Part shown: positions 1 through 64,000 of the stretch, in pieces
Layout: each line of letters begins with the position of its first letter
Position numbering within the stretch: position 1 is the stretch's first letter
Assembly (NCBI RefSeq): GCF_024227715.1
Contig: NZ_CP100449.1
Span: 248,001 to 312,000, forward strand
Direction: 5' to 3'
Source: Halomarina litorea
GTDB taxonomy: Archaea > Halobacteriota > Halobacteria > Halobacteriales > Haloarculaceae
Length of the DNA stretch: 64,000 nt
The notes under the pieces: generated by a model
What the model was told of the DNA's origin: nothing
The model's database searches: none
Seen by the model: the letters and a program-made list of their open reading frames with translations, nothing else
Made by a program: the position numbers and the translations under genes

Positions 1-849
1 GACTTCGCGGGGACCTCGGCGGCGGTCGACGGCGGCGTCAACTGCCCGTTCGGGAACGTCGTCACCGTCACCGAGTACATCGTGAAGTGCATGCTCGTCC
101 CCGACCTGCCGAACACGGACGGCTTCTTCCGCCCCATCGAGGTGACCGCGCCCGAGGGGTCCGTGCTCAACTGCGAGCGGCCGGCGGCGACGATGGCCCG
201 CCACATCACCTACTCGCACGCGGAGGACGCACTCATCCGCGCGCTGGGCGAGGTGGTGCCGGAGTCGGCGCTCGCCGAGATGGCAGGCATCCAGTTGGCG
301 CCGTTCTCCGGGGCCGACGAGAGCGGCGAGGAGTTCATCGCCGTCGGGGGCACTGCGGGCGGCTTCCCGCCGAGTGCCTCCACCGACGGCATCCCCGGCG
401 TGTTCTTCCCGTACAACGGGCAGAACACGCCAATCGAGATGTTCGAGCGCTACAGCCCGCTCCGGTGGGAGGAGACGGCGCTCGTCCCGGACAGCGAGGG
501 GGCCGGCGAACACCGCTCCGGCCCGGCGATGCGCACCACCTACACCAACCCGACGGACCGGCCGGTGTACTTCTCGCTCACGTCCGGCCGGGCCGACCGC
601 GACCCCTCGGGGTTCCGCGGCGGGTCGCCGGGGAAGCGGGCGACCGTCGAGTCCTCAGGGGAGGACGTCACGCCCAACGGCCCCGGTGTACTGGCGCCCG
701 GCGAGACGCTCACGCTGATCTCCGCGTCACCGGGCGGGTTCGGCGACCCGACTGAGCGCGACCCCGAACGCGTCGAGGCCGACGTCGTGCGCGGTCTCGT
801 CTCCGAGGAGCGCGCCCGCGAGGTGTACGGCTACGAGCGGGAGGACTGA
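1..849 (+). CDS. hyuB: Hydantoinase B/oxoprolinase family subunit (C-terminal part)
   Basis: The gene enters from the left edge and is open from base 1, so only the last 282 residues are present. The fragment has the features of the HyuB/5-oxoprolinase beta family: a DFAGTSAAVDGGVN-type stretch at the start, then FFRPIEVTAPEGS and a GGxPPS-like segment. Family members hydrolyse hydantoins, 5-oxoproline or N-carbamoyl compounds with ATP, together with HyuA, or act in related acetone/acetophenone carboxylases. HyuA would be expected upstream, outside the window. The substrate cannot be read from the sequence. It faces the substrate-binding lipoprotein gene across a 44-base convergent gap, which fits a catabolic island with its own importer. 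Confidence 0.85.
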   Translation, partial: DFAGTSAAVDGGVNCPFGNVVTVTEYIVKCMLVPDLPNTDGFFRPIEVTAPEGSVLNCERPAATMARHITYSHAEDALIRALGEVVPESALAEMAGIQLAPFSGADESGEEFIAVGGTAGGFPPSASTDGIPGVFFPYNGQNTPIEMFERYSPLRWEETALVPDSEGAGEHRSGPAMRTTYTNPTDRPVYFSLTSGRADRDPSGFRGGSPGKRATVESSGEDVTPNGPGVLAPGETLTLISASPGGFGDPTERDPERVEADVVRGLVSEERAREVYGYERED

Positions 850-893
850 CACCGACAGGAATCGCTCCCGACCGTCGCCGGGTGGTACTTCCA

Positions 894-2225
894 TCACCCG
901 GAGAGGTCACACCCGTTCTCGCCGCACGGGCGGGCGTTCGTCCCGGCGTCCGAGACGGCGAGAATCTCGCGGGTGGGGAAGTCCTTCTTCCCCCACCAGC
1001 CCTCCCGGCTCTCGACGGTCTCCGTGACGGCGATGTTGTGCGTCGCCTGGTGGTCGCATTCGCGGAGCGTTGACTCGCCGGTGGGGCCCTCGACGGACAT
1101 CCCGCTGAGCGCGGAGACGAGCGCCGCGCTGTCGCCCGACCCCGCCGACGCGTCCGCCTCCGTCCCCGCCTGTGCCGCCGCCAGCGTCGCGTTGTAGGCG
1201 GTCATCGACCACAGGTCGGGCACCGCCCCGTCCTGCTTCTCCATGTAGTTCTCCACGAACTGCCGGTTCGCCTCGGTGTCCTGTTCGAAGTAGTAGCCGG
1301 CCCCGTACGTGCCGACGGCGGCCTCGCCCGCGCCCTTCATCACGTCCACCGAGTTGAGGACGAGGACGTTCGTCTCGTCCATCAGCCCGAAGCTCTCGAT
1401 CTGCTTGGTCGACTTCACCGCGTCGGCGCCGGCCGTGCGGACGCAGACGATGTCCGCGTCGGCGTCGGAGAGCTTCTGGATCTGGGAGGAGTAGTCGCTG
1501 GCGCCGAGTTTGGGCCAGACCTGTTCGACCACCTCGCCGCCGTTGGCTTCCGCGACTTCCACGAAGCCGCCGACGCTGGCGCGCCCCCACGAGTAGTCCG
1601 CGCCCATCGTGGCGACCGTCGTCCCGAGGTTCTCCATCGCGTACTCCGCCAGCCCCTTCGTGTTCTGGTAGGTGTTGCCGATGGTGCGGAACGTGTACCG
1701 GTTGCAGTTCTCGCCGGTGACGGACTCCGCCGCCGCCCCGGTGACGACGAGCGGCGTCTTCGTCTGTTTCGCGTGTTCGGCCACCGCCGTCGCCACGGCC
1801 GAACTGTTCACCCCGACCATCAGGTCCACGTTCTCCTTGTCGGTGAGTTCGCGCGCCCGCCGGAGTCCCTCCTGCGGGTCGAGTTTCGTATCGAGGATGC
1901 CGACGTTCTCTATCTCGATGTCCATCTCCGAGGCGATGCGGTCGAGTGCCACCTCGGTCCCGCCCACCTGGTACTCGCCGAGGACGGAGTAGGGGCCGCT
2001 CGTCGGGTAGAGAAAGCCCACGCGGAGCGTCGCCGGCCCGCCCCCGCTCCCGTTGCCGCCCGAGCCGTTCGGCCCACCTCCTCCTCCGCCGCCCCCTCCT
2101 CCTCCACCGCCGCCGTCGCCGTCCTCGCCGCTCGTACACCCGGCGAGTCCGACCAGCCCGCCACCCGCTACCCCCGCGCCGATTCGTCGCAGTACCGACC
2201 GTCTCGAACTGTCCCGTGTCTGCAT
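894..2225 (-). CDS. ABC transporter substrate-binding lipoprotein, branched-chain amino acid (LivK) type
   Basis: A 443-residue exported solute-binding protein of the Leu/Ile/Val-binding (HAAT) family. The N-terminus has a twin-arginine motif (R8-R9) and a lipobox LAGC with C30 as the probable lipidated cysteine. A Gly-rich linker of about 30 residues separates the anchor from the binding domain, which starts near TLRVGFLYPTSGPYS. It is clearly paralogous to the protein at 9443-10771: both contain YAMENLGTT, GADYSWGRAS and VWPKLGASDYSS. The C-terminus carries CDHQATHN and a final CGENGCDLSG, as in the paralogue (two Cys near the end). It probably delivers a small acid or amino-acid-like substrate to the LivFGHM proteins encoded at 10813-14292. 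A TATA-like sequence lies about 30 bases before the ATG. Confidence 0.9.
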   Translation of the reverse strand: MQTRDSSRRSVLRRIGAGVAGGGLVGLAGCTSGEDGDGGGGGGGGGGGGGGPNGSGGNGSGGGPATLRVGFLYPTSGPYSVLGEYQVGGTEVALDRIASEMDIEIENVGILDTKLDPQEGLRRARELTDKENVDLMVGVNSSAVATAVAEHAKQTKTPLVVTGAAAESVTGENCNRYTFRTIGNTYQNTKGLAEYAMENLGTTVATMGADYSWGRASVGGFVEVAEANGGEVVEQVWPKLGASDYSSQIQKLSDADADIVCVRTAGADAVKSTKQIESFGLMDETNVLVLNSVDVMKGAGEAAVGTYGAGYYFEQDTEANRQFVENYMEKQDGAVPDLWSMTAYNATLAAAQAGTEADASAGSGDSAALVSALSGMSVEGPTGESTLRECDHQATHNIAVTETVESREGWWGKKDFPTREILAVSDAGTNARPCGENGCDLSG

Positions 2226-2251
2226 GGTCGTGACATACCAAATGGCAGCGC

Positions 2252-2259
2252 GACTAAAC
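2252..2259 (-). promoter_or_regulatory. TATA-like box of the first substrate-binding lipoprotein
   Basis: On the minus strand GTTTAGTC is centred about 30 bases before the ATG at 2225, the usual haloarchaeal spacing for a transcript with a very short leader. Confidence 0.4.
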
Positions 2260-2282
2260 TCTTTGCATCACCCCGCCAGTTG

Positions 2283-3956
2283 TCAGGTCCCGCCCGCCCC
2301 CTCCCGCTCCCGGAGGGACTCGCGGCGCACCTTCCCCGTCGAGGTGGTCGGCAGTTCGTCGAGGAACTCCACCTCGCGGGGGTACTCGTAGGGGGCGAGT
2401 CGTTGCTTGACGCGGTCCATCAGCGCCGACCGAAGGTCGGTAGCCGCCCGCCCCCCGCTCGCGACGACGAACGCCTTCGGGACCTCGCCGCGTTCGTCGT
2501 CGGGAATCCCGACGACCCCGGCTGCGACCACGTCCTCGTGGCTCGCCAGCGTCTCCTCTATCTCCTCGGGGCTAACCCGGTAGCCCGACGTGAGGATGAC
2601 GTCGTCCGTTCGTCCCTCGAAGGTGACGTACCCGTCCTCGTCCATCGACCCGAGGTCCCCGGTGAGCAACCAGCCGTCGCGGACCTTCTCGGCCGTCCGC
2701 TCGGGCTCGTTCCAGTACTCGACGAAGCAGACCGGGTTCCCCTCGTAGCGGACCGCTATCTCGCCGACCTCGCCGGTCTCGACCGTCGCCTCCGCTGTCT
2801 GCGGGTCGACGATGGCCACGTCGTGGCCCGGCACGGGGAGGCCCATCATCCCGGGTCGCGGGTCCGCCAGCGCCGCGCAGTCGCCGACGACGAGGTTCGC
2901 CTCGGTCTGGCCGTAAGCCTCCTCGAGGGGCGCGTCGAACGTCTCCGCCACCCACTCGCCGACGCTCTCGCCGACGGGTTCGCCGCCCGCGCCGACCGAC
3001 CGCATCGCGCCGAGGTCGTAGCGGTCGGCCGGCGACTCCACCTGCATCATCATCCGGAGGGCCGTCGGCGGCGTGGCGAGGTTCGTCACCTCGTAGCGCT
3101 CGAGGAGGGAGAACGCCTCCTCTGGGTCGAAGCGCGCCGCCTCGCGGGCGACGACGGGTCGCCCGTAGTAGAGCGCGGGCATCACCACCGAGAACAGCGA
3201 CCCGATCCACGACCACTCTACGGGAGTCCAGAACACCGTCCCCTCGGTCCCGCTCGCGAGGAAGTTCTCGGCGAACGAGGGGAGGTGGCCCAGCAGCGTC
3301 CGGTGAGCGTGCAGGACGCCCTTCGGATCGCCCGTCGTCCCCGAGGTGTAGATGATGAGCGCGTCTTCCTCGGCGTCCGTCCCCTCTGTCTCGAACTCAG
3401 GGGAGCGGTCTCGAACGTCGTCCCAGTCAGTCTCGCCCGCGCTCTGGTCGGCGGCCGTCCCGACCGTAACCGTCGCCTCCAGTGCGTCGAGACTGGGACG
3501 GACGGCTCTGAGGGTGTCCACACTCGCCTCGCCGACGACACACGCCGTCGCCCTGCAGTCCCCGAGGCGGTAGGCGAGTGCGTCCTCGCCGAACTGGGTG
3601 CTGAGGGGGACCGAGACGGCGCCGAGTTTCCACGCCGCGACGTGGGCGACGGCCGCCTCCGGGCGCTGGCGGAGGCAGACGCCCACTCTGTCCCCGCGCT
3701 CTACGCCCGCCGCCGACAGGGCGTTCGCGAGGCGGTTCGCGCGCGCTCGCAGGTCGCGGAACGTCAGGTCGCGGCGCTCGCCCGACGCGGACTCGGCGTA
3801 GAACGCGACGCGCTCGTCCCCGTCCTCGGCCCACCGGTCGCAGACGTAGTGGGCCATGTTGAACCGCTCGGGGACCTCCCACTCGAACCACTCCCGGAGG
3901 TCCTCGTAGCGCTCCCACTCCCGCTCGTAGAACTCGTACCGGTCCTGCCACGACAT
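2283..3956 (-). CDS. Acyl-CoA synthetase (AMP-forming)
   Basis: A 557-residue member of the adenylate-forming ANL superfamily that would activate a carboxylic acid to its acyl-CoA with ATP and CoA. The P-loop-like motif TSGTTGDPKG is at about residues 204-213, YGQTEAN follows, then TGDLGSMDEDGYVTFEGR with the hinge aspartate. The C-terminal TSTGKVRR supplies the conserved catalytic lysine. Length is normal for acetyl/medium-chain acyl-CoA ligases. It lies downstream of the substrate-binding protein gene on the same strand and diverges from the kinase gene at 4149. The acid is unknown; a medium-chain, branched or aromatic acid is plausible from the neighbouring crotonase and kinase genes. Confidence 0.9.
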   Translation of the reverse strand: MSWQDRYEFYEREWERYEDLREWFEWEVPERFNMAHYVCDRWAEDGDERVAFYAESASGERRDLTFRDLRARANRLANALSAAGVERGDRVGVCLRQRPEAAVAHVAAWKLGAVSVPLSTQFGEDALAYRLGDCRATACVVGEASVDTLRAVRPSLDALEATVTVGTAADQSAGETDWDDVRDRSPEFETEGTDAEEDALIIYTSGTTGDPKGVLHAHRTLLGHLPSFAENFLASGTEGTVFWTPVEWSWIGSLFSVVMPALYYGRPVVAREAARFDPEEAFSLLERYEVTNLATPPTALRMMMQVESPADRYDLGAMRSVGAGGEPVGESVGEWVAETFDAPLEEAYGQTEANLVVGDCAALADPRPGMMGLPVPGHDVAIVDPQTAEATVETGEVGEIAVRYEGNPVCFVEYWNEPERTAEKVRDGWLLTGDLGSMDEDGYVTFEGRTDDVILTSGYRVSPEEIEETLASHEDVVAAGVVGIPDDERGEVPKAFVVASGGRAATDLRSALMDRVKQRLAPYEYPREVEFLDELPTTSTGKVRRESLREREGAGGT

Positions 3957-4097
3957 ACCGTGTCAACCCGGGCATCGGGTAATAGGTCTGTCGGCGGGTG
4001 GACGGGTGCGGGGTTCGGCTGAGGGGGTCGGGTTCGGCGTTCCGAGCACGGAGCGCCGGGCGGCGGACGACGGATGGCGCCCCGTTCGGCGTCCACG

Positions 4098-4103
4098 TTT
4101 ATG
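4098..4103 (+). promoter_or_regulatory. TATA box for the kinase gene at 4149
   Basis: TTTATG lies 46-51 bases before the chosen ATG, so the transcript should begin near 4127 and have a leader of about 20 bases that holds the ribosome-binding site at 4138. Confidence 0.5.
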
Positions 4104-4137
4104 TGGGTGGCTCACACACGGCCCGTATGCACCGACC

Positions 4138-4143
4138 GGAGGT
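4138..4143 (+). promoter_or_regulatory. Shine-Dalgarno site that decides the start at 4149
   Basis: GGAGGT is separated by five bases from the ATG at 4149. It favours this start over an in-frame upstream ATG at 4074, which lies before the probable TATA box. Haloarchaea often lack such sites, so its presence is informative. Confidence 0.6.
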
Positions 4144-4148
4144 TCGCA

Positions 4149-5216
4149 ATGAGTGAATCGGACGAATCGTACTTCGACCGCCTCGTGGACGTCGAGGCGC
4201 TGGAATCGTACCTCGAAGCCCACCTCGGGTCGGCCGAGGAGTTCGAGGTGGAACGCCACGCGGGCGGTCACTCCAACGAGACGCTGTTCGTCGCGTGGGA
4301 CGACCGGGAACTAGTGGTCCGTCGACCCCCGCCGGGCGAGACGGCCGACACCGCCCACGACGTGATTCGGGAGTACACCGTCCTGGAGGCGCTTCAGGAC
4401 ACCGCGGTCAGCGTCCCGACGACGGTGCTCGCCTGCGAGGACCACGACGTTATCGGGAGCGACTTCTACGTGATGGAGCGCGAACGCGGCGTGGTCGTCC
4501 GGGGCGAGGAACCGGAGCAGTTCGCGGACCCTGCCCACCGCCGGCGTCTCGGCGAGGAACTGGTGGACACGCTCGCGGACGTCCACCGGGTGGACTACGA
4601 GGCGGTCGGACTGGGCGAGTTCGGCCGCCCCGACGGGTACGTCGAGCGACAGGTCGACCGCTGGCACCGCCAGTACGAGTGGGCCTTCGAGGTCACCGCC
4701 GAGGAACGCGAGGTGCCCGTCGTCCACGACCTGACCGATTGGCTCCGCGAGAACGTCCCCGAGGACTCGCCCGCGACCCTCGTCCACGGCGACTACAAAC
4801 TGGACAACGTCATGTTCTCGGCGGCGGCACCCCCGGCGGTCGAGGCGGTGTTCGACTGGGAGATGTCCACGCTCGGGGACCCGCTTGCGGACCTCGGGTG
4901 GCTCCTGTCGTACTGGCCCGACGCCGGCGACCGCTCCACGTCGGTGGGGACGGCGGGCGACGCCGCCTACCTGACGCGGGAGGGCTACCCCACCCGTGAG
5001 GAACTCGTCGCGCGCTACGAGGACGCCACCGGGTTCACGTTCGAGCACGGGCGGTTCTACCGCGCGCTGGCGGTGTACAAACTCGGCGCACTAGGCGAGA
5101 TGTTCTTCCGCCGGCACCTGCAGGGGAACGCGGACGACGACACCTACCCGCTGATGGAAGAGCGGGTGCCCCTGCTCGCACGGCGGGCGAAGCGCATCGT
5201 CGAGGGCGAGGAGTAG
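4149..5216 (+). CDS. Phosphotransferase family protein (APH fold, ACAD10/11-kinase type)
   Basis: A 355-residue aminoglycoside-phosphotransferase-fold kinase. The catalytic loop HGDYKLDN begins at H213 and the metal-binding DWE is at 236-238. Family members linked to acyl-CoA genes, such as the kinase domains of ACAD10/ACAD11 and bacterial LvaA, phosphorylate the hydroxyl of 4-hydroxyacyl-CoA; antibiotic resistance is unlikely in this context. The start is set by GGAGGT at 4138. It converges with the enoyl-CoA hydratase gene at 5221 with a four-base gap. A second protein of the same family and the same length lies at 15141-16208. Its partners here (acyl-CoA ligase, crotonase, decarboxylase-like enzyme) suggest a parallel acid-degrading set. 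The substrate is inferred, not shown. Confidence 0.85.
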   Translation: MSESDESYFDRLVDVEALESYLEAHLGSAEEFEVERHAGGHSNETLFVAWDDRELVVRRPPPGETADTAHDVIREYTVLEALQDTAVSVPTTVLACEDHDVIGSDFYVMERERGVVVRGEEPEQFADPAHRRRLGEELVDTLADVHRVDYEAVGLGEFGRPDGYVERQVDRWHRQYEWAFEVTAEEREVPVVHDLTDWLRENVPEDSPATLVHGDYKLDNVMFSAAAPPAVEAVFDWEMSTLGDPLADLGWLLSYWPDAGDRSTSVGTAGDAAYLTREGYPTREELVARYEDATGFTFEHGRFYRALAVYKLGALGEMFFRRHLQGNADDDTYPLMEERVPLLARRAKRIVEGEE

Positions 5217-5220
5217 GCGC

Positions 5221-6027
5221 CTAGCGACCCTCGAACTCGGGGGTGTAGTCGTCCTCCGCGAACGCCCGCGCGCCCTCCTCGTGGTCCTCGGTGTCGAGGA
5301 GCGGTTCGAAGCGCCGCCGGTCGTACTTGCGGCCCTCGTCGAGGCCCGTCTCGGTCGAGATGCGGGCGGCGTCCTTGATGGCCTGGATGGCGAGGGGCGG
5401 TTTCGCGGCGATCTTCTCGGCGAACGCCTGCGTGGCGTCGTCGAGGTCGTCGCTGTGGACCCGGTTGACGATGCGCAGTTCGTGGGCTCGCTCGGCGGAG
5501 ATGTGGTCGCCGGTCATCGCCACCTCCATCGCCGCGGAGGGGTTGGCGAGGCGGCTGATGAACTGGACGCCGCCGGCGCCGGGGATGATGCCGAGGTTCA
5601 CCTCCGGGAGGCCCAGTCGGGCGTCCTCGTGGGCGAACCGGAAGTCACAGGACATTGCCGTCTCGAGGCCGCCGCCGAGGCAGTAGCCCCGTATCTTCGC
5701 GATGACCGGGACGGGGAACTGCCGAATGAAGTCGTAGTGCTGGCGTTCAGAGGTCTCGCCGGGCGCGGCGTCGCTGAACTCGGTGATGTCCGCCCCCGCA
5801 CAGAAGTTCCCGTCCGCCCCTTCCACGATGACGGCGCGGAGCGCGATTCCCTCGTCGTCCTCGCCCTGCGATTCCAGCCACTGCAGGCCGCTGACGACGT
5901 CCCGTCGCAACTGGTCGCTGAGCGCGTTCAGCGCGTCCGGGCGGTTCAGCGTCAGGTGGCCCACGTGCGTCTCGGCGTCGAACTCCGCGGTGACCGTCTC
6001 GAACTCTTCCATGGCTGATGATGTCAC
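5221..6027 (-). CDS. Enoyl-CoA hydratase (crotonase family)
   Basis: A 268-residue crotonase. NFCAGADITEF gives one oxyanion-hole strand and CLGGGLETA the other. Both catalytic glutamates of true hydratases are present: E122 in GGLE and E142 in LPEVNLG, twenty residues apart as in the rat mitochondrial enzyme. It should therefore hydrate a 2-enoyl-CoA. The start at 6027 is chosen because it overlaps the stop of the upstream decarboxylase-like gene as ATGA, which indicates translational coupling; an internal ATG at 6012 is the alternative. The C-terminus YTPEFEGR is similar to the end of the other crotonase in the window (TPEFEGR), pointing to a shared origin or subfamily. Confidence 0.92.
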   Translation of the reverse strand: MTSSAMEEFETVTAEFDAETHVGHLTLNRPDALNALSDQLRRDVVSGLQWLESQGEDDEGIALRAVIVEGADGNFCAGADITEFSDAAPGETSERQHYDFIRQFPVPVIAKIRGYCLGGGLETAMSCDFRFAHEDARLGLPEVNLGIIPGAGGVQFISRLANPSAAMEVAMTGDHISAERAHELRIVNRVHSDDLDDATQAFAEKIAAKPPLAIQAIKDAARISTETGLDEGRKYDRRRFEPLLDTEDHEEGARAFAEDDYTPEFEGR

Positions 6028-6842
6028 ATCCGGTCCATAGTTCTACCGGACGAGGCAGCGTCGGCGGGGAGGGTGTCTGGCGACAGCCAGTCGTCGGCCC
6101 CGCGCGCGAGGCCGTACGGCGCGAACGCCTCGGGGTCGACCGTCGCGAGTTCCGTCTGGTTCGACGCGAGGTCCGCCTCGACGTACGCGGCGCCGCGGAC
6201 CTCCTCGACGGCGAGGTCCGCCCACGGGTCGTGGGCGGTCCGTCCGAGCGTCACCGATCCGGGGCCGGTCTCGAAGCGGTGCAGGTCGCTCTCGAAGTCG
6301 ACGCGCACCAGCACCGGGTCGAACTGGAAGCCCCGACCGGTCACGTCGGGCAGCGCCTTGTAGTGGAACACCGTCCGGGTCGCGGGGTCGACGTCTCGTT
6401 CGCGCTCCAGCGTCGCCTCGACTGTCAGGAGGTCCTCGCCGTGGCGGGCGACGGACCCGGCGACGGTCGGTCCCTCGCGCTCCAGTCGGACCGCGGCCCG
6501 CTTCTTCGGTTCGCCGAACAGGTCTCGCCCCCAGCGGACCGCGGCGTCCGTCGACATCGGCATGGCCAGGCAGTACTGCCCGACGACGTCCCCGTGGCGG
6601 GCCTGCACGTACAGGCCGCCGCCCGCGAACGACCCGACGCAGTTGCTCTCGCCCACCACCACGACCTCTGCCTCGACCACCGGGTCGTCGGTCGGTTCCA
6701 GCCCCGGCGGGAGGACGGCTTCGACGACTCCGGGTCGGGTCAGGTACCTGACCGACACCGACCGCGCGTCGAGAAAGCGGTTCTCCGCCATCCGGTCTCG
6801 AATCTCCGCGACCTCCGCTGCGGTTCGCACGAACCCCGTCAT
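6024..6842 (-). CDS. Acetoacetate decarboxylase-like protein
   Basis: A 272-residue protein with the acetoacetate decarboxylase (ADC) fold signature. The segment LFGEPKKRAAV places a Lys-Lys pair at 113-114, matching the Schiff-base lysine region (PKK) of the clostridial enzyme. FAGGGLYVQA and the GQYCLAMPM segment also fit the family. Many ADC-fold proteins are not acetoacetate decarboxylases but hydratases or aldolases on other keto acids, so the reaction stays open. ATG 6842 is chosen as the start; the reading frame is open further upstream but that stretch is not protein-like. It overlaps the enoyl-CoA hydratase gene by ATGA and is probably co-transcribed with it. An IclR gene diverges upstream and is the likely regulator. 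Confidence 0.8.
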   Translation of the reverse strand: MTGFVRTAAEVAEIRDRMAENRFLDARSVSVRYLTRPGVVEAVLPPGLEPTDDPVVEAEVVVVGESNCVGSFAGGGLYVQARHGDVVGQYCLAMPMSTDAAVRWGRDLFGEPKKRAAVRLEREGPTVAGSVARHGEDLLTVEATLERERDVDPATRTVFHYKALPDVTGRGFQFDPVLVRVDFESDLHRFETGPGSVTLGRTAHDPWADLAVEEVRGAAYVEADLASNQTELATVDPEAFAPYGLARGADDWLSPDTLPADAASSGRTMDRM

Positions 6843-6963
6843 GGTACGACGTGTGCGCTCGGGGTAGTGAACGTTCCGGCGGAGTGAGTGCCCGAATCGC
6901 CCCGTCCGGTGGTCGACGCGGGTGCGCCGCAGGCGAGCGAGACGTTCGACACCATCGAACAGA

Positions 6964-6970
6964 CTTATGG
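6964..6970 (+). promoter_or_regulatory. TATA box of the IclR gene
   Basis: CTTATGG is centred about 27 bases before the ATG at 6994. This predicts a leaderless transcript and supports that start over in-frame upstream codons. Confidence 0.55.
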
Positions 6971-6993
6971 TACCGTGTCCCACAGTAGCGTGC

Positions 6994-7755
6994 ATGTCGG
7001 ACGAACCGAAGACCATCGCCTCCGTCGAGAAGACCCTGAAGGTGGTCGAGGCGCTCTGGAAACTCGACGGCGCCGGCGTCACCGAACTCGCCGAGTTCCT
7101 CGGCCTCTCGAAGAGCACCGTCCACGTCCACCTGCTGACGCTCGAACGGAAGGGGTACGTCGTCTCGACGGACGGCCGCTACGAACTCGGCTTGCGCTTT
7201 CTCAACTTCGGCGAGTACGTCAAGCGAGCACAACCGCTGTACGACGTGGCCCACCCCACGGTCGAGGACCTCGCCGCGGAGACGGGCGAACTGGCGTTCT
7301 GCATGGTCGAACAGGAGGGGCTGGCGACGGCCATCTGTTCCGGGGCGGGCCGCCGGGCGGTCCAGACGAGCGTCCGCGTCGGGACCCACACCTACATGCA
7401 CGCCTCGTCGGCCGGAAAGGCCATCCTCGCGCACCTCTCCAGGGAACGCGTCGACGAGATTCTCGACCGGTGGGGACAACCGCGCTTTACGGAGAACACC
7501 ATCGTCGACCGCGGGCGACTGTGTGAGGAGTTGCGGACGATGCGCGAGGAGGGGGTGTTCTACAGCAACGAGGAGTACGCCCGCGGCGTGGCCTCCGTCG
7601 GCGTCCCCGTCCTCGGCGAGTCCGGGGAGATACAGGGTGCCATCACCGTCTTCGGCACGGCGATGCGCCTCAGCGGCGATCGTTCCGGGTCGGACCTCCC
7701 GAACCAGTTGCTCGGCGCGGCGAACCAGATAGAGGTCAACATGACCGCCCCGTGA
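6994..7755 (+). CDS. IclR family transcriptional regulator
   Basis: A 253-residue protein with an N-terminal winged helix (about residues 8-70; TIASVEKTLKVVEAL and LSKSTVHVHLLTLER) and a C-terminal IclR effector-binding domain (SSAGKAILAHLS, YARGVASVGVPV, AITVFGTAMRLSGD). IclR proteins sense small carboxylates or their CoA precursors and repress or activate nearby catabolic operons. It diverges from the decarboxylase-like/enoyl-CoA hydratase operon with about 150 bases between the starts, so control of that operon and of itself is the simplest reading. A perfect hairpin sequence follows 11 bases after its stop codon. Confidence 0.93.
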   Translation: MSDEPKTIASVEKTLKVVEALWKLDGAGVTELAEFLGLSKSTVHVHLLTLERKGYVVSTDGRYELGLRFLNFGEYVKRAQPLYDVAHPTVEDLAAETGELAFCMVEQEGLATAICSGAGRRAVQTSVRVGTHTYMHASSAGKAILAHLSRERVDEILDRWGQPRFTENTIVDRGRLCEELRTMREEGVFYSNEEYARGVASVGVPVLGESGEIQGAITVFGTAMRLSGDRSGSDLPNQLLGAANQIEVNMTAP

Positions 7756-7766
7756 GCCGTGACGTG

Positions 7767-7788
7767 ATGACAACGATAGCGTTGTCAT
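7767..7788. repeat. Perfect 9-bp inverted repeat downstream of the IclR gene
   Basis: ATGACAACG and CGTTGTCAT flank the four bases ATAG. The element lies in the convergent gap between the IclR gene and the epoxide hydrolase gene and is followed by a short T run (GTTTTC). It could be a terminator hairpin or a regulator operator. The rest of the gap to 8045 holds no gene that I can support. Confidence 0.6.
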
Positions 7789-8045
7789 ACCACGGCGTTT
7801 TCGGTCAGATATTTGGCAAACGTCCTTCGCTCACACGATTCCACGTCCGTTCGTCTAATCGGGTCGAACGGTGAGACGGGGCGACGAACAGCCGTGACGA
7901 ACCGGGAGACGGACTCCGCGTCCGCTCCACGCCTCGGCTCGCCGTTCGACAGGGTTGGACCGGGTGGCGGGGGACCGTCGCGGGGCGGCGGACGGCGGCC
8001 CCGTAGGTGACGGCTCCGTGCGGTGGCCGGGCCGTCGCCGCCGAC

Positions 8046-9296
8046 TCAGGCGTGGGGTGTCCCACCCGCGTCGGTCCCGGCGCCGCGGTAGTTCCCGAAG
8101 AAGGTCCGCAGGTCCTCGACGAACAGGTCGGGGACCTCCATCGCCGCGAAGTGGCCCCCCTCGGGCATCTCCACCCAGTGTTCGATGTCGTACACCGCCT
8201 CTGCCCACGCGCGGGGGGTGCGCGACACCTCCACGGGGTAGCGCGCGTGGCCGGTCGGGACGTCGACGGAGTCGGGGACGACGTCCTCGAACGTCGTCTC
8301 GTAGTACAGGCGCATGGAGGCGTTGACGGTCCCTGTGAGCCAGTAGACGCCGAGGTTGTCGAGCAGTCGCTCGCGGTCGAAGCGCGACTCCACGTCGCCG
8401 TCGCAGTCGCTCCACGTCCGGAACTTCTCGACGACCCACGCCGCGAGGCCCGCCGGCGAGTCGGTGAGGCCGTAGGCGAGCGTCTGGGGCTTCGTCGACT
8501 GGATGGCCTGGTAGCCCGTCTCCCCCTCGCGGGCGGCCTTCGTCGCCTCGTAGTCGGCCCGCCCCTCCTCGTCGAGCATCCCCATCGGGTCCTCGAACGC
8601 CGAGGGGCGCAAGAACAGGAGGTTGGTGTGGATGGCCGCCACCCGGTCGGGGTACTCCGCCCCGAGAATCGCGGTGACGAGTGCGCCCCAGTCGCCGCCC
8701 TGCGCGAGGAAACGGTCGTACCCGAGGCGGGTCATCAACTCGGCGAACGCCTCTGCGATACGTCGGGCGTCCCACCCCGCCCCCGTCGTCGGCCCCGAGA
8801 AGCCGTAGCCCGGGAGCGACGGGGCGACGACGTGGAAGGCGTCGTCCGGGTCGCCGCCGTGGGCCGCCGGGTCCGACAGCGGCCCGAGGACGTCGAGGAA
8901 CTCCACGATCGACCCCGGCCACCCGTGGCTCAGGAGCAGGGGCGTGGCGTCCGGTTCGGGCGACCGGACGTGGTAACAGTGGACCCGCTGGCCGTCGATG
9001 GTCGTCACGTACTGGTCGAAGCGGTTGAGCCGTCGCTCGAAGGCGTCCCAGTCGTAGGACTCGCGCCAGTACTCACAGAGCGTCCGGAGGTACTCCGGGT
9101 CGGTCCCGTACGACCAGTCGTCCGCCGGGGGGTCGTCGGGCCAGCGGGTGGCCGCGAGCCGTCGCCGCAGGTCCGCCACGTCGTCGTCGGCCACCGACAC
9201 CTCGAAGGGCCGGACCGCGTCGCCGGTGTCGTCGGTATCGTCGATGTCGCCGCTCACGCCGTCCCCGTCGCCCGTCCGTTCCGCGTTCGGTTCCAT
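8046..9296 (-). CDS. Epoxide hydrolase (alpha/beta hydrolase with N-terminal EHN domain)
   Basis: A 416-residue alpha/beta hydrolase. An acidic tail of about 28 residues is followed by the epoxide-hydrolase N-terminal domain (FEVSVADDDVADLRRRL, ATRWPDD) and then the catalytic fold. HGWPGS is the oxyanion motif and D202 in GGDWGA is the expected nucleophile; PSLPGYGFSG matches the family. The C-terminal half has EMPEGGHFAAME with the catalytic histidine. It should open epoxides to diols by way of an ester intermediate. It shares a divergent promoter region with the second substrate-binding lipoprotein gene. Together with the haloalkane dehalogenase at 26215 it suggests use of epoxide or organohalide intermediates, which is an inference from content only. 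Confidence 0.9.
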   Translation of the reverse strand: MEPNAERTGDGDGVSGDIDDTDDTGDAVRPFEVSVADDDVADLRRRLAATRWPDDPPADDWSYGTDPEYLRTLCEYWRESYDWDAFERRLNRFDQYVTTIDGQRVHCYHVRSPEPDATPLLLSHGWPGSIVEFLDVLGPLSDPAAHGGDPDDAFHVVAPSLPGYGFSGPTTGAGWDARRIAEAFAELMTRLGYDRFLAQGGDWGALVTAILGAEYPDRVAAIHTNLLFLRPSAFEDPMGMLDEEGRADYEATKAAREGETGYQAIQSTKPQTLAYGLTDSPAGLAAWVVEKFRTWSDCDGDVESRFDRERLLDNLGVYWLTGTVNASMRLYYETTFEDVVPDSVDVPTGHARYPVEVSRTPRAWAEAVYDIEHWVEMPEGGHFAAMEVPDLFVEDLRTFFGNYRGAGTDAGGTPHA

Positions 9297-9407
9297 TCAC
9301 CAGTCGCCGTGTCCGTAGACATACGTCCCACCGTGCGCACTGGTACCGGATACCGTTTGCGCCGGTCGCGGCGCGCGGTCGGTCGTGACGCCGCGTCGTG
9401 CAGTAAG

Positions 9408-9415
9408 GCTTAAGG
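9408..9415 (+). promoter_or_regulatory. TATA-like box of the second substrate-binding lipoprotein
   Basis: GCTTAAGG lies about 30 bases before the ATG at 9443, the position expected for a haloarchaeal TATA box. Confidence 0.45.
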
Positions 9416-9442
9416 GTTCGCTCCCCCGTCCTTTGGTAGCTC

Positions 9443-10771
9443 ATGACAGGGCGGAAGTCACGCGAGACACGACGAGGGTTCGTACAGCAGGTCGGTGCGG
9501 GCGTCCTCGCTGGCGGGGTGGCGGGCCTCGCCGGCTGTACCAGCGGGGAGAACAGCGGCGACGGTGGCGGCGGCGGTGGTGGCGGCAACGGCGACGGGAA
9601 CGGCTCCGGTGGCGGGACGACCGGCGGCGGTGGCGGGTCCCAGACGCTCAAACTCGGCGGCCTGTTCGCCACGAGCGGGCCGTACTCGGCGCTCGGCGTC
9701 GACCAGCGCGACGGGGTGAAGGTCGCCCTCCAGCACATAGAAGAGGAGGGCGTCGACCTCACGGTCGAGGAGACGTTCGCCGACACGCAGTTGAACCCGG
9801 AGGAGGGGCTGCGTCGCGCCCGGGAACTGGTCGAACGCGAGAGCGTGGACGCGCTCATCGGCATCGCGAGTTCGTCGGTGGCGGCAGCGGTCGCCAACTA
9901 CGCGAACCAGAATCAGGTGCCGCTGATGCTCACCGTCGCCACCGACGAGGCACTGACCGGCGAGAAGTGCAACAAGTTCACCTTCCGGTCGAACACCCAC
10001 ACCTACCAGAACCAGAAGCCGAACGCCGAGTACGCGATGGAGAACCTCGGGACGACGTTCGCCACGATGGGCGCGGACTACTCGTGGGGGCGCGCCAGCG
10101 TCAAGGCGTTCGTGGAGGTCGCGGAAGCAAACGGCGGTGAGGTCGTCGAACAGGTCTGGCCCAAACTCGGCGCCAGCGACTACTCCTCCGAGATTCAGAA
10201 GGTGGCGGACTCCGACGCCGAGTTCCTCCTCGTGCGCTGTTCGGGCGCGGACGGGGTCAAATCGGCGAAGCAGATCGCCTCCTTCGGCCTCAAAGAGCAG
10301 ATGGACATCATCACCAACCAGACGACCATCGTCGCGCAGGGGGCGGGCGACGCGGCCGTCGGCAACTACGGCGGCGTCCCGTACCACGCCGCGCTCACGA
10401 GCGAGCAGACGGGCAACGACCAGAACGAGAAGTTCGTGGCCGACTACCGCGAGATAGGCGACGGCTCGGACCCGAGCACCTACTCCTGTTCGTCGTACAT
10501 GGGGATGTGGTTCCTCGGGAAGGCCGTCGTCGAGGCGGGGTCGACCGACGGCGCGGCGATGGTCGACGCACTGGAGGGCATCTCCCACGACGGGCCGAAG
10601 GGACCGATGGAGATCCGTGCCTGCGACCACCAGGCGACGAACGCGGTCTGGTCGTCGCAACTCGTCTCGCCGGAGGGGACCGAGTTCGACTACCCCATCC
10701 CGAAGATATTCAAGAAGCACGACTCGGGGACGAACTCCCGGCCCTGCGAGGAGACCGGCTGTAACCTCTGA
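9443..10771 (+). CDS. ABC transporter substrate-binding lipoprotein, LivK type (second copy)
   Basis: A 442-residue Tat-exported lipoprotein: twin arginine at R10-R11, lipobox LAGC with C32, then a Gly/Asn-rich linker and a HAAT-type periplasmic-binding fold starting near TLKLGGLFATSGPYS. It is a paralogue of 894-2225 and keeps the same core segments (YAMENLGTT, GADYSWGRAS, VWPKLGASDYSS) and two cysteines near the C-terminus. Differences cluster in the ligand-facing half after residue 240, so the two may bring different substrates to the same permease. It is convergent with the livF-type gene at 10813. Its sequence places it with amino-acid/amide/short-acid importers, without naming the ligand. 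Confidence 0.9.
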   Translation: MTGRKSRETRRGFVQQVGAGVLAGGVAGLAGCTSGENSGDGGGGGGGGNGDGNGSGGGTTGGGGGSQTLKLGGLFATSGPYSALGVDQRDGVKVALQHIEEEGVDLTVEETFADTQLNPEEGLRRARELVERESVDALIGIASSSVAAAVANYANQNQVPLMLTVATDEALTGEKCNKFTFRSNTHTYQNQKPNAEYAMENLGTTFATMGADYSWGRASVKAFVEVAEANGGEVVEQVWPKLGASDYSSEIQKVADSDAEFLLVRCSGADGVKSAKQIASFGLKEQMDIITNQTTIVAQGAGDAAVGNYGGVPYHAALTSEQTGNDQNEKFVADYREIGDGSDPSTYSCSSYMGMWFLGKAVVEAGSTDGAAMVDALEGISHDGPKGPMEIRACDHQATNAVWSSQLVSPEGTEFDYPIPKIFKKHDSGTNSRPCEETGCNL

Positions 10772-10790
10772 CCGGCGACGGGAGAATCAG

Positions 10791-10806
10791 TTTTTCGACG
10801 CGTCGA
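10791..10806. terminator. T run and palindrome between convergent transporter genes
   Basis: In the 41-base gap between the two convergent genes there is TTTTT (10791-10795) overlapping the perfect palindrome TCGACGCGTCGA (10795-10806). Archaeal terminators are T-rich, so this is a reasonable end point for plus-strand transcription. Confidence 0.4.
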
Positions 10807-10812
10807 CCCGCC

Positions 10813-11505
10813 TCAGACGGCCACGTGTTCGCGGAGCGTCGGGTCGTCCGGCGTCAGCCCCTCGGCGTCGTCCTCGTGGACGACGCGGCCGTTGGCGAGG
10901 ACGTAGACGCGGTCGGCAACGTCCAGCGCGAGGCGGACGTTCTGCTCGACGAGGACGATGGTGAGGTCGTCTTTCAGTTCGAGGATGGCGTCGCGCACGT
11001 CGGCGACGATCTGCGGCGCCAGCCCCTCGCTCGGTTCGTCGAGCAGGAGGAGGCGCGTCCCGCCGAGGAGCCCCCGCGCGATGACGAGCATCTGCTGTTC
11101 GCCTCCCGAGAGGTCGCCCGCCTGTGCGTTCGAGAGATCGTGTAGTTTCGGGAAGAGGTCGTAGGCGTCGTCGACGGTCCAGTCGCCGCCGCGCCCCGCC
11201 GGAACCTCGAGGTTCTCGGCGACGGTGAGCTGTGGCCACACCTGCCGGTCCTCGGGGACGTAGCCGAGTCCGCGCTGGATGATCTTGTAGGTCGACTCGC
11301 CCGTGATGTCCTCGCCGTCGTAGCGGATCGTCCCGCTCCGAGGCGGGGTGATCCCAGCGACGGTCCGCAGGGTGGTGGTCTTGCCCGCGCCGTTGCGCCC
11401 GAGGAGCGTCACGACCTCGCCCTGCTCGACGGATAGCGAGACATCGTGGAGCGCCTGACTCTGCCCGTAGAATGTGTCCACGTTCTCCACGTCGAGGAGC
11501 GCCAT
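10813..11505 (-). CDS. livF: Branched-chain-type ABC transporter ATP-binding protein LivF
   Basis: A 230-residue ABC ATPase. Walker A is GRNGAGKTT, the signature is LSGGEQQML, and Walker B is LLLLDEPSEGLAP, the last typical of LivF rather than LivG. It would sit on the cytoplasmic face of the LivHM permease with LivG. The start MALLDVENV at 11505 shares its first base with the stop of the livG-type gene (TGATG), so the two are translated together. No substrate information can be taken from an ATPase. Confidence 0.93.
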   Translation of the reverse strand: MALLDVENVDTFYGQSQALHDVSLSVEQGEVVTLLGRNGAGKTTTLRTVAGITPPRSGTIRYDGEDITGESTYKIIQRGLGYVPEDRQVWPQLTVAENLEVPAGRGGDWTVDDAYDLFPKLHDLSNAQAGDLSGGEQQMLVIARGLLGGTRLLLLDEPSEGLAPQIVADVRDAILELKDDLTIVLVEQNVRLALDVADRVYVLANGRVVHEDDAEGLTPDDPTLREHVAV

Positions 11506-12248
11506 CAGGCCATTCCCCCGAGGTACGCCTCCTGTACCGACTCGTCGGCCTGTACCGACGACGGCGGGCCCGAGGCGATGACGGCCCCGTTGTGCAACAC
11601 GACGACGTGGTCGGAGATGTTCATCACGATGTCCATGTTGTGTTCGACGAGCATGATGGTGTACTCGCCCGCGAGTTCCTCGATGAGGTCGAGCATCGAC
11701 TCGATCTCGATCTGGCTCATCCCCGCCGCGGGTTCGTCGAGGAGGAGGAGGTCCGGGTCGATGGCCAGCGCGAGGCCGATTTCGAGCGAGCGCTTGTCCC
11801 CGTGCGAGAGGACGTTCGCCGGTCGGTCGCGCTCCTCCGAGAGGCCGACGAAGGAGAGGATGTCCTCGGCCTCCTCGGTGTACTCGGCCTTGCTGTCGGC
11901 GTGCTGGTGGACGTTCCACCCGCCGCGGTGGCGCGCCTGCACCGCCACGCGGACGTTCTCCAGTACCGAGATGCCGCCGAAGACGTTCGTAATCTGGAAG
12001 GACTTGGCGATGCCCTTGCGCGCGATGGCCTCCGGCGCGAGGCCGGTGACGTCCTCGCCGCGGAAGGTGATGACGCCGGTGGAGGGTTCGAGCGCCCCGG
12101 CGAGCATGTTGAACAGCGTCGTCTTGCCCGCGCCGTTCGGCCCGATGAGTGACGTTATCTCGCCCTCCTCGACCGAGAGGTCGACGTCGTCGACGGCCGT
12201 CACCCCTCCGAAGTGCTTCGTGAGACCGTCTGTCTCTAGTATCGACAT
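11505..12248 (-). CDS. livG: Branched-chain-type ABC transporter ATP-binding protein LivG
   Basis: A 247-residue ABC ATPase with Walker A GPNGAGKTT, LFNMLAGALEPSTG following it, signature-like LSHGDKRSLEIG and Walker B LLLLDEPAAGMS, a combination characteristic of LivG. It heads a two-gene operon with livF (one-base overlap) and diverges from the permease genes at 12368, with a shared promoter region of about 120 bases. Co-regulation of ATPases and permeases from this region is likely. Confidence 0.93.
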   Translation of the reverse strand: MSILETDGLTKHFGGVTAVDDVDLSVEEGEITSLIGPNGAGKTTLFNMLAGALEPSTGVITFRGEDVTGLAPEAIARKGIAKSFQITNVFGGISVLENVRVAVQARHRGGWNVHQHADSKAEYTEEAEDILSFVGLSEERDRPANVLSHGDKRSLEIGLALAIDPDLLLLDEPAAGMSQIEIESMLDLIEELAGEYTIMLVEHNMDIVMNISDHVVVLHNGAVIASGPPSSVQADESVQEAYLGGMA

Positions 12249-12326
12249 CTGTGCCCCGCGCCCGCCCTACCGGTGGCCCGTCTATTCATGCTAGCGAGTA
12301 CCACGAGGTGTGGTGTCCCGATGCAT

Positions 12327-12336
12327 AAGTTTAACC
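12327..12336 (+). promoter_or_regulatory. TATA box of the livHM operon
   Basis: AAGTTTAACC lies 32-41 bases before the ATG at 12368. The surrounding ATGCATAAG stretch is the most AT-rich part of the livG/livH divergent region. Confidence 0.5.
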
Positions 12337-12367
12337 CTCTCGCCTCCCGTGCTCGTGTCAGGACAAT

Positions 12368-13246
12368 ATGGCGGACGTTAGCACAATCGTCGGTATCGTA
12401 CTCAACGGGTTGGCCATCGGGATGTTGCTGTTGCTCGTCGCATCGGGCCTCTCACTCATCTTCGGGCTGATGGGCGTGGTCAACTTCGCACACGGGTCGC
12501 TGTACATGTTCGGGTCGTACTTCGGCCTCGTCCTGTTCGACCGGACCGGGGTGTTCTTGCTCGCCCTGCTGGCCGCCCCGTTCCTCGTCGCGGGCATCGG
12601 GATGGTCATGGAGTACCTCACGCTCAGACCGCTGTACGGGCGCGACCCGCTCTATCAGATCCTCCTCACGTTCGGCATCGCGCTCATCCTCGACGAACTG
12701 GTGGTGCTCGTCTGGGGGCCGAACGCCCTCGACTTCACCACTCCGGCGTGGGCGCAGGGCGTCCTCGACGTGGCGGGCGCGGCGTTCCCCGCCTACCGCC
12801 TGTTCGTCATCGTCCTCGGGGCGGTGGTCGCGGTCGGTCTCTACGCCTTCCTCCAGCGGACCCGGTACGGACTGGTCGTCCGCGCGGGGACGGCCAACCG
12901 GACGATGGTGGAGGCGAGCGGCATCAACGTCAAGCGGGCGTTCACCATCATGTTCGCCGTCGGGGCGGGGATGGCCGCCGTCGGCGGCGTCGTCGCCGGG
13001 CCGATGCTGAGCGTCCACCCCGCGATGGGGCTGGAGATGGTCATCGAGGCGTTCGTCGTCGTCGTCATCGGCGGCCTCGGGAGCTTCCGAGGATCGGTGG
13101 TCGGTGCGTTGCTCGCCGGCCTCGCCCAGTCGTTCGGGAGCTACTACGTCCCGGCGGCGTCCTCTATCATCATCTTCGCGCTGATGGTCGTGGTGTTGCT
13201 GGTGCGTCCGGGCGGCCTCTTCGGTGACCCGGAGGTGGAACACTGA
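12368..13246 (+). CDS. livH: Branched-chain-type ABC transporter permease LivH
   Basis: A 292-residue integral membrane permease with about eight hydrophobic segments. GLSLIFGLMGVVNFAHG near the N-terminus and VVVIGGLGSFRGSVVGA near the C-terminus are hallmarks of LivH in HAAT importers. It pairs with LivM to form the channel. The stop and the start of livM overlap as TGATG. The C-terminus VLLVRPGGLFGDPEVEH is also typical (LxRPxGLFG). Confidence 0.94.
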   Translation: MADVSTIVGIVLNGLAIGMLLLLVASGLSLIFGLMGVVNFAHGSLYMFGSYFGLVLFDRTGVFLLALLAAPFLVAGIGMVMEYLTLRPLYGRDPLYQILLTFGIALILDELVVLVWGPNALDFTTPAWAQGVLDVAGAAFPAYRLFVIVLGAVVAVGLYAFLQRTRYGLVVRAGTANRTMVEASGINVKRAFTIMFAVGAGMAAVGGVVAGPMLSVHPAMGLEMVIEAFVVVVIGGLGSFRGSVVGALLAGLAQSFGSYYVPAASSIIIFALMVVVLLVRPGGLFGDPEVEH

Positions 13247-14292
13247 TGGCGGTCGGACTGGCCGACCGGTTCGAGGACCGGACCGCCGCGCTCCGCCTCG
13301 GCCTCGCGCTCCTCGGCGTCGCGGCGTTCGCCCTCCTCCCGCAGGTACTCTCGAACTTCGAGACGGGCCTCGTCGTGGAGTTCCTCATCCTGTTGCTGTT
13401 CGCCGCGAGCTACGACCTGCTCATCGGCTTCACGGGCGTCGTCTCCTTCGGCCACGCGCTCCCCTACGGCGTGGGGGCGTACTTCATGGGCATCGCCATG
13501 TCGGGACGGCCCCTGCCGGGCATCCCGGAGGCGGGGCTCTCCCTCCCGGTGGCCGTCGTGCTGGCGCTGGTGGCGGTGGTCCTCGTCTCGCTCATCACGG
13601 GCTGGCTCGCCTTCCAGCTCTCGGGAGTGTACTTCGCCATGCTCACGCTGGCGTTCTCGATGGTGGGCTACTTCGTCGTCTTCGAGTCGACGGGTATCAC
13701 CGGCGGCGACAACGGCCTGCTCGTCTTCCGGCCGGACCTGCTCGGCCTCCCCCTCGGCGACTACGTGACGTTCTACTACCTCGTGTTCTGGGTCGTCCTC
13801 GTCTCCTTTCTCGCCATGCGGCGGCTCACGAACTCGCCGTTCGGCCGCGTGCTCGTCTGCATCCGCGAGAACGAGGAGCGCGCCCGCTTCCTCGGCTACG
13901 ACACCTTCCGGTACAAACTCGGCGTGTTCGTCGTCGCGGGCCTGTTCGCGGGCATCGCGGGCCTCTTGCAGGGGCTGTACCTGCAGATCGTCACCCCCGA
14001 CCTGCTGTACTGGTCGACGGGCGGTGACGCCCTGCTGGTGACGCTCATCGGCGGGATGGGTACGCTCTGGGGCGCGGCGGTCGGTGCCGCCTTCCTGCTC
14101 GGCGCGCGCGAACTCCTGACGGGCATCGTCGAGGGCTGGCCCATCGTCCTCGGCGTCGTCTACGTCCTGTTCGTCCTGTTCGTCCCGCACGGCATCGCGG
14201 GCCTGCTCACGGGTAAGGGCGAGGCGCGCTCGGTCTGGGACGTCGTCGGGGACCTGCGCTCGGACGACGGCGAGGGCAGCACCGACGACTGA
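13246..14292 (+). CDS. livM: Branched-chain-type ABC transporter permease LivM
   Basis: A 348-residue membrane permease with about ten hydrophobic segments. Family marks are YDLLIGFTGVVSFGHA, FAMLTLAFSM, TGGDNGL and the C-terminal GGMGTLWGAAVGAAF. It is coupled to livH by a one-base overlap and completes the importer. The last 40 residues are charged and acidic and probably cytoplasmic. Expression is likely tied to the acyl-CoA genes that follow on the same strand, although about 60 bases separate it from the next start. Confidence 0.94.
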   Translation: MAVGLADRFEDRTAALRLGLALLGVAAFALLPQVLSNFETGLVVEFLILLLFAASYDLLIGFTGVVSFGHALPYGVGAYFMGIAMSGRPLPGIPEAGLSLPVAVVLALVAVVLVSLITGWLAFQLSGVYFAMLTLAFSMVGYFVVFESTGITGGDNGLLVFRPDLLGLPLGDYVTFYYLVFWVVLVSFLAMRRLTNSPFGRVLVCIRENEERARFLGYDTFRYKLGVFVVAGLFAGIAGLLQGLYLQIVTPDLLYWSTGGDALLVTLIGGMGTLWGAAVGAAFLLGARELLTGIVEGWPIVLGVVYVLFVLFVPHGIAGLLTGKGEARSVWDVVGDLRSDDGEGSTDD

Positions 14293-14351
14293 CCCGGTCT
14301 CTCACCTCGGTCCGGGAGAACGCTTTTGCCCCCTCCCCCGGAGTGCGGACC

Positions 14352-15140
14352 ATGGTCGACCCCGACTACGAGAACTTCGTGACGACGTTCGAGGACGGCG
14401 TGCTCCGCGCGGAGATACACAGCACCTCGAAGATGAACGCGCTCAACCGGACGATGTCCGAGGAACTGCTGGAACTCGCCGTGCGCCTCCACGAGGACCA
14501 CGTCCGGTGTTTCGTCCTCACCGGCTCCGACGGCGTGTTCTGTGCCGGGGGCGACGTGGGCAACTTCGTGAACGAGTCGGCGTCCGCCGGGATGCGCAAG
14601 GGGGCGTCGATGCTCCACGACGCCGTCGTCCAGTTCCACCAGGCGGAGGTACCCATCGTCACGGGCGTCAACGGCGCTGCGGTCGGTGCCGGGTTCAGCC
14701 TCGGCATCTTCGGCGACTACGTCCTCGCCAGCGACGAGTCGTACTTCCAGTTCGGCTACCCCGGCATCGGCGCGACGGGCGACGGCTCCTCGACGTACTT
14801 CCTCCCGCGCGTCGTGGGACTCCGACAGGCCAAGCGCATCGCCCTCCTGAACGAACGTATCGCGCCCGACGAAGCCGTCGAACTGGGACTGGCGACCGAG
14901 GCCGTCCCCGAGGCCGACTTCGCGGACCGACTGGACGAGGTCGTCGGGCAGGTGGCGGAGGGACCGACCGTCGCCCTCGGGCGCACCCAGCGACTCCTCA
15001 CCGAGAGCACCTCGCGGGGCATCGAGGAGCAACTCGCGGCGGAGACGAACACCATCGCGCGGACGGCGAAGACCGAGGACTTCAAGGAGGGCGTCCGGGC
15101 GTTCGGCGAGAAGCGGACGCCGGAGTTCGAGGGCAGGTAG
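14352..15140 (+). CDS. Crotonase-family enoyl-CoA isomerase-like protein (PaaG type)
   Basis: A 262-residue crotonase starting at ATG 14352 (an in-frame GTG nine bases earlier is less likely). VFCAGGDVGNF and AAVGAGFSLG keep the oxyanion hole, but both hydratase glutamates are missing: GAGFSLG has Ser at the first position and FGYPGIG has Tyr at the second. The segment GIGATGDGSSTYFLPRVVG instead matches PaaG/enoyl-CoA isomerases, with D144 as the likely acid/base. It should therefore shift a double bond or open a ring rather than add water. It abuts the convergent kinase gene at 15141 and belongs by position to the acyl-CoA module up to 19641. Confidence 0.87.
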   Translation: MVDPDYENFVTTFEDGVLRAEIHSTSKMNALNRTMSEELLELAVRLHEDHVRCFVLTGSDGVFCAGGDVGNFVNESASAGMRKGASMLHDAVVQFHQAEVPIVTGVNGAAVGAGFSLGIFGDYVLASDESYFQFGYPGIGATGDGSSTYFLPRVVGLRQAKRIALLNERIAPDEAVELGLATEAVPEADFADRLDEVVGQVAEGPTVALGRTQRLLTESTSRGIEEQLAAETNTIARTAKTEDFKEGVRAFGEKRTPEFEGR

Positions 15141-16208
15141 CTAGAGTCGGTCCTCGCGGACGACCCCCAGCATGTCCTCGACGAGGCCGGGGACGATGTA
15201 CTGGAACCACGCGGCGCGCACGTCGTCGGTCTCGCCGGACCGGAAGCGGTCCACCCCGGAGAGGCCGATGGTCATCATGACGAACGCGGAGAACGCCCGC
15301 CAGTAGCGCACCCGCTCGCGGTCCACCGTCCGGCCGGACCGACGTTCGTACTCGTCGTAGAACCACTCCCGGTCGAGGAGGGAACAGGCGAGTTCGGGCC
15401 GCTCGATGGGGTCGACGAGTTTCCCGGCGAAGTAGTACGTCGAGGCGTAGCCGAGGTCGTACATCGGGTCGCCGATGCGGGCGAGTTCCCAGTCCAGCAG
15501 CGCGGTGACGTCGTCGCCGTCGACGAGCATGTTCCCGATGCGAAAGTCGCCGTGGACCACCGTCGTCTCGGGTACCTCGGGCGCGTTCGCCCGAAACCAG
15601 CGGATGCACTCCTCGACGGCGGGTTCGGGCCGCACCACGCTGTCGCGGTACTGGCCCACCCAGCGGTCCAGTTCTCGCTCGACGACGTCCTCGGGCGGGC
15701 AGTCGTCCAGTTCCGGGACGTCCCCCGGGCCGAGGGTGTGGACGCCGACGGCGCAGTCGACGAACTGCGAGGGGAGACTCGACTCGCCGTCGCGTTCGTC
15801 CCACGCGTCGTAGAGTCGCTGACGCTGGTCGCGGTCCCACGTCACGGGCGCGTCGCCGGGGACGTAGTCGACGACGAAGAAGCGCCCGCCCAGAACGGAC
15901 CGGTCGCCCTCGAACCAGTGGGTCTCGGGGACGGGGACGGGGGCGTCCTGTGCGGCGTCCATCGTCCGGAACTCCGTCTCGACGTCGTTGCCCTCGCCGG
16001 TGGCGTCGCCCTCGACCTGCGCGTCGCTCTCGGCGCGGACGACGAGTCTGCGCTCGTGCGTCTCGCCGGACTCCTCCCACCGCGCGGTGAACGACGCCGT
16101 GTCGCGCGACCACCCCTCGACGTGCTCGTGGAGGTCATCGACCGAGACGTCCGCGTCGAGTCGGTCCGAGAGGAACGTCGCTAGCGCTCCCTCGGTGACG
16201 TCACTCAT
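15141..16208 (-). CDS. Phosphotransferase family protein (LvaA/ACAD10-kinase like)
   Basis: A 355-residue APH-fold kinase: VVHGDFRIGNML with H219 as the catalytic-loop start, then ALLDWELARIGDP for metal binding, and YDLGYASTYYF. In bacterial levulinate catabolism LvaA, a kinase of this family, phosphorylates 4-hydroxyacyl-CoA. The start at 16208 overlaps the end of the upstream small gene by eight bases (ATGAGTGA), so the two proteins are made together, as kinase and helper are in lvaAB. The acyl-CoA dehydrogenase and acyl-CoA ligase genes diverge just upstream. It has the same length as the kinase at 4149 and the same motifs. The 4-hydroxyacyl-CoA role is inferred from gene order. Confidence 0.85.
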   Translation of the reverse strand: MSDVTEGALATFLSDRLDADVSVDDLHEHVEGWSRDTASFTARWEESGETHERRLVVRAESDAQVEGDATGEGNDVETEFRTMDAAQDAPVPVPETHWFEGDRSVLGGRFFVVDYVPGDAPVTWDRDQRQRLYDAWDERDGESSLPSQFVDCAVGVHTLGPGDVPELDDCPPEDVVERELDRWVGQYRDSVVRPEPAVEECIRWFRANAPEVPETTVVHGDFRIGNMLVDGDDVTALLDWELARIGDPMYDLGYASTYYFAGKLVDPIERPELACSLLDREWFYDEYERRSGRTVDRERVRYWRAFSAFVMMTIGLSGVDRFRSGETDDVRAAWFQYIVPGLVEDMLGVVREDRL

Positions 16209-16680
16209 CGGGACCACTCCGCCGGCCGAGCATCGCCAGTTGCGCGTCGAGGCGCGCGTCGAGGAAGCCGTAGAGCGGGCGGCGAACGGCACGGGCCGCC
16301 TCGCCGTCCAGTTCGTCGTCCACCGTCGCGAGCAGGCCCTCGCACGATTCGAGCAGTGCGGTCTCGCGCTCCCGCGTCGTCCCATCCGCGTCGAGGGCGG
16401 CGCGGGCGTCCTCCACCGCGTCGCGGACGCCGGGTGCGGTGCCGTCGTGCGCGTCGAGTATCGCTTCGGCACCGTCGAGTGCCTCGCGGAAGGCGTCGGC
16501 CTGTCGCTCCACCGACGCCTCGCCCGCGTCGAGTTCGCCCGCGAGGAAGCGCAGGGTGCTCGCCATCGACCCGACCTGTCCGCGGACGAAACGCTCGTCC
16601 TCGGGGACGGCCGGTCTGACCTCCTCCAGCGCGAACGCCGAGAACCGCCTGAGAACCGCCGCCGGTTCGAGATAGGGCAT
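16201..16680 (-). CDS. Small helical protein, DUF6285/LvaB-like partner of the kinase
   Basis: A 159-residue, mostly alpha-helical, acidic protein with no catalytic motif that I recognise. The N-terminal pattern (L-x2-F-x3-EEVRPAVPEDERFVRGQVGSM, written by segments) and the central RFLAGELDAGE recall DUF6285 proteins, which in bacteria sit beside APH-family kinases and acyl-CoA dehydrogenases; LvaB, needed for LvaA activity, is of this kind as far as I recall. It overlaps the kinase gene by eight bases. ATG 16680 is chosen because a TATA-like CGTATTTG lies about 28 bases upstream. Assignment to DUF6285 is from memory of the pattern and not proven. Confidence 0.75.
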   Translation of the reverse strand: MPYLEPAAVLRRFSAFALEEVRPAVPEDERFVRGQVGSMASTLRFLAGELDAGEASVERQADAFREALDGAEAILDAHDGTAPGVRDAVEDARAALDADGTTRERETALLESCEGLLATVDDELDGEAARAVRRPLYGFLDARLDAQLAMLGRRSGPDE

Positions 16681-16684
16681 ACCA

Positions 16685-16696
16685 CCCGATGTGGGG
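16685..16696 (+). repeat. Operator-like repeat, copy 1
   Basis: CCCGATGTGGGG lies four bases before the ATG of the minus-strand gene starting at 16680, between that ATG and its TATA box. An identical 12-mer occurs at the matching place before the divergent gene at 16799. Relative to each gene the two copies are in opposite orientation. Confidence 0.45.
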
Positions 16697-16704
16697 CGTC
16701 CGCC

Positions 16705-16712
16705 CAAATACG
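16705..16712 (-). promoter_or_regulatory. TATA-like box of the kinase/helper operon
   Basis: On the minus strand CGTATTTG is centred about 28 bases before the ATG at 16680, predicting a near-leaderless transcript. Confidence 0.5.
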
Positions 16713-16765
16713 TATGGGTAGTGATCTCGCGGCACAGTTCGGCACGGAGAGTGTCAGCAGTCCCC

Positions 16766-16775
16766 TAGGTATTTG
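16766..16775 (+). promoter_or_regulatory. TATA-like box of the acyl-CoA dehydrogenase gene
   Basis: TAGGTATTTG is centred about 28 bases before the ATG at 16799. It shares GTATTTG with the TATA box of the divergent operon, so the two promoters are built alike. Confidence 0.5.
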
Positions 16776-16783
16776 CTCCGCCG

Positions 16784-16795
16784 CCCGATGTGGGG
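16784..16795 (+). repeat. Operator-like repeat, copy 2
   Basis: CCCGATGTGGGG, identical to 16685-16696, ends three bases before the ATG at 16799 and lies between TATA box and start. A regulator bound here would block initiation of both divergent operons. Confidence 0.45.
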
Positions 16796-16798
16796 TGT

Positions 16799-18031
16799 AT
16801 GGACTTCGAGACGCCCCCGGAGATAGCCACGTTGCTCGACGACCTGGACGAGTTCATCGAGTCGGAGATACGCCCGCTGGAGGAAGAGCACCCGGAGTAC
16901 TTCGACGAACGACGCGAGTACGCCCGCACGGACTGGGAGAACGGCGGCGTCCCCCGCGAGGAGTGGGAGGCGTTGCTGGACGAACAACGCAGGCGGGCCG
17001 ACGAGGCGGGCTTCTACCGGTTCGCGCTCCCCGAGGAGTTGGGGGGGCAGGGGGGGTCGAACCTCGCGATGGCGCACGTCCGCGAACACCTCGCCCACCG
17101 GGGTATCGGGTTGCACAACGTCCTCCAGCAGGAGGCGTCCATCGTGGGCAACTTCCCCATCGCGCAGGCCATCCACCGGTTCGGGGCCGACCATCACAAG
17201 GAGATGCTGGAGGACATCATCACGCGCGAGACGCCCGTCGCGTTCGGCCTCACGGAACCCGACCACGGGAGCGACGCGACGTGGATGGACACGACGGCGG
17301 AGAGGGAGGGCGACGAGTGGGTCATCGACGGCGCGAAACGTTGGAACAGCGGGATGCACGTCGCGGAGTACGACCTCGTGTTCGCCCGCACCAGTGGGGA
17401 GGACGGCGACCACGAGGGCATCACCGGTTTCCTCGTCCCGACGGACGCCGACGGCTTCGAGGTGGAGTTCTACCACTGGACGTTCAACATGCCCACCGAC
17501 CACGCCGAGGTGGACATCGACGGCGTGCGCGTCCCCGACAGCGCCATCGTCGGCGAGGAGGGTCAGGGCCTCCGACTCGCGCAGGCGTTCCTCTACGAGA
17601 ACCGCATCCGGCAGGCCGCCTCCAGTCTCGGCGCGGCGCAGTTCTGCATCGACGAGGCCGTCGAGTACGCCAACGAACGCGAGACGTGGGGCCAACCGCT
17701 GGCCGACCGGCAGGGTATCCAGTTCCCCCTCGCGGACCTGCACACGGAGGCGGAGATGCTGCGCAACACCGTCTACCGCACCGCGTGGATGCTGGACCAG
17801 GAGGGGAAGTTCTCCGGGAGCGACAAGGTGTCGATGGTCAACTACACCGCGAACAACCTCGTCTGCCGGGCCGCCGACCAGGCCATCCAGGTCCACGGGG
17901 GGATGGGGTACAGTCGGGCCAAGCCCTTCGAACACATCTACCGCCACCACCGCCGCTACCGCATCACGGAGGGGTCCGAGGAGATACAGAAACGGCGCGT
18001 CGCGGGCCACCTGTTCGGCTACCTCGGGTAA
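16799..18031 (+). CDS. Acyl-CoA dehydrogenase family protein
   Basis: A 410-residue flavoprotein of the acyl-CoA dehydrogenase fold: FGLTEPDHGSDAT for FAD/substrate binding, WVIDGAKRWNSG, and C-terminal IQVHGGMGYSRAKPFEHIYRH. The usual catalytic base is present as E391 in ITEGSEEIQ, so oxidation of an acyl-CoA is possible; ACAD10/11 have Asp at this site as far as I recall. In the Lva pathway the homologous LvaC acts on the phosphorylated 4-hydroxyacyl-CoA. The gene diverges from the kinase/helper operon and is followed by an acyl-CoA ligase. Start 16799 is supported by the TATA box at 16766 and by the operator-like repeat. Confidence 0.93.
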   Translation: MDFETPPEIATLLDDLDEFIESEIRPLEEEHPEYFDERREYARTDWENGGVPREEWEALLDEQRRRADEAGFYRFALPEELGGQGGSNLAMAHVREHLAHRGIGLHNVLQQEASIVGNFPIAQAIHRFGADHHKEMLEDIITRETPVAFGLTEPDHGSDATWMDTTAEREGDEWVIDGAKRWNSGMHVAEYDLVFARTSGEDGDHEGITGFLVPTDADGFEVEFYHWTFNMPTDHAEVDIDGVRVPDSAIVGEEGQGLRLAQAFLYENRIRQAASSLGAAQFCIDEAVEYANERETWGQPLADRQGIQFPLADLHTEAEMLRNTVYRTAWMLDQEGKFSGSDKVSMVNYTANNLVCRAADQAIQVHGGMGYSRAKPFEHIYRHHRRYRITEGSEEIQKRRVAGHLFGYLG

Positions 18032-18080
18032 CCCGGGGTCCGCACCGGCCCCTCGGCCGAGTCCCCGGACCACCGCACAC

Positions 18081-18089
18081 AGTTATGTG
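18081..18089 (+). promoter_or_regulatory. TATA box of the second acyl-CoA ligase gene
   Basis: AGTTATGTG is centred 27 bases before ATG 18112, the distance for a leaderless transcript. It argues against an in-frame ATG at 18085, which overlaps the box. Confidence 0.55.
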
Positions 18090-18111
18090 TCGTGACCTGT
18101 CATCACGTGAC

Positions 18112-19641
18112 ATGCGAGGGCTGACCTTCGGTCACGTCGCGGAGGCGAACGCGCGCAAGTACCCCGACGACACCTGTCTGGTCACGGAGACGGCGGTGGG
18201 CGAGGAACACCTCACGTTCTCGGAGTTCGACGGGCGGGTGAACCGGGTCGCCCACCTCCTCCGGGACCGGGGGGTGGGAGAGGGCGACCGGGTGGCGGTG
18301 TACTCACAGAACAACGCGGAGACGCTGGAGACGTACCTCGGCGCGATGAAACTTGGGGCGCTCCCGGTTCCGGTCAACCACCGCTTCAAGGACGAGGAGG
18401 TGGGCTACGTCGTCCGCGACAGCGGCGCGGGGACGATGGTGTTCGACCGCGAGGCCGCCCCGACGGTCGAGGCCGTCCGCGAGGGGGGTGAGACGCCCCT
18501 CGACCGGTTCTTCTTCGTCGGCGAGGACGTCCCCGAGTACGCCGAGGACTTCCGGGAGGCACGCGAGGCGGCGTCGGCGGAGCGAGTCGAGGTGGTCCCG
18601 GACCGACTGGACGACGCCGCCCTCATGTACACCTCCGGGACGACGGGCAAGCCGAAGGGGTGTGTCCTCACGCACGACAACGTCGTCCAGAACGCGGTCA
18701 ACACCGTGTACAGTTCGGGCTTCGAGGAGAACGCCGACAACTTCCTCGTCGTCACGCCCCTGTTCCACGTCGCGGCGTTCGCGCTGTTCTGCGATACGTT
18801 CTACACCGGGTCCGCGGTCTACCTCGTGGACGAGTTCGACCCGGTCCGGGTGATGGAGGTCATCGAGGAGGCCGGGATCACGGGTTCGTTCTTCGTGCCG
18901 ACGATGAGTCGCGCCCTCCTCGACGTCGAGGACTTCGAGTCCTACGACCTCTCGTCGTTCCGCCACTACATGACGGGCGCGGCCCCCTCGGGGCGCGAAC
19001 TCAAGGAGACCATCATGGAGTCGTTCGGCGCGGACCTCTACGACGCCTTCGGGCAGACGGAGATGTCGCCCGTCACCACTCTGTTACTCCCCGAGGACGC
19101 CCTCGACAAACCCGACAGCGTCGGCAAACCCGTCATCAACGTGACGCTGAAGGTGGTCGACGACGCGGGCGAGGAGGTCGAACAGGGCGAAATCGGGCGG
19201 GCGGCGTACAAGGGTCCCACCGCCTTCCGGGAGTATCTGGGGATGCCCGAGAAAACTGAAGAAGTGTTCGACGACGAGGGGTACTTCGTCTCCTCGGACC
19301 TCGTGCGCAGAGACGAGGAGGGGTTCGTCTACTTCGTGGGGCGCTACGACGACATGATCATCTCCGGCGGCGAGAACATCCATCCCGCCGAAATCGAGGA
19401 GGTTCTCCACGAACACGAGGCCATCTCGGAGGTGGCGGTGGTGGGTGTGCCCGACGAGAAGTGGGGCGAACGCGTCAAGGCCGTCGTCGTCCCCCGAGAG
19501 GGCCACGAGGTCACCACCGAGGAGGTGACGACATTCGTGGAGGCGCGCCTCGCGGACTTCAAGAAGCCCCGCGAGGTCGTGTTCCGCGACGAACTCCCCC
19601 GTAATCCCACCGGCAAGGTCATCAAGGCGCGACTGGAGTGA
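18112..19641 (+). CDS. Acyl-CoA synthetase (AMP-forming), second copy
   Basis: A 509-residue ANL-superfamily ligase. TSGTTGKPKG follows Y173; DAFGQTEMSPVT and the C-terminal NPTGKVIKARLE, with the catalytic lysine, complete the set. It resembles long- and medium-chain or aryl acyl-CoA ligases (ISGGENIHPAEIEE). It has its own TATA box although it lies only 80 bases after the dehydrogenase gene. In the Lva comparison it would be the LvaE equivalent, activating the free acid to its CoA ester. The substrate is unknown. Confidence 0.93.
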   Translation: MRGLTFGHVAEANARKYPDDTCLVTETAVGEEHLTFSEFDGRVNRVAHLLRDRGVGEGDRVAVYSQNNAETLETYLGAMKLGALPVPVNHRFKDEEVGYVVRDSGAGTMVFDREAAPTVEAVREGGETPLDRFFFVGEDVPEYAEDFREAREAASAERVEVVPDRLDDAALMYTSGTTGKPKGCVLTHDNVVQNAVNTVYSSGFEENADNFLVVTPLFHVAAFALFCDTFYTGSAVYLVDEFDPVRVMEVIEEAGITGSFFVPTMSRALLDVEDFESYDLSSFRHYMTGAAPSGRELKETIMESFGADLYDAFGQTEMSPVTTLLLPEDALDKPDSVGKPVINVTLKVVDDAGEEVEQGEIGRAAYKGPTAFREYLGMPEKTEEVFDDEGYFVSSDLVRRDEEGFVYFVGRYDDMIISGGENIHPAEIEEVLHEHEAISEVAVVGVPDEKWGERVKAVVVPREGHEVTTEEVTTFVEARLADFKKPREVVFRDELPRNPTGKVIKARLE

Positions 19642-19683
19642 GCGCGGGCGAACATTGATACTCCGTCGCACGACTGGTGAACC

Positions 19684-20676
19684 ATGTCAGAGCTATCTAT
19701 CGACACGCACGTCCCCGGGCTGCACGACGGGGCGGCCGACGCCGCCCGGCGCGCCGAGAAACTGGGCTTCGACGCCGTCTGGACCTCCGAGACCGTCGAG
19801 GACGCCGTCCTCCCGTTGCCCGTCGTCGCGGACCACACGGAGTCCGTGGACCTCGGCACGCGAATCACGCTCTCGTTCACCCGGTCGCCGATGGTCCTCG
19901 CCTATCAGGCGTGGGCCCTCCAGCAGTTCTCCGGCGGGCGGTTCGTCCTCGGGATGGGGACGCAGGTGAAGGGCCACAACGAACGTCGCTTCAGCGTGGA
20001 GTGGGGGTCGCCCGGCCCCCGACTGCGCGAGGTGGTGGAGTCCATCCGGCACATCTGGGACGTGTTCCAGGCAGAGGAGCCGACGCCCCTCGACTACGAC
20101 GGGGAGTTCTACTCCTTCTCGCTGATGACCGAGACGTTCGACCCCGGTCCAATCGACCACCCGGACATCCCCATCTTCGTCGCGGGCGTCAACGAGTACA
20201 ACGTCCGACTGGCGGGCGAACTCTGCGACGGCCTCGACATGCACGCGTTCAACACCCCCTCGTACACCGAGGAGGTCGTCGCGCCGCTGGTCCGCGAGGG
20301 TGCAGACCGGGCGGGCCGGTCGATGGACGAGGTGACGCTCTCGGCCAGTCCGTTCGTCGTCACGGGCGAGACCGAGGCGGAGTGGGAGGCGAGTCGGCGG
20401 GAGGCGAAACGCCGCATCGCCTTCTACGGGTCGACGCGCACCTACCACGACGTCCTCGACCACCACGGCTGGAAGGCGGTCGGCGAGGAACTCCACGAAC
20501 TCTCGAAGGAACAGCGGTGGGAGGAGATGACCGACCTCGTCACCGACGAGATGCTCGCGGCGTTCGCCATCGAGGCCGAACCCGAGGAGTTGCTCGCCGA
20601 GGCGGAGGCCACCTACGGCGACGTCGCCGACCGGGTCGGCCTCCCGCTGGAACACGGCGAGGCGTTCATGCCCTGA
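19684..20676 (+). CDS. F420-dependent LLM-class oxidoreductase
   Basis: A 330-residue luciferase-like (LLM) TIM-barrel protein. SIDTHVPGLHDGAADAARRAE, FDAVWTSE and FVLGMGTQVKGHNERRF fit the subfamily I recall as the MSMEG_2256-type F420-dependent oxidoreductases, which are frequent near acyl-CoA genes in actinobacteria. It would use reduced or oxidised coenzyme F420 for hydride transfer to a substrate that cannot be named. It follows the acyl-CoA ligase after 42 bases on the same strand and is likely co-transcribed. In a Lva-like pathway it could replace the NAD(P)H keto-reductase LvaD, which has no homologue in the window. Confidence 0.88.
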   Translation: MSELSIDTHVPGLHDGAADAARRAEKLGFDAVWTSETVEDAVLPLPVVADHTESVDLGTRITLSFTRSPMVLAYQAWALQQFSGGRFVLGMGTQVKGHNERRFSVEWGSPGPRLREVVESIRHIWDVFQAEEPTPLDYDGEFYSFSLMTETFDPGPIDHPDIPIFVAGVNEYNVRLAGELCDGLDMHAFNTPSYTEEVVAPLVREGADRAGRSMDEVTLSASPFVVTGETEAEWEASRREAKRRIAFYGSTRTYHDVLDHHGWKAVGEELHELSKEQRWEEMTDLVTDEMLAAFAIEAEPEELLAEAEATYGDVADRVGLPLEHGEAFMP

Positions 20677-20754
20677 GGCGGCCGAGCCCGACTGGACGCT
20701 TCACGAATCGCGGCCCGCGAGCGGGTTCCCACGCTCTCCGCGCTCTGTAGATTG

Positions 20755-20774
20755 TGTAGTCTATTGAGACTACA
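20755..20774. repeat. Perfect 8-bp inverted repeat in an intergenic region
   Basis: TGTAGTCT and AGACTACA flank ATTG. It lies about 80 bases after the stop of the LLM oxidoreductase gene and 130 bases before the Rieske-like gene, in locally AT-rich DNA. It could be a terminator hairpin for the catabolic operon or an operator. Confidence 0.5.
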
Positions 20775-20905
20775 AAGATTACGTAGGCCACGAAGGGTAC
20801 ACGGGGTGCGACCCCGGCGCTGCGGTCTTCGGTTCGCGCGCGTACGCGAGGGGTGTCACGGAATCTGGGCTCCGAGCGGAGACCGATAACGAACTCCCCC
20901 GGGGC

Positions 20906-21418
20906 GTGGAGCGTCTGGTATGGACGACGCGACTGACGGCGGTCGAGGGCGTCCCCGAGAACAGGTCGTACCGGTTCACCGTACGCGAGGCCGACGGCTC
21001 CGAGGAGGTGGTCATCCTCGTCACCCGAACGGACCCGCTCTGCGACCCGGAGGGGGAGGACCCCCGGCCGGTGGCGGCGTGGCGGAACTACTGCCAGTAC
21101 GAGACCGACCAGCGACTGGACCGCGGGTTCGGGGCGGTAGTGCGCGACGTTCTCGAGACTCTGGTGAAGTCTCGTGAGCCAACCAGAACCAAGGGTTCTG
21201 GTGGCGGCGAGATCGTCTGTCCGAAACACGGGTCGATGCTCGACGCCTGTTCGGGGCACTGCGACAACGGGAAGGCGGCGGGGTCCACGCTGGTCGGCGT
21301 CAACGTGGCCGTAGAGGACGGTGTGGTCTACCTCCCCGACCGCACCGTCGAGTTCCTCCACGAGGGTGGCATCGAGGACGACGACGGGCCCAGTTCCACC
21401 TCGCACCTCTCGCTCTGA
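20906..21418 (+). CDS. Rieske-type [2Fe-2S] protein with damaged ligand motif and in-frame insertion
   Basis: A 170-residue frame (GTG start) resembling short haloarchaeal Rieske ferredoxins: AWRNYCQYETDQRLDRG, then IVCPKHGSMLDACSG, then GSTLVGVNVAVEDGVVYL and the tail GPSSTSHLSL. A working cluster needs C-x-H plus C-x2-H. Here the second half is intact (CPKH) but the first reads C-Q-Y, so a histidine ligand is lost. Between VVRD and GEIVC about 19 residues (21149-21205) are inserted compared with the family as I remember it, and this stretch is palindromic. An ATG at 20920 in another frame encodes MDDA and then runs out of register with the conserved frame, which suggests a one-base shift near the start. 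The gene may be decaying. Confidence 0.6.
   Translation: MERLVWTTRLTAVEGVPENRSYRFTVREADGSEEVVILVTRTDPLCDPEGEDPRPVAAWRNYCQYETDQRLDRGFGAVVRDVLETLVKSREPTRTKGSGGGEIVCPKHGSMLDACSGHCDNGKAAGSTLVGVNVAVEDGVVYLPDRTVEFLHEGGIEDDDGPSSTSHLSL
21149..21205 (+). repeat. Palindromic in-frame insertion in the Rieske-like gene
   Basis: These 57 bases contain two adjacent perfect hairpins: CGAGACT/AGTCTCG with a 7-base loop (21154-21174) and ACCAGAACC/GGTTCTGGT with loop AAG (21182-21202). The length is a multiple of three, so the frame survives. No second copy was found by eye in the window. Confidence 0.5.
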
Positions 21419-21507
21419 GGCGACGGGTAACCCGGTCGAAACCGCGTTCCCACGGGGTTAGAAAGTATCCAACAACCGATATTCCCTCGCGCGTCGTACG
21501 AACGCCC

Positions 21508-22275
21508 ATGGCTCTCGTAGAACGCGGGGACGACGACATCCCGGCGGCACCGACCGTCGCGACGGGAATCAGGAAACTCGCCTTCGACCGGCGGCGGTTC
21601 CTGCAGGCGGTGTCGGCGGGGGGCGCGTTGCTCCTCCTGCCGATTGGGGGGGCCGTCGCTCAGAGCGACGATGACGACGATGACGACGACGTGAGCGCCA
21701 GCCGCGCCCTCCGACGCGCCCGGAGCGAACTCTCCGCGCTCGAACGCGACGTGCGGCGGGCGCTGTCGGCGGTCCAAGACGGCGTCGAACTGGAGGAAGA
21801 GGACGTCGACGTCGACGAGGCGTTCGACCGTCTCGCCGACGCTGAGGAGTTCATCGACGAGGCCGACGACGCACTCGACGACGCGGACGGCAGCGACCCG
21901 GACGAACGCGACGACGCCGTCGACGACGGCGCGCGCGCCATCCGGAACGCCATCCGGGAACTGGAGGAGGCGCTGGTGGCGCTCGACGAGTCCGGCGAAC
22001 GGACGGACGAGGCCGTCGCGGACGCCCTCGAAGGCCTCGCGGACGCGGACCAGAGCGCGGACGACGCTCGCGACGCCGTGGGCGACGCCTTCCGGGCCGA
22101 CGACCTGGAGAACGAGGAGGAAGAGGCCCTCGACGACGCCCGCGACGCGGTCCGGCGCGTCCAGAGCGCCATATCGCGTGCGGAGAACGACGTCGAGGAC
22201 GGGGCGTTCAGCGACGCCGAGGACGAACTGGAGGAGGCCCTGAAAGACCTGGAGGACGCCCGTCGCGCACTCTGA
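21508..22275 (+). CDS. Tat-exported acidic helical protein of unknown function
   Basis: A 255-residue protein. The N-terminal 27 residues are cytoplasmic and polar, followed by a twin-arginine signal (DRRRFLQAVSAGGALLLLP) with probable cleavage after AVA-Q. No lipobox cysteine is present. An eight-residue Asp run follows, then about 190 residues of Asp/Glu/Arg/Ala-rich heptad-like sequence predicted to be long helices or coiled coil (for example RRARSELSALERDV and EDELEEALKDLEDARRAL). I do not recognise the family. A soluble secreted or wall-associated stalk-like role is possible but only a guess. It stands alone, with an AT-poor gap of about 90 bases upstream and AT-rich DNA downstream. Confidence 0.75.
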   Translation: MALVERGDDDIPAAPTVATGIRKLAFDRRRFLQAVSAGGALLLLPIGGAVAQSDDDDDDDDVSASRALRRARSELSALERDVRRALSAVQDGVELEEEDVDVDEAFDRLADAEEFIDEADDALDDADGSDPDERDDAVDDGARAIRNAIRELEEALVALDESGERTDEAVADALEGLADADQSADDARDAVGDAFRADDLENEEEEALDDARDAVRRVQSAISRAENDVEDGAFSDAEDELEEALKDLEDARRAL

Positions 22276-22484
22276 GTACCACTCGCTTCCGCGGCCGCCC
22301 TGTTCCCAACCGAACTAGCCGCCCGCCGCGCGCACACCGACCGCGGTGGCGTCGTTCGCACCGCCCACTCGAAACATCATCGAAATCGATAACGAACGTC
22401 CTAGATTTAACCTTCGGTGTATGTGTGTAGTGTATGGGACTTTCTCGAACTTGCCGATAGGGTAAATTGCACTAATATAATATC

Positions 22485-22886
22485 TCATATGTTAAGATGA
22501 CTCGTCGTGAGGGCGCCGTCGATACTCCGGTAGAGCTTCACCGGCTGGCTCTCCACCTCCACGGTGTAGGGCCCCGACCCCGCGGGGACGGTGACGGACT
22601 CGCGGTTGGGAGCCTCCGCGACGACGCTCGCCGACTCGTCGCGGACGATGACGTTGACGTACTGGCCGATGCGGACGGCAGCGGTGTCGAGGGTGGCGGC
22701 GGTGTCGACCGGGAAGCAGAACCCGTCGGTCGGTAGCTCATGGATTCCTCCGACCTCCAGGTGTGTACGGCCCCGTCGACAGGGCTTCGCGTGCAACGTC
22801 GGGCCTCGTTCCGGCCCCTGCTGTACGCCACTCCACGATACTCGTTCGCCCCCCGGAATCACGATAAGCGAACCGGAACCAGTCAT
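22485..22886 (-). pseudogene. Truncated remnant of a longer haloarchaeal protein
   Basis: The frame encodes 133 residues, of which only the last 85 or so look like a real protein (HELPTDGFCFPVDTAATLD, VRIGQYVNVIVRDE, YTVEVESQPVKLY). This stretch resembles, from memory, the N-terminus of a much longer haloarchaeal protein that begins M-HELPTDGF. Here the expected initiator codon reads ATC, the preceding 47 residues are unlike the family, and the frame ends abruptly at SHLNI in DNA that is AT-rich (22380-22500), unlike the neighbourhood. I read it as a broken gene cut at its 3' end. It could instead be a short independent gene starting at 22886. Confidence 0.5.
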
Positions 22887-22953
22887 CTCAGCAAGGAGGC
22901 GGGCTCTCTCGGCCGGACGGCGGGCGCGTCCCGGACGGGGTCCGAGACGGCGG

Positions 22954-23616
22954 TCAACGCCGCTGTGTGAGCGTCCGTCGTGGACGGCGCGCGGACTCTC
23001 GGTCGGTCGGGGACGCGTCGTCGCGGAGTGGCGTCATGTCGACGAACGCGCCCTCCTCGTCGCGGAGGCCGACCCACTCGCAGTCCGCCTCGGAACAGCC
23101 GAAGACCCCCTGGCCGTTGAGGAGGACGCCGCCACAGCGTGGGCAGTCCTCGGTGGAGGTGGCCGGGAGTGCGGCGGCCTCCTCGCGTAACTCGCCGGTT
23201 CTGAGCGCGGCGATGGCGTCGGTGACGCTCCGCGGTTCGCCGTCGTCCACGTGCGGGTAGACGCCGACGAGGGTGCTCCCGACGTAGACGGCGAGACAAC
23301 AGAGGGGCGTGACGAGCACCTCCCGGCACTCCCCGGTGATGAGGGAGTCGCGCCGCCGGACGTCGAACGGCGGTTGGATGCTCACGCCCTCCGCGTAGGC
23401 CCACTCGGTGAACCGTTCGAACGCCTCGACGCCCTCGCTCGCCGGGCCGGCGCGCGTGAGCGTTATCTGGTCGGACCACGAGCGCAAGAGGAGCGCGTCG
23501 ATCTGTCCGTCGGCCTCTGCCTCCCGGAGCGTCCTGATGTGCGAGTCGACTGGTTCCAGCAGCAACGACGGTCTGACGTAACAGGTGACGGTGATGTCGG
23601 GGTGTCTTGATGCCAT
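22954..23616 (-). CDS. Haloarchaeal HTH-family-like protein with C-terminal zinc ribbon
   Basis: A 220-residue protein. The first 155 residues follow a pattern common in haloarchaeal regulatory-type proteins (a ferredoxin-like first strand, AFERFTEWAYAEGVSI, TPLCCLAVYVGSTLVGVYPH). The C-terminal part has a zinc-ribbon-like CPRCGG and then GCSEADCEW, that is C-x2-C and C-x5-C. The family is widespread in Halobacteria and usually called HTH or hypothetical; no target is known to me. A strong AT-rich promoter (AAATATTTAT on the minus strand, 23671-23682) lies about 60 bases upstream, and a 10-bp inverted repeat sits beyond it. Confidence 0.7.
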   Translation of the reverse strand: MASRHPDITVTCYVRPSLLLEPVDSHIRTLREAEADGQIDALLLRSWSDQITLTRAGPASEGVEAFERFTEWAYAEGVSIQPPFDVRRRDSLITGECREVLVTPLCCLAVYVGSTLVGVYPHVDDGEPRSVTDAIAALRTGELREEAAALPATSTEDCPRCGGVLLNGQGVFGCSEADCEWVGLRDEEGAFVDMTPLRDDASPTDRESARRPRRTLTQRR

Positions 23617-23698
23617 ATCGTACCACGAGCGGTGGGGGGTCGCTCGCCCGCTCCTTTCGTCACATCCTGAATAAATATTTTTGCCGAGGTTACAGATG

Positions 23699-23727
23699 GT
23701 CCCGATTCGGGTGACGTGAATCGGGAC
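23699..23727. repeat. Perfect 10-bp inverted repeat
   Basis: GTCCCGATTC and GAATCGGGAC flank nine bases. The element lies about 20 bases upstream of the minus-strand TATA region of the zinc-ribbon gene, where an activator site would be expected. Confidence 0.55.
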
Positions 23728-23989
23728 GGTCGCCCGTGCGTTGCTCTCCCCTCCGTTCGTCTGTCATCGTGACGTGACTTCCCGACCGACGGGCGAGGGC
23801 GGCGACCGACGGGCGACGGAGGGACGATAGCTCCGTCGTCGTGACACCCCGGTCGACACGCCGGGCACGACAGGGTCGCCGCGCGCCCGACTCACACGGG
23901 GTCCCGCCACACGAGTAGGCGCAATGGCCAAGAGTCGTGGTACGGCGACACAGCCCGGAGTCTGCGTAGCATACGGATATTTGGTAGTC

Positions 23990-23995
23990 TATAAA
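23990..23995 (+). promoter_or_regulatory. TATA box upstream of AMP phosphorylase
   Basis: TATAAA is followed by AT-rich sequence. Transcription would begin near 24017 and give a leader of about 100 bases before the ATG at 24116, longer than most here. Confidence 0.5.
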
Positions 23996-24115
23996 ATCTA
24001 TGTACACTTCGAAGTCGGACGACGCTACGAAGGGGACGGGCCGCGTTCCGGGTTCCTCACCGGGGACTCCGCGACCGACCGCCTGCTGATAGTCTCCCGG
24101 AACGAACGGTGGGGT

Positions 24116-25594
24116 ATGGAACTCGTCGCTCGGGCGGTGGACATCGGGACGCACACACCCACGGTACTCCTCAACGTAGCGGACGCGAGCGAACTCGGCG
24201 TCCACCCGCTGGACCGCGTCCAACTCCACCACGCCGACCGGGTGGCGACCGGCATCGTCGAGATAACCGACGAACTGGTCGAGCGCGGCGTCCTCGGCGT
24301 GACTCGACCGCTGGACCACCTCACGGGGTCGGTCGAGGTGACCATCGCCCCGAAACCGGCCTCCGTCTCGTTCGTCACGAAGAAACTCGACGGGCTGGAA
24401 CTCGAACACGCCGAGATGGTCGCCATCGTCGCCGACATCGACCGGGACCGACTCAACGACGTGGAGACGAGCGCGTTCGTCAGCGCCGTGCAGGCCCACG
24501 GCCTCTCGCGCGAGGAGATTCGCTGTCTCACGCGGGCGATGGTCGACGTGGGCGAGACCATCGACTGGGGGCACGCGCCCATCGCAGACAAGCACTCCAT
24601 CGGCGGCGTCGCGGGCAACCGCGTGACGCCCGTCGTCGTCCCCATCGCCGTCGCCGCGGGTCTGACCGTCCCCAAGACCTCCTCCCGGGCGGTCACCTCC
24701 GCGGCGGGCACCGCCGACACGATGGAGGTGTTCTGCGACGTGGAGTTCTCGCTGGCGGAGATCCGCGAGATCGTGGACGCGACGGGCGGATGTATGGTGT
24801 GGGGCGGCGCGGTGAACCTCTCGCCGGTCGACGACAAGATCATCCGGGTCGAGACACCCCTCTCGCTCGACCCGCCGGGGCAGGTCATCGCCTCCGTCCT
24901 CTCGAAGAAGAAGAGCGCCGGGGCGACCCACGTCGTCATCGACATCCCCTACGGCGAGGGGGCGAAGGTGGCGAGTCTCCGCGCCGCCCGCGAGATGGCC
25001 GAGGACTTCGGGCGCGTGGGGGCCGACCTCGGGATGGCCATCGACTGTACCATCACCCGAGGTGAGCAACCCATCGGCCGGGGCATCGGTCCCGTCCTCG
25101 AGGCGCGGGACGTCCTCGCGGTCCTCGAGGGCGGCGGCCCCACCTCGCTGCGCCTCAAGAGCCTCACGCTCGCACAGGTGCTCCTCGACGCCTGCGGGGT
25201 GGACGAGGACGCTGTCGACGTCCTCGACTCCGGGCGCGCCCTCGACGCCTTCCGGGCCATCGTCGGGGCGCAAGGTGGAGACCCGGCCGTCACCGTCGAC
25301 GACCTCGTTCCCGGACCGCACACCGCGACGGTCACCGCCGACCGAGAGGGCGTCGTCACCCACATCGACAACCGCCTCGTGAGCGAACTCGCCCGCCGGG
25401 CCGGTGCCCCGAAGGACCACGGCGCGGGCCTCTCGCTCCACCACCGGGTCGGCGACACGGTGAACGCGGGTGACGACCTGTTCACCGTCCACGCCGAGAA
25501 GCGCTCGAAACTGGAGGAAGCCGCGGCGTTCGCGGTCGAGACGGAACCGATGCGGGTCCGTCCGAGAGACGAGGCGCTAGTGGAGGTGGCGTGA
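24116..25594 (+). CDS. deoA: AMP phosphorylase
   Basis: A 492-residue member of the thymidine/pyrimidine-nucleoside phosphorylase family in the archaeal long form. The N-terminal 80-residue extension (about MELVARAVDIGTH to TGIVEITDELVERG) and total length match archaeal AMP phosphorylases (EC 2.4.2.57), which convert AMP and phosphate to adenine and ribose 1,5-bisphosphate. ADKHSIGGVAGNRVTP, KTSSRAVTSAAGTADTMEV and LSKKKSAGATHVVID are catalytic-domain motifs. In archaea the product feeds ribose-1,5-bisphosphate isomerase and form III RuBisCO or another route; neither gene is in the window. The start fits the family N-terminus; the long leader is unusual. Confidence 0.92.
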   Translation: MELVARAVDIGTHTPTVLLNVADASELGVHPLDRVQLHHADRVATGIVEITDELVERGVLGVTRPLDHLTGSVEVTIAPKPASVSFVTKKLDGLELEHAEMVAIVADIDRDRLNDVETSAFVSAVQAHGLSREEIRCLTRAMVDVGETIDWGHAPIADKHSIGGVAGNRVTPVVVPIAVAAGLTVPKTSSRAVTSAAGTADTMEVFCDVEFSLAEIREIVDATGGCMVWGGAVNLSPVDDKIIRVETPLSLDPPGQVIASVLSKKKSAGATHVVIDIPYGEGAKVASLRAAREMAEDFGRVGADLGMAIDCTITRGEQPIGRGIGPVLEARDVLAVLEGGGPTSLRLKSLTLAQVLLDACGVDEDAVDVLDSGRALDAFRAIVGAQGGDPAVTVDDLVPGPHTATVTADREGVVTHIDNRLVSELARRAGAPKDHGAGLSLHHRVGDTVNAGDDLFTVHAEKRSKLEEAAAFAVETEPMRVRPRDEALVEVA

Positions 25595-25686
25595 CGGGGG
25601 CGAACGGGCGGCGGGTTCTTGTTCACTCGTATCGAGCGCATCCCCGAGGGCGATGTCCTGTCGTACTGACTCGGGGTGAGTGTGTC

Positions 25687-26151
25687 CTACTGGAACGCCC
25701 GTCTGACGTCGAGGCCCCGGTCTTCGAGGACGCCGCCGACCACCTCGATTTCGACGCCCCAACGCTCGAACACCTCGTCACAGGGGACGCCCGGCGCGCC
25801 GCCCAGTTCCTCGGCCGCCCGTTCGCCCGAGACGCTGTAGACGACGGCACCGAGGGGGGAGATGGCGATACCGCCCGAGCACATCGGGCACGGTTCGGTG
25901 CTAGTGTACATGATCGCCCGTGCGCGTTCCTCGGCGGTGAGTTCTCGCGCCGCGCGGCGCGCGATGGTGAGTTCCGGGTGGCTGGTGATGTCGTCGTCGG
26001 TGTACTCGCGGTTCGTCTCCGCCATCACCACCTCGCCGTCGACGACGAGGAGCGACCCGAAGGGGCCGTCACCGCGTTCGCCCGCCTCGCGGGCGAGGTC
26101 GATGGTCTCCGCGACGTGGGACTCGTGGTCGAGTTCGTCCAGTGGGGGCAT
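25687..26151 (-). CDS. Nucleoside/cytosine deaminase family protein
   Basis: A 154-residue zinc deaminase. H58-P-E60 and PCPMC (C88 and C91) give the zinc ligands and the catalytic glutamate; HPE rather than HAE is common in guanine/cytosine deaminase-like members. GPFGSLLVVDGEVV is the conserved first strand. The base that is deaminated cannot be told from sequence. It converges on AMP phosphorylase with a gap of about 90 bases, so a shared role in base or nucleoside salvage is plausible but not shown. Confidence 0.87.
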   Translation of the reverse strand: MPPLDELDHESHVAETIDLAREAGERGDGPFGSLLVVDGEVVMAETNREYTDDDITSHPELTIARRAARELTAEERARAIMYTSTEPCPMCSGGIAISPLGAVVYSVSGERAAEELGGAPGVPCDEVFERWGVEIEVVGGVLEDRGLDVRRAFQ

Positions 26152-26214
26152 CGCCGACGGGTGGTGCGGCGAGGACAGGAAGGTTGTGGTCCCGGAACGG
26201 TTCCTCGCCTCCCG

Positions 26215-27114
26215 TCAGCGGGTCCGTCGGACGAACTCAACGATCTGTTCTGCGGTCCGGCCGCCGGCGTCCTCCTGGATGAAGTGTCCTGCCCCCTCGA
26301 CCCACACGTCGGGTTGCTCGGTCGCCGAGGGGACGAGGTCACGCAGGAGGGTACGGAACTCGCGCGTGATGGGGTCCGCGTCGCCGAACAGCGCGAAGAA
26401 GGGCTTCTCCCACTCGCCGAGGGCCTCGCGGGCCTCCCGGAGGTGGGCCGCGCCCGGCGCGTCCGGGTCGCGGGGGACCATCGGCGGCCACGCGTACGCG
26501 CCGGCCTTCGAGGCGTCGTCGTGGTACGGGGCGTCGTAGGCCGCCCGCACCCCGGGCGAGAGCGGGGTTTCACAGCCGCTCTGGACGAGGCGGGACACCT
26601 GGAAGTCGTCGGTGGTCTCGACGAGTTCCTTGAACCGGTACCACACCTCGGGCATGTCCACGGTGCCGTCGGCGAGGACGGCGTTCATCGCCACGATGCG
26701 GGAGAACCGCTCGGGGAACTCGTTGGCCGCGACGGGCAGGCCGAGGATGCTCCCCCAGTCCTGACAGACGAGGGTGACGTTCTGTAAGTCGAGTGCCTCG
26801 ACGAACGCCACGAGCGACTCGTAGTGCATCTCGAAGGTGTACTCCTCGACCTCGTCGTACTTGTCCGAGCGGCCGAACCCCACAAAGTCGGGGACGACGA
26901 CGCGTCCCTCGTCGGCCAGCGTCGGGAGCATCTTCCGGTAGAGGTAGCCCCACGTCGGTTCGCCGTGGAGACAGAGGAACGTCTCCTCGGCGCCGCCGTC
27001 CTCGTCCACGTAGGCCATCCGCGCGTCGTCCTCGCCAACCTCGACGAACGCGGGGTCGTAGGGGTAGCCGGGCAGGTCGTCGAGGCGTTCCTCTGGTGTA
27101 CGTACGAGTCCCAT
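26215..27114 (-). CDS. Haloalkane dehalogenase
   Basis: A 299-residue alpha/beta hydrolase close to the DhlA type. CLHGEPTWGYLYRKM carries the oxyanion and halide-site region, D119-W120 in VCQDWGS are the expected nucleophile and halide-binding Trp (D124-W125 in DhlA), FVGFGRSDK follows strand order, and GAGHFIQED contains the catalytic histidine. The length and the EEYTFEMHYESL segment also fit. It would release halide from short haloalkanes to give alcohols; substrates of HLD-I enzymes vary. Co-occurrence with an epoxide hydrolase at 8046 is notable, although 17 kb away. The upstream gap to the lipoprotein gene holds an inverted repeat. Confidence 0.85.
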   Translation of the reverse strand: MGLVRTPEERLDDLPGYPYDPAFVEVGEDDARMAYVDEDGGAEETFLCLHGEPTWGYLYRKMLPTLADEGRVVVPDFVGFGRSDKYDEVEEYTFEMHYESLVAFVEALDLQNVTLVCQDWGSILGLPVAANEFPERFSRIVAMNAVLADGTVDMPEVWYRFKELVETTDDFQVSRLVQSGCETPLSPGVRAAYDAPYHDDASKAGAYAWPPMVPRDPDAPGAAHLREAREALGEWEKPFFALFGDADPITREFRTLLRDLVPSATEQPDVWVEGAGHFIQEDAGGRTAEQIVEFVRRTR

Positions 27115-27191
27115 GACGGGGGGTCAGTCGCCAGCGACATACCGGTTCGGGTGCTTCCGACAACCATGACGGACTCCCGCGAAGCAGCAAA

Positions 27192-27225
27192 CGGGTATTT
27201 GACGCTCCGCTGTCGCTAATACCCG
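27192..27225. repeat. 8-bp inverted repeat between divergent genes
   Basis: CGGGTATT and AATACCCG flank 18 bases in the 130-base region between the dehalogenase gene (minus) and the lipoprotein gene (plus). Half-sites are about 2.5 helical turns apart (26 bases centre to centre) and sit 20-53 bases before the GTG at 27245, so an operator is plausible. Confidence 0.5.
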
Positions 27226-27244
27226 AGCGGTCCTCCTCTCTCCC

Positions 27245-27961
27245 GTGAACCCGACACGACGCACCCTCCTGAAGTTCGCCGCCCTCGCCACCGCGACCGG
27301 TCTCGCAGGGTGTATCGGCGAGGACCCCCAGTCAGACAGCCCCGGTCCGGGCGCGGCGAACGGGACCGGGTCCCCCACGCCGACCCCGACACCCACCGCC
27401 TCGCCCACCGACGACGGACTCCCGGGGGCCGGCGGCAACGGGTCCAACGGATCCGGTGAGACCCGACCCCGCGGCACCGGCGGCCCGGGCGTCTTCGTCG
27501 CCGGCACCGACGACGTGACGGGACCCATCGAGCACCGCGTCGAGGTGCTCCGCGAGGCGGCAACCGACGACGCGCCCCCGCAGGTCCGCGTGTCGGTGAC
27601 GAACACGACGGACTCGACGCTCCACGTGGGCGAGGGTCGCGCCGTGGTGTTCGCCTACCGGGAGGACACCGACGGCCACCTGGTGCTCCTGCCCGCAGAC
27701 GGCGAGTACCCGGCGGAGGCGGGGTGCTGGCGGCTCACCGAACCCATCGCCGTCACCGAGGAGTACCGCATCACGCGCCTCGCCCCCGGCCAGACCGTCG
27801 AGCAGTCGCTCGACCTGTACGCGACGCCTGGCGAGGACGCTTGCCTCCCGGTCGGCGAGTTCCGCTTCGAGACGACCTACGAGGCGATGCGCGGGGAGAC
27901 GACGCCCGAGGCGAAGAGCGGCACCTCGGGGACGTGGGGCTTTACGGTCCTGCTGGAGTGA
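27245..27961 (+). CDS. Tat-exported lipoprotein of unknown function
   Basis: A 238-residue protein with a GTG start, twin arginines R5-R6 and lipobox LAGC (C23). A Pro/Thr/Gly/Ser linker of about 65 residues leads to a domain from about residue 90 (TGPIEHRVEVLREA) that looks like an all-beta, Ig-like haloarchaeal extracellular domain: VRVSVTNTTDSTLHVGEG, then CWRLTEPI, and FRFETTYEAMRGE. Two cysteines in this domain (CWRL and DACLP) may pair. The function is unknown; no enzyme motif is visible. It stands alone, divergent from the dehalogenase gene and upstream of a PHP gene that has its own promoter. Confidence 0.8.
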   Translation: MNPTRRTLLKFAALATATGLAGCIGEDPQSDSPGPGAANGTGSPTPTPTPTASPTDDGLPGAGGNGSNGSGETRPRGTGGPGVFVAGTDDVTGPIEHRVEVLREAATDDAPPQVRVSVTNTTDSTLHVGEGRAVVFAYREDTDGHLVLLPADGEYPAEAGCWRLTEPIAVTEEYRITRLAPGQTVEQSLDLYATPGEDACLPVGEFRFETTYEAMRGETTPEAKSGTSGTWGFTVLLE

Positions 27962-28006
27962 GGCGCGCTCACAGCCGACACGCCCGTTCAGTCTGTTGAC
28001 GCCGCC

Positions 28007-28012
28007 TTTATA
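28007..28012 (+). promoter_or_regulatory. TATA box of the PHP-domain gene
   Basis: TTTATA is centred about 32 bases before ATG 28042, so transcription should begin within a few bases of the inverted repeat at 28024-28039. Confidence 0.6.
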
Positions 28013-28023
28013 CTCGCAGGACC

Positions 28024-28039
28024 GTTGTTCCTGAACAAC
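28024..28039. repeat. Inverted repeat over the start of the PHP gene transcript
   Basis: GTTGTTC and GAACAAC flank two bases and end two bases before the ATG at 28042. The position between TATA box and start codon fits a repressor operator. Confidence 0.5.
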
Positions 28040-28041
28040 AC

Positions 28042-28773
28042 ATGGCCCGGACCGTCAGCGTCGACATGCACGTCCACAGCGAGGGCTCGTACGACGCGGG
28101 GGACCCGGTCGAACTCCTCCTCGAACAGGCGGCGGACATCGGCCTCGACGCCATCGTCGTCACGGACCACGACAGCATCACGGAGTCGCTCCGGGCGGCC
28201 CGCATCGCCCCGGAGTACGACCTCGTCGGCATCCCCGGCGTGGAGGTGTCGACGGCGCAGGGTCACCTCCTCGCCGTCGGCGTCGAGGAGCGCCCGGCGT
28301 CCTACCAGCCACTCGACGAGACGGTCGAACGGGTCCGCGACCTGGGCGGGGCGGCGGTGGTCCCTCATCCCTTCCAGCGCACGCGCCACGGGGTCAGGAA
28401 GCGCCACATCGGCGACTGCGACGCCGTCGAGGTGTACAACTCCTGGCTGTTCACTGGCTACCGCAATCGCCGGGCGCGGACGTTCGCCCGCGCTCGCGGC
28501 TACCCCGACGTGGCCGCCAGCGACGCCCACGACGCGGCGTTCATCGGGCGGGCGTACACCGACATCGAACTCGACACCGACCTGTCGAACGGCGAGTTGA
28601 CGAGCGAGCACGTCGTCCGCGCCATCAAGAACGGTTCGACGCGCATCCACGGGCGGCGCAAACCCATCCCGCGGTCGGCGAAACACTACCTCTGGGCCGC
28701 ACAGCGACGGACCGGCCGCGCGGTCGCGTCGACGGCCGCCAGCGTGGTCGGGTCCGTCTCGAACCTCCGCTGA
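28042..28773 (+). CDS. PHP-domain metal-dependent phosphoesterase
   Basis: A 243-residue PHP protein. The metal-binding motif DMHVHS (H10 and H12) is at the N-terminus, TDHDS follows, then GIPGVEVSTAQGH, VVPHPFQ and SDAHDAAFIGRAYT, giving the usual set of His/Asp/Glu ligands. The small stand-alone PHP proteins hydrolyse phosphoesters such as 3',5'-nucleoside bisphosphates or act as RNase AM-like enzymes; the exact substrate is open. The C-terminal 40 residues are basic and Ala/Ser-rich, unlike the acidic body, and may bind RNA or membrane. It has its own promoter with a palindrome at the transcript start. Confidence 0.88.
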   Translation: MARTVSVDMHVHSEGSYDAGDPVELLLEQAADIGLDAIVVTDHDSITESLRAARIAPEYDLVGIPGVEVSTAQGHLLAVGVEERPASYQPLDETVERVRDLGGAAVVPHPFQRTRHGVRKRHIGDCDAVEVYNSWLFTGYRNRRARTFARARGYPDVAASDAHDAAFIGRAYTDIELDTDLSNGELTSEHVVRAIKNGSTRIHGRRKPIPRSAKHYLWAAQRRTGRAVASTAASVVGSVSNLR

Positions 28774-28833
28774 CCCGCGCGAGCGCGCCGTCCGACTCCC
28801 GCCCGCCTCACCCGGCGCGGCACCGACGGTCCG

Positions 28834-29160
28834 TCACTCGCTCCGGTGGGGGCTCGCGGTGACTCGCCCGTCGCTCCGGACCTCGACGGTCGTGCCGGCG
28901 AAGGCGAACCGGACGCACTCCGCGACCGACCGCTCGGGGACGAACAGGTCGTTGAGCGCGTCGGGGTCGACAGTGTCCGACAGTGGACCCAGCAGGTCGA
29001 GCGGGTCGACGGCCACCGCCGTCGCTACTGCCTTCACGACCGAGGCCGACGGCTCGTCGACCGCCCCGAGGTCGCAGTGGACGACCGCCGGTCCGTCGCC
29101 TCCTCCCGTGCGTGGACGTTCCTCCTCTCCCGGTGGTCCGTCTTTCGGGTGTATCGCCAT
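28834..29160 (-). CDS. HalOD1 output-domain protein
   Basis: A 108-residue protein. From about residue 40 (SASVVKAVATAVAVDPLDLLGPLSDTVDPDALNDLF, given here as the pattern S-V-V-x-A-V-A, D-P-x-D-L and V-D-P-D-A-L) it matches the small haloarchaeal HalOD1 domain, a presumed output module of signalling systems that also occurs alone. The C-terminus TTVEVRSDGRVTAS is typical. The first 30 residues are disordered. Neighbouring sequence on the right is degraded or unknown, so no partner kinase can be named. Confidence 0.8.
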   Translation of the reverse strand: MAIHPKDGPPGEEERPRTGGGDGPAVVHCDLGAVDEPSASVVKAVATAVAVDPLDLLGPLSDTVDPDALNDLFVPERSVAECVRFAFAGTTVEVRSDGRVTASPHRSE

Positions 29161-29314
29161 CTAACGTGTCGAACGGCTGTACACCCCCCGTCCGGATATA
29201 GCTGGTGACGCTCGGATACCTTCACGACCCGCACTTGGCGGGCCGCCGCCCCCACGGGCCGACAGTGATGCCTCGTTTCGGACATCGGCGGACGACCCTG
29301 TGAGTGGGACGCCC

Positions 29315-29510
29315 GTGAGCATCGTCGTCCTCGGAGACGTCGACCCGGGCGCGCACGCCGGTGACGTCGGCTTCGGGCCGGTCGACCGGGACGCGCCGGA
29401 CGGCCTGTTCGCCGGCACCGACCCCGCCCTCGACGTGACGGTACGGTTCCTCCCTGTCGGACCGCGACGGCGTCGTTGAGTTCGACGGGCGGGTCGTCGT
29501 CGAGTACCCC
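29315..29510 (+). pseudogene. Possible frameshifted gene remnant
   Basis: From GTG 29315 a frame of 54 codons reads SIVVLGDVDPGAHAGD and ends at TGA 29477. In the frame shifted by one base, from about 29450, the reading LSDRDGVVEFDGRVVVEYPS continues the protein-like character up to the end of the opposing gene at 29511. Joined, they resemble part of a haloarchaeal signalling protein, but I cannot name the family with confidence. It may be a broken gene or chance. Nothing else is seen in 29161-29510. Confidence 0.3.
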
Positions 29511-29747
29511 TCACTCCCACCGGGAGCGCTCGGTCCAGTGCCGTCGGATGACGGTCTCGGCCTGCCCCGGCGTCCACCGTTCCTCGAGGAGTCGCTCGGC
29601 CTCCGGGGCCGAGACACCCTGCGTCTGCATCAGTCCCGCGACGAGGTCCGGCAGGGGTCGCGGGTCGTCGGCCTCGGGGACCGCCGCTTCGAACAGTTCG
29701 TCCGCCGTCGGCGGGTCAACGCCCTCACCCACTGCGGGCCACCTCAC
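29511..29747 (-). CDS. Small acidic protein of unknown function
   Basis: A 78-residue acidic protein with helical character (PPTADELFEAAVPEAD, SAPEAERLLEERWTPGQAE, RRHWTERSRWE). Amino-acid use is typical of haloarchaeal proteins, whereas the overlapping frames are Arg/Pro-rich, which supports this frame. I do not recognise the family. It faces the possible remnant at 29315 and diverges from the membrane-protein gene at 29999, with 250 bases between that hold a weakly AT-rich segment but no further gene. Confidence 0.55.
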   Translation of the reverse strand: MRWPAVGEGVDPPTADELFEAAVPEADDPRPLPDLVAGLMQTQGVSAPEAERLLEERWTPGQAETVIRRHWTERSRWE

Positions 29748-29998
29748 GGTGGTTGGCGGGGCGGTCGGTCGGTGGCGAGCGTGCGTCCATCACCCGGGAG
29801 GACGGGCCCGGCGTCGGAAGTCGTTGCGCTTCCGGACGGATCGGTGGCCGTAACGCGACACAAAGAACTATCTCCGCGAGGAGCAATGTGCCCCACTCAC
29901 ATAGCACTACTGGCGAGGGGCGTCCGTCTCGGCAGCAAGTGCTTTGCGGCTCCGCGGAAAACCACCAGTCGACTGATGATTCCCTCGACAGTGATGCG

Positions 29999-30346
29999 AT
30001 GAAGGCGATGGTCCACTTCGCGGTGGGCGTCGCCGGTGCGCTCTTCGTGCTGGCCGCGGTGGGGGTCGACGAACGACGGTCGTTCCTGGCGACGTTCGCG
30101 AGCGGGTTCTGGGCGCTCCTCCCCGACGGCTGGTGGGTCGCCTACGAACTCGGCCTGGTGAGCGTCTCCCTCGGCCACGCCGTCCACGGGTCGGTCCTCG
30201 CGAACGTCTTCTGGTTCCACCAGGTCCTCGACGCCAACGAGGGCCCCGAGGCCCGACTGGAACTGGCCGTGGCGCTCTCGTTGCTCGTCGTCGCCGTCGT
30301 CGTCTACTACACGGTGAACGACTGGTCGCCCCACGACCGGGGGTGA
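29999..30346 (+). CDS. Small membrane protein
   Basis: A 115-residue protein with three or four hydrophobic segments (FAVGVAGALFVLAAVGV, FASGFWALLPDGWWVAYEL and LAVALSLLVVAVVVYYTV). The ATG at 29999 starts the conserved-looking part; upstream in-frame sequence is not protein-like. The order (M-x-HF, then LLPDGW) recalls small DUF457/YdjM-type membrane proteins such as the one at 33852, but only loosely. Function unknown. Confidence 0.6.
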   Translation: MKAMVHFAVGVAGALFVLAAVGVDERRSFLATFASGFWALLPDGWWVAYELGLVSVSLGHAVHGSVLANVFWFHQVLDANEGPEARLELAVALSLLVVAVVVYYTVNDWSPHDRG

Positions 30347-30524
30347 CGAACGGAGCGGTTCGGGCGGGCCGAACGGCGACCGACTCGGCGTGACGGAGGG
30401 CTCGAAATCGAAGGCGTCCGGCGGTGAGACGGGGGTTCCGCCGCCGCTCTCGAAGCGGAGAGTAGATAAACTCGTTCCGATGCAAAGGTGAACAGACATA
30501 TGATGATGTTCTAACAACTCTCCC

Positions 30525-31076
30525 ATGCGGGTGACTGCGGCAGTTCATTCACGGGAGGAGAGTGGTGTAGAGCCTCGCGGTCGGGAGCCTCCGGGGTTGA
30601 CGAAAGACGAGGCCTACGGGATACTCGGCAACTGCCGTCGGCGGAAGCTGATTCACCTGCTCGCGTCAGCGGACGAGGGACTCCCCGTCTCGACGGTGGC
30701 ACAGCACATCGCCGAGACGGCGACGGGCGACGACCGCTCGGCGGAAGACCGCTACCGGCCCATCTACGTCTCCCTCCAGCAACACCACATCCCGAAACTC
30801 GTCGACTTCGAGGTCATCCGGTACGACGAGGAGGCGAAACGCGTCGCCCCCGGTCACAACTTCGAGGAACTCGCGCGGTACGTCGACGACGCGAGCCTGG
30901 ACCGGTACACCGTCGTCCCGCCCCTGCTGAGCGGTGCCGGGATGGTGTTCGTCGTCCTCATCGCGCTGGGACCGCCGGTCGTCGGCTCCATCGACGTTCG
31001 CTGGCCCCTCTTCGCCTGCCTGCTGGCCATTTTCGTCACCAGCCTCTACTCCGCCCGCCCCCACCTCTCCCGCTGA
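30525..31076 (+). CDS. DUF7344-like winged-helix protein with two transmembrane segments
   Basis: A 183-residue protein. Residues about 25-125 form a DUF7344-like winged helix (ILGNCRRRKLIHLLAS, YVSLQQHHIPKLVDFEVI, YDEEAKRVAPG), a domain common in haloarchaeal transcription regulators. Two hydrophobic segments follow (VVPPLLSGAGMVFVVLIALG and LFACLLAIFVTSLYSA), so the HTH is tethered to the membrane. Such proteins may sense surface or lipid signals; no target is known. It is the last clear gene before about 1.1 kb of sequence without a supported gene and before the glycan island, which makes it a candidate local regulator, by position only. Confidence 0.8.
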   Translation: MRVTAAVHSREESGVEPRGREPPGLTKDEAYGILGNCRRRKLIHLLASADEGLPVSTVAQHIAETATGDDRSAEDRYRPIYVSLQQHHIPKLVDFEVIRYDEEAKRVAPGHNFEELARYVDDASLDRYTVVPPLLSGAGMVFVVLIALGPPVVGSIDVRWPLFACLLAIFVTSLYSARPHLSR

Positions 31077-32184
31077 CGCCGGCACTTCGGACGAACACCC
31101 GTACGGTCCCCCTCCTCTCCTCCCTCCGCCGCCCGTCGACGGCGTCGTCCGCCGAGCACGCCGAGTAACCTGCGATTTCACCGAACTGTCCGCGGCGGCG
31201 GACGGTGCGTCGGTCCGTCCGACCGGCAGACTTTGTTAGAAATATTACACTAAACGCCGGCCCGTGGAAACGGATCCGGCTCACCCGAATCGACGGACGA
31301 GGGGCGGTTATTGTGCGTCTCGGCGGTGTAACGGGTGCGTTACGATCTGACACGCGCTCGCAGCGGACGGTCGATACGTCACCCTCCGGCGGTCCCAGAG
31401 ATTACAGCGCTATGCTTGTCACGGAGCGGCCGACCACCGACGCTCCGGACTTCAGACGACGGCGCCCGTCGTCGATACTCGCAGTGGGGCACGGGTCCGA
31501 GTCCGAACGGGCGGTCGCCGGCCGTCCAGCGAGCGTGGCACCGACCCGTCCGGTTTGACCCGCCCCGGGACTCCCGGTCGGGGGCCGTCGTTCGCCCCGG
31601 CAGACTGGTGGGTTCCTCGCGCGCGTGCGCAGTCGACTCACACTTCCGTCGGTATGAGGTGGTTCACGACCCTCGTACACCCCGCACGCGACGGTGCTCC
31701 CGTTCGTCCGTGCTGTCGTCTCCCGCCCGTCCGACCGGAACGACGGCGTGCAAGCCCTCTATACGACGCTCCCGGTCGACGAGGGATTCGGGCGAGAACG
31801 TGACGGACGAGCGAAATGACCCCTTTCCCCGGGGAAATATGTGTTAGCACGTGACAGTACCGGCCGGGCGACTGCCGGCCCCGGTTCGCGCTCTCGGCGG
31901 CCGCTCCCCGTGACATTCGGCCGCACCGGGGCGTCTCAACCGGGGATTTCCCACCTCGGGGCGGCGGTGACCGGAGGCAGTGTCGCTTTTCGTCCCCGTC
32001 TGCCGGTCCTTCGTGTGCAACCGTCACAACGTTCATATGGTGTGCGGAGATGGTGTTGGCTGACCGACGATTCCAGACGACGCGGTGTGGCGGAGGCGGC
32101 ACCGTGCCGCTATCACGCGCTGAGAGGGCGGTAGAAGGCTCCGCCGGCCGGTCGGACTGCGTCTCGTTTACCCACACTACACAC
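31077..32184. other. 1.1-kb region without a supported gene
   Basis: All long frames here are Arg/Pro/Ser-rich and lack the acidic bias of real genes in this genome. AT-rich spots that could be promoters are at about 31230-31250, 31833-31842 and 32030-32040. A perfect 14-bp palindrome TTTCCCCGGGGAAA lies at 31824-31837. The region may be a long regulatory or recombination-prone spacer before the glycan island or may contain an unrecognised RNA. Confidence 0.6.
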
Positions 32185-33417
32185 ATGGCGACAGAGAACC
32201 CAACACCGAAACCCGTGGACGTCCCGCTCGGCGACCGAGTGGTCGAGGAGACGAGCGACACGGACTGGCCGTTACTCCCCCCCGAGAGCGCCCAGGCCCC
32301 GCTCGTCAGCGTCGTCCTCCCGACACTCAACGAGGAGCGGGGCATCCGGGAGTGCATCGCGTCCGTGCAGTCGGCGCTCAGGGAACTGGACGTGACGGGC
32401 GAGATCATCGTCTCGGACAGTTCGACCGACGACACCCCCGCCATCGCACGGGCGATGGGGGCGCGGGTCGTCGAACCCGACGGCGCGGGCTACGGCTACG
32501 CCTACCGCTACGCCTTCGAGCACGCCCGGGGCGAGTACATCGTGATGGGCGACGCCGACACGACATACGACTTCAGGGAACTCCCGGCGCTGTTCGCCCT
32601 CGTGGCTGACGGTGACGCCGACATCGCGATGGGAAGTCGCCTGAAGGGGGAGATCCAACCCGGGGCGATGCCGGCGCTCCACCGCTACGTCGGCAACCCG
32701 ATGCTGACGCGCTTTCTCAACACCTTCTACGACGCCGACGTCTCCGACGCCCACAGCGGGTTCCGCGTGTTCACCCGCGACGCCCTCGACCGCCTCGACC
32801 TGACGAGCAACGGGATGGAGTTCGCGAGCGAGATGGTGATGGACGCCAGCACGAAGGGCCTCACCATCGCCGAGACACCCATCACCTACTCGCGACGGGA
32901 GGGCGACGCCACCCTCGACAGCTTCCACGACGGCTGGCGACACGTGAAGTTCATGCTCAAGAACTCCCCGGGGTACCTCTTTCTGGCACCCGCAGTGGGG
33001 TTCGCGCTCCTCGGCGTCCTCACCATCGTGGTGTCGCTGACGGGCCAGCGGTTCGCCGGCCTCAACTTCGGGACGCACACGCTCGTCGCCGGCGGGTTCC
33101 TCTGTGTCATCGGCTTCCAGGTGGGGAGCCTCGGTCTGTTCAGCGCCGTCGCCACCGACCCTATCCGCCGCGCCGAGTCACCCATCGTCGACGGCATCCT
33201 CGAACGCTTCAGCCTCGAACACGGCGCGGCCTTCGGACTCGCCCTGACCGGCCTCGGCGTCGCCTACATCGTGATGATGTTCTCGCGGTGGGTCGCCAGC
33301 GGCTACACCGCCCTCCCGTTCATCGGGTGGGACATCATCGCGTTCACCGCCCTCATCATCGGCGTCCAGACGGTGTTCCACTCGTTCTTCCTCAGCATGC
33401 TGGGGGACGACGAGTGA
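32185..33417 (+). CDS. GT2 glycosyltransferase, dolichyl-phosphate hexose synthase type
   Basis: A 410-residue protein: an N-terminal GT-A domain (VSVVLPTLNEERGIRE; DxD-like GDADTTYD; HSGFRVF; MEFASEMVM) followed by about 130 residues with four hydrophobic segments. This layout fits DPM1/GtrB-like enzymes that load a sugar on dolichyl phosphate. Such lipid-linked sugars feed GT-C enzymes such as the DUF2206-like protein at 43677. The start MATENPTPKP at 32185 is chosen because upstream in-frame sequence is not protein-like. It is separated from the next gene by about 190 bases and probably has its own promoter (GTTTACCC about 18 bases before the ATG is the only candidate and is close). Confidence 0.88.
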   Translation: MATENPTPKPVDVPLGDRVVEETSDTDWPLLPPESAQAPLVSVVLPTLNEERGIRECIASVQSALRELDVTGEIIVSDSSTDDTPAIARAMGARVVEPDGAGYGYAYRYAFEHARGEYIVMGDADTTYDFRELPALFALVADGDADIAMGSRLKGEIQPGAMPALHRYVGNPMLTRFLNTFYDADVSDAHSGFRVFTRDALDRLDLTSNGMEFASEMVMDASTKGLTIAETPITYSRREGDATLDSFHDGWRHVKFMLKNSPGYLFLAPAVGFALLGVLTIVVSLTGQRFAGLNFGTHTLVAGGFLCVIGFQVGSLGLFSAVATDPIRRAESPIVDGILERFSLEHGAAFGLALTGLGVAYIVMMFSRWVASGYTALPFIGWDIIAFTALIIGVQTVFHSFFLSMLGDDE

Positions 33418-33603
33418 CCGGCCCGCGACCGCGGTGACCACAGGCCCCGACCGTCGCTCCATGACCGCCCGACGAGGGACGACCGCCCGTCGCCGGCGCG
33501 TCCCGACACCCCGCCAGAACTCACTCGAAATCGTGAGTGTGTGCGAAGAAATATGTCGACGCACGCGCCACGGTGAACTACTCGAACCCACGCAAACAGA
33601 ACT

Positions 33604-33840
33604 ATGTCACACTCAGATACGACAACCACCCTGGAACTCCCCCGGAGCATCGTCGACCGCGTCGAACGGCGGGTCGAGGCCACCGAGTTCGACAGTCCGG
33701 AGGCTTACGTCACGTACGTCCTCGAAGACGTCCTCTACCGCGTCGAGGAGGGGTCGGCGGCCCCGAACGACGGCTTCGACCGGGCGGACGAGGCGGAGAT
33801 GCGCGGCCGCCTCGAAGCGCTCGGCTACCTCGACGAATAA
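33604..33840 (+). CDS. Small ribbon-helix-helix-like protein
   Basis: A 78-residue protein. TTTLELPRSIVDRVERRVE and SPEAYVTYVLEDVLYRVEE have the beta-strand plus two-helix pattern of CopG/Arc-type proteins. The C-terminal EMRGRLEALGYLDE resembles the last residues of alkaline-phosphatase-superfamily sulfatase-like proteins (compare HLQELGYL at the end of 47623-49014), and this family often sits near such genes. It may regulate the glycan operon or bind one of the AP-superfamily enzymes. It is followed after 11 bases by the membrane-protein gene of the operon. Confidence 0.7.
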   Translation: MSHSDTTTTLELPRSIVDRVERRVEATEFDSPEAYVTYVLEDVLYRVEEGSAAPNDGFDRADEAEMRGRLEALGYLDE

Positions 33841-33851
33841 CCAGTCAGCTC

Positions 33852-34388
33852 ATGGACGCGCTCACCCACCTGTTCCTCCCGATGACGGCGGTCTACGTCC
33901 TCAGGACCGACCTGTTCGCCGACGCCCCGTGGCTGCTCGGCCTCGCCGGGTTCGGCCTCCTCCCCGACTTCGATAAGTTCCTCGGGGTCCCCGGCCTGCT
34001 CCACTCGCTGGTCACGCTCGTCCCCGTCGGACTGGCGGTCCTCGGCGTCGAGTACGCCCTCCGCCGTGACCTCGTCGTGGGTCCCGTCGTCGTCGCCCTC
34101 GTGTTCAGCCACCTCGTCCTCGACGTGGTCGACGGCGGCCCCGTCCCCCTCCTCTTCCCCTTCGTCGAGGGCGGCCTCGGCCTCGAGTACCCCGTCAGGA
34201 CCGTCTTCGGGGAGGGGCCCCTCGGCGTCTCCTTCGAGGGTCCGCTGGTGACGCTCCGCGAAGCGACCCCTCGGCCCGGGTTCAACACCTACGGCTTCCT
34301 CGGCGGGGCGGGCGTCTCCAGCGCGCTCCTCTTTCTCACGGTCTACCTCGGCGACCGACTCGGCGCGCGCGGGGGTGGGACGTCGTGA
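33852..34388 (+). CDS. DUF457/YdjM-type membrane protein (annotated elsewhere as metal-dependent hydrolase)
   Basis: A 178-residue membrane protein starting at ATG 33852. M-DALTHLFLPMTAVYVL and GLLPDFDKFLGVPGLLHSL contain the His and Asp residues typical of the inner-membrane YdjM/LexA-regulated family; later segments (VVVALVFSHLVLDVVDGG) also fit. Five hydrophobic stretches are visible. It opens the coupled run of genes: its stop overlaps the GTG of the first GT4 as GTGA. A role in surface-polymer handling is suggested by position only. Confidence 0.75.
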   Translation: MDALTHLFLPMTAVYVLRTDLFADAPWLLGLAGFGLLPDFDKFLGVPGLLHSLVTLVPVGLAVLGVEYALRRDLVVGPVVVALVFSHLVLDVVDGGPVPLLFPFVEGGLGLEYPVRTVFGEGPLGVSFEGPLVTLREATPRPGFNTYGFLGGAGVSSALLFLTVYLGDRLGARGGGTS

Positions 34389-35494
34389 GAATCGCCTACG
34401 TCTACGACGCGGTCTACCCGTGGGAGACGGGTGGCGTCCAGAAGCGCGTCTGGGAACTCGCGCGCCGACTCGCGCCGGACCACGACGTCCACTGGTACGG
34501 CCTGAAGTACTGGGACGGTCCGGACGTAATCGAGCGCGAGGGGGTGACGCTCCACGGCGTCGCGACTCCGCCCCCGCTCTACGCGGGCGGGCGGCGGTCC
34601 ATCCCCGAGGCGCTCACGTTCGCGGCGCGCCTGCTCCGCCCGCTCTGTCGCGAGTCCTTCGACGTGGTGGACTGCCAGGAGTTCCCCTACTTCCCCGCCT
34701 TCGCCGGGAAGGCCAACGCGGCGCTGACGGGGACGACGCTCCTCCTGACGTGGCACGAGGTGTGGGCGGACTACTGGTACGAGTACCTCGGCCGCCGGGG
34801 GGCGCTCGGCCGACTCGTCGAACGGGCGACGGCCCGCCTGCCGGACGCCCACCTCGCCGTCTCCGACCGCACGCGCCGGGACGTCATGGGTCTCGGCGTC
34901 GGCGACGTGACGCTCCTCCCGAACGGCGTCTCGCGCGAGGAAGTCGCGGCCGCGCCGCCGTCGTCCGACTCCGTGGACGTGCTGTTCGTCGGCCGCCTCA
35001 TCCCCGAGAAGAACGCCTCGCTCCTCGTGCGGGCCGTCGACCGGATGTGCGAGCGCCGACCCGACGTGCGGTGTACGATTCTGGGCGAGGGGCCGGAGGC
35101 CCCGGCGCTCGAAGCGCTCGTCGACCGTCTCGACCTCGGCGGGAACGTCACCGTCCGCCCGCCGCTGGAGCGCTACGAGGACGTCCTCGGCCTGATGAAG
35201 GCCGCCGAGGTGGTCGCCGCCCCGTCCGTCAGGGAGGGGTTCGGCATGGTCGTCCTCGAGGCGCTGGCCTGCGGGACGCCGGTCGCGACCGTCTCCCACC
35301 CGCAGAACGCCGCCGAGGAACTCGTCGCCGACGGGGTGAGCGGGGCGGTCTGTCGCCCCTCGCCGGACGCGTTCGCGCGGGCTATCGAACGTGCGGCCGT
35401 CTGCTCCCCGCGCGACTGCCGCGCCGTCGCCCGCCCCTACGAGTGGGACCGCCTCGCCGACCGCGCGGAGGCGCTGTACGCGGAGGTGGCCTGA
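34385..35494 (+). CDS. GT4 family glycosyltransferase
   Basis: A 369-residue GT-B glycosyltransferase. The N-terminal half begins RIAYVYDAVYPWETGGVQKR with the Gly-rich acceptor-side motif; the C-terminal half has LFVGRLIPEKNASLLV and the nucleotide-sugar motif EGFGMVVLE (E-x7-E). It should transfer a sugar from a nucleotide donor with retention, in the cytoplasm. The GTG start overlaps the upstream stop by four bases, and the next gene starts right after its stop. Donor and acceptor are unknown. Confidence 0.9.
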   Translation: MRIAYVYDAVYPWETGGVQKRVWELARRLAPDHDVHWYGLKYWDGPDVIEREGVTLHGVATPPPLYAGGRRSIPEALTFAARLLRPLCRESFDVVDCQEFPYFPAFAGKANAALTGTTLLLTWHEVWADYWYEYLGRRGALGRLVERATARLPDAHLAVSDRTRRDVMGLGVGDVTLLPNGVSREEVAAAPPSSDSVDVLFVGRLIPEKNASLLVRAVDRMCERRPDVRCTILGEGPEAPALEALVDRLDLGGNVTVRPPLERYEDVLGLMKAAEVVAAPSVREGFGMVVLEALACGTPVATVSHPQNAAEELVADGVSGAVCRPSPDAFARAIERAAVCSPRDCRAVARPYEWDRLADRAEALYAEVA

Positions 35495-36751
35495 GTGCGC
35501 GTCGTCCACCTCTACGACGGCCACGAGCAGGTGTACGAGGGCCGCGGGTCGGTCCCCGGCGTCGTCTGGAACGTCGCTCGCGAGACGGCCGCGGCGGGCC
35601 ACGACGTGGCCGTCCTCGAACGACGGTGGGCCGGCCTCCCGGCGACGGCCCGTCACGAGGGCGTCCGCTTCGACCGCCTCGACCTGCGGACCGGGGCCGA
35701 CGAACCCTGGACCGACGTGCCCTACCAGCAGGTCACGTCCGCGCGCGGCCTCCTCGAACTCGTCGCGGACCGGACGAACTTCGCGCGGGTCGCCCACCGC
35801 CGCCTGCGCGCGCTGGAGTTCGACGTCCTGCACGTCCACCTCCCGTTCGCGGCGAACGTGCTGGCGACGCTCGCGCCCGGCCTGCGCGACCGGACGGTGT
35901 ACACCGCCCACCTCGGCGAGCTGCGACTGGACGCCCTCCAGGAGGGGAGCGAGGGCTCCGACGAGACCGGCCCCCACGTCCCCGGATTCCTCGGCGCGTT
36001 CTCGCCGGACGTCCACCTCGCCTCGCGCGCGGCGCACACGACGGTTCTCAACCCGTCTATCGAGAGGGTGTTCGCGGAGCGCGGCGTCGACCCCGCGGCC
36101 CTCACGGTGGTCCCGAACGGGGTCGACGTGGACCGCTTCGCGGACGTCGCCCCCGAGACCCGGCGGCGGGTCGCCCGCGAGTACGGCTTCGGCGAGGTCC
36201 CCACTCTCCTCCTCGTCGGGACGGTGATGCCGCGAAAGGGCGTCGCCGAGGCCGTCGAGGTCGTCGCCCGCCTCGCGGAGCGCGGACACGAGGTCCGACT
36301 GCTGGTCGCGGGGGAGGCGACGCTCGACTCGTCGTACGTCGAGCGCGTGCGAAGGTTGATATCATCTGCCAATTTGGAGACACACGTGAGGTTGCTCGGA
36401 TTCGTGCCGGCGGCAGACCTGCCGGCGCTGTACACGCTCTCGGACCTCGTCGTCGCGCCGTCGCTGGAGGAGGGTTTCGGCATGACCGTCGCGGAGGCGA
36501 TGGCCGCCGGGACGCCCGTGGTCGGGACGCGCGTCGGCGGCATCCCCCGACTGGTCGGTGACGACGAGTGCGGTTCGCTCGTCGACCCCGGCGACGTCGC
36601 GGGGCTGACCGACCGGCTCGACGCCCTGCTCTCGCGCCCCGACCGGCGCGCGCGGATGGGCGAGCGGGCGAGCGTCCGCGCACAGGACTACGACTGGCCC
36701 GCCGTCGCCGACCGGTTCCTCGGCGTCTACGAGGGGGTGTGCGGCTCGTGA
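35495..36751 (+). CDS. GT4 family glycosyltransferase
   Basis: A 418-residue GT-B glycosyltransferase with a GTG start directly after the previous stop. VVHLYDGHEQVYEGRGSVP at the N-terminus, VVPNGVDVDRF in the hinge region, VGTVMPRKGVAEAVEVV and EEGFGMTVAEAMAAGTPVVG in the donor-binding domain. It is longer than its neighbour because of an extended N-terminal domain. Its stop overlaps the GTG of the next gene as GTGA. Confidence 0.9.
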   Translation: MRVVHLYDGHEQVYEGRGSVPGVVWNVARETAAAGHDVAVLERRWAGLPATARHEGVRFDRLDLRTGADEPWTDVPYQQVTSARGLLELVADRTNFARVAHRRLRALEFDVLHVHLPFAANVLATLAPGLRDRTVYTAHLGELRLDALQEGSEGSDETGPHVPGFLGAFSPDVHLASRAAHTTVLNPSIERVFAERGVDPAALTVVPNGVDVDRFADVAPETRRRVAREYGFGEVPTLLLVGTVMPRKGVAEAVEVVARLAERGHEVRLLVAGEATLDSSYVERVRRLISSANLETHVRLLGFVPAADLPALYTLSDLVVAPSLEEGFGMTVAEAMAAGTPVVGTRVGGIPRLVGDDECGSLVDPGDVAGLTDRLDALLSRPDRRARMGERASVRAQDYDWPAVADRFLGVYEGVCGS

Positions 36752-38055
36752 GCGACCGCCGGAACGTCGTCCTCGTCACCTACGACAGCCTGCGGGCCGA
36801 CCACTGCGGGTTCATGGGCTACCACCGGGATACGACGCCAACCATGGACGCCCTCGTCGAGGAGGGACTGGTCTTCGAGAACGCCCTCGCCTCGGGCGTG
36901 CCGACCATCGCCTCCATGACGAGTGTGATGACCGGCGAGCACTCGCTGGCCAGCCCCGAGGTGGGCTTCGACGCCGAACAGCGCGAACAGGTGACCCGGC
37001 GGAAGACCATCGCGGAGGTGCTCTCCGAGGCGGGCTACAGCACGGGCGCGCTCTCGCCGAACCCGCCCGCCTCGAGTTACTTCGGCTTCGACGAGGGGTT
37101 CGACTGGTTCGAGGACTTCCTCCACGAGGACCGCGGCGTCGGCGAACGCCTCTGGAACCGCGTGTTCCGGCGCTCCATCCGGGGCGGGGGGCTCTCGACG
37201 TACCTCCGACTCGCCCGGAACGTCGTCCGGCGCGAGGAGGTGCTGACGCCGTGGGAGGACTACTACGACCGAATCCTCGCGTGGCGCGACGGCGTCAGCG
37301 AACCGTACTTCCTCTGGGTGCTCCTGCTCGACCCGCACCACCCGTGGCTGCCGCCGCGCGACGCCCGCCGCTGGAGTTCGCGGACCGACGCCCTGCGCTC
37401 GTTCGGCCACTACTGGGAGATGCTGTCGAGCGGGTGGGAACCCGACTTCTCCCCTCGCGAGCGCCAGCGACTCGTCGACCTGTACGACGACTCCATCCGC
37501 TACGGCGACCGCTTCCTCGCCCGCCTGCGCGAGGACCTCGCCGCACGCGGCGACGACCCCGTGTTCGTCGTCCACGCCGACCACGGCGAGGAGTTCGGCG
37601 AACACGGGCGCTACGGCCACCAGCCACACCTCTCGGAGGAACTGGTCCACGTCCCCCTCGTCGTGGCGAACGCGGGCCACCGGGGACGCGTCACCCGCCC
37701 GGTCGGGTTGCGCTCCATCGCGCCGACCATCGCCGACATCGCGGGGGTGAGCCACCCCTCGTCGGCGACGAGTCTCTTCGACCCGCCCGCGCGCCCGTGG
37801 GTCACCTCGAAAGTGTTCGCGGGGGGCGAGCGACGCGTCGCCCTCCGGACCGAGGGGGCGGCCTTCCACGACGAACCCGGTCGGCGGGTGCTGGTCGACC
37901 GCGGCGGCGCCGACCCGCCCGAGAATCGCGCCGACACCAGTCCCGACCTGACTCGCGCGTTCGAGGCGGCCCTCGCCCGGCACGTCGAGACGGAACGCGA
38001 CCTGCGGGCCGTCCGCGAGACGACCGACGAGAGCGTGACGGAGGGTCGCCCGTGA
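36748..38055 (+). CDS. Sulfatase-like alkaline-phosphatase-superfamily protein with Thr at the nucleophile position
   Basis: A 435-residue cytoplasmic-looking protein (no signal peptide). Metal-binding segments are VTYDSLRADHCG near the N-terminus and VHADHGEEFGEHGRYGH near residue 280. The residue that in sulfatases is Cys/Ser (nine positions before the TG of the L-x-TG motif) is T53 in PTIASMTSVMTG. Sulfatases need formylglycine there; Thr is used by phosphoethanolamine transferases and phosphodiesterases of the superfamily. I therefore favour transfer or hydrolysis of a phosphoester on a glycan or lipid. GTGA overlaps join it to both neighbours. The closest relative is the next gene. Confidence 0.85.
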   Translation: MSDRRNVVLVTYDSLRADHCGFMGYHRDTTPTMDALVEEGLVFENALASGVPTIASMTSVMTGEHSLASPEVGFDAEQREQVTRRKTIAEVLSEAGYSTGALSPNPPASSYFGFDEGFDWFEDFLHEDRGVGERLWNRVFRRSIRGGGLSTYLRLARNVVRREEVLTPWEDYYDRILAWRDGVSEPYFLWVLLLDPHHPWLPPRDARRWSSRTDALRSFGHYWEMLSSGWEPDFSPRERQRLVDLYDDSIRYGDRFLARLREDLAARGDDPVFVVHADHGEEFGEHGRYGHQPHLSEELVHVPLVVANAGHRGRVTRPVGLRSIAPTIADIAGVSHPSSATSLFDPPARPWVTSKVFAGGERRVALRTEGAAFHDEPGRRVLVDRGGADPPENRADTSPDLTRAFEAALARHVETERDLRAVRETTDESVTEGRP

Positions 38056-39401
38056 CGGACGACCGGCCCGACATCGTCCTCGTCTCCGTCGACAGCCTGC
38101 GGGCCGACCACTGCGGGTTCAACGGCTACCACCGGAACACGACGCCGAACCTGGACGACCTCGCCGGGACGGGGCTGGTCTTCGAGAACGCCGTCGCGCC
38201 TGGCCCGAGCACCCCCGAGTCGATGCCGACGGTGTTCACGGGCCACTACCCGACGAAGCCCGAGGTGCTGCGTCCCTCTGGCGTCCCGGACCTGACGGCC
38301 CGCCGCGAGCGCATCCGGTCGCACATGGGCGCGCGCGACACCCTCGCGGAGCGACTGTCGCGGGCGGGCTACGAGACGGCGGCGTTCACGCCCAACCCGT
38401 TCACCTCGCGGCAGTTCGGCTTCGACGCCGGCTTCGACCACTTCCGCGACTTCATGGACGCCGACGGGAGCGCCCTCTACGACCGCCTGTTCGAGGGGTT
38501 CCTGGCGGGGAGTTCGGCCTCCTCGATGGCGCGCATCCTCCGGAACGTCTGGCGGCGCGAGGAGGTGTTCAAACCCTGGGAGACGTACGCCGACGAGGCC
38601 GTCGCGTGGGCGAGGGACGCCGAGGGGCCGTACTTCCTCTGGGTGTTCCTCATGGACGCCCACAACCCGTACATGGCGGGGGCGGACCACCGCACCCAGT
38701 CGCGCCTGGCGACGTTCCACGCCAACTACCGCTTCTGGCGCGAGAGCCACGAGACGCCCTTCTCCCCGGGCGTCCACGACCGACTCGTCCGGGCGTACGA
38801 CGACTCCGTCCGCTACGCCGACGCCTTCCTCGCGCACCTCCTCGCGGAGTTGACCGGCCGCGAGGGGCGGGCGGACCCGACCGTCGTGGTCCACGCCGAC
38901 CACGGCGAGGCCTTCGGCGAGCACGGCACCTATGGCCACGAGCCGTACCTCTACGAGGAGAACGTCCGCGTCCCGCTAGTCGTCGCCGACGGGTCGGGCC
39001 GCCGGGTCGACGACCCCGTCTCGCTCCGCCGCCTGCCCGACCTGCTCGCGGCGCTCGCGGCCAGCGAGGGGACGGACGCGTTGGTCGAGTCGATGCGGGA
39101 CCCGTCGGGGCCGGTCGGCCCCCTCGCGGTCAGCGACACGCGACAGGGCGACCGGACCATGGTCCGCGCCCGCGACGTGAAGTACGTCCGCGAGGGCGAC
39201 GGCGCGGAGGCGTGCTACACGCTCGCCGACGGGGAGCGACGTCTCGACGTGGCCCGCCACGCGGCTGACGGGGGCGAGGCGGACGTCGGTCGCCGCCTCG
39301 CCGCGTGCGTCGACGGGTTCGAGCGCTTCCGGCGCACCGAGGCCGAGAAGGCCGCCATCGCGCGCGCGGCGACCGCGGCCGCCGACGGGGGGCGACTGTG
39401 A
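38052..39401 (+). CDS. Sulfatase-like alkaline-phosphatase-superfamily protein, paralogue
   Basis: A 449-residue paralogue of the preceding protein; both share DSLRADHCGF, YH-x-TTP and the VHADHGE-FGEHG block. Here T54 in STPESMPTVFTG takes the nucleophile place, so it too is not a formylglycine sulfatase. No signal peptide or membrane anchor is visible. The tandem copies probably act on different positions of the same glycan or on different donors. GTGA overlaps occur at both ends. Activity is inferred from active-site comparison. Confidence 0.85.
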   Translation: MTDDRPDIVLVSVDSLRADHCGFNGYHRNTTPNLDDLAGTGLVFENAVAPGPSTPESMPTVFTGHYPTKPEVLRPSGVPDLTARRERIRSHMGARDTLAERLSRAGYETAAFTPNPFTSRQFGFDAGFDHFRDFMDADGSALYDRLFEGFLAGSSASSMARILRNVWRREEVFKPWETYADEAVAWARDAEGPYFLWVFLMDAHNPYMAGADHRTQSRLATFHANYRFWRESHETPFSPGVHDRLVRAYDDSVRYADAFLAHLLAELTGREGRADPTVVVHADHGEAFGEHGTYGHEPYLYEENVRVPLVVADGSGRRVDDPVSLRRLPDLLAALAASEGTDALVESMRDPSGPVGPLAVSDTRQGDRTMVRARDVKYVREGDGAEACYTLADGERRLDVARHAADGGEADVGRRLAACVDGFERFRRTEAEKAAIARAATAAADGGRL

Positions 39402-40636
39402 CCCGACCCCTGACGGTCTGTTTCTGCACCGCGCGCCTGCCCTACCCGCCGGTGTCGGGTGGCACCGTCGAGACGTTCCGGACCGTCGAGCGACTGGCGG
39501 GGGCCGGCCACGACGTGACCGTCGTCGCCTACTGCGACGACCGGAAGCGGGCACGCGAGATGGCCGAGGCCGCCGGGTGTCGCGTCGTCCCCGTCCCGGG
39601 GCTGCCGGACACGACGCCGTGGACGCTCGCGCGCAACCTCGTCTCGCCCTACCCGCACGCCGTGATGAAGTCGCGGACCGACCGCTACCGGCGGGCCGTC
39701 GAGGGCGTCCTGCGCGAGGAACCGGTGGACGTCGTCCACCTCCACACGTTCCAGGTGTCCGCGCTCGCGAGCGACCTCTCGACGACGGTGCCCGTCGTCG
39801 TCCGCTTCACGAACGTCAAGTCCGAACTGTACCGGCAGTTCGCGGGCTACACCGACAACCCGGCGAAGGCGGCCTACGCTACCCTGCAGTACCGAAAGGC
39901 CCGCCGGTACGAACCCCGGGTCGTCGCCGCGAGCGACCGCACGCTCGCCATCACCGACGAGGACGCGACGAGACTCCGGCGGGGTCGCCCCGTCGACGAC
40001 GGGACGGTCGACGTCCTGCAGACTGGCTTCGACCCGCAGCCACCGGGCGACGCCGCCGCGCCCCCCGCGGGCCGCCCGACGGTGACGTTCTTCGGGAGCA
40101 TGGATTACCACCCCAACGAGGACGCGGCCGTCTGGTTCGCCGAGGAGGTGTTCCCGGCGGTCAGGCGCGCGGACGGCGACGCCGTCTTCGAGGTGGTGGG
40201 CGCGAACCCGACCGACCGGGTCCGTGCCCTCACCGACCACGAGGGCGTCCGGGTGACGGGGTTCGTCGAGGACATCGACGCCTACGTCGACCGGGCGACG
40301 GTGGTGGTCGTGCCCGTCCGCATCGGGACCGGGGTACGCATCAAACTCCTGCACGCGATGGCGCGGGGGAAGGCCGTCGTCTCGACGCCCGTCGGCGCAC
40401 AGGGCGTCGGCGTCGAGGACGAGGTCCACCTGCGCCTCGCGGAGCGCCCGGAGCAGTTCGCCGTCGCGGTCCGCGACCTCCTCGCGGACCCGGAGACCCG
40501 GCGGACCTACGGCGAATCTGCCCGCGACCTCGTCGACCGCGAGTACCGCTGGTCGCGGGTCGTCGAGCGACTGGAACAGCAGTACGAACGACTCGTCGGA
40601 CCGGCGTCGGCCAGTCCGGACACCACACGGCCATGA
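39398..40636 (+). CDS. GT4 family glycosyltransferase
   Basis: A 412-residue GT-B glycosyltransferase starting at GTG 39398. CTARLPYPPVSGGTVETFR, VVHLHTFQVSALAS, VTFFGSMDYHPNEDAAVWF and VPVRIGTGVRIKLLHAMA match the subgroup that includes sugar transferases of PEP-CTERM/exosortase clusters. The usual E-x7-E is replaced by the TGVRIKLLHAM arrangement common in that subgroup. It is coupled by overlaps to both neighbours (GTGA and ATGA). Confidence 0.9.
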   Translation: MTRPLTVCFCTARLPYPPVSGGTVETFRTVERLAGAGHDVTVVAYCDDRKRAREMAEAAGCRVVPVPGLPDTTPWTLARNLVSPYPHAVMKSRTDRYRRAVEGVLREEPVDVVHLHTFQVSALASDLSTTVPVVVRFTNVKSELYRQFAGYTDNPAKAAYATLQYRKARRYEPRVVAASDRTLAITDEDATRLRRGRPVDDGTVDVLQTGFDPQPPGDAAAPPAGRPTVTFFGSMDYHPNEDAAVWFAEEVFPAVRRADGDAVFEVVGANPTDRVRALTDHEGVRVTGFVEDIDAYVDRATVVVVPVRIGTGVRIKLLHAMARGKAVVSTPVGAQGVGVEDEVHLRLAERPEQFAVAVRDLLADPETRRTYGESARDLVDREYRWSRVVERLEQQYERLVGPASASPDTTRP

Positions 40637-41655
40637 TAACGGCACACATCGACCAGAACAACCGGGGCGGCGCGGGGTACTGCATGGAGCAACTGGCGGC
40701 GGCGATGGAGACGGTCCCCGGCGTCGAGTTGACCGACTCGATTGCCGACGCCGATGTTGTCCACCTCAACGACCTCAATCTCTGGGCGGGCGTCGTCCAC
40801 GGGAAGGAGCGACGGCGCGACCACGCCCGGAAGCTCTACGAGAGCGTCGTCCGCTACCCGGAGAAGCCCCTCGTCGTCACCGAACACGGCTGCATCCACT
40901 TCTCGGACGCGCGGCGCTTCGCCTACGGCGCGAGCGTCAACGTCGGCGGGGCGGCGAGCGCCTTCGTTCGGACCACAGAGCGCCTCTTCGCGACGCAGGT
41001 GGACGCGGTCTGTGCCATCTCCGGGAGCGTCCGCGACAACCTCGTCCGCGGCGGCATCGACCCGTCGAGGGTGCACGTCACCCACCACGGCGTCAACGAC
41101 CGCTACCGCGACCGGGTGCCGACGGACCCCGACCCGTTCGTCCTCCACGTGAGCACCTACTCGCCGCGCAAGAACCCGGGGGCGGTCCTCGAAGTCCTCG
41201 ACCGCCTCGACGTGCCGATGGTCGTCGTCGGCAGCGGCTGGCGCGAGAACCACCCGGACCTCGCGACGCACCCGAACGTCGACCTCCGGGGGTACGTCTC
41301 GGAGGACGACCTCGTCGACCTGTACAACCGCGCGAGCGTGTTCTACTTCCCGACACTCCACGAGGGGTTCGGCGTCCCGGTCCTGGAGGCGATGGCCTGC
41401 GGGACGGCCGTCGTCACCTCCGACGTGTACGCCGTCCCCGAGGTGACGGGCGACGCCGCGGTCAACTGCCCCCCGACGGACGTGGACCGACACGTCCGCG
41501 AGATACGCCGCCTCCTCGACGACGACGCGGCCCGCGAGCGACTGGAGCAGGCGGCCGCCAAGCGCGGCCGGACGTTCACGTGGGAGCGGACGGCCCGGAC
41601 CGTCGCCGAGGTGTATCGGCGGGTACTCGACCGACCGGAGGTGGTCGCGCCGTGA
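40633..41655 (+). CDS. GT4 family glycosyltransferase
   Basis: A 340-residue GT-B glycosyltransferase with a short N-terminal domain (ITAHIDQNNRGGAGYCMEQ) and the donor-binding motifs STYSPRKNPGAVLEVL and HEGFGVPVLEAMACGTAVV (E-x7-E). The ATG overlaps the previous stop as ATGA and the gene's own stop overlaps the next GTG as GTGA. Donor and acceptor cannot be inferred. Confidence 0.9.
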   Translation: MITAHIDQNNRGGAGYCMEQLAAAMETVPGVELTDSIADADVVHLNDLNLWAGVVHGKERRRDHARKLYESVVRYPEKPLVVTEHGCIHFSDARRFAYGASVNVGGAASAFVRTTERLFATQVDAVCAISGSVRDNLVRGGIDPSRVHVTHHGVNDRYRDRVPTDPDPFVLHVSTYSPRKNPGAVLEVLDRLDVPMVVVGSGWRENHPDLATHPNVDLRGYVSEDDLVDLYNRASVFYFPTLHEGFGVPVLEAMACGTAVVTSDVYAVPEVTGDAAVNCPPTDVDRHVREIRRLLDDDAARERLEQAAAKRGRTFTWERTARTVAEVYRRVLDRPEVVAP

Positions 41656-42491
41656 CGGACGGCGTCTCGAGGGTCCGCTCGTTCCTCGTCACCCTGGCCG
41701 ACTGGGGACGGCGCGACCTGTACATGGGTGGGGCCGCACGGACGGTCGCCCAGTCGCTCGGCGTCGAGGACCACCTCGGTGTGGCCTACTGGCGGGCGCT
41801 CTCCGCTACCGCCGGCTCTACCCGGACTGTCCGGGTCGGCGGCGCGTCTGCCCGGTTCCACGTCGGGTCGCCCGCCGAACTACAGGCCTGTCTCCAGACC
41901 GCCGCCCGAGAACACCAGGTGCTCGCGGACCTGCTCCCGCGCTTGCGCCCGGACGACGTCGTCTGGGACGTGGGCGCGAACGTCGGTCTCTACACCTGTC
42001 TCGCGGCCGACCGCCTCGTCGAGGGCGAAGGGGGCGTCGTCGCCGTCGAACCCCACCCACTGAACGCCGACCGGGTCGGGGAGAACCTCGCACGCAACGA
42101 CTTCGACGGGCACGTCGTCGAGTGTGCGCTGAGCGACGCCAGGGGGGAGGCGCCGTTCGCCTACGACGCCCACGTCGGGGCGCAGGGCGGGAGACTCGAT
42201 GTCGGGCGAGGGGGAACTCGCCGCCTGACAGTTCGAACCGAACGCGGCGACGACCTCGTCTCGGACGGCGGGGTCCCCGCACCGACCGTCCTGAAGGTGG
42301 ACGTGGAGGGTGCGGAGGAGGCCGTCCTCGCGGGCCTCGAACGGACGCTCGACCGGCCGACCTGTCGGCTGGTGTACTGCGAACTCCACTACGGGGACGA
42401 CACCGTCGTCCACACGCTCGCCGACCACGGGTTCACGGTCGAAACGATTCACCACGACACCACCAACCAGTATGTCAGAGCCACGCGATAG
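41652..42491 (+). CDS. FkbM family methyltransferase
   Basis: A 279-residue SAM-dependent methyltransferase. Motif I is VWDVGANVGLYT, the acidic strand-2 end is VAVEPHPLNADR, and the FkbM-type LKVDVEGAEEAVLAG is the third hallmark. The N-terminal 90 residues (FLVTLADWGRRDLYMGG) are a helical extension. It probably methylates a hydroxyl of a glycan sugar. It is coupled to the preceding GT4 by GTGA, and its last 20 bases overlap the start of the next GT4. Confidence 0.9.
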   Translation: MTDGVSRVRSFLVTLADWGRRDLYMGGAARTVAQSLGVEDHLGVAYWRALSATAGSTRTVRVGGASARFHVGSPAELQACLQTAAREHQVLADLLPRLRPDDVVWDVGANVGLYTCLAADRLVEGEGGVVAVEPHPLNADRVGENLARNDFDGHVVECALSDARGEAPFAYDAHVGAQGGRLDVGRGGTRRLTVRTERGDDLVSDGGVPAPTVLKVDVEGAEEAVLAGLERTLDRPTCRLVYCELHYGDDTVVHTLADHGFTVETIHHDTTNQYVRATR

Positions 42492-43680
42492 TCCCGATTC
42501 GGCGGCGCGCCCGCCGCGCGACGAACACGTCTGTATCGCCCACGCGGGGGACGTCACCGACCCGAGCGGGGGGACCGACCGCGTCACCGCACTCGCGGGC
42601 GGCCTCAGCGACCGGGGGGCGTCCGTGACGCTCGTCGTCCCGGAGGTCGACGGGTCGCTCCCGGACGGCCTCGACGGTGTCACCGTCCGCGAGTCGGGCG
42701 ACCGGGGGAACACGCTCGCGACGACGGCGGCGCTAGCGCGGACGGCGGACGCCCTCGCGACCGAACGGGGTGCCCGACTCCAGTTCGAACACTCGATTCT
42801 CGCCGGAATCGGCGCGCTGGTCGGCTGTTCGGACTACGTCCTCGACATGCACGATCTGGCGTACTCACGGTACGACCACGTCGGCGGCCTCGTCGCGCCC
42901 GTGGCGCGACCGCTCGTGCGCCTGCTCGAACGGGTCGCCGTCACCCGCGCGGGGCACGTCGTCGTCGTCTCCGACTCGATGCGCGAGGTGGTCGAGGACT
43001 GGGGGGTCGACCCCGGGTCGCTCTCGGTCGTCCCGAACGGCTACCGGCCGGACGCGGTGGCGTCGATGCCGGGCCGCGAGCGAGTCCCCGGTCGCGTCTC
43101 CTTCCTCGGGACGCTCCACCCGAAGGTGGACGTGGACGCCCTCGTCGCCGTCGCCCGTCTCCCGTCGGTCAGCGAACTCTGCGTCATCGGCGACGGCAAC
43201 CACCGCGAGCGACTGGAGCGACTCGCGGCCCGGGCCGACCTCGACGCACTGCGGGTCACGGGGCGACTCCCGGACGAGGAGGCGTTCGACCTCGTCGCCC
43301 GCTCGGAGGTCGTCGTCAACCCACAGCACCCCTCGCTGCTCCAGCGCGCCTCCTCGCCGGTGAAACTCTACTACTACGCCGCGCTCGGGACGCCCGTCGT
43401 GGCCACGGCGGGACCTGCCCCGGCGCGGGAACTCGCCGAGGCGGGGGCGGCGGTCCTCGTCGACGGGGACGGAGACGGGGACTTCGCCGGGGCGGTGGCC
43501 GACCTTCTCGGGGACGCCGAGCGCCGCCGGGAGATGGCCGCGAACGCGCGGCAGGCGGCCGCGGACTGGACGTGGTCCCGGCGGGTGACAGCGTTCGCGG
43601 AGACGTACGCGGCGCTCGACGCGCCCGACAGGTTAATGTCAACTGACGCGGACCTCCTGACAGAGCGTGATTCGACGTGA
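42472..43680 (+). CDS. GT4-like glycosyltransferase
   Basis: A 402-residue GT-B protein starting at ATG 42472, twenty bases inside the methyltransferase gene. HVCIAHAGDVTDPSGGTDRV, LDMHDLAYSRYDHVGG, VVPNGYRPDAVAS, VSFLGTLHPKVDVDALVAV and SSPVKLYYYAALGTPVVAT give the fold. The E-x7-E motif is not clear, as in several GT4 subgroups. Its stop overlaps the GTG of the large membrane protein. Substrates are unknown. Confidence 0.85.
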   Translation: MSEPRDSPDSAARPPRDEHVCIAHAGDVTDPSGGTDRVTALAGGLSDRGASVTLVVPEVDGSLPDGLDGVTVRESGDRGNTLATTAALARTADALATERGARLQFEHSILAGIGALVGCSDYVLDMHDLAYSRYDHVGGLVAPVARPLVRLLERVAVTRAGHVVVVSDSMREVVEDWGVDPGSLSVVPNGYRPDAVASMPGRERVPGRVSFLGTLHPKVDVDALVAVARLPSVSELCVIGDGNHRERLERLAARADLDALRVTGRLPDEEAFDLVARSEVVVNPQHPSLLQRASSPVKLYYYAALGTPVVATAGPAPARELAEAGAAVLVDGDGDGDFAGAVADLLGDAERRREMAANARQAAADWTWSRRVTAFAETYAALDAPDRLMSTDADLLTERDST

Positions 43681-45932
43681 CTAATCCTCAGTTCCAGATA
43701 CGGCTCCGCCGGCGCGACTTCGTCGCCGTGGCGTTCGCCCTGCAGGCGCTCGTCCTGCTGGTCGTCGGCCTCGGTGCCCTCGGCGTCTCGGTGCCGCTGT
43801 TCAGACCCCTGCTCGCCGTGGTCTACCTGACGTTCGTCCCCGGGACGCTCGTGGTGTTCCACCTCGGCGCCGACGGGCGCCGCGCCGGAACCACGGTGCT
43901 CTACGCCGTCGGGACGAGCCTCGTCGTCGCCCTGATCGTCGGGGCGCTCGTGAGCCTCCTCTACCCGCTCGTGGGCATCCCGCGGCCGCTCACGCCCGTC
44001 CCACTGGCGCTCACCTTCGCCGTCGTCGTCACCGGCCTCGGTCTGCCCTTGCTCCGCGACGAGCGGACGGCGGTTTCGGTCCCCCGCGACTGGTTCTCAC
44101 CGGTTCCGTTCACGGTGGCGTTGCTCCCCCTCGCCAGCGTCTACGGGACGGCCCTGCTGGAGTTCGCGGGGAACAACTGGCTCCTGCTGGGGGTGCTGGT
44201 CGCCGTCTCCCTGTTCCCGGTCCTCGTCGTCCTCGGTGGACTGGACGAGCGCTGGCACGCCCTCGCGATGTGGGCGGCGGCGCTCGCGCTCATCTACCAC
44301 GGCGGGGCCATCTTCGGGCCGTTCGTCGGCGGCCACCAGTCGACGATGACGACGGTCGCCGAGGGGGTCTGGACGCCGGAGATATCGCTGCTCGCCAACG
44401 GGTCGCTGTTCGCCGTCTTCGTCGTTCTCGCGGACATCACGACGGGCATCCAGTGGCTGGTCGTCAACCCGTTCCTCATGTCGTTCCTCCCGGTCATCCT
44501 CTTCACCACGACGCGTCGGTACCTCGACTCGCGAGACGCGTTCGTCGCCGCCTGCGTCTTCATGTTCGCCTTCCCGTTCTACACGCTGTACACCGGGGCG
44601 GGACGGATGGGGACCCCGGTGTTCTTCCTCGCGCTCGTCGCGCTCGCGGCGACGGACCGCGATATCCCGTCCGTCTCGGCGTCCGTGCTCGCGCTCCTGT
44701 TCGCCGTGGGCCTGACGGTGTCGCACTACGGCACGTCGTACGTCGCCATGTTCGCGTTCATCGGGGCCGCCTGCGCCCGCCTCGCGCTGGTCGTCTTCGA
44801 CCGCCTCCGCGGGGACGGGAGGATGCCCCCGGTCACGCTCCGCGGCCGCCCCGACCGGCGGACCGACGGCGGGCGGGACACCGCCACGAGTCTCCTCTCG
44901 GCGTCGTTCATCGGGTTCTTCATCGTCGCCGTCCTCTCGTGGTACGTCTACACCGCCGAGGGCAAGAAGTTCGTCTCGCTCGTCTCGCACGTCGACGCGC
45001 AGGTCCAGTCCGTCCTCTACGGCGCGGAGCTGAGCGGGAGCGCCGCCGGCGCCGTCCAGCAGGACTACGGGACGCTCTCGATCACGCTCGCGAAGAACAT
45101 CTACCTCGGCCTCGGAGCGCTGATGGGCCTCGGCCTCCTCGTGCTCGTGGTGAACCGCCTCGCCTACCGGGCGCGCCCGGTCGACGACGAGTTCCTCGCC
45201 CTCGGCGCGGGGTTCCTGTCGATGATCGCGGCGTCTGCGCTCCCCGGCGGCGACGGGTTCAACATCGCCCGCGTGATGATGATCACGTTCGTCTTCACCG
45301 TCCCGTTCGCCGTCTTCGGCGTCCACGCCGTCGCCGACGTCGTCGCCCGTGGACTGCGCCGCGTCGGCCTCGAGCGTCGCCACCTCCGGCGGGGCCTCAG
45401 GACGCTCGGGTCGACCAGCCTCGCCGCCGTCCTCTGCGTGTTCCTCCTGCTCAACGCGGGGGTGGCCGCCGAAGTCGTCACGAAGGACTACGGCCCGAGC
45501 AACAAGGCCAGCACGGAGCGTCTCCTCGACAGCGAGGACCCCGAACTCCGCCTGCGCGCGACCGAGTGCATCGAGTGCAACGTCGAGGCGCACGTCTGGC
45601 TGATGTCGAACGCGGACCACGACGTGAAGGCCTACGGCGACTACCTCGCGTGGGCGCAGGTGGACTTCTACCGTGGTCCGCTCTCCGAACGGCTCGGATA
45701 CGTCCCGTCGAACGGGTTCTACGGCTCGCTGTGGCACGCCCGGAACGGAACCGACGGACCGGCGTACCTGCTGTTCCTGCCGCACAACGTCGACACGCAG
45801 GGTCTGGCGAGCGACGGCTGGCACCCCCTGGGGGAGGTCGGCGAGATGGCGGAGAGCGCCGACCGCATCTACGCCTCCGGGAAGGCGACGGTCTACCGGA
45901 CGCGCGGGAACGCGACGGGGCCGTCGGGGTGA
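43677..45932 (+). CDS. Large polytopic membrane protein, DUF2206/GT-C-like
   Basis: A 751-residue protein with about 14-16 hydrophobic segments over the first 600 residues and a hydrophilic C-terminal part of about 150 residues (KDYGPSNKAST, HVWLMSNADHDVK). The layout and segments such as ALALIYHGGAIFGPFVGGHQ, FPFYTLYTGAGRMGTPVFF and SHYGTSYVAMFAF are like archaeal DUF2206 proteins, thought to be GT-C glycosyltransferases using lipid-linked sugars. It would act on the outer face of the membrane on the assembled glycan, with dolichyl-phosphate sugars from the GT2 at 32185 as possible donors. It ends the coupled run; 76 bases separate it from the flippase. Confidence 0.8.
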   Translation: MTNPQFQIRLRRRDFVAVAFALQALVLLVVGLGALGVSVPLFRPLLAVVYLTFVPGTLVVFHLGADGRRAGTTVLYAVGTSLVVALIVGALVSLLYPLVGIPRPLTPVPLALTFAVVVTGLGLPLLRDERTAVSVPRDWFSPVPFTVALLPLASVYGTALLEFAGNNWLLLGVLVAVSLFPVLVVLGGLDERWHALAMWAAALALIYHGGAIFGPFVGGHQSTMTTVAEGVWTPEISLLANGSLFAVFVVLADITTGIQWLVVNPFLMSFLPVILFTTTRRYLDSRDAFVAACVFMFAFPFYTLYTGAGRMGTPVFFLALVALAATDRDIPSVSASVLALLFAVGLTVSHYGTSYVAMFAFIGAACARLALVVFDRLRGDGRMPPVTLRGRPDRRTDGGRDTATSLLSASFIGFFIVAVLSWYVYTAEGKKFVSLVSHVDAQVQSVLYGAELSGSAAGAVQQDYGTLSITLAKNIYLGLGALMGLGLLVLVVNRLAYRARPVDDEFLALGAGFLSMIAASALPGGDGFNIARVMMITFVFTVPFAVFGVHAVADVVARGLRRVGLERRHLRRGLRTLGSTSLAAVLCVFLLLNAGVAAEVVTKDYGPSNKASTERLLDSEDPELRLRATECIECNVEAHVWLMSNADHDVKAYGDYLAWAQVDFYRGPLSERLGYVPSNGFYGSLWHARNGTDGPAYLLFLPHNVDTQGLASDGWHPLGEVGEMAESADRIYASGKATVYRTRGNATGPSG

Positions 45933-46008
45933 CGCGCCCGCCGGTGACGGACACGCGCTTCGGGGGGTGGCTACACGTCGGCGCGGCGGCCAGTGGACCC
46001 ACTGACAG

Positions 46009-47601
46009 ATGAGCGATTCGAGGCAGTCGGTGACGACGGACGACGGTGCCGAGGCGACCGTCGAGGCCGACGATGACGACGCCAGGACGCTCTCGGACGC
46101 GCTGAGCACCGTCTTCTCGGGCGGCGCGCTCGCCTTCGGCGGGAAGGTCGTCGGCATCGGCCTCGGGTTCCTCACACAGTTGCTGATGGCGCGTCTGCTC
46201 CCGGCGGCCGGGTACGGGAGCGTCGTCCTCGCACTCTCCGTCGCGGGCATCGCGGGGATGCTCGCCACCGCCGGCGTCGGCGAGGGTGTCGTCCGGAAGC
46301 TTCCGGCGAACGAGGGCGACCCTGCCCGCTCGCGGGGGGTCGTGCGCGCCGCCTACCGCCTCGTCGCCGTCTTCGGCGTCCTGACGGGGGCGGCGGTGTT
46401 CCTCGCCGCGCCGTGGATCTCGGTGGCGGTGTTCGCCAACCCCGAACTCGGCTCGCTGTTGCGAATCGCCGCCGTCGGCGTCCCCTTCGGCGCGGTGAGT
46501 GCAGTCGCCATCGCGCTGGCGAGGGGCGCCCACAGCGCGAAGCCCCACACCTACGTCAACGAACTGGTCCGGCCCTCGCTCCGGTTCGTGCTCATCGGCG
46601 TGCTCATCGCCGCGGGCCTCGGGGCGGTCGGGACCACCATCGGGCACACCGCGGCCATCGCCGCCGGCGGCGTCGTCGCCGTCGTCCTCGCCCGGCGGAC
46701 GCTCCCGTCGTGGGACGCCGCCCCCGTCCCGATGGAGCGGACCCTCCTGCTGTTCTCGCTCCCGCTGGTCGTCTCACAGGGGATGAGCTTCCTCCTCGTC
46801 AACGCGGACACGCTGATGGTGGGGTACTTCCTCGTGCCTGACGCGGTCGGCACGTACAACGTCACCTTTCAGCTGCGAAACCTCGTGCAGGTGGCGCTCT
46901 CCGGGGTGAGCTTCCTCCTGCCGTCGATGCTCGCCAGCCTCCACGTCGCGGGCCGGATGGGGGAACTGCGCCGCGTCTATCAGGTCGTCACGAAGTGGAT
47001 TCTCTTCCTCACGCTCCCGGTCTTCCTCGGGCTGTTCGCGTTCCCCGACCTCGTCATCACGGGGCTGTTCGGGGGGAAGTACGCCGAGGGCGCGCCGGTC
47101 CTCCGGGTGCTCCTCGTCGGCGCGCTCGTCACCGTCGGCCTCGGGCTGAACGGAGGCGCGCTGGTCGGCCTCGACCGCAACCGCGTCGTCATGTACACCA
47201 CGTCCATCGGGGCGGTCCTCAACATCGTCCTGAACGCTCTCCTCATCCCCGAGTACGGGCTCGTCGGGGCCGCCGTCGCCTCCTCCATCGCGGCCATCGC
47301 CTTCGACGGAATCAACGTCGCCGTCCTCTACCGGTCGTTCGGCGTCGTCCCGCTGACGGTGAGCGAACTCCGGCCGGTGGCCCTGGCGCTCGTCCTCGCC
47401 GTCCCCTGGTACCTCGCGGTCACCGTCGCCGGCGCGCCCCTCGTCGCGATGGCCGCCTGCTGGTTGGTCACCTACCCGTTGCTCGTCGCGCGCTTCGGCA
47501 TCAGCGAGGAGGACTTCGACATGCTCGACCGGGTGGAGGCGTCCGTCGGGCGGGACCTCGGTCCTCTGCGCCGGTTCCTCCGGACGGTCGGCGGGACGTG
47601 A
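46009..47601 (+). CDS. Lipid-linked oligosaccharide flippase (Wzx/MATE-like)
   Basis: A 530-residue polysaccharide-biosynthesis transporter with 12-14 hydrophobic segments after an acidic N-terminus of about 35 residues. LSTVFSGGALAFGGKVVGIGL, LPAAGYGSVVLALSVAGI, LVNADTLMVGYFL and LNGGALVGLDRNRVVMYTT are characteristic of the RfbX/Wzx group. It should move the lipid-linked glycan made by the glycosyltransferases across the membrane. It is the last plus-strand gene of the first glycan operon and converges with the third AP-superfamily gene with a 21-base gap. Confidence 0.92.
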   Translation: MSDSRQSVTTDDGAEATVEADDDDARTLSDALSTVFSGGALAFGGKVVGIGLGFLTQLLMARLLPAAGYGSVVLALSVAGIAGMLATAGVGEGVVRKLPANEGDPARSRGVVRAAYRLVAVFGVLTGAAVFLAAPWISVAVFANPELGSLLRIAAVGVPFGAVSAVAIALARGAHSAKPHTYVNELVRPSLRFVLIGVLIAAGLGAVGTTIGHTAAIAAGGVVAVVLARRTLPSWDAAPVPMERTLLLFSLPLVVSQGMSFLLVNADTLMVGYFLVPDAVGTYNVTFQLRNLVQVALSGVSFLLPSMLASLHVAGRMGELRRVYQVVTKWILFLTLPVFLGLFAFPDLVITGLFGGKYAEGAPVLRVLLVGALVTVGLGLNGGALVGLDRNRVVMYTTSIGAVLNIVLNALLIPEYGLVGAAVASSIAAIAFDGINVAVLYRSFGVVPLTVSELRPVALALVLAVPWYLAVTVAGAPLVAMAACWLVTYPLLVARFGISEEDFDMLDRVEASVGRDLGPLRRFLRTVGGT

Positions 47602-47622
47602 GCGGTATCGTCGAAACAGCCG

Positions 47623-49014
47623 TTAGAGGTAGCCCAGTTCCTGCAGGTGGCCGCGGACGTGCGAACTCAGCTCCTCGGAGCCGGGAACGCCGTCCACGTC
47701 GGGGAACGTCCCGAGCGTGGCGTCGATGTGTCCCCTGAGGTCGCTCGCCACCGCCTCGTCGTCCACCGCTACCTCCTCGAAGTCGCCGCCGCCGACCCCG
47801 TACAGCGTCTCCTCGCCGTGTTTGTCCACGACGAGTTTGTGGGTCTTCGTCCGCGCCGCCTGGAAGCGACTGTCGAAGCGGGGGAACTGGCGGGCGTACT
47901 GCTCGCCGAGCCGTCTCCGCCACGGGAGGTAACAGCCCTCGTACTCCGAGAACACCACCTCGGGTTCGGGGTCGGAGACGAGGCTCCGACCCTGCGTCTC
48001 GACGCCCATCGAGGTGCCGGCCACGTCGGCGAACGTCGGGGCGAGGTCGGCCAGCGAGACGAGTTCGTCGGAGACGCGCTCTTCGGTCTGGTCGGGCCAC
48101 TTGACGAGCAGGGGGACGTTGACGAGAATCTCCGACAGCGAGAAGTTGTGGCCGAGCAGGCCGTGTTCCCCGAGGTGTTCGCCGTGGTCGCTCGTCACGA
48201 CGACGAGCGTGTCCTCGAAGATGTCATCGCGTTTCAACTGGTCGAACAGCCCCGCGAGCAGGTCGTCCATGTAGCGGAGTTCGGCGTCGTACCAGTGGCC
48301 GACGAGGTCCCAGTCGGCCTCGCCGACGTCGAGGTCACCGACCATGTAGCGCTCGCCGCCGTCGCCCGAGGCGACCGAGTGGGCCGTCTCCTCGTCCACC
48401 TCGTCCCACCGGGTGAACTGTTCCTCGTACGGCTCGCGGTAGCGCGGCGGCGGCGTGTAGGGGTTGTGCGCCGACCGGAGGTTGAGAAAGCAGAAGAACG
48501 GGTCGTCGGCCCGCCCGAGTTCCGAGCGCGCCTTCGCCGTCTGGAAGTACGACACGTCGTCGTCGGTGAGGAAGTACCGCGCGAGGAAGCGGGCGTACTC
48601 GGGGGTCGCCTCGAACATGTGCCCGCCTGCCCACTTCGGGCGGGGGAGGCTCGGCAGGTCGTGGTAGGTGTCGAACCCCCGCGAGTAGCCGTGCTCGACG
48701 CCGGTGAAGAAGGAGTTGCTGAACCCCATCGTCGTGTAGCCCGCCGCCCGGAGGCGGTCGGCGACGACGGGCAGTCCCTCGTCGAGCTGTGGCTGGCTCC
48801 CGAACACCCGGTGGCGCGTCGGGTACTGGCCGGTGAACATCGAGGCGTGCGAGGGGGCGGTCCACGGCGCGGCCGCCACCGCCTGCTCGTAGCGCGTCGC
48901 CCGGTCGGCGAACGCGTCGAGCGTCGGGGTCGTCTCCCGGTCGTGGCCGTAACAGGAGAGTCGGTCCCGACGGACGGTATCGAGCACTATCAGGAGGAGG
49001 TTCGGACGGTCCAT
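47623..49014 (-). CDS. Sulfatase-like alkaline-phosphatase-superfamily protein, third copy
   Basis: A 463-residue protein without a signal peptide, starting MDRPNLLLIVLDTVRRDRLS. It is closer to the classical sulfatase pattern than the other two (APWTAPSHASMFTG), yet T52 again occupies the Cys/Ser position. The metal block VVTSDHGEHLGEHGLLGH is present, and the protein ends HLQELGYL. It should be a phospho- or sulfo-ester enzyme of the glycan pathway, more likely phospho-type by its Thr. It diverges from the second glycan operon. A TATA box (TTTATGTG, 49040-49047 on the minus strand) lies about 30 bases upstream. Confidence 0.85.
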   Translation of the reverse strand: MDRPNLLLIVLDTVRRDRLSCYGHDRETTPTLDAFADRATRYEQAVAAAPWTAPSHASMFTGQYPTRHRVFGSQPQLDEGLPVVADRLRAAGYTTMGFSNSFFTGVEHGYSRGFDTYHDLPSLPRPKWAGGHMFEATPEYARFLARYFLTDDDVSYFQTAKARSELGRADDPFFCFLNLRSAHNPYTPPPRYREPYEEQFTRWDEVDEETAHSVASGDGGERYMVGDLDVGEADWDLVGHWYDAELRYMDDLLAGLFDQLKRDDIFEDTLVVVTSDHGEHLGEHGLLGHNFSLSEILVNVPLLVKWPDQTEERVSDELVSLADLAPTFADVAGTSMGVETQGRSLVSDPEPEVVFSEYEGCYLPWRRRLGEQYARQFPRFDSRFQAARTKTHKLVVDKHGEETLYGVGGGDFEEVAVDDEAVASDLRGHIDATLGTFPDVDGVPGSEELSSHVRGHLQELGYL

Positions 49015-49039
49015 GCGTGTCCATCTCTGGTCAGCTAAC

Positions 49040-49047
49040 GCACATAA
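49040..49047 (-). promoter_or_regulatory. TATA box of the third AP-superfamily gene
   Basis: TTTATGTG on the minus strand is centred about 30 bases before the ATG at 49014. It abuts an inverted repeat at 49048-49073. Confidence 0.5.
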
Positions 49048-49073
49048 ACACTCCGTCACGTTTCCGGGAGTGT
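49048..49073. repeat. 7-bp inverted repeat next to a TATA box
   Basis: ACACTCC and GGAGTGT flank 12 bases, directly upstream of the minus-strand TATA box and about 50 bases before the plus-strand GT2 gene. The position suits an operator for both divergent operons. Confidence 0.5.
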
Positions 49074-49124
49074 CCGGTCGTCCTACCAAAACGGTAATCC
49101 CCCGGGAGACGGATTCGAGAGACG

Positions 49125-49961
49125 ATGGCGACGACAGACATCACGCTAGCGATCCCCTGTTACAACGCCGTGGACTCCATCGGTCGGGTGTTCGACGCCG
49201 TCGACGACCTGACGGTGCGCCCCGACGCGGTGCTCTGTGTCGACGGCGAGAGCGACGACGGGACGCGGGAGGTGGTCCGCGACCACCCGACCGCACGCCT
49301 CGTCCGGCAGGAGGACCACGGCGGGACGGGCGTCGCGGACGCGCGGAACGTCGCCCTCTCGCTCACCGAGACGTCGCTCGTCGGCTTCCTCGACGCGGAC
49401 GCCGCCCCGCACCCGGAGTGGCTTGAGACCCTCACCCGGGTCCTCGACGAGAAGGACGTCGCCGCCGCGGGCGGCCTGCCGGTCGAGGTGGTCACGACGC
49501 GCGCCGACCGCTGGCGCAAGTGGCACCTCGGCCTGAACTTCGGCGACCACCGGGGGTACGTCCACGGCATCGCCGGGAACAACGGCCTCTTCCGGACCGC
49601 CGCGCTCCGCGACGTCGGCGGCTGGCGGACCGATGTGGGCGCGAGCGAGGACCTCGAACTCTGCGAACGCCTCGTCGCCGCGGACTACGACATCTACTAC
49701 ACGAGCGACGCCGTCGTAGACCACATCCGGACGGACACGCCCGAGAGCGTCCTCGACACGGTCTGGAACTACCACTTCACGGGCGGGGACGAACCCACCT
49801 CCGCCGCCAGTCTCCTGCCGCGGTTCCTCCTCCACGGCGGCAAGTGCGCGAAGTACGTCCTCTGGGACGTCGAGAACCGCAACTGGGGCATCATCCCCGT
49901 GACGCTCCGCCTCCCGCTGGTCCACGCCCGCCGCGACATCAGACACCTGCGGGGGAAGTGA
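49125..49961 (+). CDS. GT2 family glycosyltransferase
   Basis: A 278-residue GT-A glycosyltransferase. ITLAIPCYNAVDSIGRVFDAV, CVDGESDDGT, the DxD-like LDADAAPHPEW and the ASEDLELCERL (ED-x-LC type) motif are all in order. It has one weak hydrophobic stretch near the end (GIIPVTLRLPLV) and may be membrane-associated. It opens the second plus-strand glycan operon; the next gene starts one base after its stop. Confidence 0.9.
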   Translation: MATTDITLAIPCYNAVDSIGRVFDAVDDLTVRPDAVLCVDGESDDGTREVVRDHPTARLVRQEDHGGTGVADARNVALSLTETSLVGFLDADAAPHPEWLETLTRVLDEKDVAAAGGLPVEVVTTRADRWRKWHLGLNFGDHRGYVHGIAGNNGLFRTAALRDVGGWRTDVGASEDLELCERLVAADYDIYYTSDAVVDHIRTDTPESVLDTVWNYHFTGGDEPTSAASLLPRFLLHGGKCAKYVLWDVENRNWGIIPVTLRLPLVHARRDIRHLRGK

Positions 49962-49962
49962 G

Positions 49963-51018
49963 ATGGGGGACGGAGCGACCCCGGACGGTTCCTCGGACGG
50001 ACCGCACGCGGTCGGCGTCGTCGGCGCCGGGAAGATCGCCTCGTCGTGTCACCTCCCCGTCCTCGCCAACACCGAGGGGGTGGAGGTGGCGTACGTCGCC
50101 GACGTGGACGGGACGCGGGCGGGCCGACTCGCGCGCAGTTACGACGCGCGGAGCGTCACCATCGACCCGGACGCCGGGTCCGTCTCCCTGCCCGCCTGCG
50201 ACGCCGTCGTGCTGGCCGTCCCTCTGGAGGTGCGCCGCCCGTACCTCGAGGCGTTCGGCGGACGCTCGATTCCCGTCTTCGCGGAGAAGCCCTTCGCGCC
50301 CGACCCGGCGACTCACGAGGCGTTCGAGGGCCTGTGCGACCGCATCGCCTGTAACTACCTCCGGCTCTGTTTCGGGTCGACCCGCCAGTTGCGGGCGCTC
50401 GTCGACCGCGCGCCGTTCGGCCGCCTCGAACGCGTCCACTACGCCGAGGGCGGCGTCGCGGGCCCGACGGGGCGTTCGCGCGCCGCCACCGAACGCGGCG
50501 GCGGGATGCTGGTCGAGGTGGGCTGTCACGGGCTGAGCCAACTCGTCTACGTCCTCCACGACTGGGCGCTCTCGGTCGAGGCGGCGTCCGTCGCGTGGCA
50601 AGAGGGCTTCGACGTGGACATCGACGCGCGCCTCGTCGCCGCCCGGGGCGGGCGGGAGGTGGCGGTGAACTTCGAGATGAGCCGGGTCCGTCCGATGGAG
50701 ACGCGCCTCGAACTCCAGTTCGAGCATGCGACGGTCTCGGTGGACCCGGAGGCCCCCGACGGGACGGTGTCGCTCGCCGGGGACGAGGGCGCTGCCCTCT
50801 CGTTCGCGCCCAGCGAGCGGTGGGCGGGGACGTTCGCGCAGGCGGCGTACCTCCGCTGGCAGGAGTTCCTCGCGCTCGTCGAGGGAGGCCCGGACGCGGT
50901 GGAGACGCCCACCACGCTCCCTGAGGTGACGGCGCTGGTGACGGCCATCCACGAGGCGGCGGGGTCGCCGCGCGACCGCGTCGCGCCGCGGGCGACCGAC
51001 GGGGGTGCGCCGCGATGA
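49963..51018 (+). CDS. Gfo/Idh/MocA family oxidoreductase
   Basis: A 351-residue NAD(P)-dependent oxidoreductase: Rossmann motif GVVGAGKIASSCHLP, then AEKPFAPDP with the conserved EKP lysine, and GGGMLVEVGCHGLSQLVY in the substrate domain. Such enzymes oxidise or reduce sugar hydroxyls, often on nucleotide sugars to make keto- or amino-sugar precursors. The stop overlaps the start of the next gene as ATGA. It probably helps build an unusual sugar with the two epimerase-fold proteins that follow. Confidence 0.9.
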   Translation: MGDGATPDGSSDGPHAVGVVGAGKIASSCHLPVLANTEGVEVAYVADVDGTRAGRLARSYDARSVTIDPDAGSVSLPACDAVVLAVPLEVRRPYLEAFGGRSIPVFAEKPFAPDPATHEAFEGLCDRIACNYLRLCFGSTRQLRALVDRAPFGRLERVHYAEGGVAGPTGRSRAATERGGGMLVEVGCHGLSQLVYVLHDWALSVEAASVAWQEGFDVDIDARLVAARGGREVAVNFEMSRVRPMETRLELQFEHATVSVDPEAPDGTVSLAGDEGAALSFAPSERWAGTFAQAAYLRWQEFLALVEGGPDAVETPTTLPEVTALVTAIHEAAGSPRDRVAPRATDGGAPR

Positions 51019-52055
51019 GGGTCGGCATCGTCGGCGGGAACAGCACGGTGGCGACGGAACTCGCCTTCCTCCTGCGGGACGCCGGCGACGAGGTGGTTCC
51101 CATCGTCCGCAACCAGTTGGGAACGCACTTCCTCGCGTGGCACGGCTTCGACCCCCGCGTCGCCGACGTGAGCGACGCGCGCGAGGCGCGGACGGCGCTC
51201 GCGGACGTCAACTGCGTCGTCGTCGCCGCCTTCGCCTGGCAGTACTCCCACGAGGGGTTCCAGTCGCGGGCGGCCCGCCGGACGAACGAGGCGCTCGTCC
51301 GCAACGCGGTGCGCCACTCGCCGCCCGGCGCGCCCGTCGTCTACTGGAGTTCGCAGGCGGCCTACGGCGACGACCTCGGCGCGCCGGGGTTCAGCGACTG
51401 GAGCCTCTACACCCGCGAGAAGCGCAACGCGGAGCGGGTGCTCCGAGAGACCTGCGAGGAGACGGACACGGACGGCTACGCGCTCAGACTCGGGTTCGTC
51501 TACGGCGACAACCAGGAGTTCTCCGCCGAGTTGCGGGCGGCCCTCTCGGGCGAGGACCGGGTGCGCGTCGGCGTCGACCCCGAGCGCCCGTCGAACGTCG
51601 TCCACACCGCAACCATCGCCGACGCCGTGCGGGTCTGCGCCGAGGAGCGACCAGCCCCCGGCGTCTACGGCCTCGTGAACGAACCGCAGTGGACGTGGGG
51701 CGAGGTCGTCGGCCACTACGCGCCCGAGGCCACCACCGTCGAGTTCGACCCCGCGGGTGGGGGCGGCGGGCGACTCGGCGAACTGCTCGGGTTCGGCTGG
51801 CGAGCCATCGAGTCCCGCGAGAAGACCCTCCGGTCGGCCACGGTCCTCCTCCCGGACAGCGTGAACGAGCGCCTGTTCAACGAGTACCTCGCCTTCCAGC
51901 GCGGGCGGGAACTCGCCGACGTCGAGCGACCGCGTCGGGTGGACCGCCCGGCGTTCGCGTTCGACCCCATCCCCGGTCCCTTCCTCCCCGGCCTCCGCTC
52001 GACGCGGACGCTCATCGAGGGCGGCCCGGACCTCGAGACGGTCTTCGCTCCGTAA
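51015..52055 (+). CDS. NAD-dependent epimerase/dehydratase family protein
   Basis: A 346-residue short-chain-dehydrogenase-like (extended SDR) protein. The cofactor site is VGIVGGNSTVATELAF, an atypical variant (GGNSTVA) of G-x2-G-x2-G. VVYWSSQAAYGD and Y-T-R-E-K supply the Ser/Tyr/Lys catalytic set. The C-terminal half from about 250 is unlike common nucleotide-sugar epimerases. A modification of a sugar or lipid is likely; the exact substrate is unknown. It is coupled by ATGA to the oxidoreductase gene and followed by 150 bases that hold a promoter-like sequence. Confidence 0.8.
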   Translation: MRVGIVGGNSTVATELAFLLRDAGDEVVPIVRNQLGTHFLAWHGFDPRVADVSDAREARTALADVNCVVVAAFAWQYSHEGFQSRAARRTNEALVRNAVRHSPPGAPVVYWSSQAAYGDDLGAPGFSDWSLYTREKRNAERVLRETCEETDTDGYALRLGFVYGDNQEFSAELRAALSGEDRVRVGVDPERPSNVVHTATIADAVRVCAEERPAPGVYGLVNEPQWTWGEVVGHYAPEATTVEFDPAGGGGGRLGELLGFGWRAIESREKTLRSATVLLPDSVNERLFNEYLAFQRGRELADVERPRRVDRPAFAFDPIPGPFLPGLRSTRTLIEGGPDLETVFAP

Positions 52056-52082
52056 ACATTGCGAGTCATTTTCACCCAAACA

Positions 52083-52090
52083 CTTATGAT
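52083..52090 (+). promoter_or_regulatory. TATA-like box before the ArnA-like gene
   Basis: CTTATGAT lies 30-37 bases before a small frame starting at 52120 and about 120 bases before the ArnA-like gene. It suggests an internal promoter in the glycan operon. Confidence 0.4.
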
Positions 52091-52119
52091 GGAATTGACA
52101 CACTACTTCACTGTTAGCT

Positions 52120-52209
52120 ATGGTCGTTACAGCCCAGCCGTTACCACGGTGTGAAGCCGACGCCGAACCAGTCGCGACAGCTCGTCCCGTCCCGGGTGGG
52201 TCGCAATGA
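52120..52209 (+). CDS. Possible 29-residue leader frame overlapping the ArnA-like gene
   Basis: ATG 52120 opens a short frame (starting VVTAQPLPRCE) whose TGA overlaps the ATG of the next gene as ATGA at 52206. A TATA-like box sits about 34 bases before it. The arrangement is that of a translated leader coupling to the downstream start, but composition is not informative and it may be chance. Confidence 0.3.
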   Translation: MVVTAQPLPRCEADAEPVATARPVPGGSQ

Positions 52210-53282
52210 GCGCCTCCATCGGCCGCATCGCCGTCTTCGGCGGGGGCGGGTTCATCGGCTCGCACCTCACGCGTCGACTCCTCGCGAACGGCTACCACCT
52301 CGACGTCGTCGACATCTCCTCGGAGAAGATCGGTGACGTCCTCGGTCACGACCGACTCCAGTTCCACGAACTCGACATCTACGAACCGGAGAACGACGCG
52401 GCCTGCGCGGCCATCGTCGAACGCTCGGACCTCGTCGTCGACCTCATCGCCTACGCAAACCCCGAACAGTACGTCGCGATGCCCCTGGAGGTGGTCGACC
52501 TCAACCTCTTTCAGAACCTGAAGATCGTCGAGGACTGCATCGAGGCGGAGACGCGCCTCATCCAGTTCTCGACGTGCGAGGTGTACGGGATGCTCGGCAA
52601 CCGGACGGGCGACGACACGGTGTTCGACGAGGACACCTCGAACCTCATCATGGGGCCAGTCGGCAACCAGCGCTGGATCTACGCCACCGCCAAGCAACTG
52701 CTCGAACGCATGGTGTACGCCCACGGCGAACGGGACGGCCTCGACTGGACCATCGTCCGCCCGTTCAACTTCATCGGGCCGGAGATGGACTACATCATCG
52801 AGTCGCCCGACGAGGGCACTCCCCGGGTGTTCGCGAGTTTCATGTCGGCGCTCATGTACGACCACCCGATGTTCCTCGTCGACGGCGGGAAGAACATGCG
52901 GACGTTCACCCACATCGAGGACGCCATCGACGCCCTCGAACTCATCATCGAGAACGAGGGCGGCCGCTACACCCGCGAGGTGGTCAACATCGGCACGCCC
53001 GGTAACGAGACCACCATCCGCGGGTTCGCCGACCTGATGCGCGACATCTACCGCGAGGAGAGCCCCGACGGGAGGCTCCCACCGATGCGAGAGGTCGACG
53101 GCGAGGAGTACTACGGCGAGGGCTACGAGGACTGCGACCGCCGGATTCCGGGCGTCGACAAACTCCGCGAGGCGGGGTGGACCCCCCGGTACGACCTCCG
53201 CGCCACCCTGGAGAACGCGATGCGCTACTACATCGACAAGTACGAACTGGAACGCGCGCCCAGCCCCGCGCTCTCGGACTGA
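52206..53282 (+). CDS. ArnA-like NAD-dependent decarboxylase/epimerase family protein
   Basis: A 358-residue extended SDR that follows the C-terminal UDP-glucuronate 4-oxidase/decarboxylase domain of ArnA along its length: FGGGGFIGSHL, DEDTSNLIMGPVGNQRWIY, DGLDWTIVRPFNFIGPEMD, YYGEGYEDCDRRIPG. Tyr159 and Lys163 form YxxxK. The ArnA residues linked to decarboxylation are kept (E125 for Glu434, R313 for Arg619), but the neighbouring Ser433 is Cys here (T123-C124-E125). It may convert a UDP-uronic acid to a UDP-pentose or 4-keto-pentose. The ArnA formyltransferase domain is absent. With the oxidoreductase and epimerase upstream it could make a pentose for the glycan. Confidence 0.85.
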   Translation: MSASIGRIAVFGGGGFIGSHLTRRLLANGYHLDVVDISSEKIGDVLGHDRLQFHELDIYEPENDAACAAIVERSDLVVDLIAYANPEQYVAMPLEVVDLNLFQNLKIVEDCIEAETRLIQFSTCEVYGMLGNRTGDDTVFDEDTSNLIMGPVGNQRWIYATAKQLLERMVYAHGERDGLDWTIVRPFNFIGPEMDYIIESPDEGTPRVFASFMSALMYDHPMFLVDGGKNMRTFTHIEDAIDALELIIENEGGRYTREVVNIGTPGNETTIRGFADLMRDIYREESPDGRLPPMREVDGEEYYGEGYEDCDRRIPGVDKLREAGWTPRYDLRATLENAMRYYIDKYELERAPSPALSD

Positions 53283-53318
53283 TGTGCACGCCGACCGCCG
53301 TGGCGTGCACCCACTGAC

Positions 53319-54473
53319 ATGGCGAGCGAGACCACCGGAGCGATGAGTGCCGAGTCGCACCGAGGGGACGGGACCGACCGGTCGGTCGCCATCCTCGGCG
53401 CGCTGACTCACGACCACCCGGCGAACGAGGACCCCGCGGCGGGGTTCGGCCACCCGACCCACCAGGGGTTCGCCGAGAGCGTCGGTGCCGACCCCATCGG
53501 GTTCGAGACGGCCGTCGGCCCGCCGCTCGACGCGACGATGCTCGGCGACGTCCTCACCTGCCTGCGCCGCCCGTCGACGATTCCCGAGTACGACGTGTAC
53601 ATCACCGAGAACTCACGGCTCCTCTACGCGGTGCCGTTCGTGAAGGCGGCCCACCCCGACGCCACCGTGGTCTACCTCGCGACCGACTACATCCTCTACG
53701 GGATGAACTGCTACGCCCTCGACCGCTCGCTCGGTTCCCTCCCGAAGTACGTCGACCGGCGGGTCGAGGTGGCCCTGCTCCGGTCGCTGGCGAGGCGGTA
53801 CGTCGACGCCGCCGTCGCCGCCTCGCCGTTCGCCGCCGACTTCGTCCGCCCGTTTCTCGGGAGCGAGACGCCCATCCGCACCGTCGCGCCGTTCGTCCAG
53901 CCGTCCGTGTTCGACCGCCTCGGTGCGGTCGACCCCGACCTCGACTCGCAGCGCGTGGTGTTCGTCGGCAACGAGATCGCGGACTGCAAGGGCGTCGACC
54001 TGCTCGTCGCGGCGTGGGAGACGGTCCGCGAGCGGTTCCCGGACGCGCGGCTCACCATCGTCGGCGGCGGTCACCCGCCCGAGTACGACGAGCGTCCCGG
54101 CGTGGACCTGCGCGGGTTCGTCGACCACACCGACCTCCCCGAGGTGCTCGCGGCCCACGCGCTGTACGTCCAGCCCTCGCGCGTCGACCCGCACCCGGTC
54201 AGCGCGCTCGAAGCCCTCCGCGCCGGCCTCCCGGTGGTGGCGACGCACACGACGGGCACGCGCGAGGAGGTACGGGCCGTCGACCCGTCGCTCGTCGTCG
54301 ACCCGACCGCCGACGCCATCGCCGGGGGAATCGTCTCGTACCTCTCGCGCACGCGAGATGCGCGCCAGCGGCTCTCCGAGCGAGCACGGGAGCGCGGCGC
54401 GCGATTCGACAAGGAGTCCGCACAGGCCGCGTTCAGGCGCGCCTTCGAGGGCGTCCTCGCCGACGCCGCCTGA
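53319..54473 (+). CDS. GT4 family glycosyltransferase
   Basis: A 384-residue GT-B protein. After about 25 disordered residues (ATG 53319; ATG 53343 is an alternative start) come SVAILGALTHDHPANEDPA, YITENSRLLYAVPFVKAA, RVVFVGNEIADCKGVDLLV and QPSRVDPHPVSALEALRAGLPVVAT, the last being the donor-binding E-containing motif. It lies 36 bases after the ArnA-like gene and is probably co-transcribed. Donor may be the sugar made by the preceding enzymes, an inference from order. Confidence 0.88.
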   Translation: MASETTGAMSAESHRGDGTDRSVAILGALTHDHPANEDPAAGFGHPTHQGFAESVGADPIGFETAVGPPLDATMLGDVLTCLRRPSTIPEYDVYITENSRLLYAVPFVKAAHPDATVVYLATDYILYGMNCYALDRSLGSLPKYVDRRVEVALLRSLARRYVDAAVAASPFAADFVRPFLGSETPIRTVAPFVQPSVFDRLGAVDPDLDSQRVVFVGNEIADCKGVDLLVAAWETVRERFPDARLTIVGGGHPPEYDERPGVDLRGFVDHTDLPEVLAAHALYVQPSRVDPHPVSALEALRAGLPVVATHTTGTREEVRAVDPSLVVDPTADAIAGGIVSYLSRTRDARQRLSERARERGARFDKESAQAAFRRAFEGVLADAA

Positions 54474-54490
54474 GCGCGTCGAACCGTATC

Positions 54491-54498
54491 TTTATATG
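54491..54498 (+). promoter_or_regulatory. TATA box of the Trm112-like/methyltransferase gene
   Basis: TTTATATG is centred 27 bases before ATG 54521, which predicts a leaderless transcript and supports that start. Confidence 0.6.
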
Positions 54499-54520
54499 AC
54501 ACTCGACCGAAATTTGATCG

Positions 54521-55861
54521 ATGTGTGACACCAGTCAGTGGCTCTTCCGGCGCATGGAGTGCCCGGAGTGCAAGAGTCCCATCGACTCGACCGCGCTCCG
54601 GCGCAACGACCGACAGCGCGTCGAATACGGGCTGCTCGACTGCGCGTGTGCGACCTATCCCGTCGTTGCCGGCGTCGCTGTCCTTCGGACCGACGCGCTG
54701 ACACAGACGGCCGCCGAACACGTCGCCAGCCGGGAGTTCGAGACGGCACGGTCGGTCCTGCTGAACCTCCCGGGGCGAGTCCCCGGAAGGTCGGCCTGTG
54801 GGACGGTCCTCTCCCGTCTGGGGTCCGCCGGGCATCCGGCGGTGCGGGCCCTCGCAGCGTACCACCGGGCGAGCGGTCGTTCCGACGAGGAGGTCGGCGC
54901 GTGGCGGACGTTCGAGGACGCGGCGACGGCGCTCGTCGGGTCCGACGACCCCGGGTTCTACTTCGACGAATACCTCACGTTCCGACCGCTCGAACAGAGC
55001 TTCTGGAACCTCCACGCCCTCTTGCCCCTGTTCCACGACGCCCCCGGACCGCTTCTGGACTTCGCCGGCGGTGCCGGGCACGCCTCGGACCTCGTCGCCC
55101 GAACGACGGGCACCCGGACTTGCACCGTGGACGTGAACTTCCGGACGCTGTTCCTCTACACTCGATTCGTGAACCGCCAGCAGCCGGCCGTCGTCATCGG
55201 CGAGGGGGCTGACCTCCCGTTCTTCGACGACGCCTTCGGGACGACGCTCAACGTCGACGGCCTCCACTTCGTCCCCAACCGCTTCGCCATGAGCGGCGAA
55301 CTCGAACGCGTGACGGCGGCAGACGGCCTCGTCGCCCTGCTCCACCAGCACACGGACGACCAAGCCCGCATCAGTGGAACGGCGCTCCCGACCGCAGAGC
55401 AGACGCGGGGGTTCGACCGCGAGGCCGTCGTCGTCCCCGAACGGGACGTCGTCGAACCGTTCGTCCGGGCGGTCGACGAAGGAGGTGGGTCTATCGAACT
55501 CCACGACCGACGGGACGGGGCGGACGGCGGGGACGTCAACGTTCTCTTCGGTGCCGACGTGGACGACGACACGGTGGATATTCCCGTCGAGCGACGGGTC
55601 CATCCGTTGCTCGACTGGGCGGGGCCGGTTACGGTCAACCACGCGTACGAAGTGACGACCGACGGAGGTAGCCTGCACCTCGAGCGCCGGCCTCTGAGTC
55701 CCGTCTTCCGCGAGGAGTTCGACCGCACGATGGCACACACCGACGAGGCGTACGTCGTCTCCCTCGACGACGTGGATGCGAGGCGCTCGTTGCTCGCTCG
55801 CGGCGTCCTGACCGTGCTCCCGGAGCGATACGTTGGTCGACCGGTGGTCGGAGATGGATGA
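54521..55861 (+). CDS. Methyltransferase with N-terminal Trm112-like zinc module
   Basis: A 446-residue protein. Near the N-terminus CPEC and then CAC with YPVVAGVAVLR match the Trm112-like zinc-binding module that precedes methyltransferase domains in sugar-modifying enzymes. The class I SAM fold starts around residue 180: PLLDFAGGAGHASDLVA is motif I and LPFFDDAFGTTLNVDGLHF is the motif-IV region. The last 150 residues are less clear (VVVPERDVVEPFVRAVDE). Glycan or lipid methylation is the likely role. It has its own promoter inside the cluster, and its stop overlaps the next gene by eight bases. Confidence 0.78.
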   Translation: MCDTSQWLFRRMECPECKSPIDSTALRRNDRQRVEYGLLDCACATYPVVAGVAVLRTDALTQTAAEHVASREFETARSVLLNLPGRVPGRSACGTVLSRLGSAGHPAVRALAAYHRASGRSDEEVGAWRTFEDAATALVGSDDPGFYFDEYLTFRPLEQSFWNLHALLPLFHDAPGPLLDFAGGAGHASDLVARTTGTRTCTVDVNFRTLFLYTRFVNRQQPAVVIGEGADLPFFDDAFGTTLNVDGLHFVPNRFAMSGELERVTAADGLVALLHQHTDDQARISGTALPTAEQTRGFDREAVVVPERDVVEPFVRAVDEGGGSIELHDRRDGADGGDVNVLFGADVDDDTVDIPVERRVHPLLDWAGPVTVNHAYEVTTDGGSLHLERRPLSPVFREEFDRTMAHTDEAYVVSLDDVDARRSLLARGVLTVLPERYVGRPVVGDG

Positions 55862-56984
55862 ACGTCTCCTTCCCCTCCACCGGCGGCTCTTCCGTCGCAT
55901 CCGTCGAACGCCGACGAGCGCGACGGTGGCACACGTGCTGGCTCACGGGCGGGCGCGTGGCGGCGACTGGCGCGACGACTGGCGGGGCTACGCCCAGTGG
56001 GGCCGACCCGGGGACGGGACCGGCGGACGTGACGACGTCCGCGCGAACGGGCCGACCACGGTTCCGCTCCCTGACCGGGAACCGTTCGTGACCAGCGCGT
56101 CGCAACTCACCGCCCGGCCGATTCTGACAGCCAGAGACGTGACCGACTGGGGGAGGGCCGACTTCGTGGCCGACCCGTTCCTCTTCCTCGGCGACGACCT
56201 CCACCTGTTCGTCGAAGTGTGCAACTACGACCGGACGCCGGAGGCGGCCATCGGCCACGCCACATCGCCCGACGGCGGGCGGACGTGGGAGTACGACCGC
56301 GTCGTCCTCGCCGGTGACCGGCACCTCTCGTACCCGTACGCGTTCTCGTGGGACGGCGAGCACTACCTGCTCCCGGAAGTGGGTGGTCGGACGGGCACGG
56401 CCGTGTGGCTGTTCCGAGCGGACGCGTTTCCCTACCGGTGGCGGCGGGTCGCGTGCCTCGTCTCGCCCCCGCACAACACCGACGACCACGTGCTGTTCAG
56501 GTGGGGTGGACGCTGGTGGCTGCTCGTCGGCGACCAAACGCGAGGGTCGTTGTACGCGTACTATAGCGACCGCCTCGACGCGTCGGAGTGGACGGCGCAC
56601 GAGGCCAACCCCGTCGTCTCCGGGCGCCCCGAGGGGTCCCGCCCGGCCGGGAGGCCAGTCGTGTTCGAGGACCGCATCCTCCTGTTCCTCCAGGACTGTA
56701 CCAGTCACTACGGTCACCAGGTCCGGGCCTACGAGATTACGCACCTCTCGCCGACGGCGTACCGCGACCGTGAACACCTCGCATCACCGGCGCTGGCCCC
56801 GCGCCGCGAGCGAGCGTGGGCGGCCGGTCGGACCCATCATATCGACCCCTGGTACGTCGGCGACGGCTGGCTCTGTGCAGTTGACGGCGACGTATCGGAC
56901 CGGCTACGACGGGTCACGGACGACCGATGGAGCGTCGGCCTCGCGTTCCTCCCGACCCCCCGAGGGAGTGAGGGGTCGCCGTAG
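55854..56984 (+). CDS. Beta-propeller protein, GINT1-N/GH43-like
   Basis: A 376-residue protein. Repeated blade-like segments (ADFVADPFLFLGDDLHLFVEV, HLSYPYAFSWDGEHYLLPE, DDHVLFRWGGRWWLLVGD, GRPVVFEDRILLFLQDC) fit a five-bladed propeller of the glycosidase GH43/GH32 type or of the N-terminal domain of glucosamine inositolphosphorylceramide transferases. In bacteria this domain is often joined to formyltransferase-like domains in surface-glycan clusters. A sugar transferase or glycan-binding role is likely; no catalytic set could be assigned. Start at ATG 55854 overlaps the previous stop. It ends the second operon and faces the nucleotidyltransferase gene. Confidence 0.65.
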   Translation: MDERLLPLHRRLFRRIRRTPTSATVAHVLAHGRARGGDWRDDWRGYAQWGRPGDGTGGRDDVRANGPTTVPLPDREPFVTSASQLTARPILTARDVTDWGRADFVADPFLFLGDDLHLFVEVCNYDRTPEAAIGHATSPDGGRTWEYDRVVLAGDRHLSYPYAFSWDGEHYLLPEVGGRTGTAVWLFRADAFPYRWRRVACLVSPPHNTDDHVLFRWGGRWWLLVGDQTRGSLYAYYSDRLDASEWTAHEANPVVSGRPEGSRPAGRPVVFEDRILLFLQDCTSHYGHQVRAYEITHLSPTAYRDREHLASPALAPRRERAWAAGRTHHIDPWYVGDGWLCAVDGDVSDRLRRVTDDRWSVGLAFLPTPRGSEGSP

Positions 56985-57011
56985 GTCCCCGCGAACCGAC
57001 CGCTCGTGGTC

Positions 57012-58043
57012 CTATAGTTCGAGAGAACTGTTGTCGCCGACGTTGAGGCTGTTCGTCTTCCCGACGATTTCGGTGGCGTCGCCGACGATGCTGGTTTCGA
57101 GGTTCACGCCGCGGAGCGTCGAGTTACGCCCGACGATGCTGTCGCGGACGCGACTCGTCGTGATGGTCGTCCCGTCGTCGACGCTCACGTAGGGGCCGAC
57201 GACGCTCTGGTGTATCTCCACGTTCTCGCCGATGTCGACGGGTTCGATGACGACGGCGCCGTCGCCCTCGCGGAAGTGCTTCCCGCCGCTGCCGTCGCTT
57301 CGCGCCGCCGCCCGCCGGTCGAGCGTGACCTTGTTCGCCTCGAGCAGGGTCCCCGGCCGGCCGCAGTCGTACCAGTCCTCGACGGGGAAGGTGCCGAGGG
57401 TGCTCCCGCGCTCGACCATCAGGGCCAGCGCGTCGGTGAGCTGGAACTCGCCGCCCGCACCGCGCAGGTCGTTGTCGACGAGGTGCGAGAGGGCGTCGAA
57501 GAGGGCGGGCGTGTCGTCGACGACGTAGACGCCACTGATAGCGAGGTTCGACGGCGGATCGTCGGGCTTCTCGACGAGGCCGATCACCCGGTCGCCGTCG
57601 AGTTCGACCACGCCGTAGTGTTCCGGGGCGTCGACGCGCTTGACGCCGACGCTGGCGTCGACGCCGCCCAGTCGGTCGTGGGCGTCGAGGAACGCGGCGT
57701 AGCCGCTCTGGAACAGCATGTCCCCGAGCGCGACGAGCACGGGCTCCCCGTCGACGTACGACTCGGTCTGGTAGATGCTGTGGCCGAGGCCCTCGGCGCG
57801 CTCCTGGTGGGCGAACGTGAACTCGAAGCGGTCGGCGAAGTGGCGCTCTGCGTACTCGACGACCTGTTCGCGCATCGGCCCGCCGACGACGAGTACCACC
57901 TCCTCCACGCGCGTCGGGCGGAGGTTCTCGAGGATGTGCCCGAGGATGGGACGACCGGCGAGTCGCACCATCGGCTTCGGCTTGGTGTGCGTGTGGGGGT
58001 ACAGACGGGTCCCTCTCCCGGCAGTCGGGACAACGGCTTTCAT
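57012..58043 (-). CDS. Sugar-1-phosphate nucleotidyltransferase (AglF/RmlA-like)
   Basis: A 343-residue nucleotidyltransferase. The N-terminal Rossmann-like domain has the signature GRGTRLYPHTHTKPKPMV, then GLGHSIYQTES and the metal/substrate site LVALGDMLF; VIGLVEKPDD follows. The C-terminal 90 residues (IGENVEIHQSVVGPYVSVDDG) are a left-handed beta-helix of hexapeptide repeats. It would make UDP-, dTDP- or similar sugar from sugar 1-phosphate and supply donors to the cluster. Start at ATG 58043 gives the family N-terminus MKAVVPTAG. It is the last gene of the minus-strand block. Confidence 0.9.
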   Translation of the reverse strand: MKAVVPTAGRGTRLYPHTHTKPKPMVRLAGRPILGHILENLRPTRVEEVVLVVGGPMREQVVEYAERHFADRFEFTFAHQERAEGLGHSIYQTESYVDGEPVLVALGDMLFQSGYAAFLDAHDRLGGVDASVGVKRVDAPEHYGVVELDGDRVIGLVEKPDDPPSNLAISGVYVVDDTPALFDALSHLVDNDLRGAGGEFQLTDALALMVERGSTLGTFPVEDWYDCGRPGTLLEANKVTLDRRAAARSDGSGGKHFREGDGAVVIEPVDIGENVEIHQSVVGPYVSVDDGTTITTSRVRDSIVGRNSTLRGVNLETSIVGDATEIVGKTNSLNVGDNSSLEL

Positions 58044-58107
58044 ACAGCAGTGAACAGACAACTGACAGTAATAAACGTTCGCGCCTTTCGGGGTGACTGT
58101 CTGGTAC

Positions 58108-59100
58108 TCACCAGAGTCCGCGCTTGCCGGTGACGGGGCTGAGGAAGCGCTCGTCGGGGTAGACCCGTTCGCGCTGGACGCGCCTGCGGTTCCGGAGAAC
58201 CGTCGGGAGGTCCTTGAACGCGGAGGCGAGGCCGGCGAACCGCGCCCGCGCGAGTTCCGGGCGCCTGCGGACGAGGACGTCCTTCGCGGCGGCGGCGGCG
58301 ATGAGGCCGCAGAAGCCGGCGAACCCCTTCGCGAGCGACCCGGCCGAGAGCGTCGTGAGGTGGACCCGCGTGTCCGACCGGGCGGTGTGGAAGGCGTCCA
58401 TCGTCGAGTCGACGATCTTGTCGCCCGGTTCGTGGTAGACGACGGCCGTGGGGACCGTCTCGACGTGGTAGCCCCTGAGCCACGACTGCAAGCAGAGGTA
58501 GGTGTCACAGCCGTAGACGAAGTTGCCGCTGTCGTAGCCGCCGGTCGCCTCCCACGCCGCCCGCGAGATGAGGATGGCCGCACCGATGTTGAACGGCACC
58601 TCCCGGGGTTCGGGGTCGCTCGGCGTCTCCAGCCCCCGGTCCATCGGCGGGGAGTGGGCGAACACGTCGTAGTGCTGGCCGAGCGATTGGATGGTCTCGG
58701 TGCCCATGTCGTTGATGCGGGGGAAGGCGACGCCCACCTCCCGTCTGGACTTCAGGTGGGCGACGAGGCGGGAGAGCGAGTCGGGCGCCGCCTTCACGTC
58801 GTTGTTGAGCAACCAGAGGTAGTCGAAGTCCTCCCCGTCGGGGAGCGCCCGCACGCCCTCGTTGAGCCCCCGCGAGATGCCGTAGTTCTCGGGGTGCTCG
58901 ACGACGGACACCGACGGGAACGACTCGCGGACGAACGCGACGCTGTCGTCGGTCGAGGCGTTGTCCACGACGTACACCCGGTAGTTCACGTAGTCGAGGT
59001 CCACGAGCGACGGCAGGTACGCCTCCAGTCGCTCGCGCCCATCGTAGTTCAGGACGAGGACGGCGACCCGCGGGTCGGACGTGTCTGCGCTCTCGCTCAT
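58108..59100 (-). CDS. GT2 family glycosyltransferase, rhamnosyltransferase-like
   Basis: A 330-residue GT-A glycosyltransferase: VAVLVLNYDGRERLEAYLPSL, VVDNASTDDSV, the DxD-like LWLLNNDVKAAPDSL and the C-terminal hydrophobic segments (SLAKGFAGFCGLIAAAAAKD). PRINDMGT with IQSLG and HYD recurs in the paralogue at 61110, so the two genes arose by duplication. ATG 59100 overlaps the upstream methyltransferase stop as ATGA. Family members add rhamnose or related sugars. Confidence 0.9.
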   Translation of the reverse strand: MSESADTSDPRVAVLVLNYDGRERLEAYLPSLVDLDYVNYRVYVVDNASTDDSVAFVRESFPSVSVVEHPENYGISRGLNEGVRALPDGEDFDYLWLLNNDVKAAPDSLSRLVAHLKSRREVGVAFPRINDMGTETIQSLGQHYDVFAHSPPMDRGLETPSDPEPREVPFNIGAAILISRAAWEATGGYDSGNFVYGCDTYLCLQSWLRGYHVETVPTAVVYHEPGDKIVDSTMDAFHTARSDTRVHLTTLSAGSLAKGFAGFCGLIAAAAAKDVLVRRRPELARARFAGLASAFKDLPTVLRNRRRVQRERVYPDERFLSPVTGKRGLW

Positions 59101-59855
59101 GACCGTTCGAAGACCAGCAGGTTCGTCTGGAGCCAGTCCAGCTCCTCCGGGTCGACGGCCCTCGCGATGTCGTCGGTCAGGTACTCCCGGTAGGTCATCC
59201 CGGCGGCCGCGAAGCGCTCCTTCCAGTAGGCCGGGAGCTGCTCGTTGACGTGGTGGGTCCCGCCCTGTCCCGGCCGGGCGGCGGTGACGACGGCGACGGG
59301 GGCCGCGTCCGCGATGGACCGCACGACGGTGTCGGCGTCCTCCTCGGGGATGTGTTCGAGCACCTCGATGCAGAGCGCGATGTCGAACTCCTCGGCGACG
59401 TGATAGGGGTCGCGCAGGTCGTGGACGGTGAAGCGGTCCGCGGGGAGCGGCGACTCCTCGAACGCCGCCGTGCTCCGGTCGAGTCCGTGGACGGTCACGC
59501 CGCGCTCCTCGAACGGGACGAGAAAGCGCCCGGGGCCACAGCCGAACTCGACGACGGTGTCGGGGTCGAACGCCCGGTCGAGGGCGGCACAGAACGCCCG
59601 CGCATCGCGGAGTTTCGCCTCGCCGAGCATCTCGGCGTAGTACTGCCGGTCGTAGAGGCGGTCGAAGGGAAGCAGGTCCCGCCGCCAGAGGGCGAACTCG
59701 ACCCGTTCCTTCCACAGCGCGAGGTTCACGTCCGCGCCCAGCGCCGACTTCGACCCGCTGATTCCGCGCTTCGCGAGACCGACGACCCGGTCCGTGGATG
59801 GCGTCGCCTGGTGCGCCGCTTCCCGAAACGATGGCATAAGTGCCTCTGACACCAC
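59097..59855 (-). CDS. Class I SAM-dependent methyltransferase
   Basis: A 252-residue methyltransferase. Motif I is VVEFGCGPGRFLVPF, the acidic loop VTVHGLDRSTAAF follows, and FDIALCIEVLEHIPEEDAD is the motif-IV region. The first 65 residues are a helical N-terminal extension. The start may be GTG 59855 or ATG 59837 (MPSFREAAH); the ATG is equally likely. It is coupled to the GT2 gene downstream. Methylation of a sugar or a lipid-linked intermediate is the likely task. Confidence 0.88.
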   Translation of the reverse strand: MVSEALMPSFREAAHQATPSTDRVVGLAKRGISGSKSALGADVNLALWKERVEFALWRRDLLPFDRLYDRQYYAEMLGEAKLRDARAFCAALDRAFDPDTVVEFGCGPGRFLVPFEERGVTVHGLDRSTAAFEESPLPADRFTVHDLRDPYHVAEEFDIALCIEVLEHIPEEDADTVVRSIADAAPVAVVTAARPGQGGTHHVNEQLPAYWKERFAAAGMTYREYLTDDIARAVDPEELDWLQTNLLVFERS

Positions 59856-59882
59856 TGAAGGCTTAATTCTTGTGCCGCGGTG

Positions 59883-61028
59883 TCACTTCCCCCGCCCCGG
59901 CGAGGACGCCCGGTCGAGGAGGCCGCGCTCCGCCAGTTCCGCGTACGCCGTCTCGAAGTCGTCCGTCGCCTCCTGGCGCTCGCCCCACTCGATCAGGTCG
60001 CGCATCCCCGCCTCGAACGGGACGCTCGCCGCGAAACCGAGGGCGTCCTCCGCACGCGTCGTGTCGGCGTAGCAGTGGCGGATGTCCCCCTCGCGGAACT
60101 CGCCGGTGACGTCGGGCGCGAGGCCCTCTGCACCGTACCCCTCGACCAGCGTCTTCGCGATGTCGCGGACGGTCCGGGGGCGTCCCGTCCCGACGTTCAC
60201 CGCCTGCCCGTCGGCCCCGTCGGACTCGATGGCGGCGAGGTTGGCTGCGGCCACGTCGCGCACGTGGACGAAGTCGCGCGACTGGCGGCCGTCCTCGAAG
60301 ACCAGCGGCGCGTTACCGTTCTTGATGCGGCTGGAGAAGATGGCGCAGACGCCGGTGTAGGGGTTGTCGAGCGACTGCCGGGGGCCGTAGACGTTGAAGT
60401 ACCGCAGGGCGACGGTCGGCACGTCGTACGCCTCGCCGACGACGAGACAGAGTTCCTCTTGGTCGCGCTTCGTGACGCCGTAGACGCTCGTGCAGTCGAG
60501 AGGCGTCGTCTCGGGCGTCGGAACCGGTTCGAGCGCCGCCCCGCACGACTCGCAGCGCGGCTCCCACTCGCCGGTCCGGAGCGCCTCGCGCCCGCGGTGG
60601 GACGGGTGGCGGACCTCACCCTCGTCGGGACAGCGGTAGGCCCCCTCGCCGTAGAGCGACATCGAGGAGGCGACGACGAGTTTCTTCAGGTCCACGTTCC
60701 CGTTCGCGACGACGTCGAGCAACTGTGCGGTCCCCCGACTGTTGACGTCGACGTAGCGTTCCACCTCGGTCATCGACTGGCCGACGCCGACGGCGCTCGC
60801 CTGGTGGCAGACGACGTCGGCGCTGTCGAGCAGTCGTTCGAGGGTCGCGCGGTCGCGGATGTCCCGCCAGACGTAGGTGGCGTCGTCGTTGCAGTACGCC
60901 GGGGGGCCGTCGTGGACCTGGTCGTCGAGGCTGTCGAGGACGGTCACGGCGTACCCCTCCGAGACGAGTCGGTCGACGACGTGGCTACCGATGAACCCGG
61001 CACCGCCGGTGACGAGAACGCGTGTCAT
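59883..61028 (-). CDS. NAD-dependent sugar epimerase, dTDP-L-rhamnose 4-epimerase-like
   Basis: A 381-residue extended SDR. TGGAGFIGSHVVDRL is the NAD site and the catalytic triad is in SSMSLYGEG and SVYGVTKRDQEEL (Y-x3-K). An insertion around residues 130-165 holds three cysteines in YRCPDEGE and PRCESCGAALEP; such a Cys-rich insert is characteristic, as far as I recall, of the WbiB/dTDP-L-rhamnose 4-epimerase group (EC 5.1.3.25). LRYFNVYGPRQSL is typical of GalE-like enzymes. It would supply 6-deoxy-L-talose or another epimer. The 27-base gap to the methyltransferase gene suggests co-transcription. Confidence 0.85.
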   Translation of the reverse strand: MTRVLVTGGAGFIGSHVVDRLVSEGYAVTVLDSLDDQVHDGPPAYCNDDATYVWRDIRDRATLERLLDSADVVCHQASAVGVGQSMTEVERYVDVNSRGTAQLLDVVANGNVDLKKLVVASSMSLYGEGAYRCPDEGEVRHPSHRGREALRTGEWEPRCESCGAALEPVPTPETTPLDCTSVYGVTKRDQEELCLVVGEAYDVPTVALRYFNVYGPRQSLDNPYTGVCAIFSSRIKNGNAPLVFEDGRQSRDFVHVRDVAAANLAAIESDGADGQAVNVGTGRPRTVRDIAKTLVEGYGAEGLAPDVTGEFREGDIRHCYADTTRAEDALGFAASVPFEAGMRDLIEWGERQEATDDFETAYAELAERGLLDRASSPGRGK

Positions 61029-61109
61029 CGTATCGAGAGGTGTGGACGGAGGACAATAGCTCTATGCCACGGGCGGTGTCGAGGGCGTCCGGCGGGTCGG
61101 CGAGGGGGT

Positions 61110-62066
61110 TCACTCCCCGCGGACCGGGTCGAGGAACTCCCTGTCCGCGAGGACGCGCTCGCGCTGGATGGCCCGGCGGTCCCGGAGCAGTTCGGGCGCT
61201 TCGAGGAGGGCGTCGTACACGCCGAGCAGGCGGTGGAAGGCGAGGCCGGGCGAGGTGCGGACGGCGAGGTCCTTGCCCGCCCGTGCCGCCACGAGCGCAC
61301 AGAACACGGGGAGGCCGACGAGGAGCGAGGACGCCTGCAGGGACTTCAGGTAGGTGCGCGTCCGACTCCAGGAGTCCTGATAGACGTCGAACGCGCCGAG
61401 CGTGCTCCCGTCGGTGTTCTCGCGTTCGTGGTAGACGACCGACTCGGGGACCACCTCGACGCGGTAGCCCCGGAGCCACGTCTGTAGGCCGAGGTAGTCG
61501 TCGTCGCCGTACATGAAGTGGCGGTCGTCGAAGCCGCCGACCGCCTCCCACACCTCCCGGCGGACGAGCATCGCGGGACCCATCCCGTAGGTGACGGGGT
61601 GCGGGTCGGGGTTCGAGGGGATGGTCCGCCCCGCCTCCTTCGGGAACGAGCGCCCGAAGCGGTCGTAGTGGAAGCCGAGCGACTGGATGCGGTCGGTGCC
61701 CATGTCGTTGATGCGCGGGACGACGAGGCCCGTCCCCGGGTTCGCCTCCATGTGGTCGACGAGGCGGCCGAGCGAGTCCGGCTCCACCCGCACGTCGTTG
61801 TCGAGCAACCAGAGATAGTCGTAGTCGCCCAGTCGGGCCGCCGCCCGGTTGTACCCCTGCGAGTAGCCGACGTTGCCGCCCGTCTCGACGACGGTCACCC
61901 CCTCGACGTCCGCGAGGAACGCGAGGCTGTCGTCGGTCGAGGCGTTGTCCGCGACGACCACCTCCACCGGGTCGTAGTCGAGCGCGAGAATCGACGGCAG
62001 GTACCGTTCGAGCAGGCCCCGGCCGTTGTAGTTGAGGACGACGATAGCTACCGATGGTCGTGCCAT
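61110..62066 (-). CDS. GT2 family glycosyltransferase, paralogue of the one at 58108
   Basis: A 318-residue GT-A protein: VAIVVLNYNGRGLLERYLPS, VVADNASTDDSLAFL, LWLLDNDVRVEPDSLGRLV, PRINDMGT and HFMYGDDDYLGLQTWLRGY. It matches the protein at 58108-59100 along its length, including the C-terminal hydrophobic stretch (SLLVGLPVFCALVAARAGKD). ATG 62066 is the chosen start. An 81-base gap separates it from the epimerase gene. It is the first gene of the minus-strand glycan block. Confidence 0.9.
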   Translation of the reverse strand: MARPSVAIVVLNYNGRGLLERYLPSILALDYDPVEVVVADNASTDDSLAFLADVEGVTVVETGGNVGYSQGYNRAAARLGDYDYLWLLDNDVRVEPDSLGRLVDHMEANPGTGLVVPRINDMGTDRIQSLGFHYDRFGRSFPKEAGRTIPSNPDPHPVTYGMGPAMLVRREVWEAVGGFDDRHFMYGDDDYLGLQTWLRGYRVEVVPESVVYHERENTDGSTLGAFDVYQDSWSRTRTYLKSLQASSLLVGLPVFCALVAARAGKDLAVRTSPGLAFHRLLGVYDALLEAPELLRDRRAIQRERVLADREFLDPVRGE

Positions 62067-62127
62067 GCGGTAGTAGCGCACCCTCTCCACCATCAACGTT
62101 TGGTCGGTGCCCGTGACGGACGGGTGG

Positions 62128-62610
62128 TCAGTAGTGCGGGGCGAGCGACCGGGTCTCCGACCCGTTCTCCGGTCCCGTGTCGCCGGCGTCGTCCGAGACG
62201 TCGAGCGTCAACCTGAGCTGTCGGTACGGTTCGTCCGAACCCCCCCGGTAGAGAAGGAAGCGGAGTTCGGTCTCCCCGGCCTCCCGCGGCGTCACCTCGA
62301 CGGTGCCGCGCCACGTCTCGTCGTCACCGACCGTCACCGACCGGCGGTCGACTTCCCGTTCTCCCAGTACCGCTACCACCTCGTAGGTGACCGACTCCTG
62401 TTCGTGGTTGTCGACGCCGACGACGACGGTTCCCGCCTCCCCGACCGAGAGGTTCGTCGGGTACTCCGCCGTGCCGTTCTCGCCGAGGACGTAGAACTCG
62501 GTGTACGGGTCGCTCGGTTCGAGGGGGGCGGCGGCGAGGGCGACCACGCCGACCACGGAGAGGGCGAGGACCGCCGCGAGCGCCCACGTGAGGGCGCGCC
62601 GTCCGCTCAT
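62128..62610 (-). CDS. Short DUF1616-like membrane-anchored protein
   Basis: A 160-residue protein with one N-terminal transmembrane or signal segment (TWALAAVLALSVVGVVALAAA) and an Ig-like extracellular domain. TEFYVLGENGTAEYPTNLSVGE and the following VVVGVDNHEQE are a signature of archaeal DUF1616 proteins, which normally have several membrane segments before this domain. Here only one remains, so it may be a short natural version. DUF1616 proteins often accompany surface-glycan genes; function unknown. Start ATG 62610. Confidence 0.8.
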   Translation of the reverse strand: MSGRRALTWALAAVLALSVVGVVALAAAPLEPSDPYTEFYVLGENGTAEYPTNLSVGEAGTVVVGVDNHEQESVTYEVVAVLGEREVDRRSVTVGDDETWRGTVEVTPREAGETELRFLLYRGGSDEPYRQLRLTLDVSDDAGDTGPENGSETRSLAPHY

Positions 62611-62664
62611 GGTCGCACTCCCGTGCGTGCGGTCTCCGGGTCGTCGAACTGTTCAGTACTCTGA

Positions 62665-62682
62665 CCGGTACACTCATACCGG
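62665..62682. repeat. 6-bp inverted repeat between divergent genes
   Basis: CCGGTA and TACCGG flank six bases in the region between the DUF1616-like gene (minus) and the CPBP gene (plus). It may be a weak operator; arms are short. Confidence 0.35.
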
Positions 62683-62718
62683 CTGTCTGCCTTGGATTGC
62701 GTACGTTCGTTGATACCT

Positions 62719-63540
62719 ATGGACATCGATAGCCTCCGTCCGCGAAATGTAGTTTCGAGTACCGTTGTACGCAACATAAACGTTCCGAGCCTCCCGGTGG
62801 GTCTCGCGCTCGTCGCCGTCACCGTGAGCGAGGCGTTCATCTTCGCGGGACTCCCCGAGTGGGCGCTCTGGGGCCACTTCGTCACGCTCGTCGCCTGCTC
62901 GCTCGCCCCGCTCCGGTTCGAGGGGGACGCGACCGTGTTCCGCGCGCTGGCGCTCGTCCCCCTCTTTCGCCTCGTCAACCTCGGAATGCCTGTCTTCGCC
63001 GAACCCACCATCTACTGGTTCCCGTTAGTGTACGGCGCGCTGATACCGGGGATGTTCCTGCTCAGCCGCACCCACGACATCGACATCCGCTACGGGTGGC
63101 GCGTCGCTCTCCTCGCACTTCCGCTCGCGATACCGTTGAGCGCGTTGCTCGCATCGCTGGAGCACTCGCTCATCACACCCGAGGCGCTCGTCAGCGCCGC
63201 AACCCCCGACCAGTTGCTCCTCATCGGCGTCGTCATGGTCTGCTTCGTCGGGTTCGTCGAGGAGTTCCTCTTCCGTGGCATCCTCCAGGACGTCCTCGAA
63301 CGGCGCTACGGCCGAATGGCCGGTCTCCTCCTCACGAGCGCGCTGTTCGGCTTGCTCCACGCCGGCTACGGCCTCCAGCACGAAATCCTGTTCGCGGGCG
63401 TCATCGGACTGCTGTTCGGCGTCGTCTACGACTGGACCGACAGTCTCGTCCTCGTCACGCTGCTCCACGGCCTGCTGAACGTCTTCCTGTTCGCCATCAT
63501 CCCGATCTACGGGTCGGTCCTGGGTCCGTTCGGTCTCTGA
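62719..63540 (+). CDS. CPBP family intramembrane metalloprotease
   Basis: A 273-residue polytopic membrane protein with about eight hydrophobic segments. The CPBP/ABI motif 1 EEFLFRGIL (E-E-x3-R) and motif 2 GLLHAGYGL (F-G-x2-H type) are present, and HGLLNVFLFA is the third conserved region. The family includes CAAX-processing proteases and bacteriocin-immunity-like proteins; the archaeal role is open. The start at ATG 62719 is chosen over an in-frame TTG at 62692. Its proximity to the glycan island may be coincidental. Confidence 0.85.
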   Translation: MDIDSLRPRNVVSSTVVRNINVPSLPVGLALVAVTVSEAFIFAGLPEWALWGHFVTLVACSLAPLRFEGDATVFRALALVPLFRLVNLGMPVFAEPTIYWFPLVYGALIPGMFLLSRTHDIDIRYGWRVALLALPLAIPLSALLASLEHSLITPEALVSAATPDQLLLIGVVMVCFVGFVEEFLFRGILQDVLERRYGRMAGLLLTSALFGLLHAGYGLQHEILFAGVIGLLFGVVYDWTDSLVLVTLLHGLLNVFLFAIIPIYGSVLGPFGL

Positions 63541-63704
63541 GCGGAATCGGTCCATCGAGACGGCCCGAGTCGGCCCGGCCCCGCGTGCGGTTCGCGACGG
63601 GGCGGTCGCCCTCGCAGTTCGGTTCGTCCAGCGCGCGAGCGGTGCCCCTGTCGCGGGGGGAACGGGAGAAAACGAGTGCGGAACTGGTGAACCAGAGTCG
63701 GTCG

Positions 63705-63956
63705 TTACGGTGCGAGGACCTGCATCGTCTGGAAGACCATCATCCCGGCGAAGGTGAGGCTCAGCGGGAGGACGAACGCCGCGATGGTGTACTTCGTCCG
63801 GCGGCGCTCGTCGCCGGCCGCGCCGCGCAGGTCCATGTGGCCGAGCATCACCAGGAGCGCGGCCGCGACGAACACCCCTCCGACACCCAACCCGACCGAG
63901 GTGAACAGCGAGATTGCACTCGCCGTCGTGCTCGAGACGATCGATGTTAGTACCAT
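63705..63956 (-). CDS. Small membrane protein of unknown function
   Basis: An 83-residue protein with two or three hydrophobic segments (SAISLFTSVGLGVGGVFVAAAL, written here by parts: LFTSVGLGVGG and VFVAAALLVMLGH; then IAAFVLPLSLTFAGMMVF). A charged middle (LRGAAGDERRRTKYT) separates them. The ATG at 63956 starts the conserved-looking region; 30 bases further in-frame is a less likely start. It lies close to the right edge of the window. I do not recognise the family. Confidence 0.6.
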   Translation of the reverse strand: MVLTSIVSSTTASAISLFTSVGLGVGGVFVAAALLVMLGHMDLRGAAGDERRRTKYTIAAFVLPLSLTFAGMMVFQTMQVLAP

Positions 63957-64000
63957 GACGGTTCGTTCATCCACTCTCACCGACAAAAACCTTCGGAGCC

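Follow-up and report, generated by a model that had tools for sequence, protein, structure and literature searches.

Results

Analysis of a 64,000-nt stretch of Halomarina litorea DNA (the window) identified a conserved two-gene unit, consisting of a kinase gene (KIN) and an overlapping small gene (SMALL), and placed the kinase in a clade with LvaA of Pseudomonas. The same computations found none of the LvaC marker residues in the acyl-CoA dehydrogenase encoded alongside (ACAD), and located genuine LvaC-type genes elsewhere in the genome. We lean towards the reading that KIN-SMALL is an ATP-dependent hydroxyacyl-CoA kinase working like LvaA/LvaB, with an LvaC-type step in trans.

Gene content of the locus

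The initial annotation had described a kinase, a small gene, a dehydrogenase and a ligase, flanked by a PaaG-like isomerase and an F420-dependent oxidoreductase. All six reading frames are open at the coordinates in Table 1 and match the families named (APH kinase, acyl-CoA dehydrogenase, AMP-binding ligase, ECH_1 and luciferase-like F420 oxidoreductase), with SMALL matching none. The crotonase frame has a second in-frame ATG at 14352 and reached none of the NCBIfam equivalog cut-offs. The LivFGHM importer with two binding proteins that had been noted next door is likewise present, and a Liv transporter also adjoins KIN-SMALL in loci L053, L058 and L051. Pfam revealed no LvaD-type SDR reductase gene in 14352-20676; genes resembling SDRs occur on this replicon, to the left of the window. 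Within the promoter region separating SMALL from ACAD, the 15-bp sequence CCCGATGTGGGGYGT occurs twice in direct orientation (16685-16699 and 16784-16798); these are the only exact copies within the window, and the repeat is not conserved in ortholog locus L053.

Table 1. Features of the locus and LvaC-type genes outside the window
Feature	Coordinates	Strand	Evidence or context
Ligase accompanying KIN2	2283-3956		
KIN2, second kinase, partner-less, ACAD10/11 side of tree, loop HGDYKLDN	4074..5216	+	Kinase tree
Crotonase accompanying KIN2	5221-6027		
Liv-type ABC transporter, whole	9443..14292	.	Pfam; neighbourhoods
Liv binding protein	9443-10771	+	
LivF	10813-11508	-	
LivG	11505-12248	-	
LivH	12368-13246	+	
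LivM	13246-14292	+	
Enoyl-CoA hydratase/isomerase family protein (crotonase)	14343..15140	+	Pfam ECH_1 E 8.2e-47
KIN, APH-fold kinase, small-partner (LvaA-containing) clade	15141..16208	-	Pfam APH E 1.9e-27; tree; co-occurrence with SMALL
SMALL, 159-aa five-helix protein, putative partner of KIN	16201..16680	-	Ortholog alignment; AF2 model; profile comparisons
Divergent promoter region between SMALL and ACAD, 118 bp	16681..16798	.	Sequence
ACAD, ordinary Glu-type acyl-CoA dehydrogenase	16799..18031	+	Pfam; motifs; tree
AMP-forming acyl-CoA ligase, candidate substrate-acid activator	18112..19641	+	Pfam AMP-binding E 1.5e-85; neighbourhoods
LLM-class F420-dependent oxidoreductase, TIGR03617 subfamily	19684..20676	+	Above NCBIfam cut-off
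LvaC-type ACAD (HCMR, DG[PA]DEVH)	C2:314130-315311		2.1 kb beyond window; beside partner-less kinase
LvaC-type ACAD (HCMR, DG[PA]DEVH)	C1:1495379-1496545		Beside partner-less kinase

KIN and SMALL are a conserved two-gene unit

The eight-base overlap between KIN and SMALL that had been described is real (16201-16208), and the orthologous genes overlap by 4 bases in Natrinema and Haloterrigena. Strong orthologs of SMALL (E <= 1e-25; 41-71% identity) were detected in 11 of 391 haloarchaeal genomes, indicating that SMALL is a real gene and not a chance ORF. Matches in the haloarchaeal search with E > 1e-5 were set aside as helical or compositional noise. KIN orthologs (E <= 1e-70) were detected in 11 of 382 haloarchaeal genomes, exactly the 11 that encode SMALL, and the two orthologs adjoin each other in all loci examined but one, where they are 12 kb apart. 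The pair also occurs by itself: on replicon C2 of genome G199, there are no ACAD, ligase or Liv orthologs within ~9 kb of KIN-SMALL.

KIN groups with LvaA among small-partner kinases

KIN has a complete APH catalytic loop, with the motifs HGDFRIGN (residue 219) and DWE (residue 239). A tree built from 46 APH-type kinases contained a single branch (97/94), present in 98% of bootstrap trees, that split 27 partnered from 19 partner-less kinases. Every kinase whose gene adjoins that of a small helical protein, LvaA (with LvaB) and KIN among them, is on the partnered side, and kinases added later (the partnered kinase of R. opacus B4 and six partner-less kinases) all fell on the expected side. The phylogeny that the initial annotation had called for places KIN in the small-partner clade that contains LvaA. 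KIN and LvaA share an R-x-G-N catalytic loop and are 27% identical. KIN keeps only one of the two ACAD11 CoA-contact residues (R86/R176); LvaA keeps neither in the same alignment, and the comparison is for that reason not decisive. At the gene level, KIN-SMALL resembles LvaA/LvaB (Pseudomonas reference locus L070) in that the genes for a kinase and its small helical partner overlap; the order differs, being small-kinase here and kinase-small in Pseudomonas. LvaB pulls down with LvaA, and growth needs both, according to PMC6692424.

KIN also has weak matches to aminoglycoside and macrolide kinases, which, together with its APH fold, would fit an antibiotic or other small-molecule phosphotransferase acting outside acyl-CoA metabolism. 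However, KIN is much closer to its PDB relatives 9o56, 3dxp and ACAD11 (8v3v), which are ACAD-linked kinases, its clade includes LvaA, and CoA-ester metabolism genes are found in nearly every cluster. We therefore regard this alternative as highly improbable.

SMALL is linked to LvaB through bacterial intermediates

SMALL, whose AF2 model has a pLDDT of 91.5, had no Pfam or NCBIfam match, and neither SMALL nor its orthologs matched DUF6285 (PF19802), so that the HMM check proposed in the initial annotation was negative. Consistent with this, the DUF6285 HMM gave only sub-threshold noise, and nothing above cut-off, in 97 haloarchaeal genomes. PDB sequence searches with SMALL and with LvaB returned nothing useful, a Foldseek search with the SMALL model gave no match below E 0.001, and VIA-align matched the model to assorted helical bundles with Z up to 9.8, which is uninformative. 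Profile comparison scored 37.5 between SMALL and bacterial partner proteins (maximum of 98 helical controls, 15.6), and 27.2 between the bacterial partner proteins and LvaB/DUF6285 (controls, 15.3-17.4). Direct comparison of SMALL with LvaB/DUF6285 scored 16.3, which is not significant (control maxima, 15.6-17.4); we do not claim direct homology because this score is indistinguishable from those of helical controls. The scores with the intermediates show that SMALL is clearly related to unannotated, kinase-adjacent bacterial proteins that themselves resemble LvaB. SMALL would then be a distant relative of LvaB, reached via these intermediates, with the remote likeness located in the N-terminal ~65 residues; the two proteins also differ in length (159 aa versus ~118 aa for LvaB). 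Together, the kinase-tree branch and the link from SMALL to LvaB through bacterial intermediates support the LvaA/LvaB part of the initial annotation.

The local ACAD lacks the residues diagnostic of LvaC

The initial annotation had taken ACAD for a divergent LvaC. Using active-site residues of LvaC/ACAD11 from PMC12440821, we observed F, Q, S and Glu in ACAD at the positions of R626, H634, R637 and the catalytic Asp753, i.e. none of the four residues that mark LvaC, ACAD10 and ACAD11, with which ACAD has the acyl-CoA dehydrogenase fold in common. The active-site helix, which in the LvaC type carries an HCMR motif and the upstream R626, reads AFLYENRIRQAASSLG in the window ACAD versus VRLAPARLTHCMRWLG, and in place of DG[PA]xEVH, in which Asp replaces Glu, ACAD has TEGSEEIQ (residue 390); NRIRQAASSLG is found at residue 268. 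ACAD fell outside the LvaC clade in a tree with two separate clades, each supported at 100/100, and is 29% identical to LvaC, as compared to 38% for the enzyme encoded at C2:314130. Further ACADs near KIN-SMALL in loci L058, L060 and L051 are also Glu-type. Judged by motifs and phylogeny, the local ACAD is an ordinary Glu-type acyl-CoA dehydrogenase, not an LvaC-type enzyme. As had been pointed out, it is also separate from KIN, the two genes being on opposite strands with no kinase-ACAD fusion of the ACAD10/11 kind.

These results bear on the possibility that 15141-19641 is a complete LvaABCE equivalent in which the local ACAD, as a divergent LvaC, would eliminate the phosphate. The same gene families do lie within one cluster, and ACAD orthologs (at least 70% identity) adjoin KIN-SMALL in most loci. 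Nonetheless, identity of gene content with lvaABCE fails at C, because ACAD has none of the diagnostic residues and is outside the LvaC clade; its lower identity to LvaC, and the presence of true LvaC-type enzymes elsewhere in the genome, likewise argue against a complete equivalent, which we consider improbable. Of the lvaA, lvaB, lvaC and lvaE content originally proposed, A and B are supported, C fails, and E is matched at the level of family: the ligase, relatives of which were found in most KIN-SMALL clusters, is 28% identical to LvaE, and its AMP-binding match reaches only a promiscuous superfamily.

LvaC-type genes are widespread in Halobacteria

About half of the Halobacteria sampled, Haloferax mediterranei among them, carry unannotated LvaC-type genes. 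They are present in 11/11 SMALL-bearing genomes and 66/141 others (Fisher p 4e-4, uncorrected for relatedness). In four genomes (G377, G144, G120 and G353), the LvaC-type gene is ~8-10 kb from KIN-SMALL; in H. litorea, there is none within the KIN-SMALL cluster. Genuine LvaC-type genes at other sites of the H. litorea genome, together with their occurrence in roughly half of the Halobacteria sampled, lend support to the wider idea of an Lva-type route in Halobacteria. On pHME132 of H. mediterranei (L125), a haloarchaeal kinase likewise adjoins an acyl-CoA dehydrogenase; unlike KIN, the kinase is of the partner-less type, with no small partner annotated nearby, and the dehydrogenase has HCMR and DGADEVH. 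The kinase gene lies at L125:8965-10035 and the LvaC-type gene at L125:7608-8825. This pair resembles C2:314-316 kb of the H. litorea genome.

Since the cluster has no LvaC-type gene, and the LvaC-type genes have partner-less kinases of their own, KIN-SMALL may serve a different substrate. KIN-SMALL would then be a two-subunit acyl-CoA kinase acting, together with the local Glu-type ACAD, on another hydroxyl position, a stereoisomer, or a branched or isoprenoid chain; several replicons add acetone-carboxylase-like HyuA/HyuB and a 2-oxoacid dehydrogenase. Consistent with this, the constant companion is the local ACAD rather than LvaC; HyuA/HyuB, acetoacetate-decarboxylase-like and E1/E2 genes recur; and, outside the LvaB group, most partnered kinases of bacteria have no LvaC-type ACAD nearby. 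By contrast, all SMALL-bearing genomes have LvaC-type genes, close by in four. Moreover, a plasmid operon of Sulfitobacter alexandrii (L050) links a kinase of this type with an LvaC-type ACAD, with kinase, small unannotated partner (a clear homologue of SMALL), AMP ligase and ACAD genes consecutive; TRAP/ABC importers and a DUF7064 protein replace Liv there. On balance, a different substrate is rather unlikely.

Discussion

If KIN-SMALL works like LvaA/LvaB, KIN and SMALL would be two subunits of one ATP-dependent hydroxyacyl-CoA kinase, presumably in a physical complex. The nearby ligase would form the CoA ester, and KIN-SMALL would phosphorylate a hydroxyl of the acyl-CoA, most likely at C4. 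An LvaC-type enzyme from elsewhere (C2:314130-315311 or C1:1495379-1496545) would take off the phosphate, with hand-over in trans, yielding a 2-enoyl-CoA that would enter beta-oxidation. The local ACAD would be an ordinary oxidative dehydrogenase acting before or after these steps of the catabolic route, with no part in phosphate elimination. In favour of this reading are the matching distribution and the overlap of the two genes, the kinase tree, the profile scores through bacterial intermediates, the Sulfitobacter operon, the published LvaA/LvaB findings, and the LvaC-type genes in every SMALL-bearing genome, in four of them close to KIN-SMALL. Counting against it are the non-significant direct comparison of SMALL with LvaB/DUF6285, the single CoA-contact residue kept in KIN, the absence of an LvaC-type gene from the H. 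litorea KIN-SMALL cluster, the partner-less kinases beside the LvaC-type genes, and the isolated KIN-SMALL pair of G199.

More speculatively, kinases with small helical partners may form a large family in Archaea and Bacteria, most of it unannotated, whose members are two-subunit acyl-CoA kinases and of which LvaAB is one branch; the haloarchaeal branch, together with its conventional Glu-type ACAD, would activate and oxidise a hydroxylated acyl-CoA different from 4-hydroxyvaleryl-CoA by a new route. We think this doubtful.

In the literature searched, the kinase-and-phosphate-elimination route for 4-hydroxy acids was described in proteobacteria and mammals only, no archaeal version of an Lva-type module was found, in agreement with the initial annotation for Halobacteria, and the role of LvaB was without explanation. 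The analysis adds an archaeal branch of a putative two-subunit kinase and a rule, based on sequence and tree position, for telling partnered from partner-less kinases, as well as LvaC-type genes, hitherto without annotation, in roughly half of the haloarchaea sampled. H. mediterranei reportedly grows on levulinate, and its kinase/LvaC-type pair provides candidate genes for this growth.

A kinase and a small protein encoded together in few haloarchaea

The six ORFs of the cluster (14343-20676), encoding a crotonase-family protein, an APH-fold kinase (KIN), a small helical protein (SMALL), an acyl-CoA dehydrogenase (ACAD), an acyl-CoA ligase and an F420-dependent oxidoreductase, were borne out in position and family by ORF check and family search; SMALL alone had no family match in Pfam or NCBIfam. 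SMALL is a true gene. We found strong orthologs (41-71% identity) in 11 of 391 haloarchaeal genomes, with a clean gap between these (E 1e-25) and chance matches (5e-5); all start with MP[YH]L, and 27 positions are invariant across the ortholog alignment. KIN orthologs (E <= 1e-70) occurred in 11 of 382 haloarchaeal genomes, exactly the same 11, one of which (G199) has two copies of each gene. The two genes lie side by side in every locus read except that of Natrinema gelatinilyticum, the only split pair seen (12 kb apart). In the window they share 8 bases; in annotated Natrinema and Haloterrigena plasmids the overlap is 4 bases. The unit is frequently located on plasmids, and its distribution is patchy, since three further genomes of the same genus as the window lack both genes. 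In genome G193 the entire KIN-SMALL-ACAD cluster is also present as a second copy that is decaying and fragmented. Within the window, the 15-bp direct repeat CCCGATGTGGGGYGT has only two exact copies; it is not conserved in the ortholog locus L053.

Coordinates of features (window positions unless a locus or replicon is named; window replicon, C2; each bacterial small protein is hypothetical or unannotated and directly 3' of an APH-type kinase)
Feature	Location	Remark
KIN	15141-16208	(-)
SMALL	16201-16680	(-)
ACAD	16799-18031	(+)
Ligase	18112-19641	(+), AMP-forming
Second kinase	4074-5216	
15-bp repeat	16685-16699, 16784-16798	flanks SMALL/ACAD divergent promoter
Split KIN/SMALL	L052:14001-15062, 27056-27520	
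Decaying cluster	L056 (G193:C2:410000-421898)	
Catabolic genes	L126 (C2:230001-248200), window 82-849	left of and into window
LvaC-type gene	C2:314130-315311	2.1 kb right of window
LvaC-type gene with partner-less kinase	G000:C2:314130-316475 (L063:2131-4478)	divergent; RLTHCMR, DGPDEVH
LvaC-type gene	C1:1495379-1496545	adjoins a kinase
LvaC-type gene with kinase	L125:7608-10035	pHME132; HCMR, DGADEVH
Bacterial small protein	L050:7005-7478	
Bacterial small protein	L066:5975-6355	
Bacterial small protein	L067:5990-6454	
Bacterial small protein	L068:5963-6496	
Bacterial small proteins	L069:3329-3871, 5999-6469	
Bacterial small protein	L132:3945-4466	
DUF7064/DUF7065-related	L050:10317-11324, L066:6378-7520, L068:3850-4953	one strong match, two weak

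KIN and SMALL are related to LvaA and, remotely, to LvaB

The initial annotation had read the cluster as a haloarchaeal counterpart of Pseudomonas putida lvaA, lvaB, lvaC and lvaE. A search of SMALL for the DUF6285 HMM, a check proposed in that annotation, failed to give a match, and its profile score directly against LvaB/DUF6285 was no better than that of helical controls. Its AlphaFold2 model, five helices predicted with confidence (pLDDT 91.5), had no informative match among solved structures. By contrast with controls (maximum 15.6), SMALL scored 37.5 (probability 93%) against unannotated kinase-adjacent small proteins of Sulfitobacter, strain QY30, Variovorax and Rhodococcus, which in turn scored 27.2 against LvaB in profile comparison (controls, 15.3-17.4); the region common to SMALL and its relatives is the N-terminal ~65 residues. 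Because these intermediates link both proteins, and because of kinase phylogeny and gene position, homology of SMALL to LvaB is supported, though not by direct similarity. Of the seven bacterial small proteins listed, the five scanned (those of L050, L066, L068 and L069) had no match in Pfam. DUF7064/DUF7065-related proteins are encoded near three of the bacterial partnered kinases, that is, kinases with a small protein encoded alongside.

Among solved structures, KIN is most closely related to 9o56, 3dxp and the kinase domain of ACAD11. Our kinase tree contained KIN and its orthologs, the window's second kinase, kinases adjoining LvaC-type genes, LvaA, DUF6285-linked and other plasmid kinases, and seven plasmid kinases added afterwards. 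In this sampling, drawn solely from plasmids, haloarchaea and a handful of PDB chains, a single branch (support 97/94) split 27 partnered from 19 partner-less kinases, with KIN on the partnered side together with LvaA, and the trait changed once in 98% of bootstrap trees. The added Rhodococcus opacus B4 kinase, with an overlapping small ORF directly downstream, was placed among partnered kinases; the other six, lacking one, fell among partner-less kinases. The residues that follow the catalytic HxD[FY] are R-x-G-N in most partnered kinases and [KR]-x-D-N in most partner-less ones.

The window dehydrogenase is not of the LvaC type

ACADs that process phosphoacyl-CoA are marked by R626, an HCMR motif (H634, R637) and catalytic Asp753 (PMC12440821); HCMR and DG[PA]SEVH were present in all DUF6285-operon ACADs fetched. 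The window ACAD reads AFLYENRIRQAASSLG and TEGSEEIQ, and therefore differs at all four marking residues and keeps the ordinary catalytic Glu, as do its orthologs. LvaC-signature proteins, bacterial and haloarchaeal, formed one group in the ACAD tree (100/100), separate from the window ACAD group (also 100/100). By every test available, its sequence is that of an ordinary dehydrogenase. Thus, clade membership and remote homology support the LvaA/LvaB half of the proposed module, whereas the LvaC half falls on residues and tree position.

LvaC-type genes lie elsewhere in the genome

Two genes of the Halomarina litorea genome carry the complete LvaC signature, each adjoining a kinase, and the divergent pair just right of the window is the likelier archaeal Lva-type pair. 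In the literature searched, coverage of which is incomplete, we found no archaeal Lva-type pathway. Similarity placed LvaC-type genes in 70 of 145 Halobacteria sampled. They occurred in 11 of 11 SMALL-bearing genomes versus 66 of 141 others (p 4e-4 in Fisher's test, with no correction for kinship or genome size), the motif being read in loci fetched from the 11 and the wider count using similarity alone (E <= 1e-80). In four genomes (G377, G144, G120 and G353) the LvaC-type gene is ~8-10 kb from KIN-SMALL. Haloferax mediterranei, for which growth on levulinic acid has been reported (PMC12455835), carries an LvaC-type ACAD gene beside a kinase gene on pHME132, a candidate basis for that growth; SDR, HAD hydrolase, 3-hydroxyacyl-CoA dehydrogenase and ligase genes are nearby.

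A putative two-subunit hydroxyacyl-CoA kinase

The least certain part of the reading is the substrate of KIN-SMALL. Action on a different hydroxylated acyl-CoA is a serious, if rather unlikely, rival because of the constant companions of KIN-SMALL on Natrinema/Haloterrigena plasmids (a Glu-type ACAD, acetone-carboxylase-like HyuA/HyuB, an acetoacetate-decarboxylase-like protein and 2-oxoacid dehydrogenase subunits) and because, on a reading of the sequence, the DNA immediately to the left of the window likewise holds HyuA and E1/E2 genes. The catabolic genes there appear to encode 2-oxoacid dehydrogenase E1/E2-like, thiolase-like, ACAD-like, SDR-like and HyuA/HyuB-like proteins, the same companions as in the plasmid clusters. 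Published pulldown work shows binding of LvaB to LvaA, and neither protein is dispensable (PMC6692424); the kinase domain of the mammalian enzymes depends on the CoA ester and, in ACAD10, favours the R isomer ~fourfold (PMC12440821, PMC11342911). In the best-supported account, in which we infer all functions of the cluster, the ligase would feed KIN-SMALL, acting as a two-subunit hydroxyacyl-CoA kinase, an LvaC-type enzyme would eliminate phosphate in trans, and the local ACAD would perform conventional dehydrogenation.
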